Source: Allolobophora icterica (taxonomy: Eukaryota > Annelida > Clitellata > Crassiclitellata > Lumbricidae). From it: DNA of 64,000 nucleotides. The notes below the pieces were generated by a model that searched no databases, was not told where the DNA came from, and saw nothing but the letters and a program-made list of their open reading frames with translations. Position numbers and translations under genes: made by a program. Each line of letters opens with the position of its first letter. Position 1 is the first letter of the stretch. The stretch is taken from positions 1,111,030 to 1,175,029 of the forward strand of contig OY744611.1 of the NCBI GenBank assembly GCA_963556255.1. The letters are read 5' to 3'. Positions 1-64,000 of the stretch are shown in pieces.

Positions 1-128
1 GCAGGTCTTTAAATCTGGTTGTGGCCTTAATGTGACAACCACAATTGTCTTCATCGTCCGTCCTTCTGGCTCTTGGAGTGGGAAAATTTCGATGGTTCAT
101 CAAGAGTAGGCCTATCTAAAAGCCTCAG

Positions 129-1234
129 GGGCCCTATTCATGAGACAGGTGTAACTCTTACTCCCAGCTTAAATCTGGCCTACGCCGGAGTAGTGGGTTG
201 AATCGGTATTCATGAGACAGGCGTACCGCCTTACGCTGGGTGTAACGCTACTCCAAGTTGACCCTAGGAGTAAGTCCGCTATTCCCAGCGTAGCGGCTAT
301 AAACAAAGATGGCGGCCGTCATAATTCGCCGCATTCGATGAGGTTTTAGATGTCAAAAAGTCTTTCAGAGGTGCCGTAATTAGCTGGTATTGTTCACCGA
401 CAACGAACTTTATATTGCTTTTCGTTCTGGCTGTCGCAAACTGCTAAGATTTGATGAGATGTGTGACGATGATGCATTCGAAGTGCCGCGCATGGGTTCC
501 TTACAGTACTGTGGGCCGGTACCATAGATTTCAACCAATCCTTGCAATTAGTTTATTTTCACGTAATTTAACTGTAGAATGCAACGGATACCAAAAAGCT
601 ATGCTGGAATATTATTGTCAAGGAAAGAGTTTAACTCATGAGTTGACTGGTGCATTTGAGAATTTTGTATAAGCTTAGGTTTGTTCTGAAGGCATTATTA
701 TTAAACCTATTGCGTTTTTTATATCCAATAATTAATTGTATCCCGTAAGTAATGGTGAAAATGTTGATTTCTCATTCTTAAGCAATTGATTAGCATAGAC
801 ATTACAAACATTATACACATCATTTTATAGTAACCTAGCTGTAATGCAATTTTTCATCATAATGCACAGACTATCAATTTACCCTCATTAATTTACCTTG
901 TGTTATAATTTAGTTTTTATTATTTAACCATAAAATCATCCAGACTTACTCTAACCCACGCCTGTTTTAATGTTGCGTTTATGTTTACTTCAGCTATCGG
1001 TAATGATCGCATATAAATAGATCGTAAGCATACACATAAATCCATAACCACTCAAATCATGACGAGGGTTTTACGCGCGGGGAAAACCCCAACGTTTACG
1101 TCGGGAATAGCTAGTCCAAGGGCTGCGCCTGTCTCATGAATACGAAACACAACTCACTGCTATTCGGGGAATAGCTAATCCCAGCGTAGGCGCTACGCCT
1201 GGACTAGCTTAAGCTTGTCTCATGAATATGGCCC
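129..1234. mobile_element. PIF/Harbinger-like DNA transposon, decayed (block A copy)
   Basis: Terminal inverted repeats begin GGGCCCTATTCATGAGACA at the left and end in the complementary TGTCTCATGAATAtGGCCC at the right. In the block B copy the element is flanked by a 3-bp CAG duplication; the right one is mutated here. Subterminal GC-rich inverted motifs (CCCAGCGTAG type) repeat at both ends. The interior is AT-rich with no intact gene. A broken frame at about 390-490 reads like a Harbinger N-terminus, including TDNELYIAFRSGCRKLLRF. The superfamily call rests on the GGGCCC termini and 3-bp duplication. Confidence 0.7.
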
Positions 1235-1499
1235 TGATGTTCAACAACCCCCCCCCCCCTACCACTATGCACACCTGGTCCCCGGACATATGAAACATGA
1301 ACCCATCGTGTAAGCATCTGAATCGAAAAGTTAAATGAAACTAGACACTGCTCTTGTTAAAAAGGCTATATGACAACAACAATTTAACAAACTTTCAATC
1401 AGGCAATTGTTTTGAAGTGCATACCAAAATTGATGCTTATCAAAAGCCACAGAAACTTCAACTTTGTCTATAATCTGGTGATTGGAAGAAGCACATTTA

Positions 1500-1870
1500 A
1501 AAAAGTTCATATATGTCAATTATTATTTCAGAAACCTTATGCGGAAGATGATCACCTGAGAGCTCATCAAAGAAACCCTACCAAAGAAAGACTGTGACGT
1601 GATCAATTTAGTGAATTGCTGGATGGGGACTATGAGAACCCATACCAGAGAAACACCAATGCAAGCTGCCAGCTTTGTTGGAAGCCAGTCAATTGTAATT
1701 GCAGTCAGAAAAAGCACATGAGAACCGATACTGGAGAAAAAAACATACCAATGTCACTTTTGTGAGAAATCATTTACTGAAGTACGTGGCTTGATTACTC
1801 ATGCTGCTGAAAAACCATACAGGGTGTAAATTACATAAGAAAACGTTTGCTCAAAAAATCTGGAAGCACA
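1500..1870 (+). pseudogene. Decayed zinc fingers upstream of ZNF1
   Basis: Remnants of C2H2 units occur in changing frames: about 1523-1590 (AEDDHLRAHQRNPT), 1741-1825 (CHFCEKSF, then one histidine of the expected pair) and 1827-1870 (CKLHKKTFAQK, then a stop). The ancestral gene therefore carried more N-terminal fingers than the open frame now has. The same decayed units precede ZNF4 in block B. It is unclear whether any is spliced into a transcript. Confidence 0.7.
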
Positions 1871-3169
1871 ATGAGAAACCATAGTACTGAAAACCCATAC
1901 AGGTGCCAGCTATGTCAGAAATCATTTGCTAAAAATTGTTATCTGAAAAGTCATATGAGAACCCATACTGGCAAAAAACCATACACGTGCCAGATATGTC
2001 AGAAATCATTTGCTAGAAATGGTGATCTGAAAACGCACATGAGAACCCATACTGGCGAAAAACCATACACGTGCCAGCTATGTGAGAAATCATTTGCTAG
2101 AAATGGTGAACTGAAAACGCACATGAGAACCCATACTGGCGAAAACCCATACACGTGCCAGCTATGTCAGAAATCATTTGCTAGAAATGGTGAACTGAAA
2201 ACGCACATGAGAACCCATACTGGCGAAAAACCATACACGTGCCAGCTATGTCAGAAATCATTTGCTAATCATTGTTATCTGAAAAGGCACACGAGAACCC
2301 ATACTGGCGAAAAACCATACACGTGCCAGCTATGTCAAAAATCATTTGCTGATCATTGTTATCTGAAAGTGCACATGAGAACCCATACTGGCGAGAAACC
2401 GTACATTTGCCAGCTATGTCAGAAATCATTTGTTAGGAATAGTGATCTGAAAACGCACACGAGAATCCATACTGGCGAAAAACCATACATATGCCAGTTT
2501 TGTCAGAAATCATTTGTTGATCATAGTAACATGAAAACGCACACGAGAACCCATACTGGCGCGAAACCATACAGGTGCCAGTTATGTCAGAAATCATTTG
2601 CAGTAGTCAGTGCTCTAAAGATGCACATGAGATATCATACAGGAGAAAAACCTTACATATGTCAAGTTTGTAATGAGGGATTCACACAAAATGGTGACCT
2701 GAAGATACACAGAAGAACTCATGCAACTGAGAAGCAACACAGGTGCAATAAACTTTATACCAAGACCAGTTCTTCATCTCAGCAGTTTAAACAGCATGCA
2801 GGAATACACCCACAGGATCTTAAAATGGAAAGTGAAATAATTACTAACCTGTCTGATCATTTCATTACAGTTAGTAGTGCAGGCGTTATTGGTAAACCAA
2901 ATGAACTTTCCTCGAAGAACAATTATCCAGATTCTAGTGGAATTGTAAGTCTCTTATCGAAAATTAGAGATGGAGAACATCAGTATATTAGCAAATTCCA
3001 ATCTCCTGTGGATGCAAAAGAGTCTTTGTCAAAATCTTTTGGTTGTGGTATATGTGACGAAATGATTGAAATAGAAAAGGAATTTATGGACCATTGTTCT
3101 AGCCATCGATTTTCTCCACCTGACGATTTAGCTGCTGACCTTTATACTTACAGATTGGAACAATTGTAA
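1871..3169 (+). CDS. C2H2 zinc-finger protein, 10 fingers (ZNF1)
   Basis: Predicted 432-residue nuclear DNA-binding protein; a transcription factor role is inferred from the family. Ten tandem C-x2-C-x12-H-x3-H fingers with TGEKPY-type linkers fill about residues 10-290. Helix positions -1,2,3,6 read KCYS, RGDT, RGET, RGET, NCYR, DCYV, RSDT, DSNT, VSAM, QGDI. An eleventh unit (HRCNKLYTK...HAGIH) has lost its second cysteine. A ~100-residue low-similarity linker leads to the family's C-terminal module: CGICDEMIEIEKEF, then DHCSSH, then [17 protein letters not shown]. The start is the first in-frame ATG; the frame is open back to 1811 and no acceptor is certain, so the true N-terminus may be spliced. 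Near-identical to ZNF4. No KRAB, BTB or ZAD domain is visible in this exon. Confidence 0.85.
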   Translation: MRNHSTENPYRCQLCQKSFAKNCYLKSHMRTHTGKKPYTCQICQKSFARNGDLKTHMRTHTGEKPYTCQLCEKSFARNGELKTHMRTHTGENPYTCQLCQKSFARNGELKTHMRTHTGEKPYTCQLCQKSFANHCYLKRHTRTHTGEKPYTCQLCQKSFADHCYLKVHMRTHTGEKPYICQLCQKSFVRNSDLKTHTRIHTGEKPYICQFCQKSFVDHSNMKTHTRTHTGAKPYRCQLCQKSFAVVSALKMHMRYHTGEKPYICQVCNEGFTQNGDLKIHRRTHATEKQHRCNKLYTKTSSSSQQFKQHAGIHPQDLKMESEIITNLSDHFITVSSAGVIGKPNELSSKNNYPDSSGIVSLLSKIRDGEHQYISKFQSPVDAKESLSKSFGCGICDEMIEIEKEFMDHCSSHRFSPPDDLAADLYTYRLEQL

Positions 3170-3515
3170 TTTTGAGGTAAAAATGCCATAGAAGAATTGG
3201 GATACATACTTGATTAGTTACTTTGTATGCTTTAATTTTATAATACTTAGCCAGTAGGCGTTTTTGTGTAGAGAATACCGATGTTTCTTATCACAGACAC
3301 CACATACCTAAGGTGTTGCCTTCTTCTCATATAATTATAAGACTGTTGAATTGCTGTAGGTTATCAAAATGAAAGTTTGAGCTATAGTTACAAAAGATGC
3401 AGTAAAGTCTTTCGTTCTGGGTTCCACTACTTGACAATTTATTGTTAATATTCAATTTACCTCAACAGATACTTCTGCGGGACTAGATATTTAACGGAGC
3501 GGTTAGCTGTGCATC
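3170..3515 (+). other. Conserved 3' flank of ZNF family (putative 3' UTR)
   Basis: The sequence after the stop codon is recognisable after ZNF1, 3, 4, 6 and 7. Shared blocks include the AATACTTAG region, the GGCACCACATACCTAAGGTG block, and GTAAAGTCTTTCGTTCTGG before the TTAGCTGTGCATCAT block. The continuation (GACTATTTTAGACTGCTAAT onward, about 4993-5250) is pushed downstream by a LINE insertion. Conservation beyond the coding part shows that gene and flank were duplicated as one unit. Confidence 0.75.
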
Positions 3516-3521
3516 ATATTT

Positions 3522-4986
3522 CACAGAAAAGATCCATCCTCATCCCGGTGCCTAAACGCGAGGGATTGGATTTGGCTGACCCTTATAACTTTAGGCCTAT
3601 AGCTAATGTGTCTTTTATCTATAAAATAATTGAAAAGGTAGTAGCTACTCAGCTTACTGTCCACCTTGATAAGAATGACCTTTTACCAACTTACCAGTCG
3701 GGCTTTCGAAAAGGTCACTCTACTGAGATCTTGTTGGTACGCCTCCTCTCGGACATTTATGGGGCCATTGATAAGTCACAGGTTACGCTATTGGCACTGT
3801 TCGATGTAAGCGCTGCATTCGATACAGTTAATCATACTATTCTTTTGACACGCCTCTCTACCTCCTATGGCCTCTCTACCTCCTATGGTCTCTCTGGAAA
3901 TTTTCTTGACGGGCTTACCTCATACCTTCAGGACCGCCTTGCATTGTGGCTTGTGGGTCTGCTAGGTCACCCTGGGTTCCTGCTCCGTTTGGCCTGCCCC
4001 AGGGCTCTGTTTTGGGTCCCCTATTGTACATACTCTATACTGCTGACCTTGGTCCCCTCTTGGCGGCAAATGCAGTTTTAAATCAGTCCTACGCGGATGA
4101 CCTCAAGGCGTATATGTCCACTGCTCACCATCGGCTGCTGCTGCTGCAGTTCGATAGATCGCCCGGGTCGTGGGAAATTTGGAGGCCTGGATGTCCTCAA
4201 ACCGTCTACGGTTAAACCCGGCAAAGACCCAATATATCTGGTTTGGTACGCGCCAGCAGCTTGCAAAAATTAACATCGAGGCTCTGGCACTTGAATTTCC
4301 TGTGTTGCCTTTGCCTTCTCAGTACGGGATCTTGGTGTAATTCTGGATCAAGAGCTCACATTCATGCGACATATTAATTTACTTTATCGGGACTGTTATT
4401 ATCAACTTCGTCAGTTAAGGGTAGTCTCCCGCACTCTGACGAAGGCGGCTGCTTCCACCCTTGTCCATGCGTTTGTGGTTTCCCGTCTGGACTACTGTAG
4501 CGCCCTTTACGCTGGCCTCCCAGCTGCCCTCCTTGGGTGCTTGGACCGGGTTTTGCGTGCAGCCGCACGTCTTATTGGTCGCATCCCCAGATTTGGCCAG
4601 GTTTCTCTATATATGCGGGATGTTCCGCACTGGCTCCCTTTCCCGCTGCGGATCGCCTATAGGGTCTCTACACTGGTTAGGCGTTGTCTAGAGGGACTTG
4701 CCCCCCCCCCATACCTGCGGGAGTTGTGTCGCTCTACCTCGGAGGTCTTGCGGCGATCTGCTCCTCGCTCGGCTGACCAGGCCGAGCTATTGGTCCCCGC
4801 ACGCGGACAGTCATTATGCAGCGCGGTTCTTTTTCGGTCGCTGGTCCCGCAACCTGGAAAGGCCTTCCTGTTGCACTTCGCCTTGTTTCTTGCAAACTTG
4901 AAAACTACTCTCTTTAGCCGTGGTTGGACTAGGAGCGCTCCTGAGTAGATAACCTTGAAGGGGCGCTATATAAAAGCTCCTTAATA
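3522..4986 (+). mobile_element. 5'-truncated LINE (CR1/L2-like), block A
   Basis: Reverse transcriptase fragment broken by frameshifts. The first frame (to about 4081) has NFRPIANVSFIYKIIEKVV, YQSGFRKGHSTE and LLALFDVSAAFDTVNHT. The next has LPQGSVLGPLLYILYTADL and the catalytic box SYADD. The third (from 4364) has the C-terminal VSRLDYCSALYAGLP and RIAYRVSTLVRRCL. The 3' end carries GGGGCGCTATATAAAAGC, typical of L2-like tails. An ATATTT repeat on both sides (3516-3521, 4987-4992) is the likely target duplication. A 21-bp internal duplication near 3857-3895 is absent from block B. Confidence 0.85.
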
Positions 4987-5640
4987 ATATTTTAAGACTA
5001 TTTTAGACTGCTAATGATTAGCCTATTGTCGCTGCATTCATGACTTATTAAGTAATAAAATTAATTAGCTTAATTTATTTAGATTAAGTGCTGGACCTTA
5101 CGTTTTATCATTTAATACGACAGATAAATGTGTGTGTAATCAATTTTGTCGTGAATCCTGAATATTTGGTGTTTTGTTTTCTTTGGTAATTTTATGATAC
5201 AGGTAATTCTGTTCTTAACCTTCACATAAATAAGCTGCAGGTTGTAAACTGCACAGAGGCCTGCTTATACTTCTAGTCAGTGTTTTTTTTTCTCAGCCGG
5301 AACGGCACCTTTTTTCAGGTACTAAAAAATAATTTATTTATTTTAATAATTAAAACAATAATTTTATTATTTTAATTTAGTTTCAGTGTTTTGAACTGTT
5401 TTCAGTGTTTATTGAGACCCTTAGAACCTCCAATCCAGTTTTTATCGGGATTTAGTCCGACCATAATTAATCCGTTCCGGAACCTATTGTTCCGTTCCGG
5501 AAGCTTTTTCCAGAAAAACAGCACTGCTTTTAGTTATGGAATATATTTTTTAATAAACCGAAGTTTTATACTTCGCATCGATCTTCTTCGTCTAATTTTA
5601 ACTGGATTAAAATGCTTATACCTGGGGCTAACAAAATTAA
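4987..5640 (+). other. Continuation of ZNF1 3' flank and intergenic sequence
   Basis: About 4993-5250 resumes the conserved ZNF 3' flank interrupted by the LINE (GACTATTTTAGACTGC, TTAAGTAATAAAATTAATTAG, AAATAAGCTGCAGG) and matches the flanks of ZNF6 and ZNF7. The AATAAA-like motifs could serve polyadenylation. About 5300-5560 is AT-rich with GTTCCGGAA repeats (5473, 5490). No gene is seen. Confidence 0.55.
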
Positions 5641-6405
5641 GCAACCTTAGGACAACCTTTTTGGTGTCCCTCAAGGTTCCATACTTGGCCCCGTTCTGTT
5701 TATCATGTACACCTCTAACATTGTTCACATTGCTTTCATACATGGCATCCTCATGCACCTTTATGCTGATGACACACAACTCTATATTAAACTTACCGCC
5801 AAAGACATTGATAATGCCAAATCTCGCCTAATAACTTGCTTCACCGAAATCCAAACTTGGTGCGCATCTATGCGCCTGAAACTCAATGCCTCCAAGACTG
5901 AACTTATCTGGTTTCACCGCCATCTGATGCCCAGCTCGCACATACTCTACATTGTCCTCAACCTCAGCCCAGATTGTTCCATCAAACCAGCTGAAGTTGT
6001 CCGAGACCTTGGTGTCCTCCTTGACAACTCACTCTCTATGAAAAATCAACTATCCTCTATAACCTAATCCTGCTTTTTCCATCTCAGACGTATACGGCAA
6101 GTCAAGAAAGCCTTAACGAAAAATGTCTTCGCACCCTAGTACAGGCACTGGTCATCTCTAGAATTGATTACTGCAACTCGGTCCCGTATGGTCTTCCTGC
6201 ATCTACCCTTCAGCCTCTTACTACTGTTCTCCATTACGCTGCAAAGCTTATCAAGAACCTAAATCCTCGGGATCGTGTCACTCCGACCCTTCGTGAACTA
6301 CATTGGCTTCCAATACAAGCACGCATAAACTTCAAAATCTATGTACTTATGTACCGAGTTTACACAAACTGTTCTCCTTCACCAACCTCATCGTCGGCAC
6401 ACACC
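5641..6405 (+). mobile_element. LINE reverse-transcriptase fragment, second family (block A)
   Basis: Starts abruptly inside the RT at FGVPQGSILGPVLFIMYTS, continues with LHLYADDTQLYI (YADD catalytic box), SMRLKLNASKTELIWF and VVRDLGVLLDNSLSM, then is frameshifted into a thumb-type region reading ISRIDYCNS and LHWLPIQARINFKI. The wording differs from the LINE at 3522-4986, so it is a different family. It sits where a ZNF coding region would be expected, directly before an orphan ZNF 3' flank. Confidence 0.8.
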
Positions 6406-6423
6406 TGACGGAAGAGAGAAAAT

Positions 6424-6462
6424 GAAGAAGAAGAAGAAGACGGAGGAGGAGGAGGTAGATGA
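6424..6462 (+). repeat. Purine-rich (GAA/GAG)n microsatellite
   Basis: Run of AAG and GAG triplets. Block B has a slightly different version at 34931-34970, so it has changed length or phase since the duplication. Confidence 0.7.
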
Positions 6463-6469
6463 CGAAGAC

Positions 6470-6890
6470 GAAGATAGAAGTGCTGGGACATATACGTGCA
6501 TGAATAGTTAGGCCTACTGTATATCTCTTTCATTTCAGAATACTTATAGACAGTAGGCATTCTGATGTAGGGAACCCATAGGTTGCTCATTATAGGCACC
6601 AAATATCTAAGGTGTTGCTCTCTTTTCGTTTATTTGTTAAGACGGGAGAATTGCTGCAGGACAAAAATAAATAAATTCTATGCTATGGTTACTAAATACG
6701 CTGTAAAGTCTTTCGTTCTGGGTTCCACTACTTCACAACAAGTTGAATATTAAATTCGACTGCACAAATACTTCTGTTGGACTAGCTATTTAGCCTAACA
6801 GATCGGTTAGCTGTACATCATTTTGTGAGACTATTTTAGGCTGTTGATACCGGTATTTAACGTAGGCCTATTGTCGTTGCATTCATGATT
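6470..6890 (+). pseudogene. Orphan ZNF 3' flank without a ZNF exon
   Basis: Carries the same ordered blocks found downstream of the ZNF genes: GATAGAAGTGCTG..ACAT (as after ZNF3), AATACTTATAGACAGTAGGC, GGCACCAAATATCTAAGGTG, TAAAGTCTTTCGTTCTGGG, a TTAGCTGTACATCATTTTG block and GACTATTTTAGGCTG. No finger coding sequence precedes it; a LINE fragment occupies that place. This looks like a cluster unit that lost its gene. The same relic is in block B. Confidence 0.7.
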
Positions 6891-7532
6891 TTTAATCCAG
6901 AGTGTCTTTGGGTCAAGTTCCGCACTATCTGTGTGATTTCATCTCTCGTCCTGTCTCGGCGTCCCTGGCCGTCCTCTCCGCTCTCTAATCCCACACGACT
7001 TGTTTCCAAATCGGACCTGCATCTGTTGATCCTTTGCTATGGGATGATCTACACCTCTTTGATTCGTTTTACAATTTTGTCCGGGAGCATTGGTGGTTTC
7101 TACTTGCTCTCTTTCCGTCGGTTTCTTCGCACTGGAAGCGCCTCTGTTAGGCTGTACTGTGAGAGGCAACCTAAAATATGTAAATACAATAGAATACAAT
7201 TCAATACATGGATGCAGAATTCCAATTCTGTACAATCTCAATATTCGTATCCTTGTCTCTAGTGACTTTGTTGTCCTCCTCATCATACCTAAAGTTGAAT
7301 TATCTTGTTTCTTGCTTCAGCGCATCGCCATGAAAGTTTTGAACTCTTGTGCATGATCTTTTTCAGGTCCCTTTCTTCTTCACTCACTTTCAATACCTCA
7401 CCCCCACTTCATATGAAAACACATTGTTTCTCTCTTTCATAGGCATCACTAAGCAATTTTCCAACTGAAAAAGCATTTGCCAGTGACGCCATGCACCATC
7501 TGAACATTCTTCTTAGATCTTCCCGCAGTACG
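6891..7532. other. Unassigned sequence, duplicated in block B
   Basis: Pyrimidine-rich + strand with short interrupted frames, one containing a tryptophan-rich stretch around 7035-7130. No recognised domain. Nearly identical in block B (35393-36040). It could be the 5' part of a decayed retroelement, but I cannot show that. Confidence 0.4.
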
Positions 7533-7763
7533 CTACTTCCTCATCCTGTCTACTGCTCTAGATATAGGCCTAATTTTTGTATCATCTGCAAACTTTGAAA
7601 TGTTAGATTTCGATAAAATCCCATCATCTGTGTAATAAATAAAAGTACGAGAAGCAGTGGCCCACACACTTCTCTTTGTTTCACTCCATTTAGCATTGTT
7701 TTCCAGATGTTCATCACCTAAACCCATCTTTGTCTTCTGCCTGATAACTAGCTCTGAATCCAT
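7533..7763 (-). mobile_element. LINE reverse-transcriptase scrap (minus strand, block A)
   Basis: The minus-strand frame reads GDEHLENNAKWSETKRSVWA, then FIYYTDDGI and SNISKFADDTKI. The last motif is the RT catalytic box as found in CR1/RTE-like LINEs. Only about 77 residues remain and the LPQG box is degraded. The same scrap is at 36041-36271. Confidence 0.6.
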
Positions 7764-7992
7764 GTCAGCATTCGCCCCCTAATCCATCCTCCTTGCTACA
7801 TTTTCGTAACAGAGGGAAGTTCTTGATAGCTCACGTTATAATTGATTGCTGTTTCAGTGAGTACAGAGAAGCCTGAGCGAAAGTGCCGGTGTTGGTGAAG
7901 GAACTGAGATAATGTCTTACGAACTGATCTTCTGGATATAATATTATATCTAATTACGGCTTGGTTTTGGTGTGCCGTCGAATGTGCATTAA

Positions 7993-9770
7993 CCCATTTG
8001 CCGCCAACGTTGCGAAAACGCAACGCACTGTTTGGAAATTTCAAAAAAAATCAAGACTCTAGAAATTCACGCAAATTCTTTTTGTCTTACTTCCTGGGTG
8101 TTCACTACGTCTGCTGGTATCAAAAATATATTCTCTGCTGTTGTCTGCAATTTATTTTGAGTTGCGCAAAATTCGTGGTTTTTGACGTCTAACTAGTGGT
8201 TTTGTTCAAGAATTTTCTTCTGCCATAAGACGTTATATTTCTCAGAAGCGATCCTGTCTCTTTTGAAGTACTTAGGTGAGTATTTAATATTATTTGTTTA
8301 TTAATAGTATGTCTCATTATATGCCGATACCCAAATGTCCGAAATTTTGACGTTGCGTTTTCGCAACTTCGGCGGAATGCGATATGTACACATTGTTGCG
8401 TTTTCGCAACTTCGGCGGAAAACGATATGCACAATTTGACACCTAGTGATTCAGATAAACTTATGTCAGTTTACGATTACTTACAACAATTTCAGTTTAG
8501 TGATTCATAAATGATGGCGTGCTCAGTGCTGCCACTCTTTATTGGGCATACTTCTGCAAAATGCACATTGAATTTTTCAGAGGAGGCTGAGGAAGAAGTT
8601 CTATTGCTTGAGGGAGGCTGTCCCAATGATATTTGAAGAAGATGATATCACCACCCCCATCCTAAGTTGATTAGCAGAGCGATTGCGAACATTTTGACGA
8701 AAATTAGCTCATGACTACCGATGTGATGCCAGAAGACGTTGCCGGGCATGTGGAAGTCCATTGCACTGATGCATCAATGTCAAAGCAACGGTCACCGCCC
8801 ACTCTATAGGCATACCTCGCGTGAAACGCAATCGAAGTCAAGAAGAAAGCAAGGTACAAGTCTTCCAGGCAGCGGAAAAGGTCAGACGAACCACTGCAGC
8901 ATGTTTATTCGAAGGACACAGCTCCAGAATATCTTCAAAGTCTTCCAGGCGGCAGACTGATCTCGTGTCCGATACTCATACGCCGATGGAAGAGTCAGTG
9001 GATTCAACGCCCTTGCCGGCCAAGAAGCAACGACTACCTTCAAAGCCGCCTAAGTCTTCTAAGCCAACGAAAGTGGATTGGCAATGCCAAGAACCAAAAT
9101 TTACATTGAGCCCTGTCAACAAGGGGAAGATAAAGATGTGGCAATTGATCAAACAGGTGATAAGCAAGAGCGAGTCTTTTAAGAATTTTGGGATGATGAG
9201 GTGTTTAGCCTGATAACACAGAGTACACTGTAGGCCTATGCACAGCACTGGCGTACACTTGTCCAAAATAGAGGGAATTTGGTTCTTCATTCTACACTTG
9301 TTGCATTGAATGTACACTGTACAGTCCACCCCAATTATTGGGGGGCACATGCCCCGGCTCCCCTCCCAGAGTCTACGCCTATGATGCACAGCATTGCACA
9401 TCATTGCCAAGAACGAAGATGGTCGTCGACTGCGTTGTCGGTTGTGCCACAGAACTTGTATCGCATGCACGTGAAGTGCCTTGCTCAATACCATGGAAAC
9501 AAGTGACATTGAACTTGAATCAGTTTACAGCATGCACAAACATTTTTATTGAAATGACCGCGAACACAATCGATAACTAGTAGAACATCATTATAGTAAA
9601 CAAATACATCTTTCCCGCCGAAGTTGCGAAAACGCAACGTCCTATAACTAGGACACTACATATAGTTCCAATAAAAATGCACTGTCAGAAGTTTATTGGC
9701 ATCATATTGATGACCTAGTATCAGTTACAGCTTAATCCGGTGGCTATTTCTAATAGCGGCGGTAAATGGG
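7993..9770. mobile_element. piggyBac-type DNA transposon, degenerate (block A only)
   Basis: Flanked by TTAA on both sides (7989-7992, 9771-9774). Termini are CCCATTTGCCGCC and GGCGGTAAATGGG, inverted with one mismatch. Block B has the undisturbed site with a single TTAA at 36502-36505, proving insertion of 1778 bp. A palindrome-like motif GTTGCGAAAACGCAAC follows the left end (8010), lies near the right end (9622), and occurs twice internally in inverted form (about 8353 and 8397), always next to CGGCGG or CGCC; these may be transposase binding sites. The interior encodes only short broken frames. Confidence 0.9.
8824..9213 (+). pseudogene. Possible remnant of piggyBac transposase N-terminal region
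   Basis: Open stretch of about 130 residues inside the piggyBac element, basic and serine-rich, ending KPTKVDWQCQEPKFTL and a short conserved-looking tail. A later broken stretch near 9450-9510 ends VKCLAQYHGNK, reminiscent of the cysteine/YH cross-brace at the C-terminus of piggyBac transposases. The catalytic core is not visible. Assignment comes from position inside the element more than from sequence. Confidence 0.35.
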
Positions 9771-9774
9771 TTAA

Positions 9775-9932
9775 GACACTGGCGAAATAAAAGTTACTAA
9801 TAATTAGGCCTTCAATTACAATTATAAAGAGTTAAAGACGTCCGCAGGAGTAGCAAGAAGTGCAATTCTCGCGAGTCTGCATGGTGGATCAACTTTAAGT
9901 AGAGCCTTAGCTTATCTGGATATCGATAAGTA
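9775..9932. other. Cluster-unit spacer split by piggyBac and LINE insertions
   Basis: The stretch AAGAGTTAAAGACGT..GTAGCAAGA..GTGGATCAACTT also occurs at 23655-23715 in an older unit, where no LINE follows. It ends in ATAAGTA, the likely target duplication of the next LINE. Confidence 0.6.
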
Positions 9933-11814
9933 ATTGTAATTGTAATTGTAATCGAGGATTTATATAGCGCCACTCATAAACAGAGGCGCTCCCGACCCGG
10001 GTCAGTGTCTTCACTGACAAAGAGAAATGTTTTCAGGCGCTTGCGAGACTGGGCAGGAGAGAGCGAGAGCCTAAAGCCTTGAGGGAGGCTGTTCCAGCTG
10101 GAAGGGCCCACAACCGCAAAGCTACGGGACTGGGCAGTAGCAGTGCGCATTCCAAGGAACTACCAAGTGGCCACGGGCAGATGACCGGAGAGAGGCCGGA
10201 CCAGGCAAACTGGAAACTGGGGTGCAGTAAGCCCTGAGATACAGCGGAGCTGACCCAACAAGTCAGTTACGCACGAGGGAAAGGACCTTAAATTGGATGC
10301 GTTGGTGAATGGGAAGCCAGTTAAGGGAGTCCCGGATGTAGGAAGAGATATGGGCAAACTTCATGATGCCCCCTATGAGGCGAGCTGCAGCATTATGGAT
10401 GGACTGAAGTTTTGATGTATTAGTAGAGGACAGGCCAATATAGACAGCGTTTCCGTAGTCAATCCTAGTGCAGATCAGAGCATGAACCAAGGTCGCAATC
10501 GCATGCAGCGGAAGAGACTGGCGAATGGCACGAGGTTGGCGTAAATAGTAAAAGCACGAGCGAGAGACACTGTTGACATGATCAGATAGAGAAAGAGTAG
10601 GATCTAGGACAAATCCAAGATCACAGACAGAGGAGGAGAAGCATACATTGGGAAACCTGAGGCGCAGAGAGTCAGCATCAATCCTGGCAAGCTGGACACG
10701 ATTACCAAGCCAAATGTACTTGGTCTTGTCATAGTTAAGACGAAGGCGATTTGAGGACAACCAGAGATCAAGAGCAGAGGAAGCCTCCAGGATGCGTTCA
10801 ACCATAAGAGCAGCTGAGTTGGCTGGACCATGGAGGTAAGCCTGTGTGTCATCAGAGTATTGGTGAGACGAAACACCCATTGGACCAAGAACCCCAGCTA
10901 GATCCGAAATATACAAAATAAACAGAAGAGGAGCGAGGACAGAGCCCTGAGGTAGTCCATACGGTATGTGGGTCCAAGCAGAGCGGGTAGGTCCAAAAAC
11001 AACAGAAACAGAGCGATCAGTAAGGAATGAGCGAAACCAAAGAAGAGCAGAGTCAGCAATGCCAAAAGATTTAGATAAACGGTCTAAGAGGATGGTATGG
11101 TCTACAGTATCAAAGGCAGCACTAATATCGTAAAGAGCAAGTAAAGTGACCTGGCCTAGATCAAAGACTTGAAATACTTCAGCTAGAAGGCGCAGTATAA
11201 GCGATTCTGTCGAGTGGAATTTCCTGAACCCAGACTGAAGAGTAGGCATAAGAGAGTTAGAGTCAAGGTAATAGATCAGTTGATAAGAGACACATTTTCC
11301 CAGAAGCTTGAAAGGAAAGAGAGGTTTGAGATAGGACGATAGTTTGAAGGAGAGTTAGGATCAAGGCCTTGGCGCTTAATGGAAGGGAAAACCACAGCCC
11401 TTTTGTGCAGTGCCGGGACACAACCTTGAGCTAGAGAAGAATTACAAAGTAATGTCAAAAATGGAGTCAACTCATCTACAAAGTCCTTAACTAGAAATGG
11501 AGGAAGCAGGTCTAGTTCACACGACTTCGAGGAAGAATCCAGTATTAGCTGACGGATTGCAGATGGCTCAAGTGGTTTCCATGACGAGAGGATAGCTGTA
11601 GTAGAAGTGAACGAAGGATCGAGGTGGTGCATTTTCCGTGGATTTGCGAGTAGAATCTATCTTGGCCTGGACAAAGTTTAGGTAATCGTCCGCCGCGAAA
11701 GGAGTCTGAGACGGAGAGCAGGAGACAGTAGAACGACCGAGCACGTCAGCAATTGTCGCCCAGAGCCGGCGTGAATTTCCCTTTTCACGATCAATTAACG
11801 ATTCCCAAGTAAGT
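9933..11814 (-). mobile_element. LINE (CR1/L2-like), minus strand, block A
   Basis: On the minus strand the order is: a linker before the RT (RRLWATIADVLGRSTVSC, FVQAKIDSTRKST), RT fingers (NYRPISNLSFL), YLQSGFRKFHSTE-like region, LLALYDISAAFDTVDHT, GLPQGSVLAPLLFILYISDL, HQYSDDTQAY (YxDD), then thumb (TRIDYGNAVYIGL). The central RT is open for 328 residues (11249 to 10263) but frameshifts break both flanks. The 3' end is GGCGCTATATAAATCC followed by (ATTACA)3. ATAAGTA at 9926-9932 and 11815-11821 is the target duplication. 5'-truncated: no endonuclease domain. Confidence 0.9.
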
Positions 11815-11821
11815 ATAAGTA

Positions 11822-12301
11822 TCACGGTTGTGATTATTGGGTGTACAGGTATTGCATGTTGCAATAATGAGCTATTACTGATCATTCATGAACCAGCTCT
11901 CCAATATGCTGTACACTTCTTTCTTCGTAAGACTAATTAAATTTCAAAATAGTAATTTTAGAAGTAGGATTGTTTACATATACGACTGATATCCCAGTTG
12001 CCTGTAGAACTTCAAAATGTGTTCGCTAGATGACAGGATATACTTTCAAAACTTCCAGGTTATATGTCACTGTGGCAAACACTTAAAATCCTACGCCATT
12101 TTGTCCTGGTGACAGTATAAGCCAAATTATATGGAAATTTGACTTTAGCGCCAAATGTGGTTAGATTATATAACTATTTGCATATTGTTTAGTGTAAAAT
12201 ACATTTTAATAAACGACAGGTAGGGCAATGAGGGAATTGCTAATCTTATGGTGTGAGGTTTGTGTTTTGTATCTTGCAGGCGATGGCTGGAAAGTTTTTC
12301 C
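11822..12301. other. Recurrent cluster-unit spacer
   Basis: Non-coding segment recurring in each unit: TCACGGTTGTGAT..TTGGGTGTA, GATGACAGGATATACTTTC, CGCCATTTTGT, AATAAACGACAGCTAGGTCAATGAG, then ATGGTTTGAGGTT. Related copies lie at 23750-24175, 50860-51160, 56510-56900 and 62100-62390. No gene is seen. Confidence 0.7.
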
Positions 12302-12545
12302 GGTAATCCAGGGTTTTAGCATCCGAATATTCCTGGGTTTTAGCGTCCGAAATTATTTTCATTAAAACGTTTTAATACAATAAATATTAATACAATAAAT
12401 AGTCATCGTTCATCCAACTTCTAGTTTCAGTTACATTTCATCGCTCGTCCAGCCTCTAGTTCGAGCTATATTTTCTTCGCTATAAGTTAGTGTTAAGAAG
12501 TACCGTAATTTGGCTGAGAGAGTGAGACGTGCTGGTTCAGGGATA
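12302..12545 (+). mobile_element. Broken Merlin-like MITE end (GGTAATCC terminus, block A)
   Basis: Begins GGTAATCCAGGGTTTTAGC and repeats the motif once (CCTGGGTTTTAGCGTCC at about 12331), followed by GAAATTATTTTCATT as in the complete element at 51463-51879. Inside are two minisatellite units of the TTCATC..CAACTTCTAGTTTC type. No matching right terminus is found; by about 12545 the sequence returns to the cluster spacer, so the right half is deleted. Confidence 0.65.
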
Positions 12546-12650
12546 TAACAGAACTATAAATGCAGAACAGTCATTCTAGTGTAATAAACAACAATCAAAT
12601 TATATTCTGTATTTTGAAAAATTAATGGTTTGGTTTTACTGTTATTTTAG

Positions 12651-12774
12651 CGAGTACTTGAGGAAGACGAAAAACATTCTTTTACAGCTTCAAAATGCAG
12701 TTTTAGGACAAGGTCTGCACCTCATTGATCTTCATCAGGAACATTACAGTGGATTTATTCGACTACAACTTTAG
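12651..12774 (+). CDS. Putative conserved exon upstream of ZNF2
   Basis: A pyrimidine-containing tract ending TTACTGTTATTTTAG looks like a splice acceptor. After it an open frame (skipping one base) encodes EYLRKTKNILLQLQNAVLGQ and on to the end of a ~40-residue stretch, stop at 12772. Related stretches with the acceptor lie upstream of ZNF3, 5, 6 and 7, keeping the KTSNILLELQ core. A short helical segment is likely. I see no strong donor and no direct link to the finger exon, so its role is unproven; it could also be an alternative last exon. Confidence 0.45.
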
Positions 12775-12778
12775 CTAT

Positions 12779-13257
12779 TGTTGCGAGTGGCCTTCAGCCA
12801 TCCCGCCATTATCATCCTCACGTGCACTTACTAACCTTAGTTAAGACGCACCTCGTTTGAAGCTAGAAGTAGGATGGTCTCGTTGACTATATATAGCAGT
12901 GTTCTTGTGTCTACGGGGAGACCGGTTTTAGTTAAGTAAGGCGTAAGACGTGCACTGGTTGTGTCACGCATTGTAAGTACCCTTTTGTGGTCATTTTCAG
13001 AGAGTGTACCCTGCGTGGTCGCTACTCATGTTTAATTGCCGGTTCTCGAGTTGTATCTTCCTTTGTGGAGTTTGTGCAGGCGTCTTCTCGGAGAGTCTGT
13101 CTTTTGACGTTTCGTTTGTCTTGTATGTGTGAGTATCGTTTCAAATATGTACATAGTGTAAATATACGTTTTATCAATATTGCGAAAGTCTTCGTTTTCC
13201 TTGTCATTTCTTATATCATTCTAACTCACATTTCACCTCTAGACTAACAAGCTAACA
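12779..13257 (+). mobile_element. Solo LTR (block A only)
   Basis: 479 bp starting TGTTGCGAGTGG and ending AAGCTAACA (TGTT...AACA), flanked by CTAT at 12775-12778 and 13258-13261. Block B has the uninterrupted sequence at about 45429 (TAGCTATATTCAAC). A TATATATAG box lies near 12886, as expected for an LTR promoter. Orientation is inferred from the TATA box. It differs in sequence from the Gmr1-like LTR at 44423-44898. Confidence 0.8.
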
Positions 13258-13261
13258 CTAT

Positions 13262-13843
13262 ATTCAACTATTTCATCTTCAGTGGAAATCATACTAAAGA
13301 GCAGCATAAAGGTGTTCTATTGTACAAATGTTGGATCGCTTTAGTATTTCGACATAAAAATTACTACTACTGACAGATGAAACACGAAGCCTTCTTGTAA
13401 GCATCTGAAATGCAAACTTTAATAAAGTCGTCAATAATTTGAGAAATTGGACACTGCTGGTGTTAGAAAGGATATGACAACAACAATTGCAGAAACTTTT
13501 ATTGAGGGAATTTCTTTGAAGTGCATACTAGAACTGATGCTTATCAAAAGCCTTATAAATTCCAACTTTATCTTGAATCTGCTGATTGGAGAGGCACAGT
13601 AAGAAACCACACCGATGTCAGTAATTTCAGATACCGTCTGCTCAAGGACAAGCTGATCATCTGAGAGGTCTCAAGGAACACATACTGGAGAAACACAGCG
13701 AATAGCCTGATGTTGAATACTACAACCCAAACAGGAGAAAAAGAATACAGTGTCCAGATATATCGGAAGTCATTTAGTCAGGTTGTAATCTGTAAAAGCA
13801 CACAAGAACTCATACTGGTGGAAAAGCAATACATGTGCCAGTT
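13262..13843 (+). pseudogene. Decayed 5' region and fingers of ZNF2
   Basis: After TATTTCATCTTCAG (another acceptor-like tract) comes non-coding DNA shared by all units (GAAGTGCATAC..AACTGATGCTTATC, ATCTGCTGATTGGAGAGGCAC), then broken fingers such as EYSVQIYRKSFSQ (13744-13785) and YMCQLCQKE (13830-13855) in shifting frames. The same decayed units precede ZNF5, 6 and 7. Confidence 0.6.
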
Positions 13844-14612
13844 ATGTCAGAAAGAAACCATACTGGCGCAAAGCCACACAGGAGGGCGTTATGTCAGAAA
13901 ACATTTCTTCAAGGTAGTCGTTTGAAAGGTCATATGAGAGCCCATACTGCCAAAACACCATACAGGTGCCAGTTATGTCAGAAAACATTTGCTAAGGGTA
14001 ATAATCTCAAAGACCACATGAGAACTCATACTGGTGAAAAACCATACAGATGTCAGTTATGTCAGAAAACATTTGCTAAGGGTAATAATCTCAAAGGCCA
14101 CATGAGAACCCACACTGGTGAAAAACCATACAGATGTCAGTTATGTCAGAAATCATTTGGTAAAGGTAATAATCTCAAAGAGCACACCCAAAACCCATAC
14201 TGGCGAGAAACCATACAAATGTCAGTTATGTCAGAAATCATTTGCTATACATAGTCATCTGAAAACGCACATAAGAACCCATACTGGCGAAAAGCCATAT
14301 CGGTGCCAGTTATGTGAGAAATCATTTAATGAAGGTAATAATCTCAAAGGCCACATGAGAACTCATACTGGTGAAAAACCATACAGGTGTCTGTTATGTC
14401 AGAAAACATTTACTCAAGGTAGTAATCTTAAAAAGCACATGAACACCCACACTAGCGAAAAGCCATACAGGTCAAAGTCTTTTGGATGTGGTATATGTGA
14501 CAAACTGCTTGAAATAGAAAAGGAATTTATGGACCATTGTTCTAGCCATCTATTTTCTCCACCTGACGATTTAGCTGCTGATCTTTATACTTACAGATTG
14601 GAACAGTTGTAA
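13844..14612 (+). pseudogene. C2H2 zinc-finger gene broken by a frameshift (ZNF2)
   Basis: Block A counterpart of the intact ZNF5 (46015-46782). The first part encodes a degenerate finger and three KNNx-type fingers (AKGNNLK, AKGNNLK, GKGNNLK). A one-base gain near 14186-14191 (CACACCCAAAACCC against CACATGAAAACCC in ZNF5) shifts the frame, ending it at 14254. The +1 frame then carries the remaining fingers (IHSHLKTH, EGNNLKGH, QGSNLKKH) and the family C-terminal module to 14612. Either a pseudogene or an assembly error at one site. Confidence 0.85.
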
Positions 14613-14636
14613 TTTACGGTAAAAATGCCATAGATG

Positions 14637-15380
14637 GGTAATGTTTGTCTTTAGCGTCCGAAATTATTTCAATGTAAATGGTCGTTTCATAATCAATAGT
14701 TGTTGTAGTTTTCGCCAATTGCTACGATGAAGTGAGGGAACAAATCCCTCTCCCGAAACTGGTTGCGGAACACGAATTCCTTAAGATATGATGTAAACAA
14801 AGCTCTGCTTGTGCCGAACTGCCTCTTTAGTTTCCTTTTAGCCCTCATCCACATATTCTCCACATTCTGCGTGTGGACTTCGACATCTACAGGGTCGACG
14901 AAATGGTGTTGGTGAACGACGACAGAATGTTCGTAAATACCATGCCCTATGCTACCTATGTTACCATAGGCGGACCAACCATCTGAGACAATGTGGGTTC
15001 CGGGCAAAATGTATTGCTCTATGAGCTGTTCAAGTGTTGCGGCTCGCCGATCTGGGACCTCAACCAGGAAGCATTTACCGCTGCCACGTTCTATTCCTCC
15101 AAAAACCCAGTGACCTTCTCGCCACTGACCTCTATGGTACTTCCGGTGGAAATACTTTGTCTCGTCAATTTCCACAACCACAGTCTCACCGTTCTCATCA
15201 ATTCCTCCTATTTCACACGGCTTGTTCCCAAGCCACGTTTCGCATTCCTCGCGCATGAAGTTACTCCAATCAACGACATACCTGGCGCTTGCGATGTTGG
15301 CTTCGTGCTGCATCTGATGCTGAGGCATGTGCGTCCAGCAGTACACTGCTGTCACAATCTGGGAAAGTGTTAGATGACTT
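14637..15380 (-). mobile_element. Merlin-type DNA transposon, one terminus plus transposase
   Basis: The terminus GGTAATGTTTGTCTTTAGCG, followed by TCCGAAATTATTTCAATG, abuts sequence that in block B runs on uninterrupted (CATAGATGAATTGGG). This is the 3' end of an element read on the minus strand; its transposase stop codon lies 54 bp inside. The opposite terminus cannot be found: beyond about 15380 comes a telomere-like fold-back and then other unit sequence, so the 5' end is probably deleted. Confidence 0.7.
14693..15355 (-). CDS. Merlin/IS1016-like transposase, DDE domain (ISXO2-like)
   Basis: About 220 residues. Motifs seen: VVVEIDETKYFHRKYHRGQW (first acidic residues, D-E-T-K), WVFGGIERGSGKCF, ATLEQLIEQYILPGTHIVSD with the second acidic residue in SDGWSAY, HQHHFVDP and HTQNVENMWM with the third acidic position. 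This order is typical of the ISXO2/IS1595-type DDE domain of Merlin transposases. The N-terminal zinc-binding part expected of a full-length protein is missing or out of frame, so the copy is probably truncated. It would act in the nucleus on its own termini and MITE relatives. Confidence 0.85.
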   Translation of the reverse strand: MTAVYCWTHMPQHQMQHEANIASARYVVDWSNFMREECETWLGNKPCEIGGIDENGETVVVEIDETKYFHRKYHRGQWREGHWVFGGIERGSGKCFLVEVPDRRAATLEQLIEQYILPGTHIVSDGWSAYGNIGSIGHGIYEHSVVVHQHHFVDPVDVEVHTQNVENMWMRAKRKLKRQFGTSRALFTSYLKEFVFRNQFRERDLFPHFIVAIGENYNNY

Positions 15381-15390
15381 TTAGAAAAGA

Positions 15391-15430
15391 GGGTTAGGGT
15401 TAGGGTTAGTTGTGCCTAACCCTAACCCTG
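15391..15430. repeat. Telomere-like TTAGGG inverted repeat
   Basis: Three GGGTTA units are followed after a short spacer (GTTGTG) by CCTAACCCTAACCCT, giving a head-to-head telomere-motif hairpin. It is too short for an interstitial telomere array. It could be the terminus of the Merlin element or a repair scar. Confidence 0.6.
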
Positions 15431-15660
15431 CCAAACATCATCTCGAATCGACCGACTATCCATTAGTTCATTTGGATGTACTATTGTTTGATTTATGGGT
15501 CACTACAGGCAGTTTCTTGTCACGCACCTTTCTTTAAAAACATTTGCATTTGCATTTATTAGTGTCGTTGATCAATATGCTTAAATAAATAATGGCAAGT
15601 CGGGCAATTAATCAATCTTGCGCTTTACCATTACTTCTGCATATGCATGAGTTGATTTTT
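15431..15660. other. Unit-spacer junction
   Basis: From about 15564 (CGTTGATCAATATGC) the sequence matches a later unit at 62625-62740 (TTACGCTTTACCATTACTT, TTTTTGGGACTTGTTCT). The part before that is unmatched. No gene is seen. Confidence 0.5.
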
Positions 15661-15679
15661 GGTACTTGTTCTCTGGATG

Positions 15680-16280
15680 TCGCAGTCTTGGTATTACTTT
15701 TGATCCACACCTCTCTTTCTCTAACCACATCTCCAACCTCTCGCGCTCCGACGCCTATGCTCGACCTTAAAACTGCCTCCACCACTGCTACTGCCTCTGT
15801 TCATTCAAAGCTTGATTATTGCAATTCCCTCTTCCTCAATCTTGAATCCACCCAAAGCAAGCATCTGCAACTTACCCAACACTCACTAGCCAGAGCTGTC
15901 ATTAGAATGCCCAAACATCATATCACTCCCATCCGCAAATCACTCGATTGGCTAAAAAAATCCCCGATTGAATTCACTTCAAAGTTCTATCACTAACCTA
16001 CAACTCCCTACAATACTCCCAGCCCAAAAACCTTTGTGATCTCTTCATCCAGGAAGCTCGCTCCATCTGATCATCCTCTTATCTTATTCTTTCTCAACCC
16101 CAGTTACAACTCATCTCAAGTTCTCCAACTGAGCCATATTCAACAGGCACCATGCCTCTGGAGTGATCTCCACCCTGAATTCCGCAGATTCTCCATTCCT
16201 CCATCATCATTGCAACCCAACCCCATCCTCTTGCTCATGTCCTTCTATATATCACCGACGGGCTTTCCGTTCAAAAATTG
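15680..16280 (+). mobile_element. LINE reverse-transcriptase C-terminal fragment
   Basis: Reads LGITFDPHLSFSNHISNLS in one frame near 15685-15745, then VHSKLDYCNSLFLNLESTQS, LQLTQHSLARAVIRMPKHH and IRKSLDWLKKSPIEF in another (15797-15985). This is the RT thumb region of a CR1-like LINE. Later frames to about 16280 resemble the 3' coding end. Multiple frameshifts; inactive. Confidence 0.8.
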
Positions 16281-16643
16281 AAGTCTCACCCTGACTCATC
16301 TGATCATCCGCCTTCAAATTATTCTCACCATAAACGACACCCGCCTTGACAGCTGCTCTGCCTCCTCTCTTGATCTGGCCCCCTGGAAACCGGACTTGGA
16401 TCTCTTCTGGACTACTCTTTGGAAACCCCTCTGATTTCTTTTGGCCTTTCTGGAAACTGGACTCTGACCTCTTTTGGATTATCTCTGTAGACACCCTCTG
16501 AGTTGACGTAGCGCTCATGAATAGGCTAGTGCCCTGAATAGCAAGCATTAGAAGTTTGGAGATTATTATTACGATTAGCTCGATAGATTGATTAGATTCA
16601 GATGATTATGATTTATTCACCGACTTGACGAACGATCATAATA
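16281..16643. other. Unassigned sequence before a MITE
   Basis: Imperfect repeats of a CTGGAAAC(C/T)GGACT(T/C)..TGGA(T/C) type at about 16380-16470 may be the tail of the LINE fragment. 16600-16643 matches the unit spacer (CTTGACGAACGATCATAATATG). No gene is seen. Confidence 0.4.
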
Positions 16644-17020
16644 TGTGACCTCGGCCGAGAGAAGGGACCACTTGTCGCAAATGGACTTATGAGCAGTTTC
16701 CACATCCTTACACCTTAGGTAAAATGAGGAAAAAATTTCAGAGCGTTTGGACCATAATTTATGCACTTTTTTCACAAAAATATAAAATATCATTTGGCGG
16801 GAAATCGCATAAAAAAATTTAATATGTCTGTACCCAATGCATTAATGCCTAAATATAGCCTTAACGCATCAAGTAGCATAAGATTTGTTGTAGTACAGTG
16901 AGTCCGAGCTACAGATTGATTACTTAGACGCAAAAATCAATATAATCGTTTAGCGTAAAAACGCTTTTTCCGGCTAATCTAGAAAGCGACAAGTGGTCCC
17001 TTCTCTCGGCCGAGGTCACA
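16644..17020. mobile_element. 377-bp MITE with 35-bp perfect inverted repeats
   Basis: Termini TGTGACCTCGGCCGAGAGAA (16644 onward) and the exact inverse ending 17020 match over 35 bp without error. TA dinucleotides flank both ends, suggesting Tc1/mariner-type integration, but the surrounding AT-rich site leaves room for a longer duplication. Interior AT-rich and non-coding. Other units carry the uninterrupted site (GATCATAATATGC..TTTCTTTCCTGCAG) at about 51893 and 62948. Confidence 0.85.
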
Positions 17021-18405
17021 TAATTATATGCTTAACTTCTTTCCTGCAGTGAGAACAAAGAGTGATAGCAATGATCCACATTTTACTGAGACAGGTGAGC
17101 TGTAGTGTTTTAAGTGGAGCTGCCGTGTTTGTCTGCTAGATTTTAGCTAACAGTGGACACTGGAACTGTTGGATAATTCTCTCGCAGCCTGCAACTTATG
17201 CCCATCTGTCAGTTGGAATTAGTTGTTGCTTGTGATTGGCTATGTGCATTTAACATAAATGACGTTGGATTCATCTGGTGAATTGTAAAATGTGCATGGT
17301 GCCTCAGGATGCAATTTTCACAATGATACGACAAGAAAACATAGGTAGAATTGACACACTTAGGTCCAGGAACTGAAAACGCTCATTCGTCTAGCACAGT
17401 TGTAGTTGAGAATTGACCACGAATAGCAATATATTGTCGTTGTAGAATGGTGATAAGACTGAAGCACAAGGCCTTATTTTAAATAATATGTTTGGCCAGA
17501 GTTCAGTGATTATTATTATTAGACCACGAGACCCAAGCTGAACGAAATGCTCGGTTGAACAGGAAGCCAATGCAGTGATTTTCTGTAGGGGTTATATGTT
17601 CATATCTTGATAAATTTGCTATGACTCTAACCAAAAAGAACCGTATTGATCTTCCATAGATTGGAATTGGTGATGACAGTAAGAATTGAATTACCGTACA
17701 GTAAACCACAGGTACATGATGCCTAATTCTGTGCAAGTCATGAATATGTATGTATGAAAATTTAAAACACCGCTATGGTAGTTGATAGTGGACATAGTAT
17801 ACTATAGACAATGATAGTATAGAGTTAAAATGACATCCAGTTTATAAGCAGAATCCCCATAGAAAGCAGTAGATAAGTCAAGAGGAACAAGTGCTGTCAC
17901 CTTGCTCTTATCTGTGATGCTCAAGATGTCGTGAACAGCAAGAAGAGTGGATTACGTTGAATGAAACTTATGGTTTGCTGACTGAAATGAAGATTAGTGA
18001 ATTAAGGGACATGCATTTTAGATGTGAAGTTTGTAGTTGAGATGGATCTGTAAATAGACAGAATATGCAGTTGAATATATGTGTCACATATTTCAACTCC
18101 AGAAAACGTGCCGATTATTGTGAGAAAATGAGTAAGAAACATCATTAGTCAGCTGAAAGTCTTTTCAAATAAGAAAATGTCATACATATTCAGCAAATGT
18201 AATGCCATTCAGCTACGGATTCACAGTTTAAAGTAGCTATTTGTCATACTTTTGCACCACCCTGCGATGGAAAATGCAAAACAAACTCAGTGCAGTGTGC
18301 GTTATTTAAATTACATATGTGACATAATCTGAAATGAAATTAAATGGGTCACCATTATAATATGCGATGCTTTAAAAAGTTTGTTTTTAATCTGATTTCA
18401 ATAAC
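17021..18405. other. Cluster-unit spacer without genes
   Basis: Old copy of a spacer also seen at 26300-27060 and 52200-52560: GATCC..TTTTACTGAGACA, TGGAGCTG, GGTCCAG(G/C)AACTGAAA, ATGGTCATAAGATTGAAG. Only short meaningless frames. Confidence 0.55.
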
Positions 18406-18512
18406 AATCTTCTTCTTCCTCTTCCTTTTTCTGTGCCACTGCTTCTTCTTCTTCTTCTTCTTCTTCTTTCTCGTCTTCCTCTTCCTCCTCCTCCTCTTCT
18501 TCTTGGTGTGGA
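18406..18512 (+). repeat. (CTT/CTC)n microsatellite
   Basis: Pyrimidine triplet run, (TTC)n then (CTC)n. The equivalent place in the unit at 27078-27235 is also a pyrimidine array, so it is an old feature of the unit. Confidence 0.85.
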
Positions 18513-18640
18513 GAACATATCATGGTAAATCCCAACTAGAAGCTGGATGGCGGATGAACTATAGCTCAAATTGGAAGCTGGAATCTTGATGAAAACATTG
18601 TTCATCAAAGTGGGACAATCGAGAAAGTCTAAAGCAGTTT

Positions 18641-18812
18641 TTTACTTTTTCCCTCCAGAGCTGCGCCTGCTCCCAAGAACTCCCTCTGATAGGCTGCATT
18701 CTACACTCAATTGAAAACTGTCTTGTTTGGTCGTGCTGGAGTCGGGAGCACCTCTGAGTAGCCCCCTTGAAGAGGTGCTACATAAATACTCGAATGAATG
18801 AATGAATAAAGA
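18641..18812 (+). mobile_element. LINE 3' end with (GAAT)n tail
   Basis: Short 3' remnant: the frame PPELRLLPRTPSDRL, then GAGGTGCTACATAAATACTC and a (GAAT)4 tail at about 18793-18808. L2-like LINEs end in this way. Strongly 5'-truncated. Confidence 0.65.
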
Positions 18813-19333
18813 CCCAGATGGATGGACAATGGAGCTATACATAAGCTATTGCATTTTCTTAAACGGGAACATAAACTGAATATTGAAGACTTTTCTTCCT
18901 GCTATATCTGGTGTTTTGTGCATATTTCAGTTGTCAGGTACAATTCATATCTACCCTGAAATAATATGATAGCCTTTTTAAAAAATTAATTACGAAACTT
19001 GTAGCTGTGCTACCTTGTAAACCACTATGAAGATATGATATGGAGTGATTTAAAATTAGCATTATTTTTTTCATGGAAGTATGTTCTTCAGTGTGCAGGT
19101 GTCAGGTCATATTGTTATCAGAAAGAGCTGTAATATTAGCGGTTATACTGTAGCAAAAAAATTCTATGCAGAAAATTTCTTACAGAATTCATGGAACTGT
19201 ATCTTACCATTATTTCTAACTAGTCACTCATCTGGAGATGCAGAATGGAGACATTCCACTGTAATAAGCAGCGCAATGAAATTGTGTTACATATTTAAAG
19301 AAATTAATATTGAGGTTTTACTGTTCTTTTTAG
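18813..19333. other. Unit spacer upstream of the ZNF3 exon
   Basis: 18813-18845 (GATGGATGGACAATGGAGCTA) matches the very end of the window (63976-64000). About 19095-19290 (CAGGTGTCAGG, AACTAGTCACTCA, GCAGAATGGAGACATTCC) resembles 61555-61720. No gene is seen. Confidence 0.5.
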
Positions 19334-19450
19334 CAAATACTTCAGGAAGACAAGCAACATTCTGTTAGAGCTTCAAAGTGCAGCTGTACTACAAAGGTCT
19401 GCACCTCATTGATCTTCATCACGATCATTACAGTGGATTTATTTGACTAC
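19334..19450 (+). pseudogene. Conserved exon upstream of ZNF3, frameshifted
   Basis: After TTACTGTTCTTTTTAG the sequence encodes KYFRKTSNILLELQSA in the family frame, then a small indel near 19385-19395 breaks it relative to the copies before ZNF2, 5 and 6. The nucleotide block (CTGCACCTCATTGATCTTCAT, TACAGTGGATTTATT) is otherwise kept. Confidence 0.5.
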
Positions 19451-19812
19451 AACTTTCGCTTAGTCAGCTATTTCATCTTCAGTCGAAATCAAACTGTGCT
19501 GTTATTCATCATAAGATTTTTATCTACTACTGACAGACGAAACATCTGAAACGTAAATTTAAATAACGTTGTCGAGAAACTGGACACTGCTAATGCTAGA
19601 GGCTACGACAACAATTGCATAGACTGATGCTCACCAAAAGCCATAGAAATAACAAATTTCTCTAGAATCTGGTGATTGGAGAGGCACATTATAACACCAC
19701 ATAGATGTCAGTAATTTCAGAAACGTATGCTCAAAGTGGTAATCTGATAACTGTTCAAAGAACCCATACTGGAGAAAAACAGTGAAATTAATTCAATTAA
19801 GTGAATGGCCTG

Positions 19813-21099
19813 ATGGCGAATATGAGGACCCAAACAGAATTTGAAGAATACAGATGCCAGTTATGTCAGAAAACATTTCCTGGAAGTATTTATCTGAAAC
19901 TGCACATGAGAACCCATACTGGCGAAAAACCATACAGGTGCCAGTCATGCCAGAAAACATTTACTGAAGGCAGTTCTCTGAAAAGGCACATGAGAACCCA
20001 TACTGGTGAAAAACCATACAGGTGCCAGTTATGTCAGAAAACATTTGCTCAAGGTAGTTATCTGAAAATACACATGAGAACCCATACTGACGAAAAGCCC
20101 TATAGGTGCAAGTTATGTCAGAAAACATTTGCTCGAGGTGATGCTCTGAAAGTGCACATAAGAGCCCATACTGGTGAAACAACATACAGATGCCAGTTAT
20201 GCCAGAAATCATTCAGTGAAGGTGCTACTCTGAAAAATCACATGAGAACCCATACTGGCGAAAAGCCATACATGTGCCGGTTATGCCAGAAATCATTTAG
20301 TCTAAGCAGTACTTTGAAAAATCACATGAGAACCCATACTGGGGAAAAGCCATACATGTGCAAGTTATGTCAGAAATCATTTAGTCAAAGTGGTAATCTG
20401 AAAAGCCATATGAGAATCCATACTGGTGAAAAACCATACATATGCCTGTTATGTCAGAAATCATTTGCTAAAGACAGTCATCTGAAAAATCACTTGAGAA
20501 CCCATACTGGTGAAAAACCATACAGATGCCAGTTATGTCAGAAAACGTTTGCTCGGAGTAGTGATCTGAAAACGCATATGAGAACTCATACAGGAGAAAA
20601 ACCATACATATGCAAGAATTGTAATACGGGATTCACACAGATTAGACATCTAACGACACACAGAAGAACTCATGCAACTGAGATGCAACACAAACGTTAT
20701 GCCAAGAGAAGTTCTGCAGTGCAGCAGTTTAAACTCCAGACAGGAACACAACCGCAAGATCCTGAAATGGGAATTGAAGTAATTACTTACCAATCTGATA
20801 ATTTCGGCATGTATATTATTGATAAACCAAATGAAAGTTTCTCAAAGAACATACATCCCGATTCTATTGGAATTGCAGATCGTTTACCGAAACTTAGAGA
20901 AGGAGAATGTCTGCATATTAGCAAATTCGAATCTCCTGTGGATGCAAAACCGTCTTTGTCAAAAGCTTTTGGATGTGGTATATGTGACGAATTGTTTAAA
21001 ATAGAAAAGGAATTTTTAGACCATTGTGCTAGCCATCGATTTTCTCCACCTGACGATTTAGCTGCTGACCTTTGCTGCATTACGATTCCCCGTAGTTGA
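19813..21099 (+). CDS. C2H2 zinc-finger protein, 10 fingers (ZNF3)
   Basis: Predicted 428 residues. Ten consecutive C-x2-C-x12-H-x3-H fingers with TGEKPY linkers fill about residues 14-300. Helix positions -1,2,3,6: GIYL, ESSR, QSYI, RDAV, EATN, LSTN, QGNS, KSHN, RSDT, QRHT. One degenerate finger and a linker follow, then the family module [14 protein letters not shown] and [15 protein letters not shown]. The last residues differ: [10 protein letters not shown] replaces DLYTYRLEQL because about 35 bp of new sequence enters after GACCTT. The ATG is the first in frame; an upstream exon is possible. Divergent from ZNF1 and outside the duplicated blocks, so an older paralogue. Confidence 0.85.
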
Positions 21100-22130
21100 A
21101 GACAATAAATTGTAATTTGAGATTAAAAGGATAGAAGTGCTGCGATACATGCATACATGAATAGTTATTTAATACCACTTTAATTTCAGAATACTTAGAC
21201 AGTCACCTTCTCATAATTATATGAAATCCAGAAGTTCCTCCGTATAGGCACCTCCTATCAAAGGTGTTGCCTTTTTCTCAGATAACTGTAACACTAGAAT
21301 TGCTGCAGGTCATCAAAATGAAAGTTTATGCTATACTTACTAAAGACGCAGTAAAGTCTTTCGTTCTGGATTCCAGTACTTGATTATTTTATTGTTAAAT
21401 ATTAAATTTAGGTAGCACCAATACTTCTGCTGGACTAGATATTTATCAGAGTGGATAGCTGCATATTATATCACTTTGTGAGACTATTTTAGGCTAATTG
21501 ATTACTAGCCTAATTGTAATTCCACTCATGATCTATTAAGTAATAAAATTTGTTAGCTTATCCTGTTTGAAGTAAGTGATCATCACGAAAGATTAATGTG
21601 TATTCAATATTGTCATGTATCCTGATCGTTTGTGATACACTTAGTTTTGTCCTTAGCCTTTAAATAAATGTAGTCAATTGCACACACTTGTATTTATCAG
21701 AGTGGAATAGTTTTGCATCACATTGATCCGTTTCATCTAATTTTAACTAGATTATATCTCTGTACAAAACCAACATAAGTAACCTTATTTCAGAGCGGTT
21801 TAAAAGTGAATCTTTAATAGCAAGTGACGCATGACTGTAGAACACAGTCACATGGTTAGCTAATCAAAATCGCATTGAGTTTTACATGCAATTCTCTAGC
21901 AGAATGTGCTCCATCTTATTTCAAGTACTTTGCTTCTCAGTCTGTGGTCAATGGTCATAGATTTCTTCTCTTAGTCCACAAGCACTTAACGTTAAAAATC
22001 ATTATTATGTATTTATAAGTGCTGCATGCATAATTATTCATAGAATATGTAGAGTGACTGACTAATACAGCAGATAATCTAATATTGTACCAGTTGATTT
22101 GTTTTTAGTTACTATTTTGAAACAAACTAT
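21100..22130 (+). other. Conserved ZNF 3' flank (ZNF3) and spacer
   Basis: Shares the family 3' blocks: ATAGAAGTGCTGCGATACAT, AATACTTAGACAGT, AAAGGTGTTGCC, GTAAAGTCTTTCGTTCTGG, GACTATTTTAGGCT, TATTAAGTAATAAAATT. Beyond about 21700 it is AT-rich without recognised content. Confidence 0.65.
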
Positions 22131-22620
22131 ACGTTTGGGCTTGTTTTGCCAAGCTGCGTTAACATCCTGAAAAAGATGCTTATCTTTTAATACTTTTGGT
22201 TTTGTAAACATGTGTTTAAATGTTTATTCCTGTTAAATGAGAAAAAATTTGTTTCAAATTGTTAAAAAAAGTTTTATCAGTTGAATGCAGGTTTAAAAAT
22301 GAAGAATATCAAAATTTTCACTTTTCTACTTTTGTACTTTTTAAATAGTTTTATCTGTTATCACTTATAACTTATGTTACACTTCTAATTATTACATTAG
22401 TATCTGTGACAAACTGGTTTTAATTGATTTTAAGTAATGTTTGGTAATTGTCGAGGTTTGATCTAAATTGTTTTGTTTGGGCAGAATGCATATTTGTCAA
22501 AATGCATACTCCAAAAAGTAATGTTCTCCCACAAATTCAAAGAGGATTAATTATTGGCAAAGTAGTTACACAGGTTTCGCTTGGCTTGCTGGAAGCAGTG
22601 ATCGTAGAACTACATGACGA
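22131..22620. other. AT-rich spacer
   Basis: No gene is seen. 22545-22635 (ATTGGCAAAGTAGTTACACAG, GCTGGAAGCAGTGATCGTAG, ACTACATGACGAATGCAACT) recurs in related form at 47170-47250. Confidence 0.4.
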
Positions 22621-22639
22621 ATGCAACTTATACTTGGCC

Positions 22640-23095
22640 CAGTAATCAGCCTTCGATCTGGTCGATCACGAGATCCTTCCTCGCAGTCTTCAGATCTTAT
22701 ATGGCTTATCTGGCCATCTCTATGCTGATGATCTCCACGGTCCCCCAGCTGACCAACTTCTTCTTGTTCACTCCAATATCCCCCTCGCCCCCCTTCGCTC
22801 TTGGATGTTCTCTAATCGGTTGAACCTTAACTCCCCTATACCTAGCTCATTTTATTTGGTAGAAAGCAGGAATTGTCTAAACTCGATTTATCACTTCTCT
22901 CAGTTCACTTCCTGACGTTCTTATACTCTTTGAATGTCCGTGACCTGGGAGTCACCTTAAACAGTTCACTAGCCTTTGCTTCTCACCTCTCTTAGGCTAC
23001 CTGCTCGCACAAGTACTACAACTTGGAGACTGCGGGCTATCCGTCGATCCGACTCTCCTGCAGTCTTCACTATCACTATCCATGCATTTAACTGT
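22640..23095 (+). mobile_element. LINE reverse-transcriptase fragment
   Basis: In shifting frames: SAFDLVDHEILPRSLQILYG-like near 22645, HLYADDLHGPPADQLLLVHS (22717-22775), RSWMFSNRLNLNSPIP, VRDLGVTLNSSLAFAS (22936 onward), LRAIRRSDSPAVFTITIHAF (23034-23090). Highly decayed RT of a CR1/L2-like LINE. Confidence 0.75.
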
Positions 23096-24175
23096 TGCCA
23101 TTCTCTATTTCAAACCTTCGAGTATTTGCAAATTTAAATAACATTTTAATTTATTTTCTTTTGGAGTGGGCTACTTTATATATCTTTCGTCGCAAGGGAT
23201 TTGCTTTTGCAATAGCAAGTACATGCGTTGGTTATTCCATTGTTCAACATTTCCCGACAACCGATTGGTGTGTCTTAGGGCCTACAATATGGACGTTTGC
23301 AGCAGGAGGCAACCTTTGTTCTTCTGTGGATCAAAGGCTAAGTCTAAGAATTAACACCACCTGACACCAGCAATGACGCGAAAACGCCTGAAGGCTTAGA
23401 CTCTAATGTAATAGAAGGAAGTTGTTGATAGTGCACGTTATAATAATTGCTTGCTGTTTCAGTGATTATCAAGGAGCCGGAGGCAGATGACGGTGGGTGA
23501 GTGCCGGTGTTGGTGGAGGAACTTAGAATATGTCTTACGAACTGATGTTCTGGATATTGACCTGATAACGGCTTGGTTTTGGTGTGTCATCGGATGATGC
23601 CTTGTGCTTTAGATACTGGGTCAATTAAAGTTACTAATTAGAATTACAGTTATGAAGAGTTAAAGACGTGCTCAGATGTAGCAAGAGGTGGATGGCGGAT
23701 CAACTTAAAGAAGAGCCTTTGCTTAGGTGGAGATAATGACAAAATTATATCACGGTTGTGATATTGGGTGTATTGTATATTGCATTAATGAGCCATTAAT
23801 GATCACTATTGAGACAGATCTCCAACACTGTTCACTTCTTTCTTCATAATACTGCTTAAATTTCAAAATAGTAATCTTAGAAATAGGATGTTTACATGAG
23901 ACTGATGTCCCAGTTGCTAGTAGAACTTGAAAATGTATTCGCAAGATGGCAGGATATACTTTCAAAACACTCCAGCTTAGTTTGCATCCTAGCTAACCCC
24001 TTTGAGCGTTCGCCATTTTGTGCTGATGACAGTATGAACCAGATTGTATGGAAATTCAACTTTAACGTCAAAATAATCTGCTTAGATTCTATATCTCTAT
24101 ACATATAATTAGTGGACAAACACACTTAATAAACGACAGCTAGGTCAATGAGAGAATTGTTAATTTTGTGGTTTG
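23096..24175. other. Unit spacer, older copy
   Basis: 23405-23720 matches 7805-7985 and 9780-9900 (GAAGTT.TTGATAG..CACGTTATAAT, GTCTTACGAACTGAT.TTCTGGATAT, ACGGCTTGGTTTTGGTGTG). 23750-24175 matches 11822-12240. It shows the unit before LINE and piggyBac insertion. No gene is seen. Confidence 0.6.
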
Positions 24176-24752
24176 ACTAATGTCGAAACGTATATCTCCT
24201 AAACAACGCAGCAACTCCTTGTTGCCTTTGACAGACTTATGAAAGGTTTGGCAATCCATATCAAAGTTCATGTCCATCTGAAGTTTTGCATCACTAAGCT
24301 CAGTAAAGTTTCTCTGTCTTGTATCGGACCAGAATGATTTCATTAACCTAAACACTTGTTCAACTGCAGCATATGAAGCAGGTAGGCTATGCTTATGATG
24401 AATGCGATTATCTTCAAAAGATTTGGTATATTGTCATTCCTGCTTTTTCGAATAGGCCCCTTACAACGGCCTATATTCTATTGCAGAATGTAGACCCATA
24501 GTTAGCCATACTCTTAAGATTACAGTGTGCTGAGTATTTGTAAAGTTTGTGCGGCCCTGCGTATTTGTTGATGTTGTTATTTCTTTTTATACTCATTGTC
24601 GGAAAATTATAATAGCAAATTCTACGTATTTAATAACATAAAAATAAATTCCGGGACGTTTCATTGTCCCGGAAAGGACGTGTCCGGGACGCGGGACAAT
24701 TTTTCAAATTCCGGAACTGTCCCGGACAGTCCGGGACGTGTGGTCACCCTAC
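24176..24752 (-). mobile_element. hAT transposon remnant with hATC dimerisation segment
   Basis: Read on the minus strand, a terminus TAGGGTGACCACACGTCCCG at 24752 is followed by repeated CCCGGAC motifs, a short N-terminal reading frame and, after an internal deletion, a C-terminal segment: LPASYAAVEQVFRLMKSFWS, DTRQRNFTELSDAKLQMDMN, then about 25 residues. This is the hATC region conserved in hAT transposases. No second terminus is found. Non-functional. Confidence 0.7.
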
Positions 24753-24976
24753 GAACATGAATAATCGGGGTGCCTGTGTACTATCTGGGGCGAACATGTA
24801 CAATCAGGGTGCCTATGTACTATCTGGGTGGGTGTCTTTGCTTCGTGAGGGTCGGTTAGGGGTTAGGGTCAGTGTAGCCTATATGTTTCTGCGACTAAAA
24901 AAGCTATACCTGCGAGTGGAAACTGGATTTAAAACTTCATGGCTAGGGTTAGGCACCCCGATTGTACATGTTCGCC
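24753..24976. mobile_element. Small inverted-repeat element
   Basis: CGAACATG..AATCGGGGTGCCT at 24754-24775 is inverted at 24952-24974 (AGGCACCCCGATTGTACATG). A second internal copy (CGAACATGTACAATCAGGGT) follows the left arm at 24790. About 220 bp, non-coding, no clear target duplication. Confidence 0.55.
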
Positions 24977-25014
24977 GTTTTTCTCCTGCAGGCTATGGGG
25001 GGCACGGGTAAAAT

Positions 25015-25430
25015 GCTGATTTGCTGATTGGTGATGGGTTAAATGCTGATTGGAAAGTGCTGATTGATCAGCATTTTACCTAAAAGCCAAATCAGCAAAT
25101 CAAAGGGTAAAATGAGATTGAAATCCAAGCAAGTGGTGATTAAAAAGCCAATAAACTTTGTTGCTTTCAATATTGTTTTAATTTTAACAAATGCTAATTC
25201 CAGGTAAGTAGTGATGAGAGAATGCACTACACTTTGTTGGTTTCAATACTGTTTATATTAACAAATGCTAATTGAAATCCAGGCAAGTAGGGATCAAAGA
25301 AGACAATACACTTTGTTGTTTTCAGTGTTGTTTTAATTAACAAATGTTAATTGAAATCAAGGCAAGTAGTGATCAAAGAAGGATATTGTAATCAACAACT
25401 GCAAGATTTTTGAAACACTATAAACACCCC
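25015..25430 (+). repeat. Imperfect tandem repeat, ~95-bp unit
   Basis: Units containing ACTTTGTTG.TTTCA.T.TTGTTTT, AACAAATG(C/T)TAATTGAAATC and CAAG(T/C)AAGTAGTGATCAAAGAA repeat about 3.5 times between 25110 and 25390. Before them, ATTTGCTGATTGG is inverted at CCAAATCAGCAAAT (25085-25100). Non-coding. Confidence 0.7.
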
Positions 25431-25465
25431 CAAATAATTGTGTAGCTTATTATAAATTTTGAATT

Positions 25466-25990
25466 TTGGAGGGTTCACATGCCTTGGATTGGAATAATTG
25501 CAGTCATGAGTATATCTACCAGTGTTTTAATAGTCAGTCAGTAATTGCAATTGTTAATCGACCAATGGGAGGATCAATTCTTCATTATTCGTGGTCAGAA
25601 GATTTTAAGAAGGATGATTGGAAGTTGATGGATATCGTTGGCGTTTTTTGATCCACAAACGAAGGAAAATGTGGAAATGGTCTATGTGACAGAATATATT
25701 TCCAGATCTATGATGTTCCAAAGGCACGGAGCAAGTGCTTCACCAAAACAGCATTTTTTTGAAAGGATAGTGCAAATTCTGTCCTTGTCAGCTACAACAG
25801 TGATGAGCATGTCGCAGGTGATTTTCCACGTGGAAATGCAAGGACAAAACTTTAAAAAAATAAAAATAATCATTGGATTGAGTGTGATTCGTGTCCATGT
25901 TGGCATCACGATGTGTCTGTTAGTGTTTCTAGCAGAAAGAAAAAGTACATTTGTGATATGTACATATAAAAATTATAATAATAATAATAA
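25466..25990 (+). other. Unrecognised short open frames
   Basis: Two overlapping frames of about 60 and 110 residues (25466-25651 and 25656-25972), the second starting MVYVTEY-like and ending in an AAT repeat (about 25973-25999). No domain recognised; no counterpart in other units. May be a decayed transposase or host gene fragment. I assign no function. Confidence 0.25.
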
Positions 25991-25999
25991 TAATAATAC

Positions 26000-27077
26000 T
26001 AATAAAGACCGACTTACATTCTGTTGTTACAATCAGCATTTTTCTAACAGCATTGTACCCACCAACCACCAAACAGCATATGACCAATCAGCGCTTTCCA
26101 ATTTATTAAGTAATATAATTTTGTTTTATTTTATGTTAGGACATATATTTTCTTTAAAGATGTGAGGATTGTATATTAGCATAATTTAAAATAGCAAAAT
26201 TTCAGTTCTTTTTGCATATTTTTATATTGTCGTAGTATAATAACAAATTCCTTAATACAGGAAGTAAATTATTTAAAATTATGACTACAGCATTGCTTAA
26301 ACATTTTTAGCGAAATGAAACATGCAACTTATCTGCTAATAATAGTGATCCATTTTTACTGAGACAGCAGAAGTGTAGTGTTTTCTGCTGCTTGCTTAGT
26401 GAACACTGGAGCTATTGCATAATTAACTCAGCCTACAAATTATGGCCATCATTTGTTCCAATTACTTGTTGCTTGTGATTGGATACGTGCATAACACGAA
26501 TGATTTTGGATTCATCTGGTGAGTTGCAAAATGTGCACAATTCCCCATGATGCAATTTTCGCAAATATCTGGCCAGATACAGGGAAAGAATTGACAAATT
26601 TAGGTCCAGCAACTGAAAGTGCTCATTCACCTAGCACAGTTTTAGTTTCAGGTTTGACCAATGAATCAATATGATGACGTTCTGGAATGGTCATAAGATT
26701 GAAGAATTAGATCTGATTTTAAGTAATTATTTTTTTAACAGCGTTAAGTGATTATGTTCACTAAATATGCAACATTGGATTAGGAGAAAGCTAGGCTTGA
26801 CCCTAAATTATGTATGGTAACACAACTATAACCATAAGCAATGCCATTCAGATAAGGATTCACAGTTTGGAGTAGTTATTTACCATGTCGTACACTGCCC
26901 TGACTTGGATAACTGCAAGAAAACTTCCATACCTGAAATTTTTCAAAAGAAACTCAGTATTCGTTATTCTAAGTCACATTATGTGACACAATGTGGGAAG
27001 TCAAAGAAATTAGATCTCCATCACACGTGATGTTTGGAAAAGTTTGTTTTTCATTTGCTTTCCATTACTGCCCCACA
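26000..27077. other. Unit spacer
   Basis: 26165-26900 matches 52025-52570 and part of 17041-17480 (AAGTAAATTAT..AAA..ATGACTA.AGCATTG.TTAAACAT, TTTTACTGAGACA). No gene is seen. Confidence 0.5.
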
Positions 27078-27235
27078 TTTCTTTTCTTTTTCTTCTTTTC
27101 CCTTTGTTTTCTTATTTTTCTCCTCCTCCTTCTGCTCGTCCTCCTCATCCTGCTTCTCATTCTCATTCTTCTCCTACTCATCCATCTTCTCCTGCTCCTC
27201 CTCCTTCTCCCACTCCTGCTTCTCCTTCTTTCCTT
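27078..27235 (+). repeat. Pyrimidine-rich (CTC/TTC)n array
   Basis: Long TTC/CTC/CTG triplet array. Apparent proteins rich in L/F/S or R here are artefacts of the repeat. Confidence 0.85.
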
Positions 27236-27672
27236 TAGCCACATTTCAAAGGCCTTCAACTTTTCCATATCTGCCTTACCAACAGTTCATGTCTCCAATC
27301 CAATTAGTGTCCCACTCCATACCTGGGTTTTCACCTCTCTTTCCTTAAGATCGAGATTCCGTCTTCGTCTGAGAACCTTTCGCATCTGGAATTATCTGTC
27401 ATTAAACTTTCCAGATACTTGCTCGATCTCTCCACCGTCAATGAAACTCTTTTTCCTTGGTATTTACTCATTCATATCGTCGTTGTTTGCTCTCTATTTA
27501 TCCTCCTACTACTATATTCCTCAGAAGTTTTGTTCATGGCATCCATTATTCTCTGCAGCATTGGCACCTGCTACCATTGCCTCAATAGACTCCTCCCGAA
27601 CCTTCCAATAATACAGCAACAATATGATTCACCCTACAGACTCGCCAGACCTCCTCCGCTTGGTACACCTGC
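27236..27672 (+). other. Unassigned open sequence before block B
   Basis: Pyrimidine-rich with moderately long frames (to about 27611 and 27419-27781) but no recognised motif. A frame around 27330-27400 (RSRFRLRLRTFRIWNYLSL) faintly resembles a LINE 3' coding end. Continuous with block B; whether it belongs to the duplication is unknown because block A is cut by the window edge. Confidence 0.35.
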
Positions 27673-27800
27673 GCAGGTCTTTAAATCTGGTTGTGGCCTT
27701 AATGTGACAACCACAATTGTCTTCATCGTCCGTCCTTCTGGCTCTTGGAGTGGGAAAATTTCGATGGTTCATCAAGAGTAGGCCTATCTAAAAGCCTCAG

Positions 27801-28950
27801 GGGCCCTATTCATGAGACAGGTGTAACTCTTACTCCCAGCTTAAATCTGGCCTACGCCGGAGTAGTGGGTTGAATCGGTATTCATGAGACAGGCGTACCG
27901 CCTTACGCTGGGTGTAACGCTACTCCAAGTCGACCCTAGGAGTAAGTCCGCTATTCCCAGCGTAGCGGCTATTAACAAAGATGGCGGCCGTCATAATTCG
28001 CCGCATTCGATGAGGTTTTAGATGTCAAAAAGTCTTTCAGAGGTGCCGCAATTAGCTGGTATTGTTCACCGACAACGAACTTTATATTGCTTTTCGTTCT
28101 GGCTGTCGCAAACTGCTAAGATTTGATGAGATGTGTGACGATGATGCATTCGAAGTGCCGCGCATGGGTTCCTTACAGTACTGTGGGCCGGTACCATAGA
28201 TTTCAACCAATCCTTGCAATTAGTTTATTTTCACGTAATTTAACTGTAGAATGCAACGGATACCAAAAAGCTATGCTGGAATATTATTGTCAAGGAAAGA
28301 GTTTAACTCATGAGTTGACTGGTGCATTTGAGAATTTTGTATAAGCTTAGGTTTGTTCTGAAGGCATTATTATTAAATCTATTGCGTTTTTTATATCCAA
28401 TAATTAATTGTATCCCGTAAGTAATGGTGAAAATGTTGATTTCTCATTCTTAAGCAATTGATTAGCATAGACATTACAAACATTATACACATCATTTTAT
28501 AGTAACCTAGCTGTAATGCAATTTTTCATCATAATGCACAGACTATCAATTTACCCTCATTAATTTACCTTGTGTTATAATTTAGTTTTTATTATTTAAC
28601 CATAAAATCATCCAGACTTACTCTAACCCACGCCTGTTTTAATGTTGCGTTTATGTTTACTTCAGCTATCGGTAATGATCGCATATAAATAGATCGTAAG
28701 CATACACATAAATCCATAACCACTCAAATCATGACGAGGGTTTTTAGCGCGGGGAAAACCCCAACGTTTACGTCGGGAATAGCTAGTCCAAGGGCTGCGC
28801 CTGTCTCATGAATACGAAACACGACTAACTGCTATTCGGGGACAGCCGTCCCCGAAGCTAGTCCAGGCGTAGCGCCTACGCTGGGATTAGCTAATCCCAG
28901 CGTAGGCGCTACGCCTGGACTAGCTTAAGCTTGTCTCATGAATACGGCCC
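27801..28950. mobile_element. PIF/Harbinger-like transposon, better-preserved copy (block B)
   Basis: GGGCCCTATTCATGAGACA at the left and TGTCTCATGAATACGGCCC at the right, flanked by CAG at 27798-27800 and 28951-28953. 1150 bp. Near the right end lies a perfect 72-bp palindrome that block A has largely lost. No intact transposase gene. Confidence 0.75.
28855..28926. repeat. Perfect 72-bp palindrome, no spacer
   Basis: Two 36-base arms, beginning AAGCTAGTCCAGGCGTAGCG and meeting at ATTAG|CTAAT, are exact inverse complements. Block A keeps only the right arm. It lies in the subterminal region of the PIF/Harbinger element. Confidence 0.95.
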
Positions 28951-29580
28951 CAGATGTTCAACACCCCCCTACCACTATGCACACCTGGTCCCCGGACATA
29001 TGAAACATGAACCCATCGTGTAAGCATCTGAATCGAAAAGTTAAATGAAACTAGACACTGCTCTTGTTAAAAAGGCTATATGACAACAACAATTTAACAA
29101 ACTATCAATCAGGCAATTGTTTTGAAGTGCATACCAAAATTGATGCTTATCAAAAGCCACAGAAACTCCAACTTTGTCTATAATCTGGTGATTGGAAGAA
29201 GCACATTTAAAAAAGTTCATATATGTCAATTATTATTTCAGAAACCTTATGCGGAAGATGATCACCTGAGAGCTCATCAAAGAAACCCTACCAAAGAAAG
29301 ACTGTGACGTGATCAATTTAGTGAATTGCTGGATGGGGACTATGTGAACCCATACCAGAGAAACACCAATGCAAGCTGCCAGCTTTGTTGGAAGCCAGTC
29401 AATTGTAATTGCAGTCAGAAAAAGCACATGAGAACCGATACTGGAGAAAAAAACATACCAATGTCACTTTTGTGAGAAATCATTTACTGAAGTACGTGGC
29501 TTGGTTACTCATGCTGCTGAAAAACCATACAGGGTGTAAATTACATAAGAAAACGTTTGCTCAAAAAATCTGGAAGCACA

Positions 29581-30879
29581 ATGAGAAACCATAGTACTGA
29601 AAACCCATACAGGTGCCAGCTATGTCAGAAATCATTTGCTAAAAATTGTTATCTGAAAAGTCATATGATAACCCATACTGACAAAAAACCATACACGTGC
29701 CAGATATGTCAGAAATCATTTGCTAGAAATGGTGATCTGAAAACGCACATGAGAACCCATACTGGCGAAAAACGATACACGTGCCAGCTATGTCAGAAAT
29801 CATTTGCTAGAAATGGTGAACTGAAAACGCACATGAGAACCCATACTGGCGAAAAACCATACACGTGCCAGCTATGTCAGAAATCATTTGCTAGAAATGG
29901 TGAACTGAAAACGCACATGAGAACCCATACTGGCGAAAAACCATACACGTGCCAGCTATGTCAGAAATCATTTGCTAATCATTGTTATCTGAAAAGGCAC
30001 ACGAGAACTCATACTGGCGAAAAACCATACACGTGCCAGCTATGTCAAAAATCATTTGCTGATCATTGTTATCTGAAAGTGCACATGAGAACCCATACTG
30101 GCGAAAAACCGTACATTTGCCAGCTATGTCAGAAATCATTTGTTAGGCATAGTGATCTGAAAACGCACACGAGAACCCATACTGGCGAAAAACCATACAT
30201 ATGCCAGTTTTGTCAGAAATCATTTGTTGATCATAGTAACATGAAAACGCACACGAGAACCCATACTGGCGAGAAACCATGCAGGTGCCGATTATGTCAG
30301 AAATCATTTGCAGTAGTCAGTGCTCTAAAGATGCACATGAGATATCATACAGGAGAAAAACCTTACATATGTCAAGTTTGTAATGAGGGATTCACACAAA
30401 ATGGTGACCTGAAGATACACAGAAGAACTCATGCAACTGAGAAGCAACACAGGTGCAATAAACTTTATGCCAAGAGCAGTTCTTCATCTCAGCAGTTTAA
30501 ACAGCATGCAGGAATACACCCACAGGATCTTAAAATGGAAAGTGATATAATTACTAACCTGTCTGATCATTTCATTACAGTTAGTAGTGCAGGCGTTATT
30601 GATAAACCAAATGAACTTTCCTCGAAGAACAATTATCCAGATTCTAGTGGAATTGTAAGTCTCTTATCGAAAATTAGAGATGGAGAACATCAGTATATTA
30701 GCAAATTCCAATCTCCTGTGGATGCAAAAGAGTCTTTGTCAAAATCTTTTGGTTGTGGTATATGTGACGAAATGATTGAAATAGAAAAGGAATTTATGGA
30801 CCATTGTTCTAGCCATCGATTTTCTGCACCTGACGATTTAGCTGCTGACCTTTATACTTACAGATTGGAACAATTGTAA
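29581..30879 (+). CDS. C2H2 zinc-finger protein, 10 fingers (ZNF4)
   Basis: Block B twin of ZNF1, 432 residues with the same ten fingers, degenerate eleventh unit and C-terminal module. All helix contact positions (-1,2,3,6) equal those of ZNF1, so DNA specificity should be unchanged. Differences fall in linkers and scaffold: TDKKPY after finger 1, GEKRY before finger 3, GEKPCRCRLC at finger 9 ([10 protein letters not shown] in ZNF1), VRHSD for VRNSD in finger 7, SAPDD for SPPDD in the tail. Preceded by the same decayed fingers (29210-29580). Start is the first in-frame ATG; an upstream exon cannot be excluded. Confidence 0.85.
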   Translation: MRNHSTENPYRCQLCQKSFAKNCYLKSHMITHTDKKPYTCQICQKSFARNGDLKTHMRTHTGEKRYTCQLCQKSFARNGELKTHMRTHTGEKPYTCQLCQKSFARNGELKTHMRTHTGEKPYTCQLCQKSFANHCYLKRHTRTHTGEKPYTCQLCQKSFADHCYLKVHMRTHTGEKPYICQLCQKSFVRHSDLKTHTRTHTGEKPYICQFCQKSFVDHSNMKTHTRTHTGEKPCRCRLCQKSFAVVSALKMHMRYHTGEKPYICQVCNEGFTQNGDLKIHRRTHATEKQHRCNKLYAKSSSSSQQFKQHAGIHPQDLKMESDIITNLSDHFITVSSAGVIDKPNELSSKNNYPDSSGIVSLLSKIRDGEHQYISKFQSPVDAKESLSKSFGCGICDEMIEIEKEFMDHCSSHRFSAPDDLAADLYTYRLEQL

Positions 30880-31225
30880 TTTTGAGGTAAAAATGCCATA
30901 GAAGAATTGGGATACATACTTGATTAGTTACTTTGTATGCTTTAATTTTATAATACTTAGCCAGTAGGCGTTTTTGTGTAGAGAATACATAGGTTCCTTA
31001 TTACAGGCACCACATACCTAAGGTGTTGCCTACTTCTCATATAATCATAAAACTGTTGAATTGCTGTAGGTTATCAAAATGAAAGTTTATGCTATAGTTA
31101 ATAAAGGTGCAGTAAAGTCTTTCGTTCTAGGTTCCACTACTTGACAATTTATTGTTAATATTCAATTTACCTCAACAGATACTTCTGCGGGACTAGATAT
31201 TTAACGGAGCGGTTAGCTGTGCATC
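30880..31225 (+). other. Conserved ZNF 3' flank (ZNF4)
   Basis: Same ordered blocks as after ZNF1. It differs at GTTCCTTATTACAGGCACC and several single bases, so it is somewhat more like the flanks of ZNF6 and ZNF7 there than ZNF1's is. Confidence 0.7.
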
Positions 31226-32317
31226 ATATTTCACAGAAAAGATCCATCCTCATCCCGGTGCCTAAACGCGAGGGATTGGATTTGGCTGACCCTAATAACT
31301 TTAGGCCTATAGCTAATGTGTCTTTTATCTATAAAATTATTGAAAAGGTAGTAGCTACTCAGCTTACTGTCCACCTTGATAAGAATGACCTTTTACCAAT
31401 TTACCAGTCGGGCTTTCGAAAAGGTCACTCTACTGAGACCTTGTTGGTACGCCTCCTCTCGGACATTTATGGGGCCATTGATAAGTCACAGGTTACGCTA
31501 TTGGCACTGTTCGATGTAAGCGCTGCATTCGATAGTTAATCATACTATTCTTTTGACACGCCTCTCTACCTCCTATGGTCTCTCTGGAAATTTTCTTGAC
31601 GGGCTTACCTCATACCTTCAGGACCGCCTTGCATTGTGGCTTGTGGGTCTGCTAGGTCACCCTGGGTTCCTGCTCCGTTTGACCTGCCCCAGGGTTCTGT
31701 TTTGGGTCCCCTATTGTACATACTCTATACTGCTGACCTTGGTCCCCTCTTGGCGGCAAATGCAGTTTTAAGTCAGTCCTACGCGGATGACCTCCAGGCG
31801 TATATGTCCACTGCTCACCATCGGCTGCTGCTGCTGCAGTTCGAGAGATCGCCCGGGTCGTGGGAAATTTGGAGGCCTGGATGTCCTCAAACCGTCTACG
31901 GTTAAACCCGGCAAAGACCCAATATATCTGGTTTGGTACGCGCCAGCAGCTTGCAAAAATTAACATTGAGGCTCTGGCACTTGAATTTCCCTGTGTTGCC
32001 ATTGCCTCCTCAGTACGGGATCTTGGTGTAATTCTGGATCAAGAGCTCACATTCATGCGACATATTAATTTACTTTATCGGGACTGTTATTATCAACTTC
32101 GTCAGTTAAGGGTAGTCTCCCGCACTCTGAAGAAGGCGGCTGCTTCCACCCTTGTCCATGCGTTTGTGGTTTCCCGTCTGGACTACTGTAGCGCCCTTTA
32201 CGCTGGCCTCCCAGCTGCCCTCCTTGGGTGCTTGGACCGGGTTTTGCGTGCAGCCGCACGTCTTATTGGTCGCATCCCCAGATTTGGCCAGGTTTCTCTA
32301 TATATGCGGGATGTTCT

Positions 32318-32593
32318 GCACTGGCTCCCTTTCCCGCTGCGGATCGCCTATAGGGTCTCTACACTGGTTAGGCGTTGTCTAGAGCAGCGGTTCTCAACCT
32401 GTGGGTCGCGACCCCCACGGGGGTCGCCTTACGATTTGCCAGGGGTCGGCTGGAAGCACTGGCTCCCTTTCCCGCTGCGGATCGCCTATAGGGTCTCTAC
32501 ACTGGTTAGGCGTTGTCTAGAGCAGCGGTTCTCAACCTGTGGGTCGCGACCCCCACGGGGGTCGCCTTACGATTTGCCAGGGGTCGGCTGGAA
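32318..32593 (+). repeat. 138-bp tandem duplication spanning a LINE/hAT junction
   Basis: Unit 1 (32318-32455) and unit 2 (32456-32593) each contain 67 bp of LINE, including GTCTAGAG, followed by 71 bp of the hAT left end. The junction itself was therefore copied, after or during hAT insertion. Confidence 0.9.
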
Positions 32594-33180
32594 CCTTCAG
32601 AAATTTGTTTGAAAAGTTGTCAGCGTAGTTTCTTAATATTTAATATTTTATGCAATTATAATTTCTGCGTTGTGCTCTTGCAAAGACTGCCCCGAGTATT
32701 TCTGATCTGCTGAGAAGAATCAAGCACAGCCTTCTCATTGGCGCCCTTCTTTGGATTGCGATACTCCATCATTTTTCTAGTAATAATTGAAATAATATTG
32801 TTGGCTTTTTGTGGCTTTGTTTTCTTAAATCTTAAACTTGTAATGTTTGACTTTTAAATTTAGCAGCTGCCACTGAAAATTGTAGCTCTTAATATTGTAC
32901 AGCCAACAACACAATAAACATTAAACTTCAAGTAAGCATTTCATTTACTAAATTTTAGTTCTAAAATTTTCAAAATTATTACCAAAAAAAATTACAAATT
33001 GTTTTGTTTATTATCCTATTATGCATGTGGATTATCAAAGGGTGAGAAGTGAAATGCATCATAATGGTAGCAAAACTGCGGTGAAGGGGAGTAAACCCAA
33101 TCAGTTTTATTGTTGGGGGTCGCCACAACTTTGAAAATATTGTAAAGGGGTCGCAGCACTAAAAAGGTTGAGAACTGCTG
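32523..33180. mobile_element. Non-autonomous hAT element (SPIN/URR1-like ends), block B only
   Basis: Termini CAGCGGTTCTCAACCTGTGG and AGGTTGAGAACTGCTG are inverted, flanked by the 8-bp GTCTAGAG at 32515-32522 and 33181-33188. Block A has the empty site with one GTCTAGAG at 4687-4694. The left end (GGGTCGCGACCCC) and right subterminal part (GGGGGTCGCCACAAC, GGGGTCGCAGCAC) closely resemble what I recall of the SPIN/URR1 hAT family of vertebrates. The interior of about 500 bp is AT-rich and non-coding. A duplicated left end lies at 32385-32455. Confidence 0.9.
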
Positions 33181-33483
33181 GTCTAGAGGGACTTGCCCCC
33201 CATACCTGCGGGAGTTGTGTCGCTCTACCTCGGAGGTCTTGCGGCGATATGCTCCTCGCTCGGCTGACCAGGCCGAGCTATTGGTCCCCGCACGCGGACA
33301 GCCATTATGCAGCGCCGTTCTTTTTCGGTCGCTGGTCCCGCAACCTGGAAAGGCCTTCCTGTTGCACTTCGCCTTGTTTCTTGCAAACTTGAAAACTACT
33401 CTCTTTACCCGTGGTTGGACTAGGAGCGCTCCTGAGTAGATAACCTTGAAGGGGCGCTATATAAAAGCTCCTTAATAATATTT

Positions 33484-34142
33484 TAAAGACTATTTTAGAC
33501 TGCTAATGATTAGCCTATTGTCGCTGCATTCATGACTTATTAAGTAATAAAATTAATTAGCTTAATTTATTTAGATTAAGTGCTGGACCTTACGTTTTAT
33601 CATTTAATACGACAGATAAATGTGTGTGTAATCAATTTTGTCGTGAATCCTGAATATTTGGTGTTTTGTTTTCTTTGGTAATTTTATGATACAGGTAATT
33701 CTGTTCTTAACCTTCACATAAATAAGCTGCAGGTTGTAAACTGCACAGAGGCCTGCTTATACTTCTAGTCAGTGTTTTTTTTCTCAGCCGGAACGCGCCG
33801 GAACGGCACCTTTTTTCAGGTACTAAAAAATAATTTATTTATTTTAATAATTAAAACAATAATTTTATTATTTTAATTTAGTTTCAGTGTTTTAAACTGT
33901 TTTCAGTGTTTATTGAGACCCTTCGAACCTCCAATCCAGTTTTTATCGGGATTTTAGTCCGACCATAATTAATCCGTTCCGGAACCTATTGTTCCGTTCC
34001 GGAAGCTTTTTCCAGAAAAACAGCACTGCTTTTAGTTATGGAATATATTTTTTAATAAACCGAAGTTTTGTACTTCGCATCGATCTTCTTCGTCTAATTT
34101 TAACTGGATTAAAATGCTTATACCTGGGGCTAACAAAATTAA
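33484..34142 (+). other. ZNF4 3' flank continuation and intergenic sequence
   Basis: Block B equivalent of 4987-5640, with a small GAACGCGCCG gain near 33791. No gene is seen. Confidence 0.5.
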
Positions 34143-34913
34143 GCAACCTTAGGACAACCTTTTTGGTGTCCCTCAAGGTTCCATACTTGGCCCCGTTCTG
34201 TTTATCATGTGCACCTCTAAGTTGTTCACATTGCTTTCATACATGGCATCCTCATGCACCTTTATGCTGATGACACACAACTCTATATTAAACTTACCGC
34301 CAAAGACATTGATAATGCCAAGTCTCGCCTAATAACTTGCTTCACCGAAATCCAAACTTGGTGTGCACTGTGCATCTATGCGCCTGAAACTCAATGCCTC
34401 CAAGACTGAACTTATCTGGTTTCACCGCCATCTGATGCCCAGCTCGCACATACTCTACATTGTCCTCAACCTCAGCCCAGATTGTTCCATCAAACCAGCT
34501 GAAGTTGTCCGAGACCTTGGTGTCCTCCTTGACAACTCACTCTCTATGAAAAATCAACTATCCTCTATAACCTAATCCTGCTTTTTCCATCTCAGACGTA
34601 TACGGCAAGTCAAGAAAGCCTTAACGAAAAATGTCTTCGCACCCTAGTACAGGCACTGGTCATCTCTAGGATTGATTACTGCAACTCGGTCCCGTATGGT
34701 CTCCCTGCATCTACCCTTCAGCCTCTTACTACTGTTCTCCATTACGCTGCAAAGCTTATCAAGAACCTAAATCCTCGGGATCGTGTCACTCCGACCCTTC
34801 GTGAACTACATTGGCTTCCAATACAAGCACGCATAAACTTCAAAATCTGTGTTCTTATGTACCGAGTTTACACAAACTGTTCTCCTTCACCAACCTCATC
34901 GTCGGCACACACC
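34143..34913 (+). mobile_element. LINE reverse-transcriptase fragment, second family (block B)
   Basis: Copy of 5641-6405. A local change (GTGCACTGTGCATCTATGC) and small indels break the frame earlier than in A: the FMCTS and LHLYADDTQ portions are now in different frames. SMRLKLNASKTELIWF and VVRDLGVLLDNSLSM remain. Confidence 0.8.
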
Positions 34914-34977
34914 TGACGGAAAAGAGAAAATGAAGAAGAAGAAGGAGACGGAGGAGGAGGAGGTAGATGACGAAGAC

Positions 34978-35395
34978 GAAGATAGAAGTGCTGGGACATA
35001 TACGTGCATGAATAGTTAGGCCTACTGTATATCTCTTTCATTTCAGAATACTTATAGACAGTAGGCATTCTGATGTAGGGAACCCATAGGTTGCTCATTA
35101 TAGGCACCAAATATCTAAGGTGTTGCTCTCTTTTCGTTTATTTGTTAAGACGGGAGAATTGCTGCAGGACAAAAATAAATAAATTCTATGCTATGGTTAC
35201 TAAATACGCTGAAAAGTCTTTCGTTCTGGGTTCCACTACTTCACAACAAGTTGAATATTAAATTCGACTGCACAAATACTTCTGTTGGACTAGCTATTTA
35301 GCCTAACAGATCGGATAGCTGTACATCATTTTGTGAGACTATTTTAGGCTGTTGATACCGGTATTTAACGTAGGCCTATTGTCGTTGCATTCATG
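34978..35395 (+). pseudogene. Orphan ZNF 3' flank without a ZNF exon (block B)
   Basis: Block B copy of 6470-6890, same ordered 3' blocks and no finger exon before it. The loss of the gene therefore predates the segmental duplication. Confidence 0.7.
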
Positions 35396-36040
35396 ATTTT
35401 TAATCCAGAGTGTCTTTGGGTCAAGTTCCGCGTTATCTGTGTGATTTCATCTCTCGTCCTGTCTCGGCGTCCCTGGCCGTCCTCTCCTCTCTCTAATCCC
35501 ACACGACTTGTTTCCAAATCGGACCTGCATCTGTTGATCCTTTGCTATGGGATGATCTACACCTCTTTGATTCGTTTTACAATTTTGTCCGGGAGCATTG
35601 GTGGTTTCTACTCGCTCTCTTTCCGTCGGTTTCTTCGCACTGGAAGCGCCTCTGTTAGGCTGTACTGTGAGAGGCAACCTAAAATATGTAAATACAATAG
35701 AATACAATTCAATACATGGATGCAGAATTCCAATTCTGTACAATCTCAATATTCGTATCCTTGTCTCTAGTGACTTTGTTGTCCTCCTCATCATACCTAA
35801 AGTTGAATTATCTTGTTTCTTGCTTCAGCGCATTGCCATGAAAGTTTTGAACTCTTGTGCATGATCTTTTTCAGGTCCCTTTCTTCTTCACTCACTTTCA
35901 ATACCTCACCCCCACTTCATATGAAAACACATTGTTTCTCTCTTTCATAGGCATCACTAAGCAATTTTCCAACTGAAAAAGCATTTGCCAGTGACGCCAT
36001 GCACCATCTGAACATTCTTCTTAGATCTTCCTGCAGTACG
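35396..36040. other. Unassigned sequence (block B copy of 6891-7532)
   Basis: Nearly identical to block A, with the same short interrupted frames. No recognised content. Confidence 0.4.
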
Positions 36041-36271
36041 CTACTTCCTCATCCTGTCTACTGCTCTAGCTATAGGCCTAATTTTTGTATCATCTGCAAA
36101 CTTTGAAATGTTAGATTTCGATAAAATCCCATCATCTGTGTAATAAATAAAAGTACGAGAAGCAGTGGCCCACACACTTCTCTTTGTTTCACTCCATTTA
36201 GCATTGTTTTCCAGATGTTCATCACCTAAACCCATCTTTGTCTTCTGCCTGATAACTAGCTCTGAATCCAT
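36041..36271 (-). mobile_element. LINE reverse-transcriptase scrap (block B)
   Basis: Block B copy of 7533-7763, with ISKFADDTKI in the minus-strand frame. One coding change (PIARAVDRM for PISRAVDRM). Confidence 0.6.
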
Positions 36272-36501
36272 GTCAGCATTCGCCCCCTAATCCATCCTCC
36301 TTGCTACGTTTTCGTAACAGAGGGAAGTTCTTGATAGCTCACGTTATAATTGATTGCGTTTCAGTGAGTACAGAGGAGCCTGAGAGAGATGACGGTGGGT
36401 GAGTGCCAGTGTTGGTGAAGGAACTGAGATATGTCTTACGAACTGATCTTCTGGATATTTATCTAATTACGGCTTGGTTTTGGTGTGCCGTCGAATGTGC
36501 A

Positions 36502-36505
36502 TTAA
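36502..36505. other. Empty piggyBac target site (TTAA)
   Basis: GTGCATTAAGACACTGG is uninterrupted here; in block A the same TTAA is duplicated around a 1778-bp element. This is either the pre-insertion state or a precise excision, which piggyBac elements are known to leave. Confidence 0.9.
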
Positions 36506-36660
36506 GACACTGGCGAAATAAAAGTTACTAATTAGGCCTTCAATTACAATTATAAAGAGTTAAAGACGTCCGCAGGAGTAGCAAGAAGTGCAATTCTCGC
36601 GAGTCTGCATGGTGGATCAACTTTAAGTAGAGCCTTAGCTTATCTGGATATCGATAAGTA

Positions 36661-38546
36661 ATTGTAATTGTAATTGTAATCGAGGATTTATATAGCGCCA
36701 CTCATAAACAGAGGCGCTCCCGACCCGGGTCAGTGTCTTCACTGACAAAGAGAAATGTTTTCAGGCGTTTGCGAGACTGGGCAGGAGAGAGCGAGAGGAG
36801 GACAAGCCTAAAGCCTTGAGGGAGGCTGTTCCAGCTGGAAGGGCCCACAACCGCAAAACTACGGGACTGGGCAGTAGCAGTGCGCATCCAAGGAACTACC
36901 AAGTGGCCACGGGCAGATGACCGGAGAGAGGCCCGACCAGGCAAACTGGAAACTGGGGTGCAGTAAGCCCTGAGATACAGCGGAGCTGAGCCAACAAGTC
37001 AGTTACGCACGAGGGAAAGGACCTTAAATTGGATGCGTTGGTGAATGGGAAGCCAGTGAAGGGAGTCCCGGATGTAGGAAGAGATATGGGCAAACTTCAT
37101 GATGCCCCCTATGAGGCGAGCTGCAGCATTATGGATGGACTGAAGTTTTGATGTATTAGTAGAGGACAGGCCAATATAGACAGCGTTTCCGTAGTCAATC
37201 CTAGTGCAGATCAGAGCATGAACCAAGGTCGCAATCGCATGCAGCGGAAGAGACTGGCGAATGGCACGAAGTTGGCGTAAATAGTAAAAGCACGAGCGAG
37301 AGACACTATTGACATGATCAGATAGAGAAAGAGTAGGATCTAGGACAAATCCAAGATCACAGACAGAGGAGGAGAAGCATACATTGGAAAACCTGAGGCG
37401 CAGAGAGTCAGCATCAATCCTGGCAAGCTGGACACGATTACCAAGCCAAATGTACTTGGTTTTATCATAGTTAAGACGGAGGCGATTTGAGGACAACCAG
37501 AGATCAAGAGCAGAGGAAGCCTCCAGGATGCGTTCAACCATAAGAGCAGCTGAGTTGGCTGGACCATGGAGGTAAGCCTGTGTGTCATCAGAGTATTGGT
37601 GAGACGAAACACCCATTGGACCAAGAACCCCAGCTAGATCCGAGATATACAAAATAAACAGAAGAGGAGCGAGGACAGAGCCCTGAGGTAGTCCATACGG
37701 TATGTGGGTCCAAGCAGAGCGGGTAGGTCCAAAAACAACAGAAACAGAGCGATCAGTAAGGAATGAGCGAAACCAAAAGAAGCAGAGTCAGCAATGCCAA
37801 AAGATTTAGATAAACGGTCTAAGAGGATGGTATGGTCTACAGTATCAAAGGCAGCACTAATATCGTAAAGAGCAAGTAAAGTGACCTGGCCTAGATCAAA
37901 GGCTTGAAATACTTCAGCTAGAAGGCGCAGTATAAGCGATTCTGTCGAGTAGAATTTCCTGAACCCAGACTGAAGAGTAGGCATAAGAGAATTAGAGTCA
38001 AGGTAATAGATCAGTTGATAAGAGACACATTTTCCCAGAAGCTTTGAAAGGAAAGAGAGGTTTGAGATAGGACGATAGTTTGAAGGAGGGTTAGGATCAA
38101 GGCCTTGGCGCTTAATGGAATGGAAAACCACAGCCCTTTTGTGCAGTGCCGGGACACAACCTTGAGCTAGAGAAGAATTACAAAGTAATGTCAAAAATGG
38201 AGTCAACTCATCTACAAAGTCCTTAACTAGAAATGGAGGAAGCAGGTCTAGTTCACACGACTTCGAGGAAGAATCCAGTATCAGCTGACGGATTGCAGAT
38301 GGCTCAAGTGGTTTCCATGACGAGAGGATAGCTGTAGTAGAAGTGAACGAAGGATTTGGTGCATTTTCCGTGGATTTGCGAGTAGAATCGATCTTGGCCT
38401 GGACAAAGTTTAGGTAATCGTCCGCCGTGAAAGGAGTCTGAGACGGAGAGCAGGAGACAGTAGAACGACCGAGCACGTCAGCAATTGTCGCCCAGAGCCG
38501 GCGTGAATTTCCCTTTTCACGATCAATTAACAATTCCCAAGTAAGT
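36661..38546 (-). mobile_element. LINE (CR1/L2-like), minus strand, block B
   Basis: Copy of 9933-11814 with the same (ATTACA)n tail and ATAAGTA duplications (36654-36660, 38547-38553). Here the frame is open from the pre-RT linker through LLALYDISAAFDTVDHT (38557 to 37634 minus), but a frameshift in the region before GLPQGS breaks it. HQYSDDTQAY onward is open from 37652 to 36999. A and B are thus broken at different places. A 3'-terminal frame (36944-36702) encodes FAVVGPSSWNSLPQGFR, the usual C-terminal tail of such RT proteins. Confidence 0.9.
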
Positions 38547-38553
38547 ATAAGTA

Positions 38554-38968
38554 TCACGGTTGTGATTATTGGGTGTACACTGTTGCAACAATGAGCTATT
38601 ACTGATCATTAATGAACCAGCTCTCCAATATGCTGTACACTTCTTTCTTCATAAGACTAATTAAATTTCAAAATAGTAATTTTAGAAGTAGGATTGTTTA
38701 CATACTACTGATATCCCAGTTGCCTGTAGAACTTCAAAATGTGTTCGCTAGATGACAGGATATACTTTCAAAACTTCCAGGTTATATGTCACTGTGGCAA
38801 ACACTTTAATCCTACGCCATTTTGTCCTGGTGAAGTATAAGCCAAATTATATGGAAATTTGACTTTAGCGCCAAATCTGGTTAGATTATATAACTATTTG
38901 CATATAGTTTAGTGTAAAATACATTTTAATAAACGACAGGTAGGGCAGTGAGGCAATTGCTAATTTTA
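38554..38968. other. Unit spacer before the Gmr1-like element
   Basis: Block B copy of 11822-12250, interrupted at GCTAATTTTAC by the retroelement. No gene is seen. Confidence 0.65.
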
Positions 38969-39083
38969 CCTCCTTCCTTTTTCTGGAATTGAGCAAATTA
39001 AATTTCAAAATTTGCGAAATTACCAAAATACATGAAACATATATATATATATCTAACTAATTAATGAACAGTCTTACGATTAC

Positions 39084-39737
39084 TTATAACCTTGACAAAC
39101 AATCAGCAATAACATTCAATCTGCCCTTCTTGTACTTCACCTCAACATCAAAAGTTTGTAAGGCTAACGCCCAACGCACAAGTTTAGCAGACTTAGACAT
39201 TGACTCAGTCAAGTATGTAAGAGGATTGTGATCAGTAAAAATGAAAATTTTTGATCCAATTATAATTTCTTTTAACTTGTTTAGAGCCCAAACAATAGCA
39301 TAGGCTTCCTTTTCCACAGTAGCCCATCTCTTCTGGGTATCAGTTAATTTCTGACTGATAAATGACACAGGGCGTTCTATTCCCTTGTCGTCCATCTGTG
39401 TTAAAACAGCACCGACTGCAAAGTCACTACTATCGCAGTACAAATTGAATGGTTTTCCCACTTCAAAAACATATAATACTACTTTGGATCGCACAGCCTC
39501 TTTAAGTAAATCAAATGCTTGCTGATGTTCAACAGTCCAATCAATCTTATCAGAAACACGTTTACTAGTTAAATCAGATAAAGGTTTCGCAATCTGTGCA
39601 AAGTCCTTAATAAACTGTCTGTAATAATTAAAAAATCCAAGCAGTTGCTTAACTTGCTTCTTAGTTTCTGGGATCTTCAAATTAGTCAAACTTTCAATTC
39701 TGTCTGGATTCATCTTTATCTTACCAGACCCAACCAC
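39084..39737 (-). pseudogene. Retrotransposon RT thumb and RNase H, N-terminally cut
   Basis: About 217 residues, with no in-frame start. It opens with the RT end (FIGHVV, then GKIKMNPDRIE, out of frame with the upstream gag-pol frame), followed by QLLGFFNYYRQFIKDFAQIA. RNase H follows with its acidic residues in LYCDSSDFAVGAVLT, KEAYAIVWALNKL and FTDHNPLTYL, ending ADCLSRL. Gypsy-type order. The missing piece upstream includes the expected catalytic YxDD box. Confidence 0.9.
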
Positions 39738-42700
39738 ATGACCGATAAACCTTACAGGTAAGAATGAGGTAAAATTCTATTACAAAACACATTTCTTTGA
39801 TCTGACGTTCCACTTCTGCTCGATAAATCAAAGGAATTCGATACGCTGCAAATTCCTTTTCATGAAATCCTGGTTTTAGTTCAATTTCATGTTCAACCAA
39901 TGTACATAATCCGGGTTTTTCTGAAAATCTGTCACAGTATTTGTTCAAGACGTTCAACAACTGGTCTTGTTGAGTTACTGTCAAATGGCTAATTTGTTCA
40001 GGATCGAGGTTAAGTGAATTCTTGTCATCTTGAACCTCATTCCTCATTGGTAATTCAACCACTGAACCAAAATCTTCATCTTCTTCAACAATTAGACCAC
40101 AACTTAATGCTCGAGTAACATATTTTCTGATCTTGTTGGCGTGAATTATTTTTCGACCATTTTCACCCATATCGACTAAATAAGAGTACTTTGATCTTCG
40201 ATGTATGATCGTACATGGACCATGCCATCGAGAAATAAGTTTGTTTGTTGACGTTGGATACAAAACTATGACTTTCTCACCAGCTTCAAATTCTTTGTGC
40301 TTTGCTCTCTTGTTATACTGATTCGTGTATTGTAATTGCTTTTCTCGAGAGTAGGATTCTGCAAACAATAATGCTTTCTCCATATTTTCTTTGAGTTCTT
40401 TCAAATACTTTTCTGGTTTAACTCCAACATGAGGTGGTAAGTTTATTTCTCTAGTCCAACTCTCTTTTAATATTGCCAATGGTCCTCTCGGAATTTTCCC
40501 ATAGACAAGCATATATGGTGATACTCCAGTAGTTGCATTCGGCACTTCTCGTAATGCCCACACTGTGAAAGGAATTATCTTGTGCCATTTCCTCGGGTTG
40601 TCTATTATCACATGATGGATCATCTTTTTAAATGTCTGATTCCATCTTTCTACTAATCCAGCAGCCTCTGGGTGTCCTGGTGTGTCGAATCGTGGACTAC
40701 AGCCCATTAAATTGAGAAATTCTCTTGTCAAACTGGCTGTGAAGTTCGTTCCTTGGTCACTTGTAATCACGGACGGTACACCAACGTTCATGAACAGTTC
40801 CATCAACGCTTCACACACAGCCTTCGCTGTCAGCGATTTCAATAAGAAGATTGTAGGCCATCTGGTGCACGAGTCCACAATGCATAAACAATACTTGTGA
40901 CCTGCAGCAGATACTGGATCGATCGGGCCAACGAGGTCCATCGTCATTCTCCTGAAGGCGACCTCTTCTCTTGAGACTGGAGTGATGGGCACTCTATCCA
41001 TCACCAAACTCCTTGCCTTTAGTTGACACTTCTCGCAAGACTTACAAAATTTCACAATATCTCTTCTCATCTTTGGCCATACAAAAGATAATTTTATTCG
41101 TTCTCTTGTTTTCTCTTCTCCTAGATGTCCTCCAAATACCGACTCATGTGCCAATTCCATCACTTTTATTCGTCTCTCTTTTGGTAACACTAGTTGATAT
41201 ATCGTCTGGTCTAATATCTGATATTTCTTATGCAATAAACCGTTGATCACACAGAATTCAGATTCTTTCTCTTGTGCTAACTTCCACCACGGCTTCAACG
41301 ATTCATCCTTTCTCTGTTGCTCTTCGAACTTCTTCGAATCGGCAATCTGCACCTTTTGTTCTTCATCCATCTCTTCATCGCTATACAAGTCTCCTATCCC
41401 CACATCACATTCATTGTCTTCTTCAGTTTCATTTAATGTGCCATTCTCGCATGCAGCCATCTCTTGCTCGTTCATCTCTGCTATTACACCATCTCGCGAT
41501 AAGCTTCGTTGCTCATTACTTTCGTTTTCCTCATCACTTGAACTTTCAGTTTCACTCTTCTCATCAACATCTACCATTTCCTGTTTCCGACTCTGCGCTC
41601 TCGTCATTACATTTGCTCGTACACTCACATCTCCTTGTATCGTTTTAACCTTCATCTGTGGTACGGCTTTTAATTCGGCAATTATCTCTGGATGCAACAA
41701 GAATCTTTCTGTACTGCCCATCTTTGCAATACTAGCACACATCAAGGTGACATAAGGTGTAAGTGAACACTGGATTTTACGCGGAAATCCCTCTTCTTCC
41801 ACGTCACTACCACACAGTCTAACATCGACTTTCACTAACTTCGCAGGAATGGCATCTCCTGCCACACATTGCAAATTCACTTTTCCAATTTGTTCCACCT
41901 TCATGCCTTCCAGTAATTCTTCACTAATCACCGGAATCTCTGCACCCGAGTCGCTCAGTGCTTTGACTTTCACTGGCTCTTTACCGTCTACTGCACGAAT
42001 TTCAACCTCGACATATTGCAAGAACGATTTCTTCAATATTCGACTGTCATCTTTTCCTATGACTTCTCTCTGAATTTCAGCATCCAATAGAATTTCTTTT
42101 TGAATACCACATTTCATTATTGACTTTACTTCAGTCTCTTGGTTTTCTTGACCCGTGGTTTGATTACCTGTATCACTAACCACTTGAATCAAATTCACCC
42201 TTGTGTGTTCTTGATTTCTGCTAGAACTAGCTGCTGCCACTGGAACTGGACAAAATTTAACCAAATGTTTGTCTGAACCACAGTTGTGACAACGCTTCAC
42301 AACCATGCCTCGTTGTTCATTTCCTTCATTTCTCTTATACTGCGTAAACGATGTGTTGCCTTCCCTCTTGGCAAACGGCGCTGACGATTTGTTAAATCCC
42401 TGACGACCAAACGTCACTTCTCTGGTCTCATTGGGTACAGGGACACTAGCCTTGACTTCTTTACCTTTGAACTGATTCCCTGTTCCTGGATTACTTTTCC
42501 ACTTTCCACTCTGGCTTTGGTTTACGGAACGTTGAGAAGGATAACTGTTTATATTTGGGATCGCAAACCCAATTCGATTGTTTACATGAATGTCTGCCAC
42601 TGCACTAGCTTGGAGACAGTCAGTTCCTTCCTTCGACAATACAAACTGTAGTGGACCTGGCGGTAAACATTCTTTTAGCTTATCCGCTACCAGCAAATCA

Positions 42701-43992
42701 AAGAGCGTATCATACTCTCTGTTCACATTTCGACTTCTCACGTAATAGTTTAGCAAGTTCTTAAGTCTTGCCGTAAACATCGTATAAGTCTCTTCTGTTG
42801 TCTTCTTAGCATCCACAAATCTGGCTCTGTATTCTCTCGAAGTCAACTTAAATTCTTTTAATAAGTGCTGCTTGACTCTATCATAATTGTCTAGATCATC
42901 GTATGACAATCTATTCAGAACGGTTCGAGCTTTCGGCGTCATCAATGGTAGTAATAATTTAACCCAAAACAGCTTTTCCACAGCAAAACTACGAAACGCG
43001 TTTTCGACTGTTTCAAAATATAATGGCACCTCCATCATATCAGTTGGCATTTGAGGCAATACATGCTTCATTGCATCACCTATTTTCTTAATTTTTGACA
43101 CCAAAGTTTCACTTTCTTGCTGCTTCCTTCTTTCTGCTTCCCGTTCTTCTCTCATTTGCGTTTCTTTCAATGTCAATTTTGATTTCTCCAGTTTCAGACG
43201 TTCCTGTCTTTCTGCCTCTGCCTTTTCCAAACTTTCTTTCTGAAATTTGAGTTCTTCTTGTCTGATCTGTTCTGCACGTTCCAACTCTAACGTTCGCGCT
43301 TTTTCTTTTTCTTCTTCACGCATTCTCTTTGCTTCAATCTGTTGCTGACGAACCTCTTCATCACTTTTTCTAGCTCTTTCAAATTCAATCATCTGCTCCA
43401 GTCTTCTTCTTTCAGCATCTTCCCTATCTCTTTTCAACTGTTCTAATTGAATCTCAAACTGATGCTTTTGCAATTCCAGTTCTGCCTTACGCACTTGTTC
43501 TGCTTTATCTTCTCTCTCTCTCTGCAGGCGCAATTCCTCTTGCCTTGCAAGTTCCGCTTTCTCTTCTTTCTCTCTCTGCAAGCGCAATTCTTCTTGCCTT
43601 GCAAATTCTGCCTTCTCTTCTTTCTCTCTCTGCAAGCGCAAATCGTCTTGTCTTACACGTTCTGCTTCTTGTCTCAGCTCTTTCTCTTCTTGTCTTCGTC
43701 TCTCCTCTCTTTCTTTCTCTTCTTGCCTCGTCATCATCATCCACTGCATCAACATCTCCATAGACATAGGCGCAGGAGGTTTTTCAATAGCCTTTTCTAC
43801 GGCACCGCCAACTGCACCTTCTTCTTCAACTTCTTCTTTAACCCACACTTCAGCGAGTTCCTGTATCATGTCACCACGTGACATACCTTCTAATTGTTCT
43901 TCTTTAAAACCGGCTTTCAACAAACGCTGTTTCAGCCTTTCCGTAGACATCTTCTTAATATCTGCTTGTCTTTCAGCACTTAGTTTCTCCAT
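39721..43992 (-). pseudogene. Gag-protease-integrase polyprotein of Gmr1-like element
   Basis: One frame of 1423 residues starting MEKLSAERQADIKKMSTERL. Residues ~85-300 are a highly charged coiled coil (K/E/R/Q with REKEEKAE-type repeats). A CCHC knuckle CHNCGSDKHLVKFC lies at ~565, and protease-like LSDSGAEIPVI at ~680. The integrase has its zinc-binding part at ~955-990 (GHLGEEKTRERI, CKSCEKC), then the D, D, E residues in MDLVGPID (~1016), ITSDQGTNF (~1076) and AAGLVERWNQ (~1111). A GPY/F-like part (WHGPCTI) follows at ~1258. The frame ends just inside the RT (VEHEIELKPGF, AYRIPL, ~1367-1390) at a deletion and frameshift. Fusion of gag and pol in one frame is as seen. Not functional because RT is gone. 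Confidence 0.9.
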
Positions 43993-44169
43993 CTTACTTG
44001 TTTACTTTGGTGATTTCTCTTTTCAAAGAAGTCACGGTTTTTCTTGGTGTGTGAATCGATAAACAAACGGGATTTCTTTTATATTTGTTCGTGGAAAACA
44101 ACGAAATTTTTATACCGTTTCTCGTGTTCCACCGTCGATGATATCGTAAACTCGTCACACAGCAACAAC

Positions 44170-44403
44170 GCGTAGATTCTTCTAACACCGTCGTAGATTC
44201 TTCTAACACCGTTGTAAATTCTTTTATCACCGTCGTAGATTCTTCTATCCGCCGAAGGAGGTGATAACGTGAATTTTAATCCACCGTGAGTTTATATCCA
44301 CCGTGAGTAATTATTCCACCGTGAGTATTTATTCCACCGTGAGTATTTATTCCACCGTGAGTATTTATCCACCGTGAGTACTTATCCACCGTGAGTATTT
44401 ATC
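44170..44403 (-). repeat. Tandem repeats in the retrotransposon leader
   Basis: Two adjacent arrays lie between the primer site and gag: four ~21-bp units (GTAGATTCTTCTAACACCGT on the + strand, 44172-44250) and seven or eight 17-20-bp units (CCACCGTGAGTATTTATT type, 44276-44403). All share CACCG. They could be packaging or regulatory signals or simple expansion. Confidence 0.85.
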
Positions 44404-44406
44404 CCA

Positions 44407-44418
44407 CCGCTGCCACCA
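44407..44418 (-). promoter_or_regulatory. Putative tRNA primer binding site
   Basis: On the minus strand TGGTGGCAGCGG lies 4 bases after the LTR end (TTGACA-TTAT-TGG). It begins TGG, complementary to the CCA end of a tRNA. The tRNA species is not identified. Confidence 0.65.
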
Positions 44419-44422
44419 ATAA

Positions 44423-44898
44423 TGTCAACCCAATCCTTCCGTTGACAATCCTTCTGATTAAATCCTTGTTCTTTTCGTACTTAACGCCTATTTAACGTTC
44501 ACCTTTTGAACACTAATTCTACGTATAAGTATAACCTGAATTAATCAGCAACACAGTTTAATATCTTTTAGTTTAATAAGAAACAAACAGACAGAACTCA
44601 ATTCGATTACAACTCAACTAGTCAGCCACACTACTACAGCGAACACACTCGAATTCAAACTTCTCTAGTCAGCATAATTCTTCGCGCCTCTTGACACACC
44701 TGTCTTCTGTGCGCCTAAGTGAAATCTAATAATATACATATAGCGCGCCGCTGCCGAGATTGGCCGGCCGCGCGTGTCACTAAGACTAAACGTTATACAT
44801 CTATCATATATACATATACACGTGAAACTAAAGTAAGCGCACTAAATATATACGCTAACATCTCGCACTGCAAGACTGTACACAAAACTCAGTTCACA
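44423..44898 (-). repeat. 5' LTR of the Gmr1-like element
   Basis: 476 bp; on the minus strand begins TGTGAACTGAG and ends GGTTGACA (TG...CA). Its start abuts genomic CTTATGG, exactly the sequence at the insertion point in block A. TATATA-rich motifs at about 44735-44820 may include the promoter. No second LTR copy is present at the other end. Confidence 0.75.
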
Positions 44899-44955
44899 CT
44901 TATGGTTTGAGGTTTGTGCTTTGTATCTTGCAGGCGATGGCTGGAAAGTTTTTCC

Positions 44956-45200
44956 GGTAATCCAGGGTTTTAGCATCCGAATATTCCTGGGTTTTAGCGT
45001 CCGAAATTATTTTCATTAAAACGTTTTAATACAATAAATATTAATACAATAAATAGTCATCGTTCATCCAACTTCTAGTTTCAGTTACATTTCATCGCTC
45101 GTCCAGCCTCTAGTTCGAGCTATATTTTCTTCGCTATAAGTTAGTGTTAAGAAGTACCGTAATTTGGCTGAGAGAGTGAGACGTGCTGGTTCAGGGATAT
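44956..45200 (+). mobile_element. Broken Merlin-like MITE end (block B)
   Basis: Block B copy of 12302-12545, with the same duplicated GGGTTTTAGC motif and minisatellite units and no right terminus. Confidence 0.6.
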
Positions 45201-45304
45201 AACAGAACTATAAATGCAGAACAGTCATTCTAGTGTAATAAACAACAATCAAATTATATTCTGTATTTTGAAAAATTAATGGTTTGGTTTTACTGTTATT
45301 TTAG

Positions 45305-45428
45305 CGAGTACTTGAGGAAGACGAGCAACATTCTTTTACAGCTTCAAAATGCAGTTTTAGGACAAGGTCTGCACCTCATTGATCTTCATCAGGAACATTA
45401 CAGTGGATTTATTCGACTACAACTTTAG
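45305..45428 (+). CDS. Putative conserved exon upstream of ZNF5
   Basis: Acceptor-like TTACTGTTATTTTAG, then the same ~40-residue frame as before ZNF2, here with RKTSNILLQLQNAVLGQG. One change (AGCAAC for AAAAAC) gives the consensus S. Stop at 45426. Donor site not identified; function unknown. Confidence 0.45.
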
Positions 45429-46014
45429 CTATATTCAACTATTTCATCTTCAGTGGAAATCATACTAAAGAGCAGCATAAAGGTGTTCTATTGTACAAAT
45501 GTTGGATCGCTTTAGTATTTCGACATAAAAATTACTACCACTGACAGATGAAACACGAAGCCTTCTTGTAAGCAACTGAAATGCAAACTTTAATAAAGTC
45601 GTCAATAATTTGAGAAATTGGACACTGCTGGTGTTAGAAAGGATATGACAACAACAATTGCAGAAACTTTTATTGAGGGAATTTCTTTGAAGTGCATACT
45701 AGAACTGATGCTTATCAAAAGCCTTGTAAATTCCAACTTTATCTTGAATCTGCTGATTGGAGAGGCACAGTAAGAAACCACACCGATGTCAGTAATTTCA
45801 GACACCGTCTGCTCAAGGACAAGCTGATCATCTGAGAGGCCTCAAGGAACACATACTGGAGAAACACAGTGAAAAGCCTGATGTTGAATACTACAACCCA
45901 AACAGGAGAAAAAGAATACAGTTTCCAGATATATCGGAACTCATTTAGTCAGGTTGTAATCTGTAAAAGCACACAAGAACTCGTACTGGTGGAAAAGCAA
46001 TACATGTGCCAGTT
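45429..46014 (+). pseudogene. Decayed 5' region and fingers of ZNF5
   Basis: Uninterrupted version of 13262-13843 (no solo LTR). Contains the broken finger EYSFQIYRNSFSQ (about 45917) and YMCQLCQKE (46001 onward) in shifting frames. Confidence 0.6.
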
Positions 46015-46782
46015 ATGTCAGAAAGAAACCATACTGGCGCAAAGCCACACAGGAGGGAGTTATGTCAGAAAACATTTCTTCAAGGTAGTCGTTTGAAAGG
46101 TCATATGAGAGCCCATACTGTCAAAACACCATACAGGTGCCAGTTATGTCAGAAAACATTTGCTAAGGGTAATAATCTCAAAGACCACATGAGAACTCAT
46201 ACTGGTGAAAAACCATACAGATGTCAGTTATGTCAGAAAACATTTGCTAAGGGTAATAATCTCAAAGGCCACATGAGAACCCACACTGGTGAAAAACCAT
46301 TCAGATGTCAGTTATGTCAGAAATCATTTGGTAAAGGTAATAATCTCAAAGAGCACATGAAAACCCATACTGGCGAGAAACCATACAAATGTCAGTTATG
46401 TCAGAAATCATTTGCTATACATAGTCATCTGAAAACGCACATAAGAACCCATATTGGCGAAAAGCCATATCGGTGCCAGTTATGTGAGAAATCATTTAAT
46501 GAAGGTAATAATCTCAAAGGCCACATGAGAACTCATACTGGTGAAAAACCATACAGGTGTCTGTTATGTCAGAAAACATTTACTCAAGGTAGTAATCTTA
46601 AAAAGCACATGAACACCCACACTAGCGAAAAGCCATACAGGTCAAAGTCTTTTGGATGTGGTATATGTGACAAACTGCTTGAAATAGAAAAGGAATTTAT
46701 GGACCATTGTTCTAGCCATCTATTTTCTTCACCTGACGATTTAGCTGCCGACCTTTATACTTACAGATTGGAACAATTGTAA
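46015..46782 (+). CDS. C2H2 zinc-finger protein, 6 fingers (ZNF5)
   Basis: Predicted 255 residues, the intact twin of the frameshifted ZNF2. A degenerate first finger (ELCQKTF, first cysteine lost) precedes six canonical fingers. Helix positions -1,2,3,6: KNND, KNNG, KNNE, ISHT, ENNG, QSNK. The family linker of about 100 residues is missing: finger 6 runs via TSEKPYRS straight into the C-terminal module ([36 protein letters not shown]). This suggests an internal deletion that joined fingers to the tail in frame. The ATG lies where other copies have the CQLC of a finger, in another frame, so the start arose by frameshift. Confidence 0.8.
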   Translation: MSERNHTGAKPHRRELCQKTFLQGSRLKGHMRAHTVKTPYRCQLCQKTFAKGNNLKDHMRTHTGEKPYRCQLCQKTFAKGNNLKGHMRTHTGEKPFRCQLCQKSFGKGNNLKEHMKTHTGEKPYKCQLCQKSFAIHSHLKTHIRTHIGEKPYRCQLCEKSFNEGNNLKGHMRTHTGEKPYRCLLCQKTFTQGSNLKKHMNTHTSEKPYRSKSFGCGICDKLLEIEKEFMDHCSSHLFSSPDDLAADLYTYRLEQL

Positions 46783-46964
46783 TTTACGGTAAAAATGCCA
46801 TAGATGAATTGGGATACATATATGAACAGTTACTTTGTACCACTGTAATTTCAAAATAGCTTTGTTAAAGCAAACTTGCCGTGCACAGGATTGTAGCAGT
46901 TGCAATAAATGTTATATAAGTTTACCACACATCAATGACATGTACATGCAGAATTAGACATTAT
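46783..46964 (+). other. ZNF5 3' flank (short)
   Basis: TTACGGTAAAAATGCCATAG and GATACATATATGAACAGTTAC match other family 3' flanks for about 80 bp, then similarity stops before the usual TCTTTCGTTCTGG block. Confidence 0.55.
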
Positions 46965-47170
46965 GTGTTCGTCTCTTCTAGGATATCTCTAGCAAACAGA
47001 TTGTTTTCAAGTCGCCTAGATTACTGTAACTGGCTTCTTACTGATATCAAAATAAGGCACACATTCTGACACTGCAGAGAGTTCTGAACTCTGGCTAGAC
47101 CGCTCGAGCCATTACTAATGCATAAAAATATGAAACACTGATCCTTTGTTGTGCTGATATAAATTGCATT
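46965..47170 (+). mobile_element. LINE reverse-transcriptase thumb fragment
   Basis: In two frames: SRLDYCNWLLTDIK-like (about 47008-47052) and LQRVLNSG*TARAITNA (about 47072-47122), then a further RT-like stretch. Typical thumb region of CR1-like LINEs, decayed. Confidence 0.6.
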
Positions 47171-47510
47171 AATTAATGACAATGTAGCTACACAGATTTC
47201 GCTCAGCATGCCGGAAGCATCAATCGTAGTACTACATGACGAAAGCAATGTATACTTAGCACAAAAACTCATCTACGTGCAGGGAGATCCAGTAAATAAA
47301 TTTGCGATAGTCCGAGAACAGATAATCCATAAGTTCGTCAAAAGCTGGATGAACTTCGAATAAAGCACACCAAATGAAGAAAGTGCTATGCCAATAAGTT
47401 CATGGAATGTGGAAATGACTTTTTTAAATCTGGAAAAAATATTAAAACTTTACTTAACTGTGGTAGTAGGTTCAATATTCCTGAAATCTTCACCACAGGT
47501 ATTTCGAGTG
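47171..47510. other. Spacer
   Basis: 47170-47250 is related to 22545-22635. The rest shows nothing recognisable. Confidence 0.4.
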
Positions 47511-47812
47511 GGATACGGAAATTTCGCTCCCGGAAGAATCGCCCTCGGAAGATTCGCCTTCGACATTTCGCTCCCGAGAAGATTCGCCCCCGCTTCTAGT
47601 CTTAGTTGCATTTTCATCATAGATCCCGCTTCTAGTCTTAGTTATATTTTCATCGCTAATCCAGCTTCTAGTCTTAGTTGCATTTTCATCATAGATCCCG
47701 CTTCTAGCCTTAATTACATTTTCATCATAGATCCCGCTTCTAGTCTTCCGGGGACGAAACTTCCGGGGGCGAAATGTCGGGGGCGAATATTCCGGTGCGA
47801 AAAGTCCTAGAA
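47511..47812. mobile_element. Fold-back element with minisatellite core
   Basis: Arms rich in TTCGC(T/C)CCCGGAAGA (47522-47600) are inverted at 47748-47808 (CTTCCGGGGGCGAAATGTCG). Between them are four ~34-bp units CCCGCTTCTAG.CTTA.TT..ATTTTCATCATAGAT. The core belongs to the same minisatellite family as the Merlin-like MITEs, but the termini differ. Confidence 0.65.
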
Positions 47813-48388
47813 CCATTTCGAGCATCTCTGACAAATTAAGAATTTCAAAAAATCAATGACTATTTTGTAAACACACCTGCCTTAGCCTAGAAAATTGATA
47901 TCCCAGAAAAATCGATAAATTTCTTAAAGACTCGCATTTATCTTCAATGGATATACTACCAATTACTGAGATTAATATTACTGAAGTGGCTAATTAAATA
48001 CGAGTAACCTAAGCTCTGGAACGGATGGTATTGACCTTTCAGTCGCCATGGCGAATATAATTGAAACTATTGCTAAACCTTTGACATTATATTATTGCAG
48101 GGTGAGAATTGTCGGGGGGTTGGGGGGTTTAACCCCCAGTCTTTCTTAGGACCCCACAGTAAAGTCTTCATTGCACACCCCAACTCCATGTAAATCAAAG
48201 TCTAACCCCCCAGTCTTTTCCTACAATTCTCATACTGTATTTATGACTCGTCTGTTTCTTTGAGTCAGGTGCCCAATGATATAAAGATAGCAATTTATTC
48301 CGGAAGGGAAGATGACAGACACCTGAAGGGGAGTGGCACTGATCTTAACTCTGTCGAAGTGGAACGCTTGTGGTGGAACGCTTGTGGT
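47813..48388. other. Spacer with a small G-rich hairpin
   Basis: GAGAATTGT (48107) and ACAATTCTC (48224) with GGGGGTT and AACCCCCC inside form a ~125-bp inverted structure. Otherwise no gene is seen; the frame at 48260-48511 lacks any recognised motif. Confidence 0.4.
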
Positions 48389-48996
48389 GAGGTGGGGTAT
48401 GACATACCCCGATACATATTTTGCTTTACTTCCAATTCGCGATATCGACTACATAACAGTAATTGTGAGCTAAACCATAGTTTTATCACAAATTATCAAC
48501 TAAACTGGTGATTATCACGAACAAATAACTGTTTTCGATCATTATTGAAATGACCAGCAGGTGAACTAATAACTATGCAATATCTGGTTAGCGCTTGCAT
48601 TTTTCTATCCTCGTTCACAACATTACCAAACGCACAAATAGCCAATATTTCAAGTGAAATAGAAAATGTTTTCAGTCATCATTTTCGATTGACTGCTCAA
48701 TGCAAGCCATGAACACAGTATTAGCGTGTTCAAGGCACACTCGCTTGCTACACGCATGACATGTGAATCTTGCTTACGATCACTGTATACGAGAAATTAT
48801 AATTTCACTTTAATATGTAAAAAAAATTAAAAATTATGCATTCAAAAATATCTGAAATTGTTATAAAGTGACCGTAGGCCTATTTCATATTCGCTAAGGT
48901 AAATAAAAATAATCCAAGCTGGCTCGACGTTTTCCGTAGAAAACATAACTTAGAATAGCTATGGGGTGTGTCATACCCCACCTCCCCCTCAAAGGG
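48389..48996. mobile_element. Possible piggyBac-type MITE
   Basis: Right end GAGGTGGGGTATGACA inverted (TGTCATACCCCACCTCCCCC), then TCAAAGGG and TTAA (48997-49000). Left arm GAGGTGGGGTATGACATACC at 48389, itself a palindrome. The left CCCTTTGA and TTAA are not present, so that end is degraded. AT-rich non-coding interior. Confidence 0.5.
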
Positions 48997-49221
48997 TTAA
49001 GTGCAGAACGAAGTGACATGAGCTACTCAGTCGCACGAACAGAAACAGCAAAAGAGTTCCACATTTTTAAGTCGAAAATCTTCACGAACAATATATAGTT
49101 CTAGCTGAAGGCAATCGATCAATTTTCATTTGCTCCTCAGTCAAGCTGACAGAAACGCACCGTGGTAAAAGAAAATACAAGAAATGTGAAATCCTAGGTA
49201 TTTATTGAAAATTAGTTGGCG

Positions 49222-49505
49222 ATTTAGACGCCAGGGTGCTCGATAATTTATTGGTTAGCGTGCTTGACTGTCGGTCGAGAGGTTGGAGGTTGAAATCCCC
49301 GCCAGGGTGGAAATGTGTTTCGATGGTTGTACTCCATCTGCACCACTGCCAACTCAGCTATAATGAGTACACTCACCGTACACTGTCGATGGGAAGATGA
49401 AACGACGAGGGAGAAGACTGGCCACCTGCCCTCGCTTACCGATTCTAAGGAAATGAAGTCGCTAACACTTCATACCCATGGCTGCCTCAGGGCTAGCCCA
49501 AGGGA
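49222..49505 (+). mobile_element. tRNA-derived SINE-like element
   Basis: TTGGTTAGCGTGCTTGACTG (49250) fits a pol III A box and GGTTGAAATCC (49286) a B box with one mismatch to GGTTCRANNCC; spacing is tRNA-like. A unique body of about 200 bp follows, then the TTC-rich array. No cloverleaf-capable tRNA gene is evident. Confidence 0.6.
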
Positions 49506-50002
49506 CGTTCTTGTTCTTGTTGTTGTTGTTCTTCTTCTTCTTGTTCCTCTTCTTGTTCTTGATCTTCTTGTTCTTGATCTTCTTGTTCTTGTTCTTGTTC
49601 TTGTTCTTCTTGTTCTTGTTCTTCTTGTTCTTGTTCTTGTTCTTCTTCTTGTTCTTGTTCTTGTTGTTGTTCTTCTTCTTCTTGTTCTTCTTGTTCTTGT
49701 TCTTGTTCTTGTTCTTCTTGTTCTTCTTGTTCTTCTTGTTCTTCTTGTTCTTCTTGTTCTTCTTGTTCTTGTTCTTCTTGTTCTTCTTGTTCTTCTTCTT
49801 GTTCTTCTTCTTGTTCTTCTTCTTGTTCTTTTTCTTGTTCTTGTTCTTGTTCTTGTTCTTGTTCTTGTTCTTGTTCTTGTTCTTGTTCTTCTTCTTCTTC
49901 TTCTTCTTCTTCTTCTTCTTCTTCTTCTTCTTCTTCTTCTTCTTCTTCTTCTTCTTCTTCTTCTTCTTCTTCTTCTTCTTCTTCTTCTTCTTCTTTTTCT
50001 TA
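49506..50002 (+). repeat. ~0.5-kb (TTCTTG/TTC)n microsatellite
   Basis: A hexamer zone of TTCTTG and GTTCTT variants is followed by a nearly pure (TTC)n run of about 120 bp (49886-49995). All six frames are open and give artefact proteins of L/V, F/L or K/N. It lies directly at the 3' end of a SINE-like unit and may be its expanded tail. Confidence 0.95.
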
Positions 50003-50044
50003 CAGTTTAATTGTTTGATTGGGTGTAATGCGGGTGCTATGACA

Positions 50045-50130
50045 ATTCGGCGCCGGTCAATTCGGCGCATGTTCAATTTGGCGCCGGTCAATTCGGCGCA
50101 TGTTCAATTTGGCGCCGGTCAATTCGGCGT
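50045..50130 (+). repeat. GGCGCCGGTCAATTCGGCGC tandem repeat
   Basis: About 2.3 copies of a ~36-bp unit containing GGCGCCGGTCAATTCGGCG and CATGTTCAATTT. Adjacent to minisatellite arrays; may be one arm of a larger fold-back element. Confidence 0.75.
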
Positions 50131-50159
50131 TTTTTGTTAACGCTTCTATTTCTACCGAC

Positions 50160-50640
50160 ATTTCGTCTACTATGACTTTTCTTGATCCCGCCTCTAGTTT
50201 AAGTTATATTTTGATCGTTCATCCCGCCTCTAGTTTTTGTTAATCTTTCATTCAGGTTCTACTGTTACTTATATTTTAGTCGTTGATCTCGCTTCTAGGT
50301 TCAGTTATATTTTTTTCGTTGATCCCGCCTCTAGTTTAGTTTATATTTCAATCTTTCATCCAGGTTCTACTGTTAGCTATAATTTAATCTAATTGCTAAT
50401 TGGAAGACGGTAACAGGTGCGAAATGGTTTGAGGTTTATAATTTCAAATTCTGCGCCTTTTGTTGAAAGATTGAAATCTAACTAAAACTAGAAGCGAGAT
50501 GAACGAGCAAAATATAGACTAACCTAGAAGCGGGATCACGGATTAAAATATAACTTAAACCAGATACTGGACCAACGATTAAAATGTAACTTAAACTAGA
50601 AGCGGGATCAAGAAAAGTCATAGAGATCGAAGACGGGGAA
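50160..50640. repeat. Minisatellite arrays in opposite orientation
   Basis: 50175-50390 has units of the form GATC.CGC(C/T)TCTAG.TT.AGTTATATTTT. 50470-50615 has the inverse (AAAATATAACTTAAAC.AGA, AGCGGGATCA). The two halves could pair. Related to the cores of the Merlin-like MITEs. Confidence 0.65.
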
Positions 50641-51462
50641 CGATCGGGAGATTCGACATTGGAGATTCGACAAGTGAAGGCGAAGAGAAAAAGGCGAAGT
50701 TTAAAGAAGTTGCTTATGCAATAACCATCATTTGGGTGGGTCACGATAAATCGATTTATAACTTTAAATGCATTCTTAATATTCACTTCTGTTCACTTCT
50801 TTATTCCTTAGAACTGTCTAAAATAATATGACGGTAATTTTAGAAATAGGACTCCTAGCAATTTATATAATTATAATCACAGAAATCGTAGTTGCTGTTG
50901 AGCCTCCAGATGTATTCGCTAGATGACAGGATATACTTCCAAAAACTCCAGCCTTCTATTCAATGTTGTCAACCACTTTAATCAGTCGCCATTTTGTGCT
51001 CATGGCAGGATGAACCAGATTATGGGAAAATATTACTTTAATGTCAAACCCGGTTACATTCTATAACTCTGTACATATAATTTAGTGGACAAACACATTT
51101 TCTAAACGACAGCTAGGTCAATGAGGGAATTGCTGATCTTATGGTTTGAGGTTAGTGTTTTTTTTCTCCCGCACGCGTTTGATTGAAGTCTTTCCGACGA
51201 ACATTAAACCAATAAATGTAAATGTTTTTATGTAGCGACCGTATGACCTCGACTCTCCTCATCTTTCAATGAATTGATTGGGGGAGATCCTACGCTGCCC
51301 GTTAGAATGGGTACCACTCCATTTCAGGTCCCTGCTTGATTAGGCGCATACGGACCGTGCTAACCAGAGATAACAAGAGATGTCGTTAGACGCAGTTCCT
51401 TGTCATGCACCGTTGATATGCGTCAATAATTATGCGCAAATAGGTCGATACATACAGATGAA
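50641..51462. other. Unit spacer
   Basis: 50860-51160 is the recurrent block (GATGACAGGATATACTTCC, CGCCATTTTGTGCT, AAACGACAGCTAGGTCAATG). 51230-51400 (GCGACCGTATGACCTCGACTC, CCATTTCAGG, CCGTGCTA) matches 56965, 58340-58460 and 62440-62580. No gene is seen. Confidence 0.6.
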
Positions 51463-51879
51463 GGTAATCCTGGGTTTTAGCGTCGGAAATTATTTCATTG
51501 AAAAGTTCTAATACAATAATACAATAAATAATCATCGTTCATCCAACTTCTAGTTTCAGTTATATTTTAATCGATTATCCACCTTCTAGTTTCGTGAACA
51601 TTTTCATCAATCTTCCAACTTCTAGTTCGAATTTTACTATGAAATGTTTTCATCGCTCATACACGGGAATAATATCGGCACTAAAACGATATATTTTCGT
51701 CGTAATATATTCCAACTTCTAGTTGGACTTTTATTATGTAATATTTTCATCGCTCATCCGGCTTCTAGTTTCATTGATATTTTCGTCAATCTTCCAACTT
51801 CTTGTTTGAGTTTAACTGTGAAATGTTTTCATCGCTCATGCAATGTAAATAATTTCCGACGCTAAACCCCAGGATTACC
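51463..51879. mobile_element. Merlin-like MITE, complete (GGTAATCC family)
   Basis: Left end GGTAATCCTGGGTTTTAGCG and right end CGCTAAACCCCAGGATTACC are inverted for about 38 bp with few mismatches (through GGAAATTATTT and CATTG). The 8-bp CAGATGAA flanks it at 51455-51462 and 51880-51887. 417 bp; the interior is degenerate units of TTTCATC..TC.ATCC.ACTTCTAGTTT. Its ends match the terminus beside the transposase at 14637. Confidence 0.9.
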
Positions 51880-51887
51880 CAGATGAA

Positions 51888-52857
51888 AATGATTTATCTG
51901 CTGACTTGATTAAAGATCATAATATGCGCTCAATTTCTTTCCTCCAGAGAGATTGCTGACAGGAAATAAATGAATTAAATAATATATGTTTCATATATAA
52001 GAGGTATGTTTTTATTTGATGATGTGACGGTTGTATGTTAGCAGAATTCCAAGCAGTAAAATGATTGTTTTTGAATTGCAAGAATTTTAGTGTCAGTTCT
52101 TGTTACATATGCTTTAAATATCTTAGTATATTAATAAGCTATTGGTTTCTCCAAAAGTAAATTATATGAAACTATGACTAAAGCATTGATTAAACATATA
52201 AGTGAAATAAAACGTGCAATCTGCTAGTAATAGTTCAAACAAGAGTGATGGGTATGATCCCGATTTTACCGAGACATTGGAGCTGCAGTGTTCTTACTGG
52301 AGCTGCACTGTTTTCTCCAACATATTAGATGACACCGGAATTACATAATTCTTCCAGCCTCCAAATTATGACCATAATTTGTTACCATTAGAAAAAGAAT
52401 ACAGTGTCCAGATATATCAAAAGTCATTTAGTTGCTTGCGATTGAATAGTTGCATAACGTGAATGATGTTGGATTTATTTCGTGAATGGTAAAATGTCTA
52501 TGGTGTCTCGGTATGCAATTTTCGCAAAGATCTAGAATCAACTTCATTTCCTGAATGCGGTGGTAGCAAGTTCGGTCTTATTATATAAAATCAACTTATT
52601 CTAAGCAACATAAGATCTCAGATCTGTTTTATTACTTTTTTCCAAATGGCTGTGACATTAAAATTATGAGAAGAGAAATGATGTCTGATTCTCTGGTTTT
52701 CTGACTGGAAGATAATAATAACGTTAGACGAAAAACAAAATTTCTAACTAGTAACTCAACCACAAATGCAGAACAGTCATTCTACTGTAAATGACAAGCA
52801 GTCAAATTATATTAAGTACTTTAAAACATTAATAATAAGGTTTAATTGTTATTTTAG
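51888..52857. other. Unit spacer upstream of ZNF6
   Basis: 52008-52030 (GTTTTTATTTGATGATGTG) is the empty-site version of the insertion at 63035-63682. 52250-52560 is the recurrent TTTTACCGAGACA spacer. No gene is seen. Confidence 0.6.
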
Positions 52858-52987
52858 AAAGTACGTGAAGAAGACGAGCAACATTCTTTTAGAGCTTCAA
52901 AGTGCATTTGCAGAACAAGGTCTGCACCTTACTAATCTGCTTCAAGAACAATACATTGGATTTATTCTATTACAACTTTTGCCATAG
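52858..52987 (+). CDS. Putative conserved exon upstream of ZNF6
   Basis: Acceptor-like TTTAATTGTTATTTTAG, then KYVKKTSNILLELQSAFAEQ and GLHLTNLLQEQYIGFILLQL, stop at 52985. The frame upstream of the acceptor is also open, back to about 52766. Substitutions relative to ZNF5's exon are mostly conservative (R/K, I/L), suggesting past selection. Confidence 0.45.
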
Positions 52988-53540
52988 TCAGCTATTTCAT
53001 CTTCAGTGGAAATCATACTGAACAAAAGCGTGAAGCGTGCTATTATAAAAAGGTTGGATAGCTTTCGGATTTCGTCATAAAAATTACTACTAGTGACAAA
53101 TGAAACATGAACCCTACCTGAAAACCTCTCAAACGCAAACTGAAATGGAGTCGTCGATAATGTGAGAAACTGGACACTGCTGGTGTTAGAAAGGCTATGA
53201 CAACAATAATTGCAGTAACTTTTAATCAGGCAATTGCATACGAAAACTGATGCTTCTCGAAAGCCATACAAATTCGAACTGATTGGAGAGGCACATTAAA
53301 ACACCACATAGATGTCAATAATTTCCGAAACTGTGCGATCATCTGAGAGCTCTTGAACGAATACAACTGGAGAAAAACAGTAAAATTATCAATTAAGTGA
53401 AAAGCCTGATGTTGAACATTAGAACCCAAACTGGAGAAAAAGAATACAGTGTCCAGATATATCAAAAGTCATTTAGTCAGGGTGTAATCTGAAAAAGCAC
53501 ATGAGAACCCATACTAGCGGAAACCATACACGTGGCAGTT
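52988..53540 (+). pseudogene. Decayed 5' region and fingers of ZNF6
   Basis: Shares TCAGCTATTTCATCTTCAG and later blocks with other units. A decayed finger EYSVQIYQKSFSQ (about 53443) is followed by AAAAAGCACATGAGAACCC, the 3' half of a finger in another frame. Confidence 0.6.
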
Positions 53541-54500
53541 ATGTCAGAAAGAAACCCTACTGGCGAAAAGCCATACAGTTGCGAGTTATGTCAGAAATCA
53601 TTTGCTTTTCATTGTTATCTGGAAAGGCACTTTAGAACCCATAGTGGTGAAAAACCACACACGTGTCAGTTATGTCAGAAATCATTTGCTCATGGTAATG
53701 CTCTGAAAAGGCACATGAGAACCCATACTGGCGAAAAGCCATATAGGTGTCAATTATGTCAGAAATCATTTAATGAAAGTTGTCATATGAACAGGCACAT
53801 GAGAATTCATACTGGAGAAAAACCATGCAGGTGCCAGTTGTGTGAGAAATCATTTGGTGACAGTGCTACTCTGAAAAGGCACATGAGAACCCATACTAGC
53901 GAAAAAGCATACAGCTGCCTGTTTTGTTATGAACCATTTACAGATATCAGTTCTCTAAAGAGCCATATGAGAACTCACACAGGAGTAAGCCAATACATTT
54001 GCGAGGTTTCTAATAAAGGATTAACAGAAATTGGAAATGAAAAGAAAGACATAAGTACTCATGCAACTGAGGAGCAACACACGTGGAATAAGCCTTTTAC
54101 CGAGAACAGTTCAGAAGCCAATCAGTTTAAACCCCATGCAGGAATACAGCCACAGGATCTTAAATTAGGAAGTGAAGCAATTGCTAACCTGTTCCGTCAT
54201 TTCATTACATTTAGTAGTACAGGCGATATTGGTATACCAAATGAACGTTTCTCATATACGGAATCCATTGGACTTGCAGATCGTTTACCGAAAATTAACG
54301 ATGGAGAATATCTGCCTATCAGCAAATTCAAATCTTCTGTGGATGCAAAAGAGTCTTTGTCAATATCTTTTGGATGTGGTATATGTGACGAATTGCTTGA
54401 AATAGAAAAGGAATTTTTAGACCATTGTGCTAGCCATCGATTTTCTCCACCTGACGATTTAGCTGCTGACCTTTATACTTACAGATTGGAACAGTTGTAA
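53541..54500 (+). CDS. C2H2 zinc-finger protein, 5 fingers (ZNF6)
   Basis: Predicted 319 residues. Five canonical fingers at about residues 10-150; helix positions -1,2,3,6: FCYR, HNAR, ECHR, DATR, DSSS. A sixth unit (YICEVSNKGLTEIGNEKK) has lost a cysteine, as has the seventh. A linker of about 120 residues (QPQDLKLGSEAIANLFRHF region, closely shared with ZNF7) precedes the C-terminal module: [40 protein letters not shown] chosen as the first in frame (MSERNPTGEKPY); it overlies a former CQLC finger motif in another frame. Not part of blocks A/B; closest relative in the window is ZNF7. Confidence 0.85.
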   Translation: MSERNPTGEKPYSCELCQKSFAFHCYLERHFRTHSGEKPHTCQLCQKSFAHGNALKRHMRTHTGEKPYRCQLCQKSFNESCHMNRHMRIHTGEKPCRCQLCEKSFGDSATLKRHMRTHTSEKAYSCLFCYEPFTDISSLKSHMRTHTGVSQYICEVSNKGLTEIGNEKKDISTHATEEQHTWNKPFTENSSEANQFKPHAGIQPQDLKLGSEAIANLFRHFITFSSTGDIGIPNERFSYTESIGLADRLPKINDGEYLPISKFKSSVDAKESLSISFGCGICDELLEIEKEFLDHCASHRFSPPDDLAADLYTYRLEQL

Positions 54501-55180
54501 GTTGAGCTAAAATGCCATAAACGAATTGGGATACATACTCGATTAGTTACTGTGTATGCTTTAATTTTAGAATACTTAGCTTGTAGGCGTTTTGGTGTAG
54601 AGAATCCAGAGTTTCCTCATTACAGGCACCACATACCTAAGGTATAGCCTTCTGCTCATATAATTATAAGACTGTTGAATTGCTGTAGGTCATCAAAATT
54701 AAAGTTTATGCTATAGTTACAAAAGATGCAGTAAAGTCTTTCGTTCTGGGTTCCACTACTTGACAATTTTATTGTTAAATATTCAATTTAGTTAAAAAAA
54801 TACTTCTACGGGACTAGATAACAGAGTGGTTAGCTGTGCATAATTTTGTGAGACTATTTTAGACTTAATAATTAGCCTATTGTCGTTGCATTCACGATTT
54901 TATAAGTAATAAAATTAATTAGCGTATTTTATTTATATTAAGTGTTGGATGTTATGTTTGATCGTTTAAATTTATATATGAAACATAAATGTGTATTATA
55001 TAATCATGGTTGTCGTGAATCCTGAATATTTGGCGTTTTGTTGTCTTTGGTAATTTTTATGATACACCTAATTCTGTTCTTAGCCTTCAAATAAATAAGC
55101 CGCAGGTTGTAAATTACATATAGGCCTACTTATTCTTCTTGAAATGGAATATCTCTGTTTAATAAACTGAAATTTTATAC
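54501..55180 (+). other. Conserved ZNF 3' flank (ZNF6)
   Basis: Uninterrupted version of the family 3' flank, running through GGCACCACATACCTAAGGTA, GTAAAGTCTTTCGTTCTGGG, GACTATTTTAGACTTAAT and AATAAATAAGCCGCAGG. It therefore shows the arrangement before the LINE insertion after ZNF1 and ZNF4. Confidence 0.75.
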
Positions 55181-55689
55181 TTCATGTTGATCTTTTCCAA
55201 GGTACTGGTCTCTAGTCTTTTCAACTAGTTTACAAACTCAAATTTCAATGTAATGACTTTCCATGAAACAAGACCACAGTGTGGGTAGGGTCGCAAGTTG
55301 AATTTGATGCCACGCAGTTTTAAAACTGAAGAATCTTTTGTTTCTTATTGCAGTGTATGACTGTATGCATTAGGATAATTAGCCTATGTTTTCAACGTAA
55401 AAATTATCTTCATTTACTTTAAACTTAAAGTTTAACCTTAATGGTTTTTGCGCAATATTTGGTTCGAAAAAAATTAATAGTGTCTCAATTTGGGGGCATA
55501 CGTTATGATTATTACAACAGTTTCAACACGATTTTCAATGCGAAAAAACACTGAATTATTTATGTAAAGTTCTTGGTCATTATTTATCTTTAATTTATCT
55601 CTATGCAAACTTTTTGTCTTCAAAAACGTCATTTCCCTCCCCTTAAAATTTCACACGACAGTACAATTATCAATATCTTAACTAAACAC
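55181..55689. other. AT-rich spacer
   Basis: No repeats or coding signals recognised. Confidence 0.4.
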
Positions 55690-55815
55690 ACGTTATGGCA
55701 GCCATGCAAGGCGCCAGCCCGACGGGGTTGCGGGAATCGAACCGCGTACTGCTTCTCTCCTGCTGCTCTCCTGGCCATGAGTTTTACCATTACTCTATCT
55801 CCCTCCACTATACAA
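55690..55815 (-). mobile_element. tRNA-derived SINE-like element (minus strand)
   Basis: Minus strand has GGTTCGATTCC (55734-55744), a perfect pol III B box, about 45-50 bases after an A-box-like TAGAGTAATGGTAAAAC. A fold like a complete tRNA is not evident (the ends do not pair well), so a tRNA-derived SINE or tRNA relic is preferred over a functional tRNA gene. Confidence 0.55.
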
Positions 55816-55855
55816 TCATACTGCATTAAGTTAATGAGCTATTAATTGTATTGTA

Positions 55856-56509
55856 TTGTATCTAGAAATTTATAAAGCGCCTCTCGCAGAATAACTATTC
55901 AGAGGCGCTCTCAGCACAGAAGCCCCGGGGAATCAGAAATGTCTTTAGGGAACGCGACACCGATGAGGAAAAGCCAGTCATTAGTTTGGCCCTGAGCACA
56001 GGAGGAAGTTCATTCCAGATCGTGGGACCCACTATAGCAAACGCCCGATGCTGGGCCAAGGCAGTTTTAGCCCTGGGAACAAAAAGATCAAGCCGATTTA
56101 CAGAGCGCAATGAGCGAGAAGAAGATGCAGATAGCGGTTTTCGCAGATAGTTCGAGATATATTTTGGGGCAGAAGGTCGCTGAGATTAAGAGACAAGGAA
56201 AAGGATCTTATATCGGATGCGCGCAGCAATAGGGAGCCAGTGAAGGACATCAAGCATGTAAGCAGAGATATGGGCACACCGGGGGAGTCGAGCGATGAGC
56301 CTAGCAGAAGCATTTAGAACAGATTGAAGGGGTGAAAGACGCTGCTTGGGGAGACCCATGAGGAGCGAGTTACAGTAGTCCAAGCGTGAGCAGACAAATG
56401 CGTGAACTATGGTGGTAAAGACAGAAGGTGAGACCGAGCGTCTGATGGCCCTGAGACGCCTGAGTTGAAAGAAGCAGGAGCGAGTCATGTTGGATATATT
56501 AATGATCAT
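55856..56509 (-). mobile_element. 5'-truncated LINE 3' end (CR1/L2-like)
   Basis: Minus-strand RT C-terminus: MTRSCFFQLRRLRAIRRSVS, VCSRLDYCNSLLMGLP, SVLNASARLIARLPR, LHWLPIAARIRYKILF, then after a frameshift RAFAIVGPTIWNELPPVLR. The 3' end is GAGGCGCTTTATAAATTTC with a short (ATACA)n tail. Target-site repeats around TTAATGAGC flank it loosely. Confidence 0.8.
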
Positions 56510-56983
56510 TAATGAGCCAGATCTTCAATAGTATGTTCACTTCTTCCTTTATTGTATTATTTAAATTTCAAAATAGTAGGCCTAATCTTGGAAATAGGAT
56601 TGTTCACACACGACTATACCGTCCCAGTTGTTCGTAGAAAGTCAAAATTTATTCGATAGATGACAGGATATACTTCCAACATTTCCAGCTTACATTTCAC
56701 TCTAGCGAAACACTTTAATCGCTAGCCATTTTGTGCTGATAACAGTATAAAGCAGAGTATATGAAAATTCGACTTTAACGCAAACTCTGGTTAGATTCTA
56801 TAACTCTTTGCATATTATTTATTTGAAAAACATTTAATAAACGACAGCTAAGTCAGTGATGGACTTGCTAATCTTATGGTTTGAGGTTATTGCTTTTATG
56901 CTGAATGCGATGGCTGGAAAGTTATTACGACAAACCTTATACCAATAAATGTAAATGGTTTATGTAGCGACCGTATGACCTGG
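56510..56983. other. Unit spacer
   Basis: Recurrent block (GATGACAGGATATACTTCC, GCCATTTTGTGCTGAT, AAACGACAGCTAAGTCA, GGTTTGAGGTTATTGC). No gene is seen. Confidence 0.6.
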
Positions 56984-58341
56984 GGTAAAACCGTAGTTTA
57001 GGTTGGTAATTCCTTAAGAGAAGTTTAGGTTGCTAAATTATTTTAATCTCGGAAACACGCACTTGGTCATTTAATTAACATTTTAATCGCTCATCCCGCT
57101 TCTACTTTAATTAACATTTTAATCGTTCATCCCGCTTCCAGTTCAATTAACTTTTTAATCGTCATCCCGCTCCTAGTTTAATTAACATTTCAATCGTTCA
57201 TCCCGCTTTCAGTTTAATTAACATTTTAATCTTTCGTTTAATAATTTAGCAACCTAAAGTACGGGATTGAAAGCATGGTCTGAATTTAGCAACCTAAACT
57301 ACGGGATTACCCTTATTTCTATGCATTATATTTGGTTTACACTATGCAATCATCCAACTTCTAATTTCAATTTTTTTATATGAAATATTTTCATCGCTAA
57401 TCCAGCTGCTAGTTTGAGCAATGTTTTCATCGCTAGAGCAGCTTCTAGTTTTGGTTAGGTATCTACATAGAAATGTTGGTAAACGTTCGTTTTAGCGTAT
57501 TTAATTATTGGACGAAATGTCCACGTTCGCTTTAGCGTATTTAATTATTGGAAGCTGTATAAGCGATGAAAATAGAAATCAAAGTGGAAGCTGGATTAGC
57601 GATGAAAATATAAGTCAAACTGGAAGCTGGATTAGCGATGAAAAAGGAGATCAAACGAGAAGCTGGATGTGCAAAGAAGGTAATCCTCCACGTTCATTAT
57701 ATGTACACTCTTATAGGCTAGTGGATAGTTGTCAGCAATTGTGATGACTGATGAAAATATAACTCAGAATAGAAGTTGTATGATTGATGAAAATAGTATT
57801 GAAACTAGAAGCTGGATAAATGATGAAAATATTACATAATAAACGGAAACTAGGAGTTGGAATTGCGATGAAACTGTATCGTTTAACGCCGATAATTATC
57901 ATTGCCGTGGATGAGCGATGAAAACAATTCATAGTAAAACTTGAAATAGAAGCTGGATATGCGATGAAAATGAGCTAAAAGTGGAAGCTGGATGGATGAA
58001 CGATTAAAATGTGTAATATTAAACTGAACTAGAAGCTGGAAGGTGGATTAAATAATTAAATACGCTATTCATTTTTCCGAAATCCTGCCAATAATTAAAT
58101 ACGCTAAAGCGAACGTTTACCGAAATGTTTTCATCGCTCATCCACGGCAATAATTTCGGCACAAAAACGATATATTTTCATCGCAATTCCAACTTCTAGT
58201 TTGAGTTTTATTATGTTGTATTTTCATTAATCATCTAATTTCCAGTTTGATTTTTATTATGAAAGATTTTCATCGATAATCCAACTTCTAGTGTTGATTA
58301 GGTATCTACATAGAAATAATTTACCAACCTACGGTTTTATC
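56984..58341. mobile_element. Composite Merlin-like MITE with nested insertion
   Basis: Outer ends GGTAAAACCGTAG..GGTTGGTAA and the inverse TTACCAACC..CTACGGTTTTATC, flanked by the 8-bp TGACCTGG at 56976-56983 and 58342-58349. Other units have TGACCTCGACTCT at this place. Inside is a further terminus-like sequence (CTACGGGATTACC ending 57312), minisatellite arrays (57060-57240, 57350-57450, 58140-58310) and the complete inner element 57478-58121. The outer element is probably the remains of more than one insertion. Confidence 0.8.
57478..58121. mobile_element. Merlin-like MITE, complete (GGTAAACG family)
   Basis: 644 bp. Left end GGTAAACGTTCGTTTTAGCG and the inverse of it at the right (ending AGCGAACGTTTACC) match over 34 bp with one mismatch. 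GAAATGTT duplicates at 57470-57477 and 58122-58129. The interior is degenerate units of AGCGATGAAAATA.AA.TCAAA.TGGAAGCTGGAT. Confidence 0.92.
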
Positions 58342-58588
58342 TGACCTGGACTCTGCTCATTTTTCAATGAATTGATCGGGTGAGATCTTTCACCACCGCT
58401 GCCCGTGCAGCCCGTATTTCATGTCCCCGTTTGAATAGGAGCCTAGGGACCGTGCTAAGCCCGAGATTTACAACAGATGTCATTACACACAGTTACTTGT
58501 CATGTGTAACATTAGGGGTTTCAGCAAAACAAATTCTTTGCAATCGAATTACTGCTTTATTAATAATGAGGTCTTACTGTTATTTTAG
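58342..58588. other. Unit spacer
   Basis: TGACCTGGACTCTGCTCATTTTTCAATGAATTGATC and the CCGCTGCCCG, CCGTGCTA blocks match 51240-51400 and 62440-62580, in shortened form. No gene is seen. Confidence 0.55.
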
Positions 58589-58727
58589 AAGGTACATGAG
58601 GAAGACGAGCAGCATTCTATTAGAGCTTCAAAAGGCAGTTTTAGGACAAGATCTCGCCTCAATAAGAACAGTGGATTTTTTCGACTACAACTTTCACTCG
58701 ACATTGCGTGTGGTAAAAAGGCTATGA
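58589..58727 (+). CDS. Putative conserved exon upstream of ZNF7
   Basis: Acceptor-like TTACTGTTATTTTAG, then RYMRKTSSILLELQKAVLGQ, after which a deletion changes the frame (DLASIRTVDFFDY) compared with other copies (GLHLIDL). The end is thus divergent, but the KTSSILLELQ core is kept. Confidence 0.4.
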
Positions 58728-59068
58728 CAACAAGAATTGCAGAAACTTAATCAGGCAATTCCTTTGAAGTGCATACGAAAACTGATGCTTGTCAAAAGGC
58801 ATACAAATTCCAACTTTGGAGACTATTGTCAATAATTTTAGAAACCGTATGCTCAAGGTGATAATCTGAGAGCTCTTCAAAGAACCCAGAACCCATACTG
58901 GAGAAAACAGTGAAGTTATCAATTAAGTGAATAACGTGATGCTGAATATCGCAATTCAAACAAGAGAAAAAGGATACAGTTTCCAAATATATCGGAAGTC
59001 ATTTAGTCAAGGGGTAATCTGAAAAAGCACGAGAGCCAATACTAACAGAAATTATACATGCGCCAGCT
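58728..59068 (+). pseudogene. Decayed 5' region and fingers of ZNF7
   Basis: GAAGTGCATACGAAAACTGAT, then finger remnants (YAQGDNLRALQRTQ-like near 58846-58890; GYSFQIYRKSFSQG at about 58974-59015) in different frames. Confidence 0.6.
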
Positions 59069-60952
59069 ATGTCGGAGAGAAACCATTCTGGCGAAGAGCC
59101 ATACAGGTGCAACTTATGTCAGAAAACATTTGTTCAAGGTAGTCTTTTGAATGAGCATGTGAGAACACATTCTGGCGAAAAACCATTCAGGTGTCATTTG
59201 TGTCAGAAATCATTTTATTTTCCTTGTGATCTGAAAAGGCACTTGAGAACTCATACTGGTGAAAAACCATACACGTGCCAGTTATGTCAGAAATCATTTA
59301 CTGAAGATAATACTCTGAAAAGGCACATGAGAACCCATACTGGCAAAAAAACATTCAGGTGCCAGTTATGTCAGAAAACGTTTGTTGAGAGTAGTAGTCT
59401 GAAAAGGCATATGATAACCCATACTGGCCAAAAGCCATACAAATGCAATATGTGCCAGAAAACATTTGCTAAAGGTTATACTCTGAAAGAGCACATAAGA
59501 ACCCATACCGGGGAAAAACCATACCAGTGCCAGTTATGTCAGAAAACGTTTACTAATGGTAGTCTAGTGAAGACGCATATGAGAACCCATACTGGTGAGA
59601 AACCACACGAATGTCAGTTATGTCAGAAATCATTTAATCAAGGTAGTCATCTGAAAAGACACATGAGAACCCATACTGGCGAAAAAGCATACAGATGCCT
59701 GTTGTGTCAGAAATCATTTCTTGATTGTAATACTCTGAAAAGGCACATCACAACCCATTCTGGGGGAGAAGCGTACAGATGCCACGTGTGTGAGAAATCA
59801 TTTGCTGGAGGTAATACTCTGAAAAGGCACATGAGAATCCATACTGGCGAAAAAGCATACAGATGCCAGTTGTGTGAGAAATCATTTGCTGGAGGTAATA
59901 CTCTGAAAAGGCACATGAGAATCCATACTGGCGATAAATCATACAGATGCCAGTTGTGTGAGAAATCATTTCCTGGAGGTAATACTCTGAAAAGGCACAT
60001 GAGAATCCATACTGGCGAAAAAGCATACAGATGCCAGTTGTGTGAGAAATCATTTGCTGAAGGTGGTACTCTGAAAAGGCATATGAGAATCCATACTGGC
60101 GAAAAAGCATACAGATGCCAGTTGTGTGAGAAATCATTTGCTGGGGGTAATACTCTGAAAAGGCACATGAGAATCCATATTGGCGAAAAAGCATACAGAT
60201 GCCAGTTGTGTGAGAAATCATTTGCTGAAGGTGGTACTCTGAAAAGGCACATGAGAATTCATACTGGCGAAAAAGCATATAGATGCCGGTTGTGTGAGAA
60301 ATCATTCGCTGAATGTGGTACTCTGAAAAGGCACATGAGAATCCATACTGGCGAAAAAGCATACAGATTCCAGTTTCATCAGAAACCATTTACTGTTATC
60401 GGTTCTCTAAAGAGTCATAAGAGAACTCCCACAGGAGAAAGCCCATACATGTGCGAAGTTTCTAATAAAGGATTAACAGAAATTGGAAATGTTAAGAAAC
60501 ACAGAAGTACTCATGCAACTGAGAATCAACACATGCGCAATGAGCCTTTAACCAAGAACAGATCTTCAACCAAGCAGTTTAAACTCCATACAGGACTACA
60601 GCCACAGGATCTTGAATTTGGAAGTGAAGCAATTGCTAACCTGTTCCGTCATTTCATTACATTTAGTAGTACAGGCATTATTGGTAAACCAAATGAACGT
60701 GTCTCATATCCAGATCCTAGTGTAATTGCAGGTCCTTTACCGAAAATTGTAGATGGAGAATGTCTGCATATTAACAAATTCAAATCTCCTGTGGATGCAA
60801 AAGAGTCTTTGTCAATATCTTTTGGATGTGGTATATGTGACGAATTGCTTGAAATAGAAAAGGAATTTCTAGACCATTGTTCTGGCCATCGATTTTCTTC
60901 ACCTGACGATTTAGCTGCTGATCTTTACACTTACAGATTGGAACAATTATAA
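59069..60952 (+). CDS. C2H2 zinc-finger protein, 15 fingers (ZNF7)
   Basis: Predicted 627 residues, the longest family member here. Fifteen canonical fingers at about residues 12-430. Helix positions -1,2,3,6: QSLE, FCDR, ENTR, ESSR, KYTE, NSLT, QSHR, DNTR, GNTR, GNTR, GNTR, EGTR, GNTR, EGTR, EGTR. Fingers 9-15 are near-identical (84-bp repeats), use CEKSFA and GEKAY linkers and show only two specificities. Two degenerate units follow (YRFQFHQKPF; CEVSNKGL), then the linker and C-terminal module ([36 protein letters not shown]). The start is ATG; the exon may have a spliced 5' part. Confidence 0.87.
   Translation: MSERNHSGEEPYRCNLCQKTFVQGSLLNEHVRTHSGEKPFRCHLCQKSFYFPCDLKRHLRTHTGEKPYTCQLCQKSFTEDNTLKRHMRTHTGKKTFRCQLCQKTFVESSSLKRHMITHTGQKPYKCNMCQKTFAKGYTLKEHIRTHTGEKPYQCQLCQKTFTNGSLVKTHMRTHTGEKPHECQLCQKSFNQGSHLKRHMRTHTGEKAYRCLLCQKSFLDCNTLKRHITTHSGGEAYRCHVCEKSFAGGNTLKRHMRIHTGEKAYRCQLCEKSFAGGNTLKRHMRIHTGDKSYRCQLCEKSFPGGNTLKRHMRIHTGEKAYRCQLCEKSFAEGGTLKRHMRIHTGEKAYRCQLCEKSFAGGNTLKRHMRIHIGEKAYRCQLCEKSFAEGGTLKRHMRIHTGEKAYRCRLCEKSFAECGTLKRHMRIHTGEKAYRFQFHQKPFTVIGSLKSHKRTPTGESPYMCEVSNKGLTEIGNVKKHRSTHATENQHMRNEPLTKNRSSTKQFKLHTGLQPQDLEFGSEAIANLFRHFITFSSTGIIGKPNERVSYPDPSVIAGPLPKIVDGECLHINKFKSPVDAKESLSISFGCGICDELLEIEKEFLDHCSGHRFSSPDDLAADLYTYRLEQL
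59770..60365 (+). repeat. 84-bp tandem repeat array (fingers 9-15 of ZNF7)
   Basis: Seven finger units of exactly 84 bp with very high identity; differences concentrate in the helix (GGTAAT, GGTGGT, TGTGGT). A long open frame on the opposite strand is a by-product. Confidence 0.95.
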
Positions 60953-61480
60953 TTTGAGATATAAAAATGCCATAGAAGAATTGTGATTCCTTTAATATAT
61001 AGTTACTTTGTATCACTTTACTTTAATTTCAGAATACTTAGGCAGTAGGCATTATGTTGTAGAGAATCCAGAGGTTCCTCATTATAGGCACCACATACCT
61101 AAGTTGTTGCATTCTGTTCAAATAATTATAAGACTGGAATCGAATCATCGAAATAAAATGTTACGCTATAGTTACTAAAGACACAGTAAAGTTTTTCGTT
61201 CTGGGCTCCACAACTTGACAATATTATTGTTAATATTCAATTTAGTTCAACAAATACTTCTGCGGGACTAGATATTTAACGGAGCGGTTAGCTGTGCATC
61301 ATATTTTGAGACTATTTTAGACTGCTAATGGTTAGCCTATTGTCGCTGCATTCATGACTTATTAAGTAATAAAATTAATTAGTTTAATTTATTTAGGTTA
61401 AGTGCTGGACCTTACGTTTGATCATTTAATACAAAAGATAAATGTGTGTGTAATCAATTTTGTAATCAGGATCTGCTTTC
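60953..61480 (+). other. Conserved ZNF 3' flank (ZNF7)
   Basis: Uninterrupted family 3' flank: GGCACCACATACCTAAG, GTAAAGTTTTTCGTTCTGGG, TTAGCTGTGCATCATATTTT, GACTATTTTAGACTGCTAAT. It shows the LINE-free target site (CATCATATTTTGAGAC) of the insertion after ZNF1/ZNF4. Confidence 0.75.
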
Positions 61481-61965
61481 TTACTGTTCTCATTCTTATT
61501 CTTCTCGTTTTACTGTTTACTTTTGCTAACTTCCCAACTCTGCGTGGTTTGAACAGTCCAGGTGTCAGGCCGTATTGAGACAGAGCTGTTACACTAAGGG
61601 TTTCAGCAAGAGAAATTCTTAGCAGAAAATTAGTTTAAGAATTCCTGGAACAGTTGGAACTGGACCTTACCATTATGTCTAACTAATCACTTAACTACAA
61701 ACGGAAAACAATCATACTACTGTAACTAGATTAGCGATGAATATTATAATTAAAACTGGAAGCTAGATCACGCTTAAAATATGCTGCTAAATGTCTGTAA
61801 ACGAAACGTCTGTAGATGAAACGTAACTTTGTCCCGAGACCACAGGATCATTCAGCCAATGCACTAACACGACCACAGCTGTCCAGTAAGAGGAAGCCTT
61901 TCAAGAGATGGCTAATTTGTCTCCCGAGGTTGATTAACGGCGATGATTGATATAGATATAAGGCC
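61481..61965. other. Unit spacer
   Basis: 61555-61720 resembles 19095-19290. A single minisatellite unit (TTAGCGATGAATATTATAAT, GGAAGCTAGATCACG) at about 61731. No gene is seen. Confidence 0.45.
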
Positions 61966-62085
61966 GACTTTAACCACGTGAATACATGTAAATTCTTTGG
62001 AGTGTACTTAGACCAATACTTAACATGGAAGGATGATATGAATCGTACAGAAGGTAGCCATAAGTATTGGTATTGGAAACGGGAC
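61966..62085 (+). mobile_element. LINE reverse-transcriptase scrap
   Basis: Frame reads NHVNTCKFFGVYLDQYLTWK, then a K..SHKYWYWKR tail. This resembles the region after the RT catalytic box in LINE RTs (KFLGVYLD.LTWK). About 40 residues remain. Confidence 0.55.
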
Positions 62086-63034
62086 TACTAATAAATTACA
62101 TCATCACTGATATCCTAGTTGCTGTAGCGCTTCAAAATGTATTCGCTAGATGACAGGACATACATTCAAAACGCAAGCTTTCTTTTAATTTTAGACAAAT
62201 ACTGAAATCATTCGCCATTTTGTTCTGATTTCTACAGTATTAAACATACTTCGGGGTAATTCGACTGTTATGCCAAATCTGGTTAGATTCTACAACTCTG
62301 TGCATATAATTTAGTGGGAAAACACATTTAATAAACGACATCTAGGTTAATGAGAGAATTGTTAATCGTATGGTTTGAGGTTAATTTGTTTCTACCGCAG
62401 CCGATGGCTTGAAAGTCATTCCGTCGAACACGTGACCGTATAACTTCGACTCTGCTCATCTTTTAATGAATTCATCCGGTGAGATCCTTCACCACCGCTG
62501 CCCGTTTGAATGGGCTCCACTCCATTTCAGGCCCCCGTTTGATTAGGCGCGTACGGACCGTGCTAGCCCGAAATTTGCAATAGATGTCATTGGAAGTAGT
62601 TCCCATGCACCGTTTTTTATAACTCGTTGATCAATATGCGTTGATAAGTAATGTAAAGTTGGAAAGTAAGAAATCTTACGCTTTACCATTACTTTAACAT
62701 GGGCTGATTTTTGGGACTTGTTCTTTGGATATCGTCGTGGTCAATAGATAGGGGCCTACAGAGGGTTAACCCGAATCCCCGAAAACCCTGAAAATACACC
62801 AAAACCTGATTTCCCAAAACACAGTTTTATAGAAAGCGGCCCGAACTCCCGAAAACTAGTGAGAGATAAATTGTAAACTCCTATACATGAGAGACTTAGC
62901 GTGGCGTTGATGATTTTCGATATATTATTTTTGACTTGATGAACGATCATAATATGCTCTCAGTTTCTTTCCTGCAGAGGAAATGAATGATTATTAAATA
63001 ATATATGTTTAATATAAATGACGTACTTTTTATT
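62086..63034. other. Unit spacer upstream of a MITE
   Basis: 62130-62390 is the recurrent spacer block, 62440-62740 the CCGCTGCCCG..CCGTGCTA block. 62760-62880 has repeated CCCGAA..CCC motifs of unknown nature. 62930-63010 matches 51890-51990. No gene is seen. Confidence 0.55.
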
Positions 63035-63682
63035 GGTAAACGTACGTGTTAGCGTATTTAATTATTGGACGAAATGGCCACGTTCGCTTTAGCGTATTTA
63101 ATTATTGGAAGCTGTATGAGCGATGAAAATAGAAATCAAAGTGGAAGCTGGATGAGCGATGAAAATATAAGTCAAACTGGAAGCTGGCTAAGCGATGAAA
63201 ATGGAGATCAAACGAGAAGCTGGATGTGCGAAGCAGGTAATCCTCCACGTTAGGTGCGTTAATTATATGTACACTCTTATAGTGGATAGTTATCAGCAAT
63301 TGTGATGACAAGATGAAAATATAACTCAAACTAGAAGTTGGATGATTGATGAGAATATTATTGAAACTAGAAGCTGGCTAAATGATGAAAATATTACATA
63401 ATAAAACGGAAACTAGAAGACTTTGAAATTGCGATGAAACTATATCGTTTAACGCCGATATCATTGCCGTGGATGAGCGATGAAAACATATCATAGTAAA
63501 ACATGAAATAGAAGCTGGATATGCGATGAAAATGAGCTAAAAGTGGAAGCTGGATGGATGAACGATTAAAACGTGTAATTTTAAACTAAACTAGAAGCTG
63601 GAAGGTGGATGAAATAATTATTTACGCTATTCATTTTTTCGAAATCCTGCCAATAATTAAAACGCGAAAGCGTACGTTTACC
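63035..63682. mobile_element. Merlin-like MITE, complete (GGTAAACG family)
   Basis: 648 bp, a close sister of 57478-58121. Left GGTAAACGTACGTGTTAGCG, right CGCGAAAGCGTACGTTTACC. The 8-bp TTTTTATT flanks it (63027-63034, 63683-63690), and the empty site is preserved at about 52008-52020 in another unit. Interior of AGCGATGAAAATA.AA..CAAA.TGGAAGCTGGAT units in the same order as its sister. Confidence 0.92.
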
Positions 63683-64000
63683 TTTTTATTTGATGATGCG
63701 AGGGTTGTAGGATGGCGTATTTGCAATGAGCAAAATGCCTGTTTTTGAATTGTAAGAATTTTAATGCGATGCTAGATTTCAGTCATTGATATAAAATCAA
63801 TTTATTCTAGGCATCGTCAGTTCTCAGATCTGTTTAATACTTTTTCCAGTCGTTTGTGACCATAAAATATATGAGAAAAGAAAAATGCCCATACCACAGA
63901 AACGTGGTCCTCCTGTGCAAGCAAAGTGTGTGGTGGATGACATGTTGGGATATACAAGCGCTCAGTTGCAAAGAGCCAGAAGGATGGACGATGGAGCTAC
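63683..64000. other. Unit spacer to the window end
   Basis: TTTGATGATGCGAGGGTTGTA and TGAATTGTAAGAATTTTAATG match 52015-52100; 63800-63870 matches 52590-52680. The last 25 bases match 18813-18838. The next unit's gene would lie beyond the window. Confidence 0.55.

Follow-up and report, generated by a model that had tools for sequence, protein, structure and literature searches.

Merlin Transposons and MITEs of Allolobophora icterica Have One End Plan with Different Cassettes, a Pattern That Points to End Exchange

Introduction

Merlin transposons are the eukaryotic kin of IS1595/IS1016. A zinc-binding domain at the N-terminus is a trait of the IS1595 family, with the exception of the IS1016 group. 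The Merlin superfamily has been described as having ends that start with GG, target duplications of 8-9 bp, and a DDE transposase (PMC8101967). In line with this description, the transposases that we found in the annelid Allolobophora icterica are no different: they have the same PF12762 domain and D-D-E motif, and their elements have the same GG-starting ends and 8-9-bp duplications. Two features seen here, a lineage-specific cassette set between constant blocks and a MITE interior that recurs across lineages, are absent from the part of that account on which we draw, and the words "MITE" and "non-autonomous" have no occurrence in its main text.

One clear precedent in the open-licence literature for variable ends around a kept interior, as far as the portion of that work cited here goes, is the coral CMITEs, piggyBac-type elements of Acropora (PMC2872659). 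As in our data, their terminal repeats differ and their interior is more conserved, one family has the ends of the autonomous element with a different interior, and tandem and nested forms occur. They differ in belonging to the piggyBac superfamily and in having TTAA duplications. Their origin was left open by the authors in the portion cited, whereas here a fusion, a conflict between trees, and the statistics of end pairs point to end exchange. For the P-element MITEs of Anopheles gambiae, an origin by gap repair was proposed, in which the ends of the master element are kept and the middle is filled from elsewhere (PMC1562414, in the passages that concern this origin). There the new MITE gains filler, whereas here the filler would be a MITE family that already existed, which would thereby gain new ends.

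We analyzed a stretch of 64,000 nucleotides of A. icterica (contig OY744611.1), called the window below, and the genome to which it belongs. Our main reading, to which we give a probability of about 0.7, is that several Merlin lineages share one end plan and that one MITE backbone received different cassettes at both of its ends by end exchange.

A Damaged Merlin and Complete MITEs in the Window

Positions 14,637-15,501 of the window hold a damaged Merlin (IS1595-type) transposon. The part of its transposase gene that is still open (14,693-15,355, minus strand, 220 aa) covers the catalytic domain and matches PF12762 (DDE_Tnp_IS1595, E 1.1e-17), and EID, SDGW, and VEN, the motifs of the D, D, and E residues, can be read in its translation. 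The original prediction of a Merlin-type transposase at this place is thus borne out. We took as reference an intact element of 1,177 bp on contig C1, of the lineage that we call A. Over residues 95-325 of the intact protein, the window reading frame shows 96% identity. More precisely, element positions 427-1177 are kept at 14,637-15,390 (minus strand, 98% over 757 columns) and positions 151-225 at 15,430-15,501 (minus strand, 93% over 75 columns), with an inverted TTAGGG-type repeat of 39 bp (15,391-15,429) replacing positions 226-426. The copy lacks positions 1-150, the 5' part of the element, and hence its other end.

The remaining element end, GGTAATGTTTGTCTTTAGCGTCCGAAATTATTTC, begins at 14,637. 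The terminal inverted repeat of this right end (14,637-14,676, plus strand) matches each end of the intact element of 1,177 bp at 40/40 bp, and its cassette, TGTTTGTC (cassette A), lies at 14,642-14,649. Since the window copy aligns with the intact Merlin-A through position 1177, this terminus is a genuine transposon end, and the sole surviving one of the copy. It had been predicted at 54 bp past the transposase; the end is real, and its outermost base lies 56 bp past the last base of the reading frame (14,693). In the interior of the same copy, 201 bp of the transposase gene have given way to the TTAGGG/CCCTAA sequence of 15,391-15,429, which looks like the healing of a break by a telomere-type filler.

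The window also has three complete MITEs, all with perfect 8-bp target duplications as predicted. A B-type MITE of 417 bp (51,463-51,879) is flanked by CAGATGAA (51,455-51,462 and 51,880-51,887). Two C-type MITEs, of 644 bp (57,478-58,121) and 648 bp (63,035-63,682), are flanked by GAAATGTT and TTTTTATT, respectively. The first of these has a second end core 40 bp inside its left end, and in the second the core is partly mutated, reading TGTTAGCG at the left end and TTTCGCG at the right. At 12,302-12,360 (plus strand), two B-type end cores stand in tandem with a core offset of 24 bp, followed by a piece of the common backbone described below; a second copy of this fragment (44,956-45,014, plus strand) lies where the surrounding DNA, too, is present a second time. 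A further MITE-like element, of type K (56,984-57,311), has the ends GGTAAAACCGTAGTTTAGG and GGTAATCCCGTAGTTTAGG and contains an array of 36-bp repeats; its flanks showed no target duplication. The window has 10 occurrences of the motif TTTAGCGT versus 1.64 expected, a count reached in 0 of 100 shuffles.

Merlin Lineages in the Genome

The protein search of the whole 1.118-Gb genome (328 contigs) gave at least 152 matches, with 150 of 573 candidates scored, and all counts below are lower bounds. The fine analysis covered about 94 loci and 12-15 MITE copies. Lineage A has at least 5 matches, the window copy included, which are 97-100% identical to the window protein. Two of its elements are intact, with perfect A ends and perfect 8-bp duplications: one of 1,177 bp (GCCAAGTC) and one of 1,174 bp (GAAATTTT). 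Hence full-length Merlins between two GGTAA..TTTAGCGT ends, the search proposed with the original prediction, do exist. Two further elements of 1,183 bp have slightly mutated ends and 9-bp duplications, such that target duplications are found in four of the five loci, the fifth being the window copy.

Lineage F was found in 12/12 fetched loci, with ends GGTAAATACCCATTTTAACGTCGG, duplications in 11 of the 12, and many near-identical copies. Its lengths of 1196, 1231, and 1266 bp (L051-L062) result from a 35-bp tandem unit just before the start codon. Lineage G (12 loci, duplications in 10) has ends GGTAATTGAGGCTTTTAGCGTCCCC and also many near-identical copies. The full proteins match PF12762 with E values of 9.4e-18 (A), 1.6e-18 (F), and 2.7e-16 (G), and D172, D232, and E273 are nearly invariant across 53 transposase sequences. 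The predicted structure (mean pLDDT 88.6) has retroviral integrases as its top Foldseek matches (E 1.5e-5), and the Merlin transposases are thus predicted to hold the D-D-E motif in an RNase-H-like fold. A, F, and G each have a pair of CxxC motifs (residues 59 and 82), for which there is no match to a Pfam zinc domain; the truncated window copy lacks them.

Other Merlins are degenerate. One of them, L050, has a B-type left end (31/34 positions), a catalytic part that is 75% identical, an internal stop, and A rather than E at the third catalytic position; its right end was searched for and not found. Another (L092, 1,222 bp) has B-like ends on both sides. A third (L079) has one end found, of type K, and others have ends of type I (L076, L087) or type J (L085, L090, L091). 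A, F, G, and L050 are placed near one another when a protein tree is built with two outside sequences, the fork there being weak (89/86). Merlins with termini other than those of lineage A, which the original prediction had named as evidence against itself, are therefore found outside that lineage: F and G keep the plan and differ in the cassette, and I and J have clearly different ends.

Among the loci read, there was no intact B or C transposase and no transposase between two C-type ends. When 40 of the 712 first-look C-end candidates were scored against the transposase hits, one was near a listed hit, as a separate complete MITE. Several candidates were rejected. The transposase of L080/L081, considered as a C-type autonomous element, has its own lineage-I ends; in L080 the right lineage-I end directly abuts the final 72 bp of a C MITE, of which the remainder is absent from the locus. 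L092 was considered as a C partner, and its complete C MITE (620 bp) lies beside the transposase and not around it. Two B-ended pairs on C1 were considered as Merlins: one of 3,579 bp (L033) lacks a target duplication and contains a frame of 753 residues that is of a different kind, and one of 838 bp (L032) has a one-mismatch duplication and no transposase match.

Anatomy of the Ends and Pairing of Cassettes

The ends of types A-H follow one plan: GGTAA, an 8-bp cassette, and a core like TTTAGCGTCSGAAATTATT. The pattern GGTAA-N8-TTTAGCGT-N4-AATTATT, an exact one that favours well-preserved copies, has 1,846 matches (908 + 938) in the 1.118-Gb genome, and the reversed control has 0 + 0. The cassettes are TGTTTGTC for A, TCCTGGGT for B, ACGTACGY for C, AACCCCAT for D, TCTTGGCC and variants for E, ATACCCAT for F, TTGAGGCT for G, and TCCTGTGG for H. 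Each of the intact lineages A, F, and G has its own cassette. Cassette A is seen on A Merlins and on A-ended MITEs, and the latter have the same cassette and core as an autonomous A element (L031). The MITEs fall into size classes of 413-434 and 644-650 bp; they are short and non-coding, and have inverted repeats, target duplications, and many copies.

We analyzed the pairing of ends in the first 100 listed places, which span contig C1 up to 52 Mb. Neighbouring ends had the same cassette type in 35 of 37 pairs (shuffled mean 10.4, maximum 21 in 20,000 shuffles). Of the two pairs that disagree, one is an E/E-like pair that the nearest-reference rule assigned to different types, and the other belongs to a D element in which a B end lies just inside the right D end. 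Variants of the core also match between the two ends, CGG/CCG in 11/11 B pairs and AATT/ATTT in 13/13 C pairs, and most C copies have a constant one-base difference between their ends. Duplications of 8 or 9 bp with at most one mismatch flank 31 of the 35 same-type, non-nested pairs, full-length Merlins being among the 35.

One Backbone with Several Cassettes

Once 34 bp are trimmed from each end, MITEs with A, B, D, and E ends align over about 300-360 bp, the A197 and E328 copies being shorter. They have a common backbone of about 0.4 kb with 36-bp repeats, and C-ended MITEs have 210-310 bp of it in inverted orientation (74-83%). The original prediction had linked the MITE types of the window to the Merlin end. 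The link stands for the core and for much of one interior, and it fails for the cassettes, which are A in the window transposon and B and C in its MITEs.

Between types (48 pairs from 12 copies, which are non-independent, such that we rely on the pattern and give no combined p), the proportion of differing sites is 0% in GGTAA, 61.8% in the cassette, 4.7% in the core, and 14.2% in the interior. Within types, the respective values are 0%, 3.5%, 2.5%, and 5.3%. Fisher tests of cassette against interior in single pairs give p of at most 2e-5 for all A-B pairs and are weak, some above 0.05, when E328 or E430 is involved. The interiors of four B copies are 98-99% alike, and those of C copies up to 96%. 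At the level of sequence, different cassettes occupy one backbone, the two ends of an element match, and cassette A is that of the intact A Merlins.

A 12-bp subterminal stretch follows the A end in 59 places and the B end in 105 (controls 0); the 59 should not be read as so many separate transpositions. The 36-bp backbone is missing from the autonomous A element, and for types B, D, and E we have no intact donor and recipient side by side. Each of four backbones has one central core-like site matching at 22-26 of 40 positions, versus 0.08-0.33 sites of at least 18 in 12 shuffles, which is suggestive of internal copies of the end core. The 36-bp repeats, searched in the same manner, are below the threshold of 18.

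Conflict between Interior Tree and Cassette, and a Chimeric Junction

The tree of interiors, tested on 12-15 copies, disagrees with the cassettes. A434 (L037) falls within the B clade (100/99), and A425 (L036) falls outside it. The interior of A434 is 93-94% identical to those of B copies and 86% to that of A425. A single clade of A425 and A434 is rejected (p 1.3e-7), as is a single clade of all five A rows (p 3.3e-5). Hence, cassette A is present on at least two backbones. The B-type ends as one clade are rejected weakly (p 0.034). The short A197 type remains unplaced, its exclusion from a group with A425 (p 0.060) or with A434 (p 0.144) not being significant. Both A197 copies with compared flanks have GAAAGTTT-type flanks, and these copies may therefore be copies of a larger repeat.

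The L037 element itself is chimeric. At one end, it agrees with the right terminus of the autonomous A Merlin over 67/67 bp and then continues as B-like backbone, with an overlap at the fusion of about 2 bp by eye; its other end has the A cassette followed by the backbone's own subterminal sequence. A 24-bp word across the fusion occurs at 4 places on 4 contigs, each with an exact A end and with backbone on the far side, over a span of 380-384 bp. The 150 bp beside the fusion end of L037 match 13 places (13/13 candidates scored), none of which is one of the other three chimeras. The four are therefore not one duplicated segment that includes this flank, and this suggests that the chimera was mobile. 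No target duplication was found at the flanks of L037.

Nested, Tandem, and Extended Ends

Nesting, too, is a real source of new ends. In L038, a D end lies directly outside a B end, and the duplications are outside D. We also found a B MITE inside a C MITE (L015), an A Merlin inside an E-ended element (L049), and an F Merlin inside a B MITE (L058). The D452 element shows how a terminus can be altered by the nesting or layering of ends as well. Doubled ends are seen as well at L007, L010, L011, L022, L042, and L092. The spacing of doubled cores is 24 bp (core offset) in the B fragments of the window and 40 bp in C-type left ends, and the type K ends (56,984-57,311 of the window, and L079) are also doubled at 40 bp. 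At 1490-1913 of L015, an extra terminal GGTAAT.. copy of 11-12 bp lies outside the normal end, with the target duplication ATTAATTA outside the extra copy (by eye). A similar extra copy of 11-12 bp is seen in L013 (1501-1925), where a duplication with one mismatch may lie outside it, again by eye.

Discussion

If the ends were exchanged, this probably happened during repair. A Merlin transposase would excise or cut an element, and the break would be repaired by copying the Merlin ends from a sister element, inward from both sides. Synthesis would then switch, via the shared 20-bp core (about 2 bp in the chimera), into a MITE and copy its interior. The product would be a MITE with at least the outer 13 bp of the Merlin at both ends and with the old target duplication. 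We infer this exchange step from established gap-repair models of cut-and-paste transposition. A stronger version, which we hold tentatively and at somewhat less than even odds, is that the cassette serves the transposase as an address of the lineage, and that one backbone changed address repeatedly, both ends being replaced in single repair events. In our main reading, too, the transposase would read the cassette, each A-ended MITE would have been moved by the A transposase, and the backbone, as a parasite, could become the client of different transposases.

The original prediction was that a single transposase lineage mobilises all three end types of the window, which would make the cassette an unread spacer. 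The GGTAA, the core, and the duplication length common to the end types are as expected from this, and there are recent B copies (98-99% in four copies) and C copies (up to 96%), and the loci read contain no intact transposase of either type. However, an unread spacer should not agree at both ends in 35 of 37 elements, nor separate sharply by lineage, and intact F and G elements with many near-identical copies could serve the other types. We found no support for the prediction in this respect, the cassette type being nearly always the same at both ends, and we consider it quite unlikely. Cassettes could also have diverged by descent alone, if the backbone was already part of an ancestral Merlin, every lineage gave off a MITE of its own, and the cassettes changed fast together with the transposases. 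In agreement with this, L050 has a backbone-like stretch (75-80% identical) between its B-type left end and its transposase, and closer transposases have more similar ends. Against descent without exchange stand the greater identity of the A434 interior with the B copies than with A425, the rejection of an A425 and A434 clade, and the literal fusion in L037 of an A Merlin end with the backbone, and we regard it as very improbable.

The nested elements raise another possibility, namely that new ends arise by insertion in or beside the end of another element followed by loss of the interior, with no copying during repair. The D end outside a B end in L038, the nested elements L015, L049, and L058, and the tandem ends at 12,302 and 44,956 of the window are all in line with it. 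But such layering would hardly yield a clean change of 8 bp alone at both ends of a terminus that is otherwise unchanged, as in A425, A434, the B copies, D424, and the E copies; as the general explanation, it seems unlikely to us. Under end exchange, which we prefer, the A end of the window and its B and C MITEs would be linked by a common interior and by exchanged ends, rather than by a demonstrated common transposase.

This single genome contains an intact Merlin as donor, the backbone as recipient, their fusion point, and the product in repeated copies, and end exchange can therefore be tested directly. When MITEs are assigned to transposases according to how similar their interiors are, the result can mislead, since the histories of cassette and interior can differ. 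If the cassette is indeed a lineage address that the backbone has changed, a parasite with no gene of its own would outlive one transposase by turning to the next.

Other Features of the Window

Tandem arrays of 36-bp repeats occur both inside and outside the MITEs of the window (47,589-47,747, 50,185-50,389, 57,070-57,235, 57,549-57,668, and 63,106-63,231), and they are related to one another across end types. The region 36,999-43,992 (minus strand) contains remnants of LTR-type retroelements with reverse transcriptase, RNase H, and integrase domains, and a window reading frame of 1,423 aa matches retroelement proteins. Frames made of 84-bp (28-residue) tandem units lie at 1,847-3,169, 13,835-14,612, 19,801-21,099, 29,557-30,879, 46,006-46,782, 53,532-54,500, and 59,069-60,952. 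The frame at 19,801-21,099, the only one of them that was searched, is a C2H2 zinc-finger array. Some of these frames resemble mutual copies: the one at 1,847 is similar to the one at 29,557, and 13,853 to 46,024.
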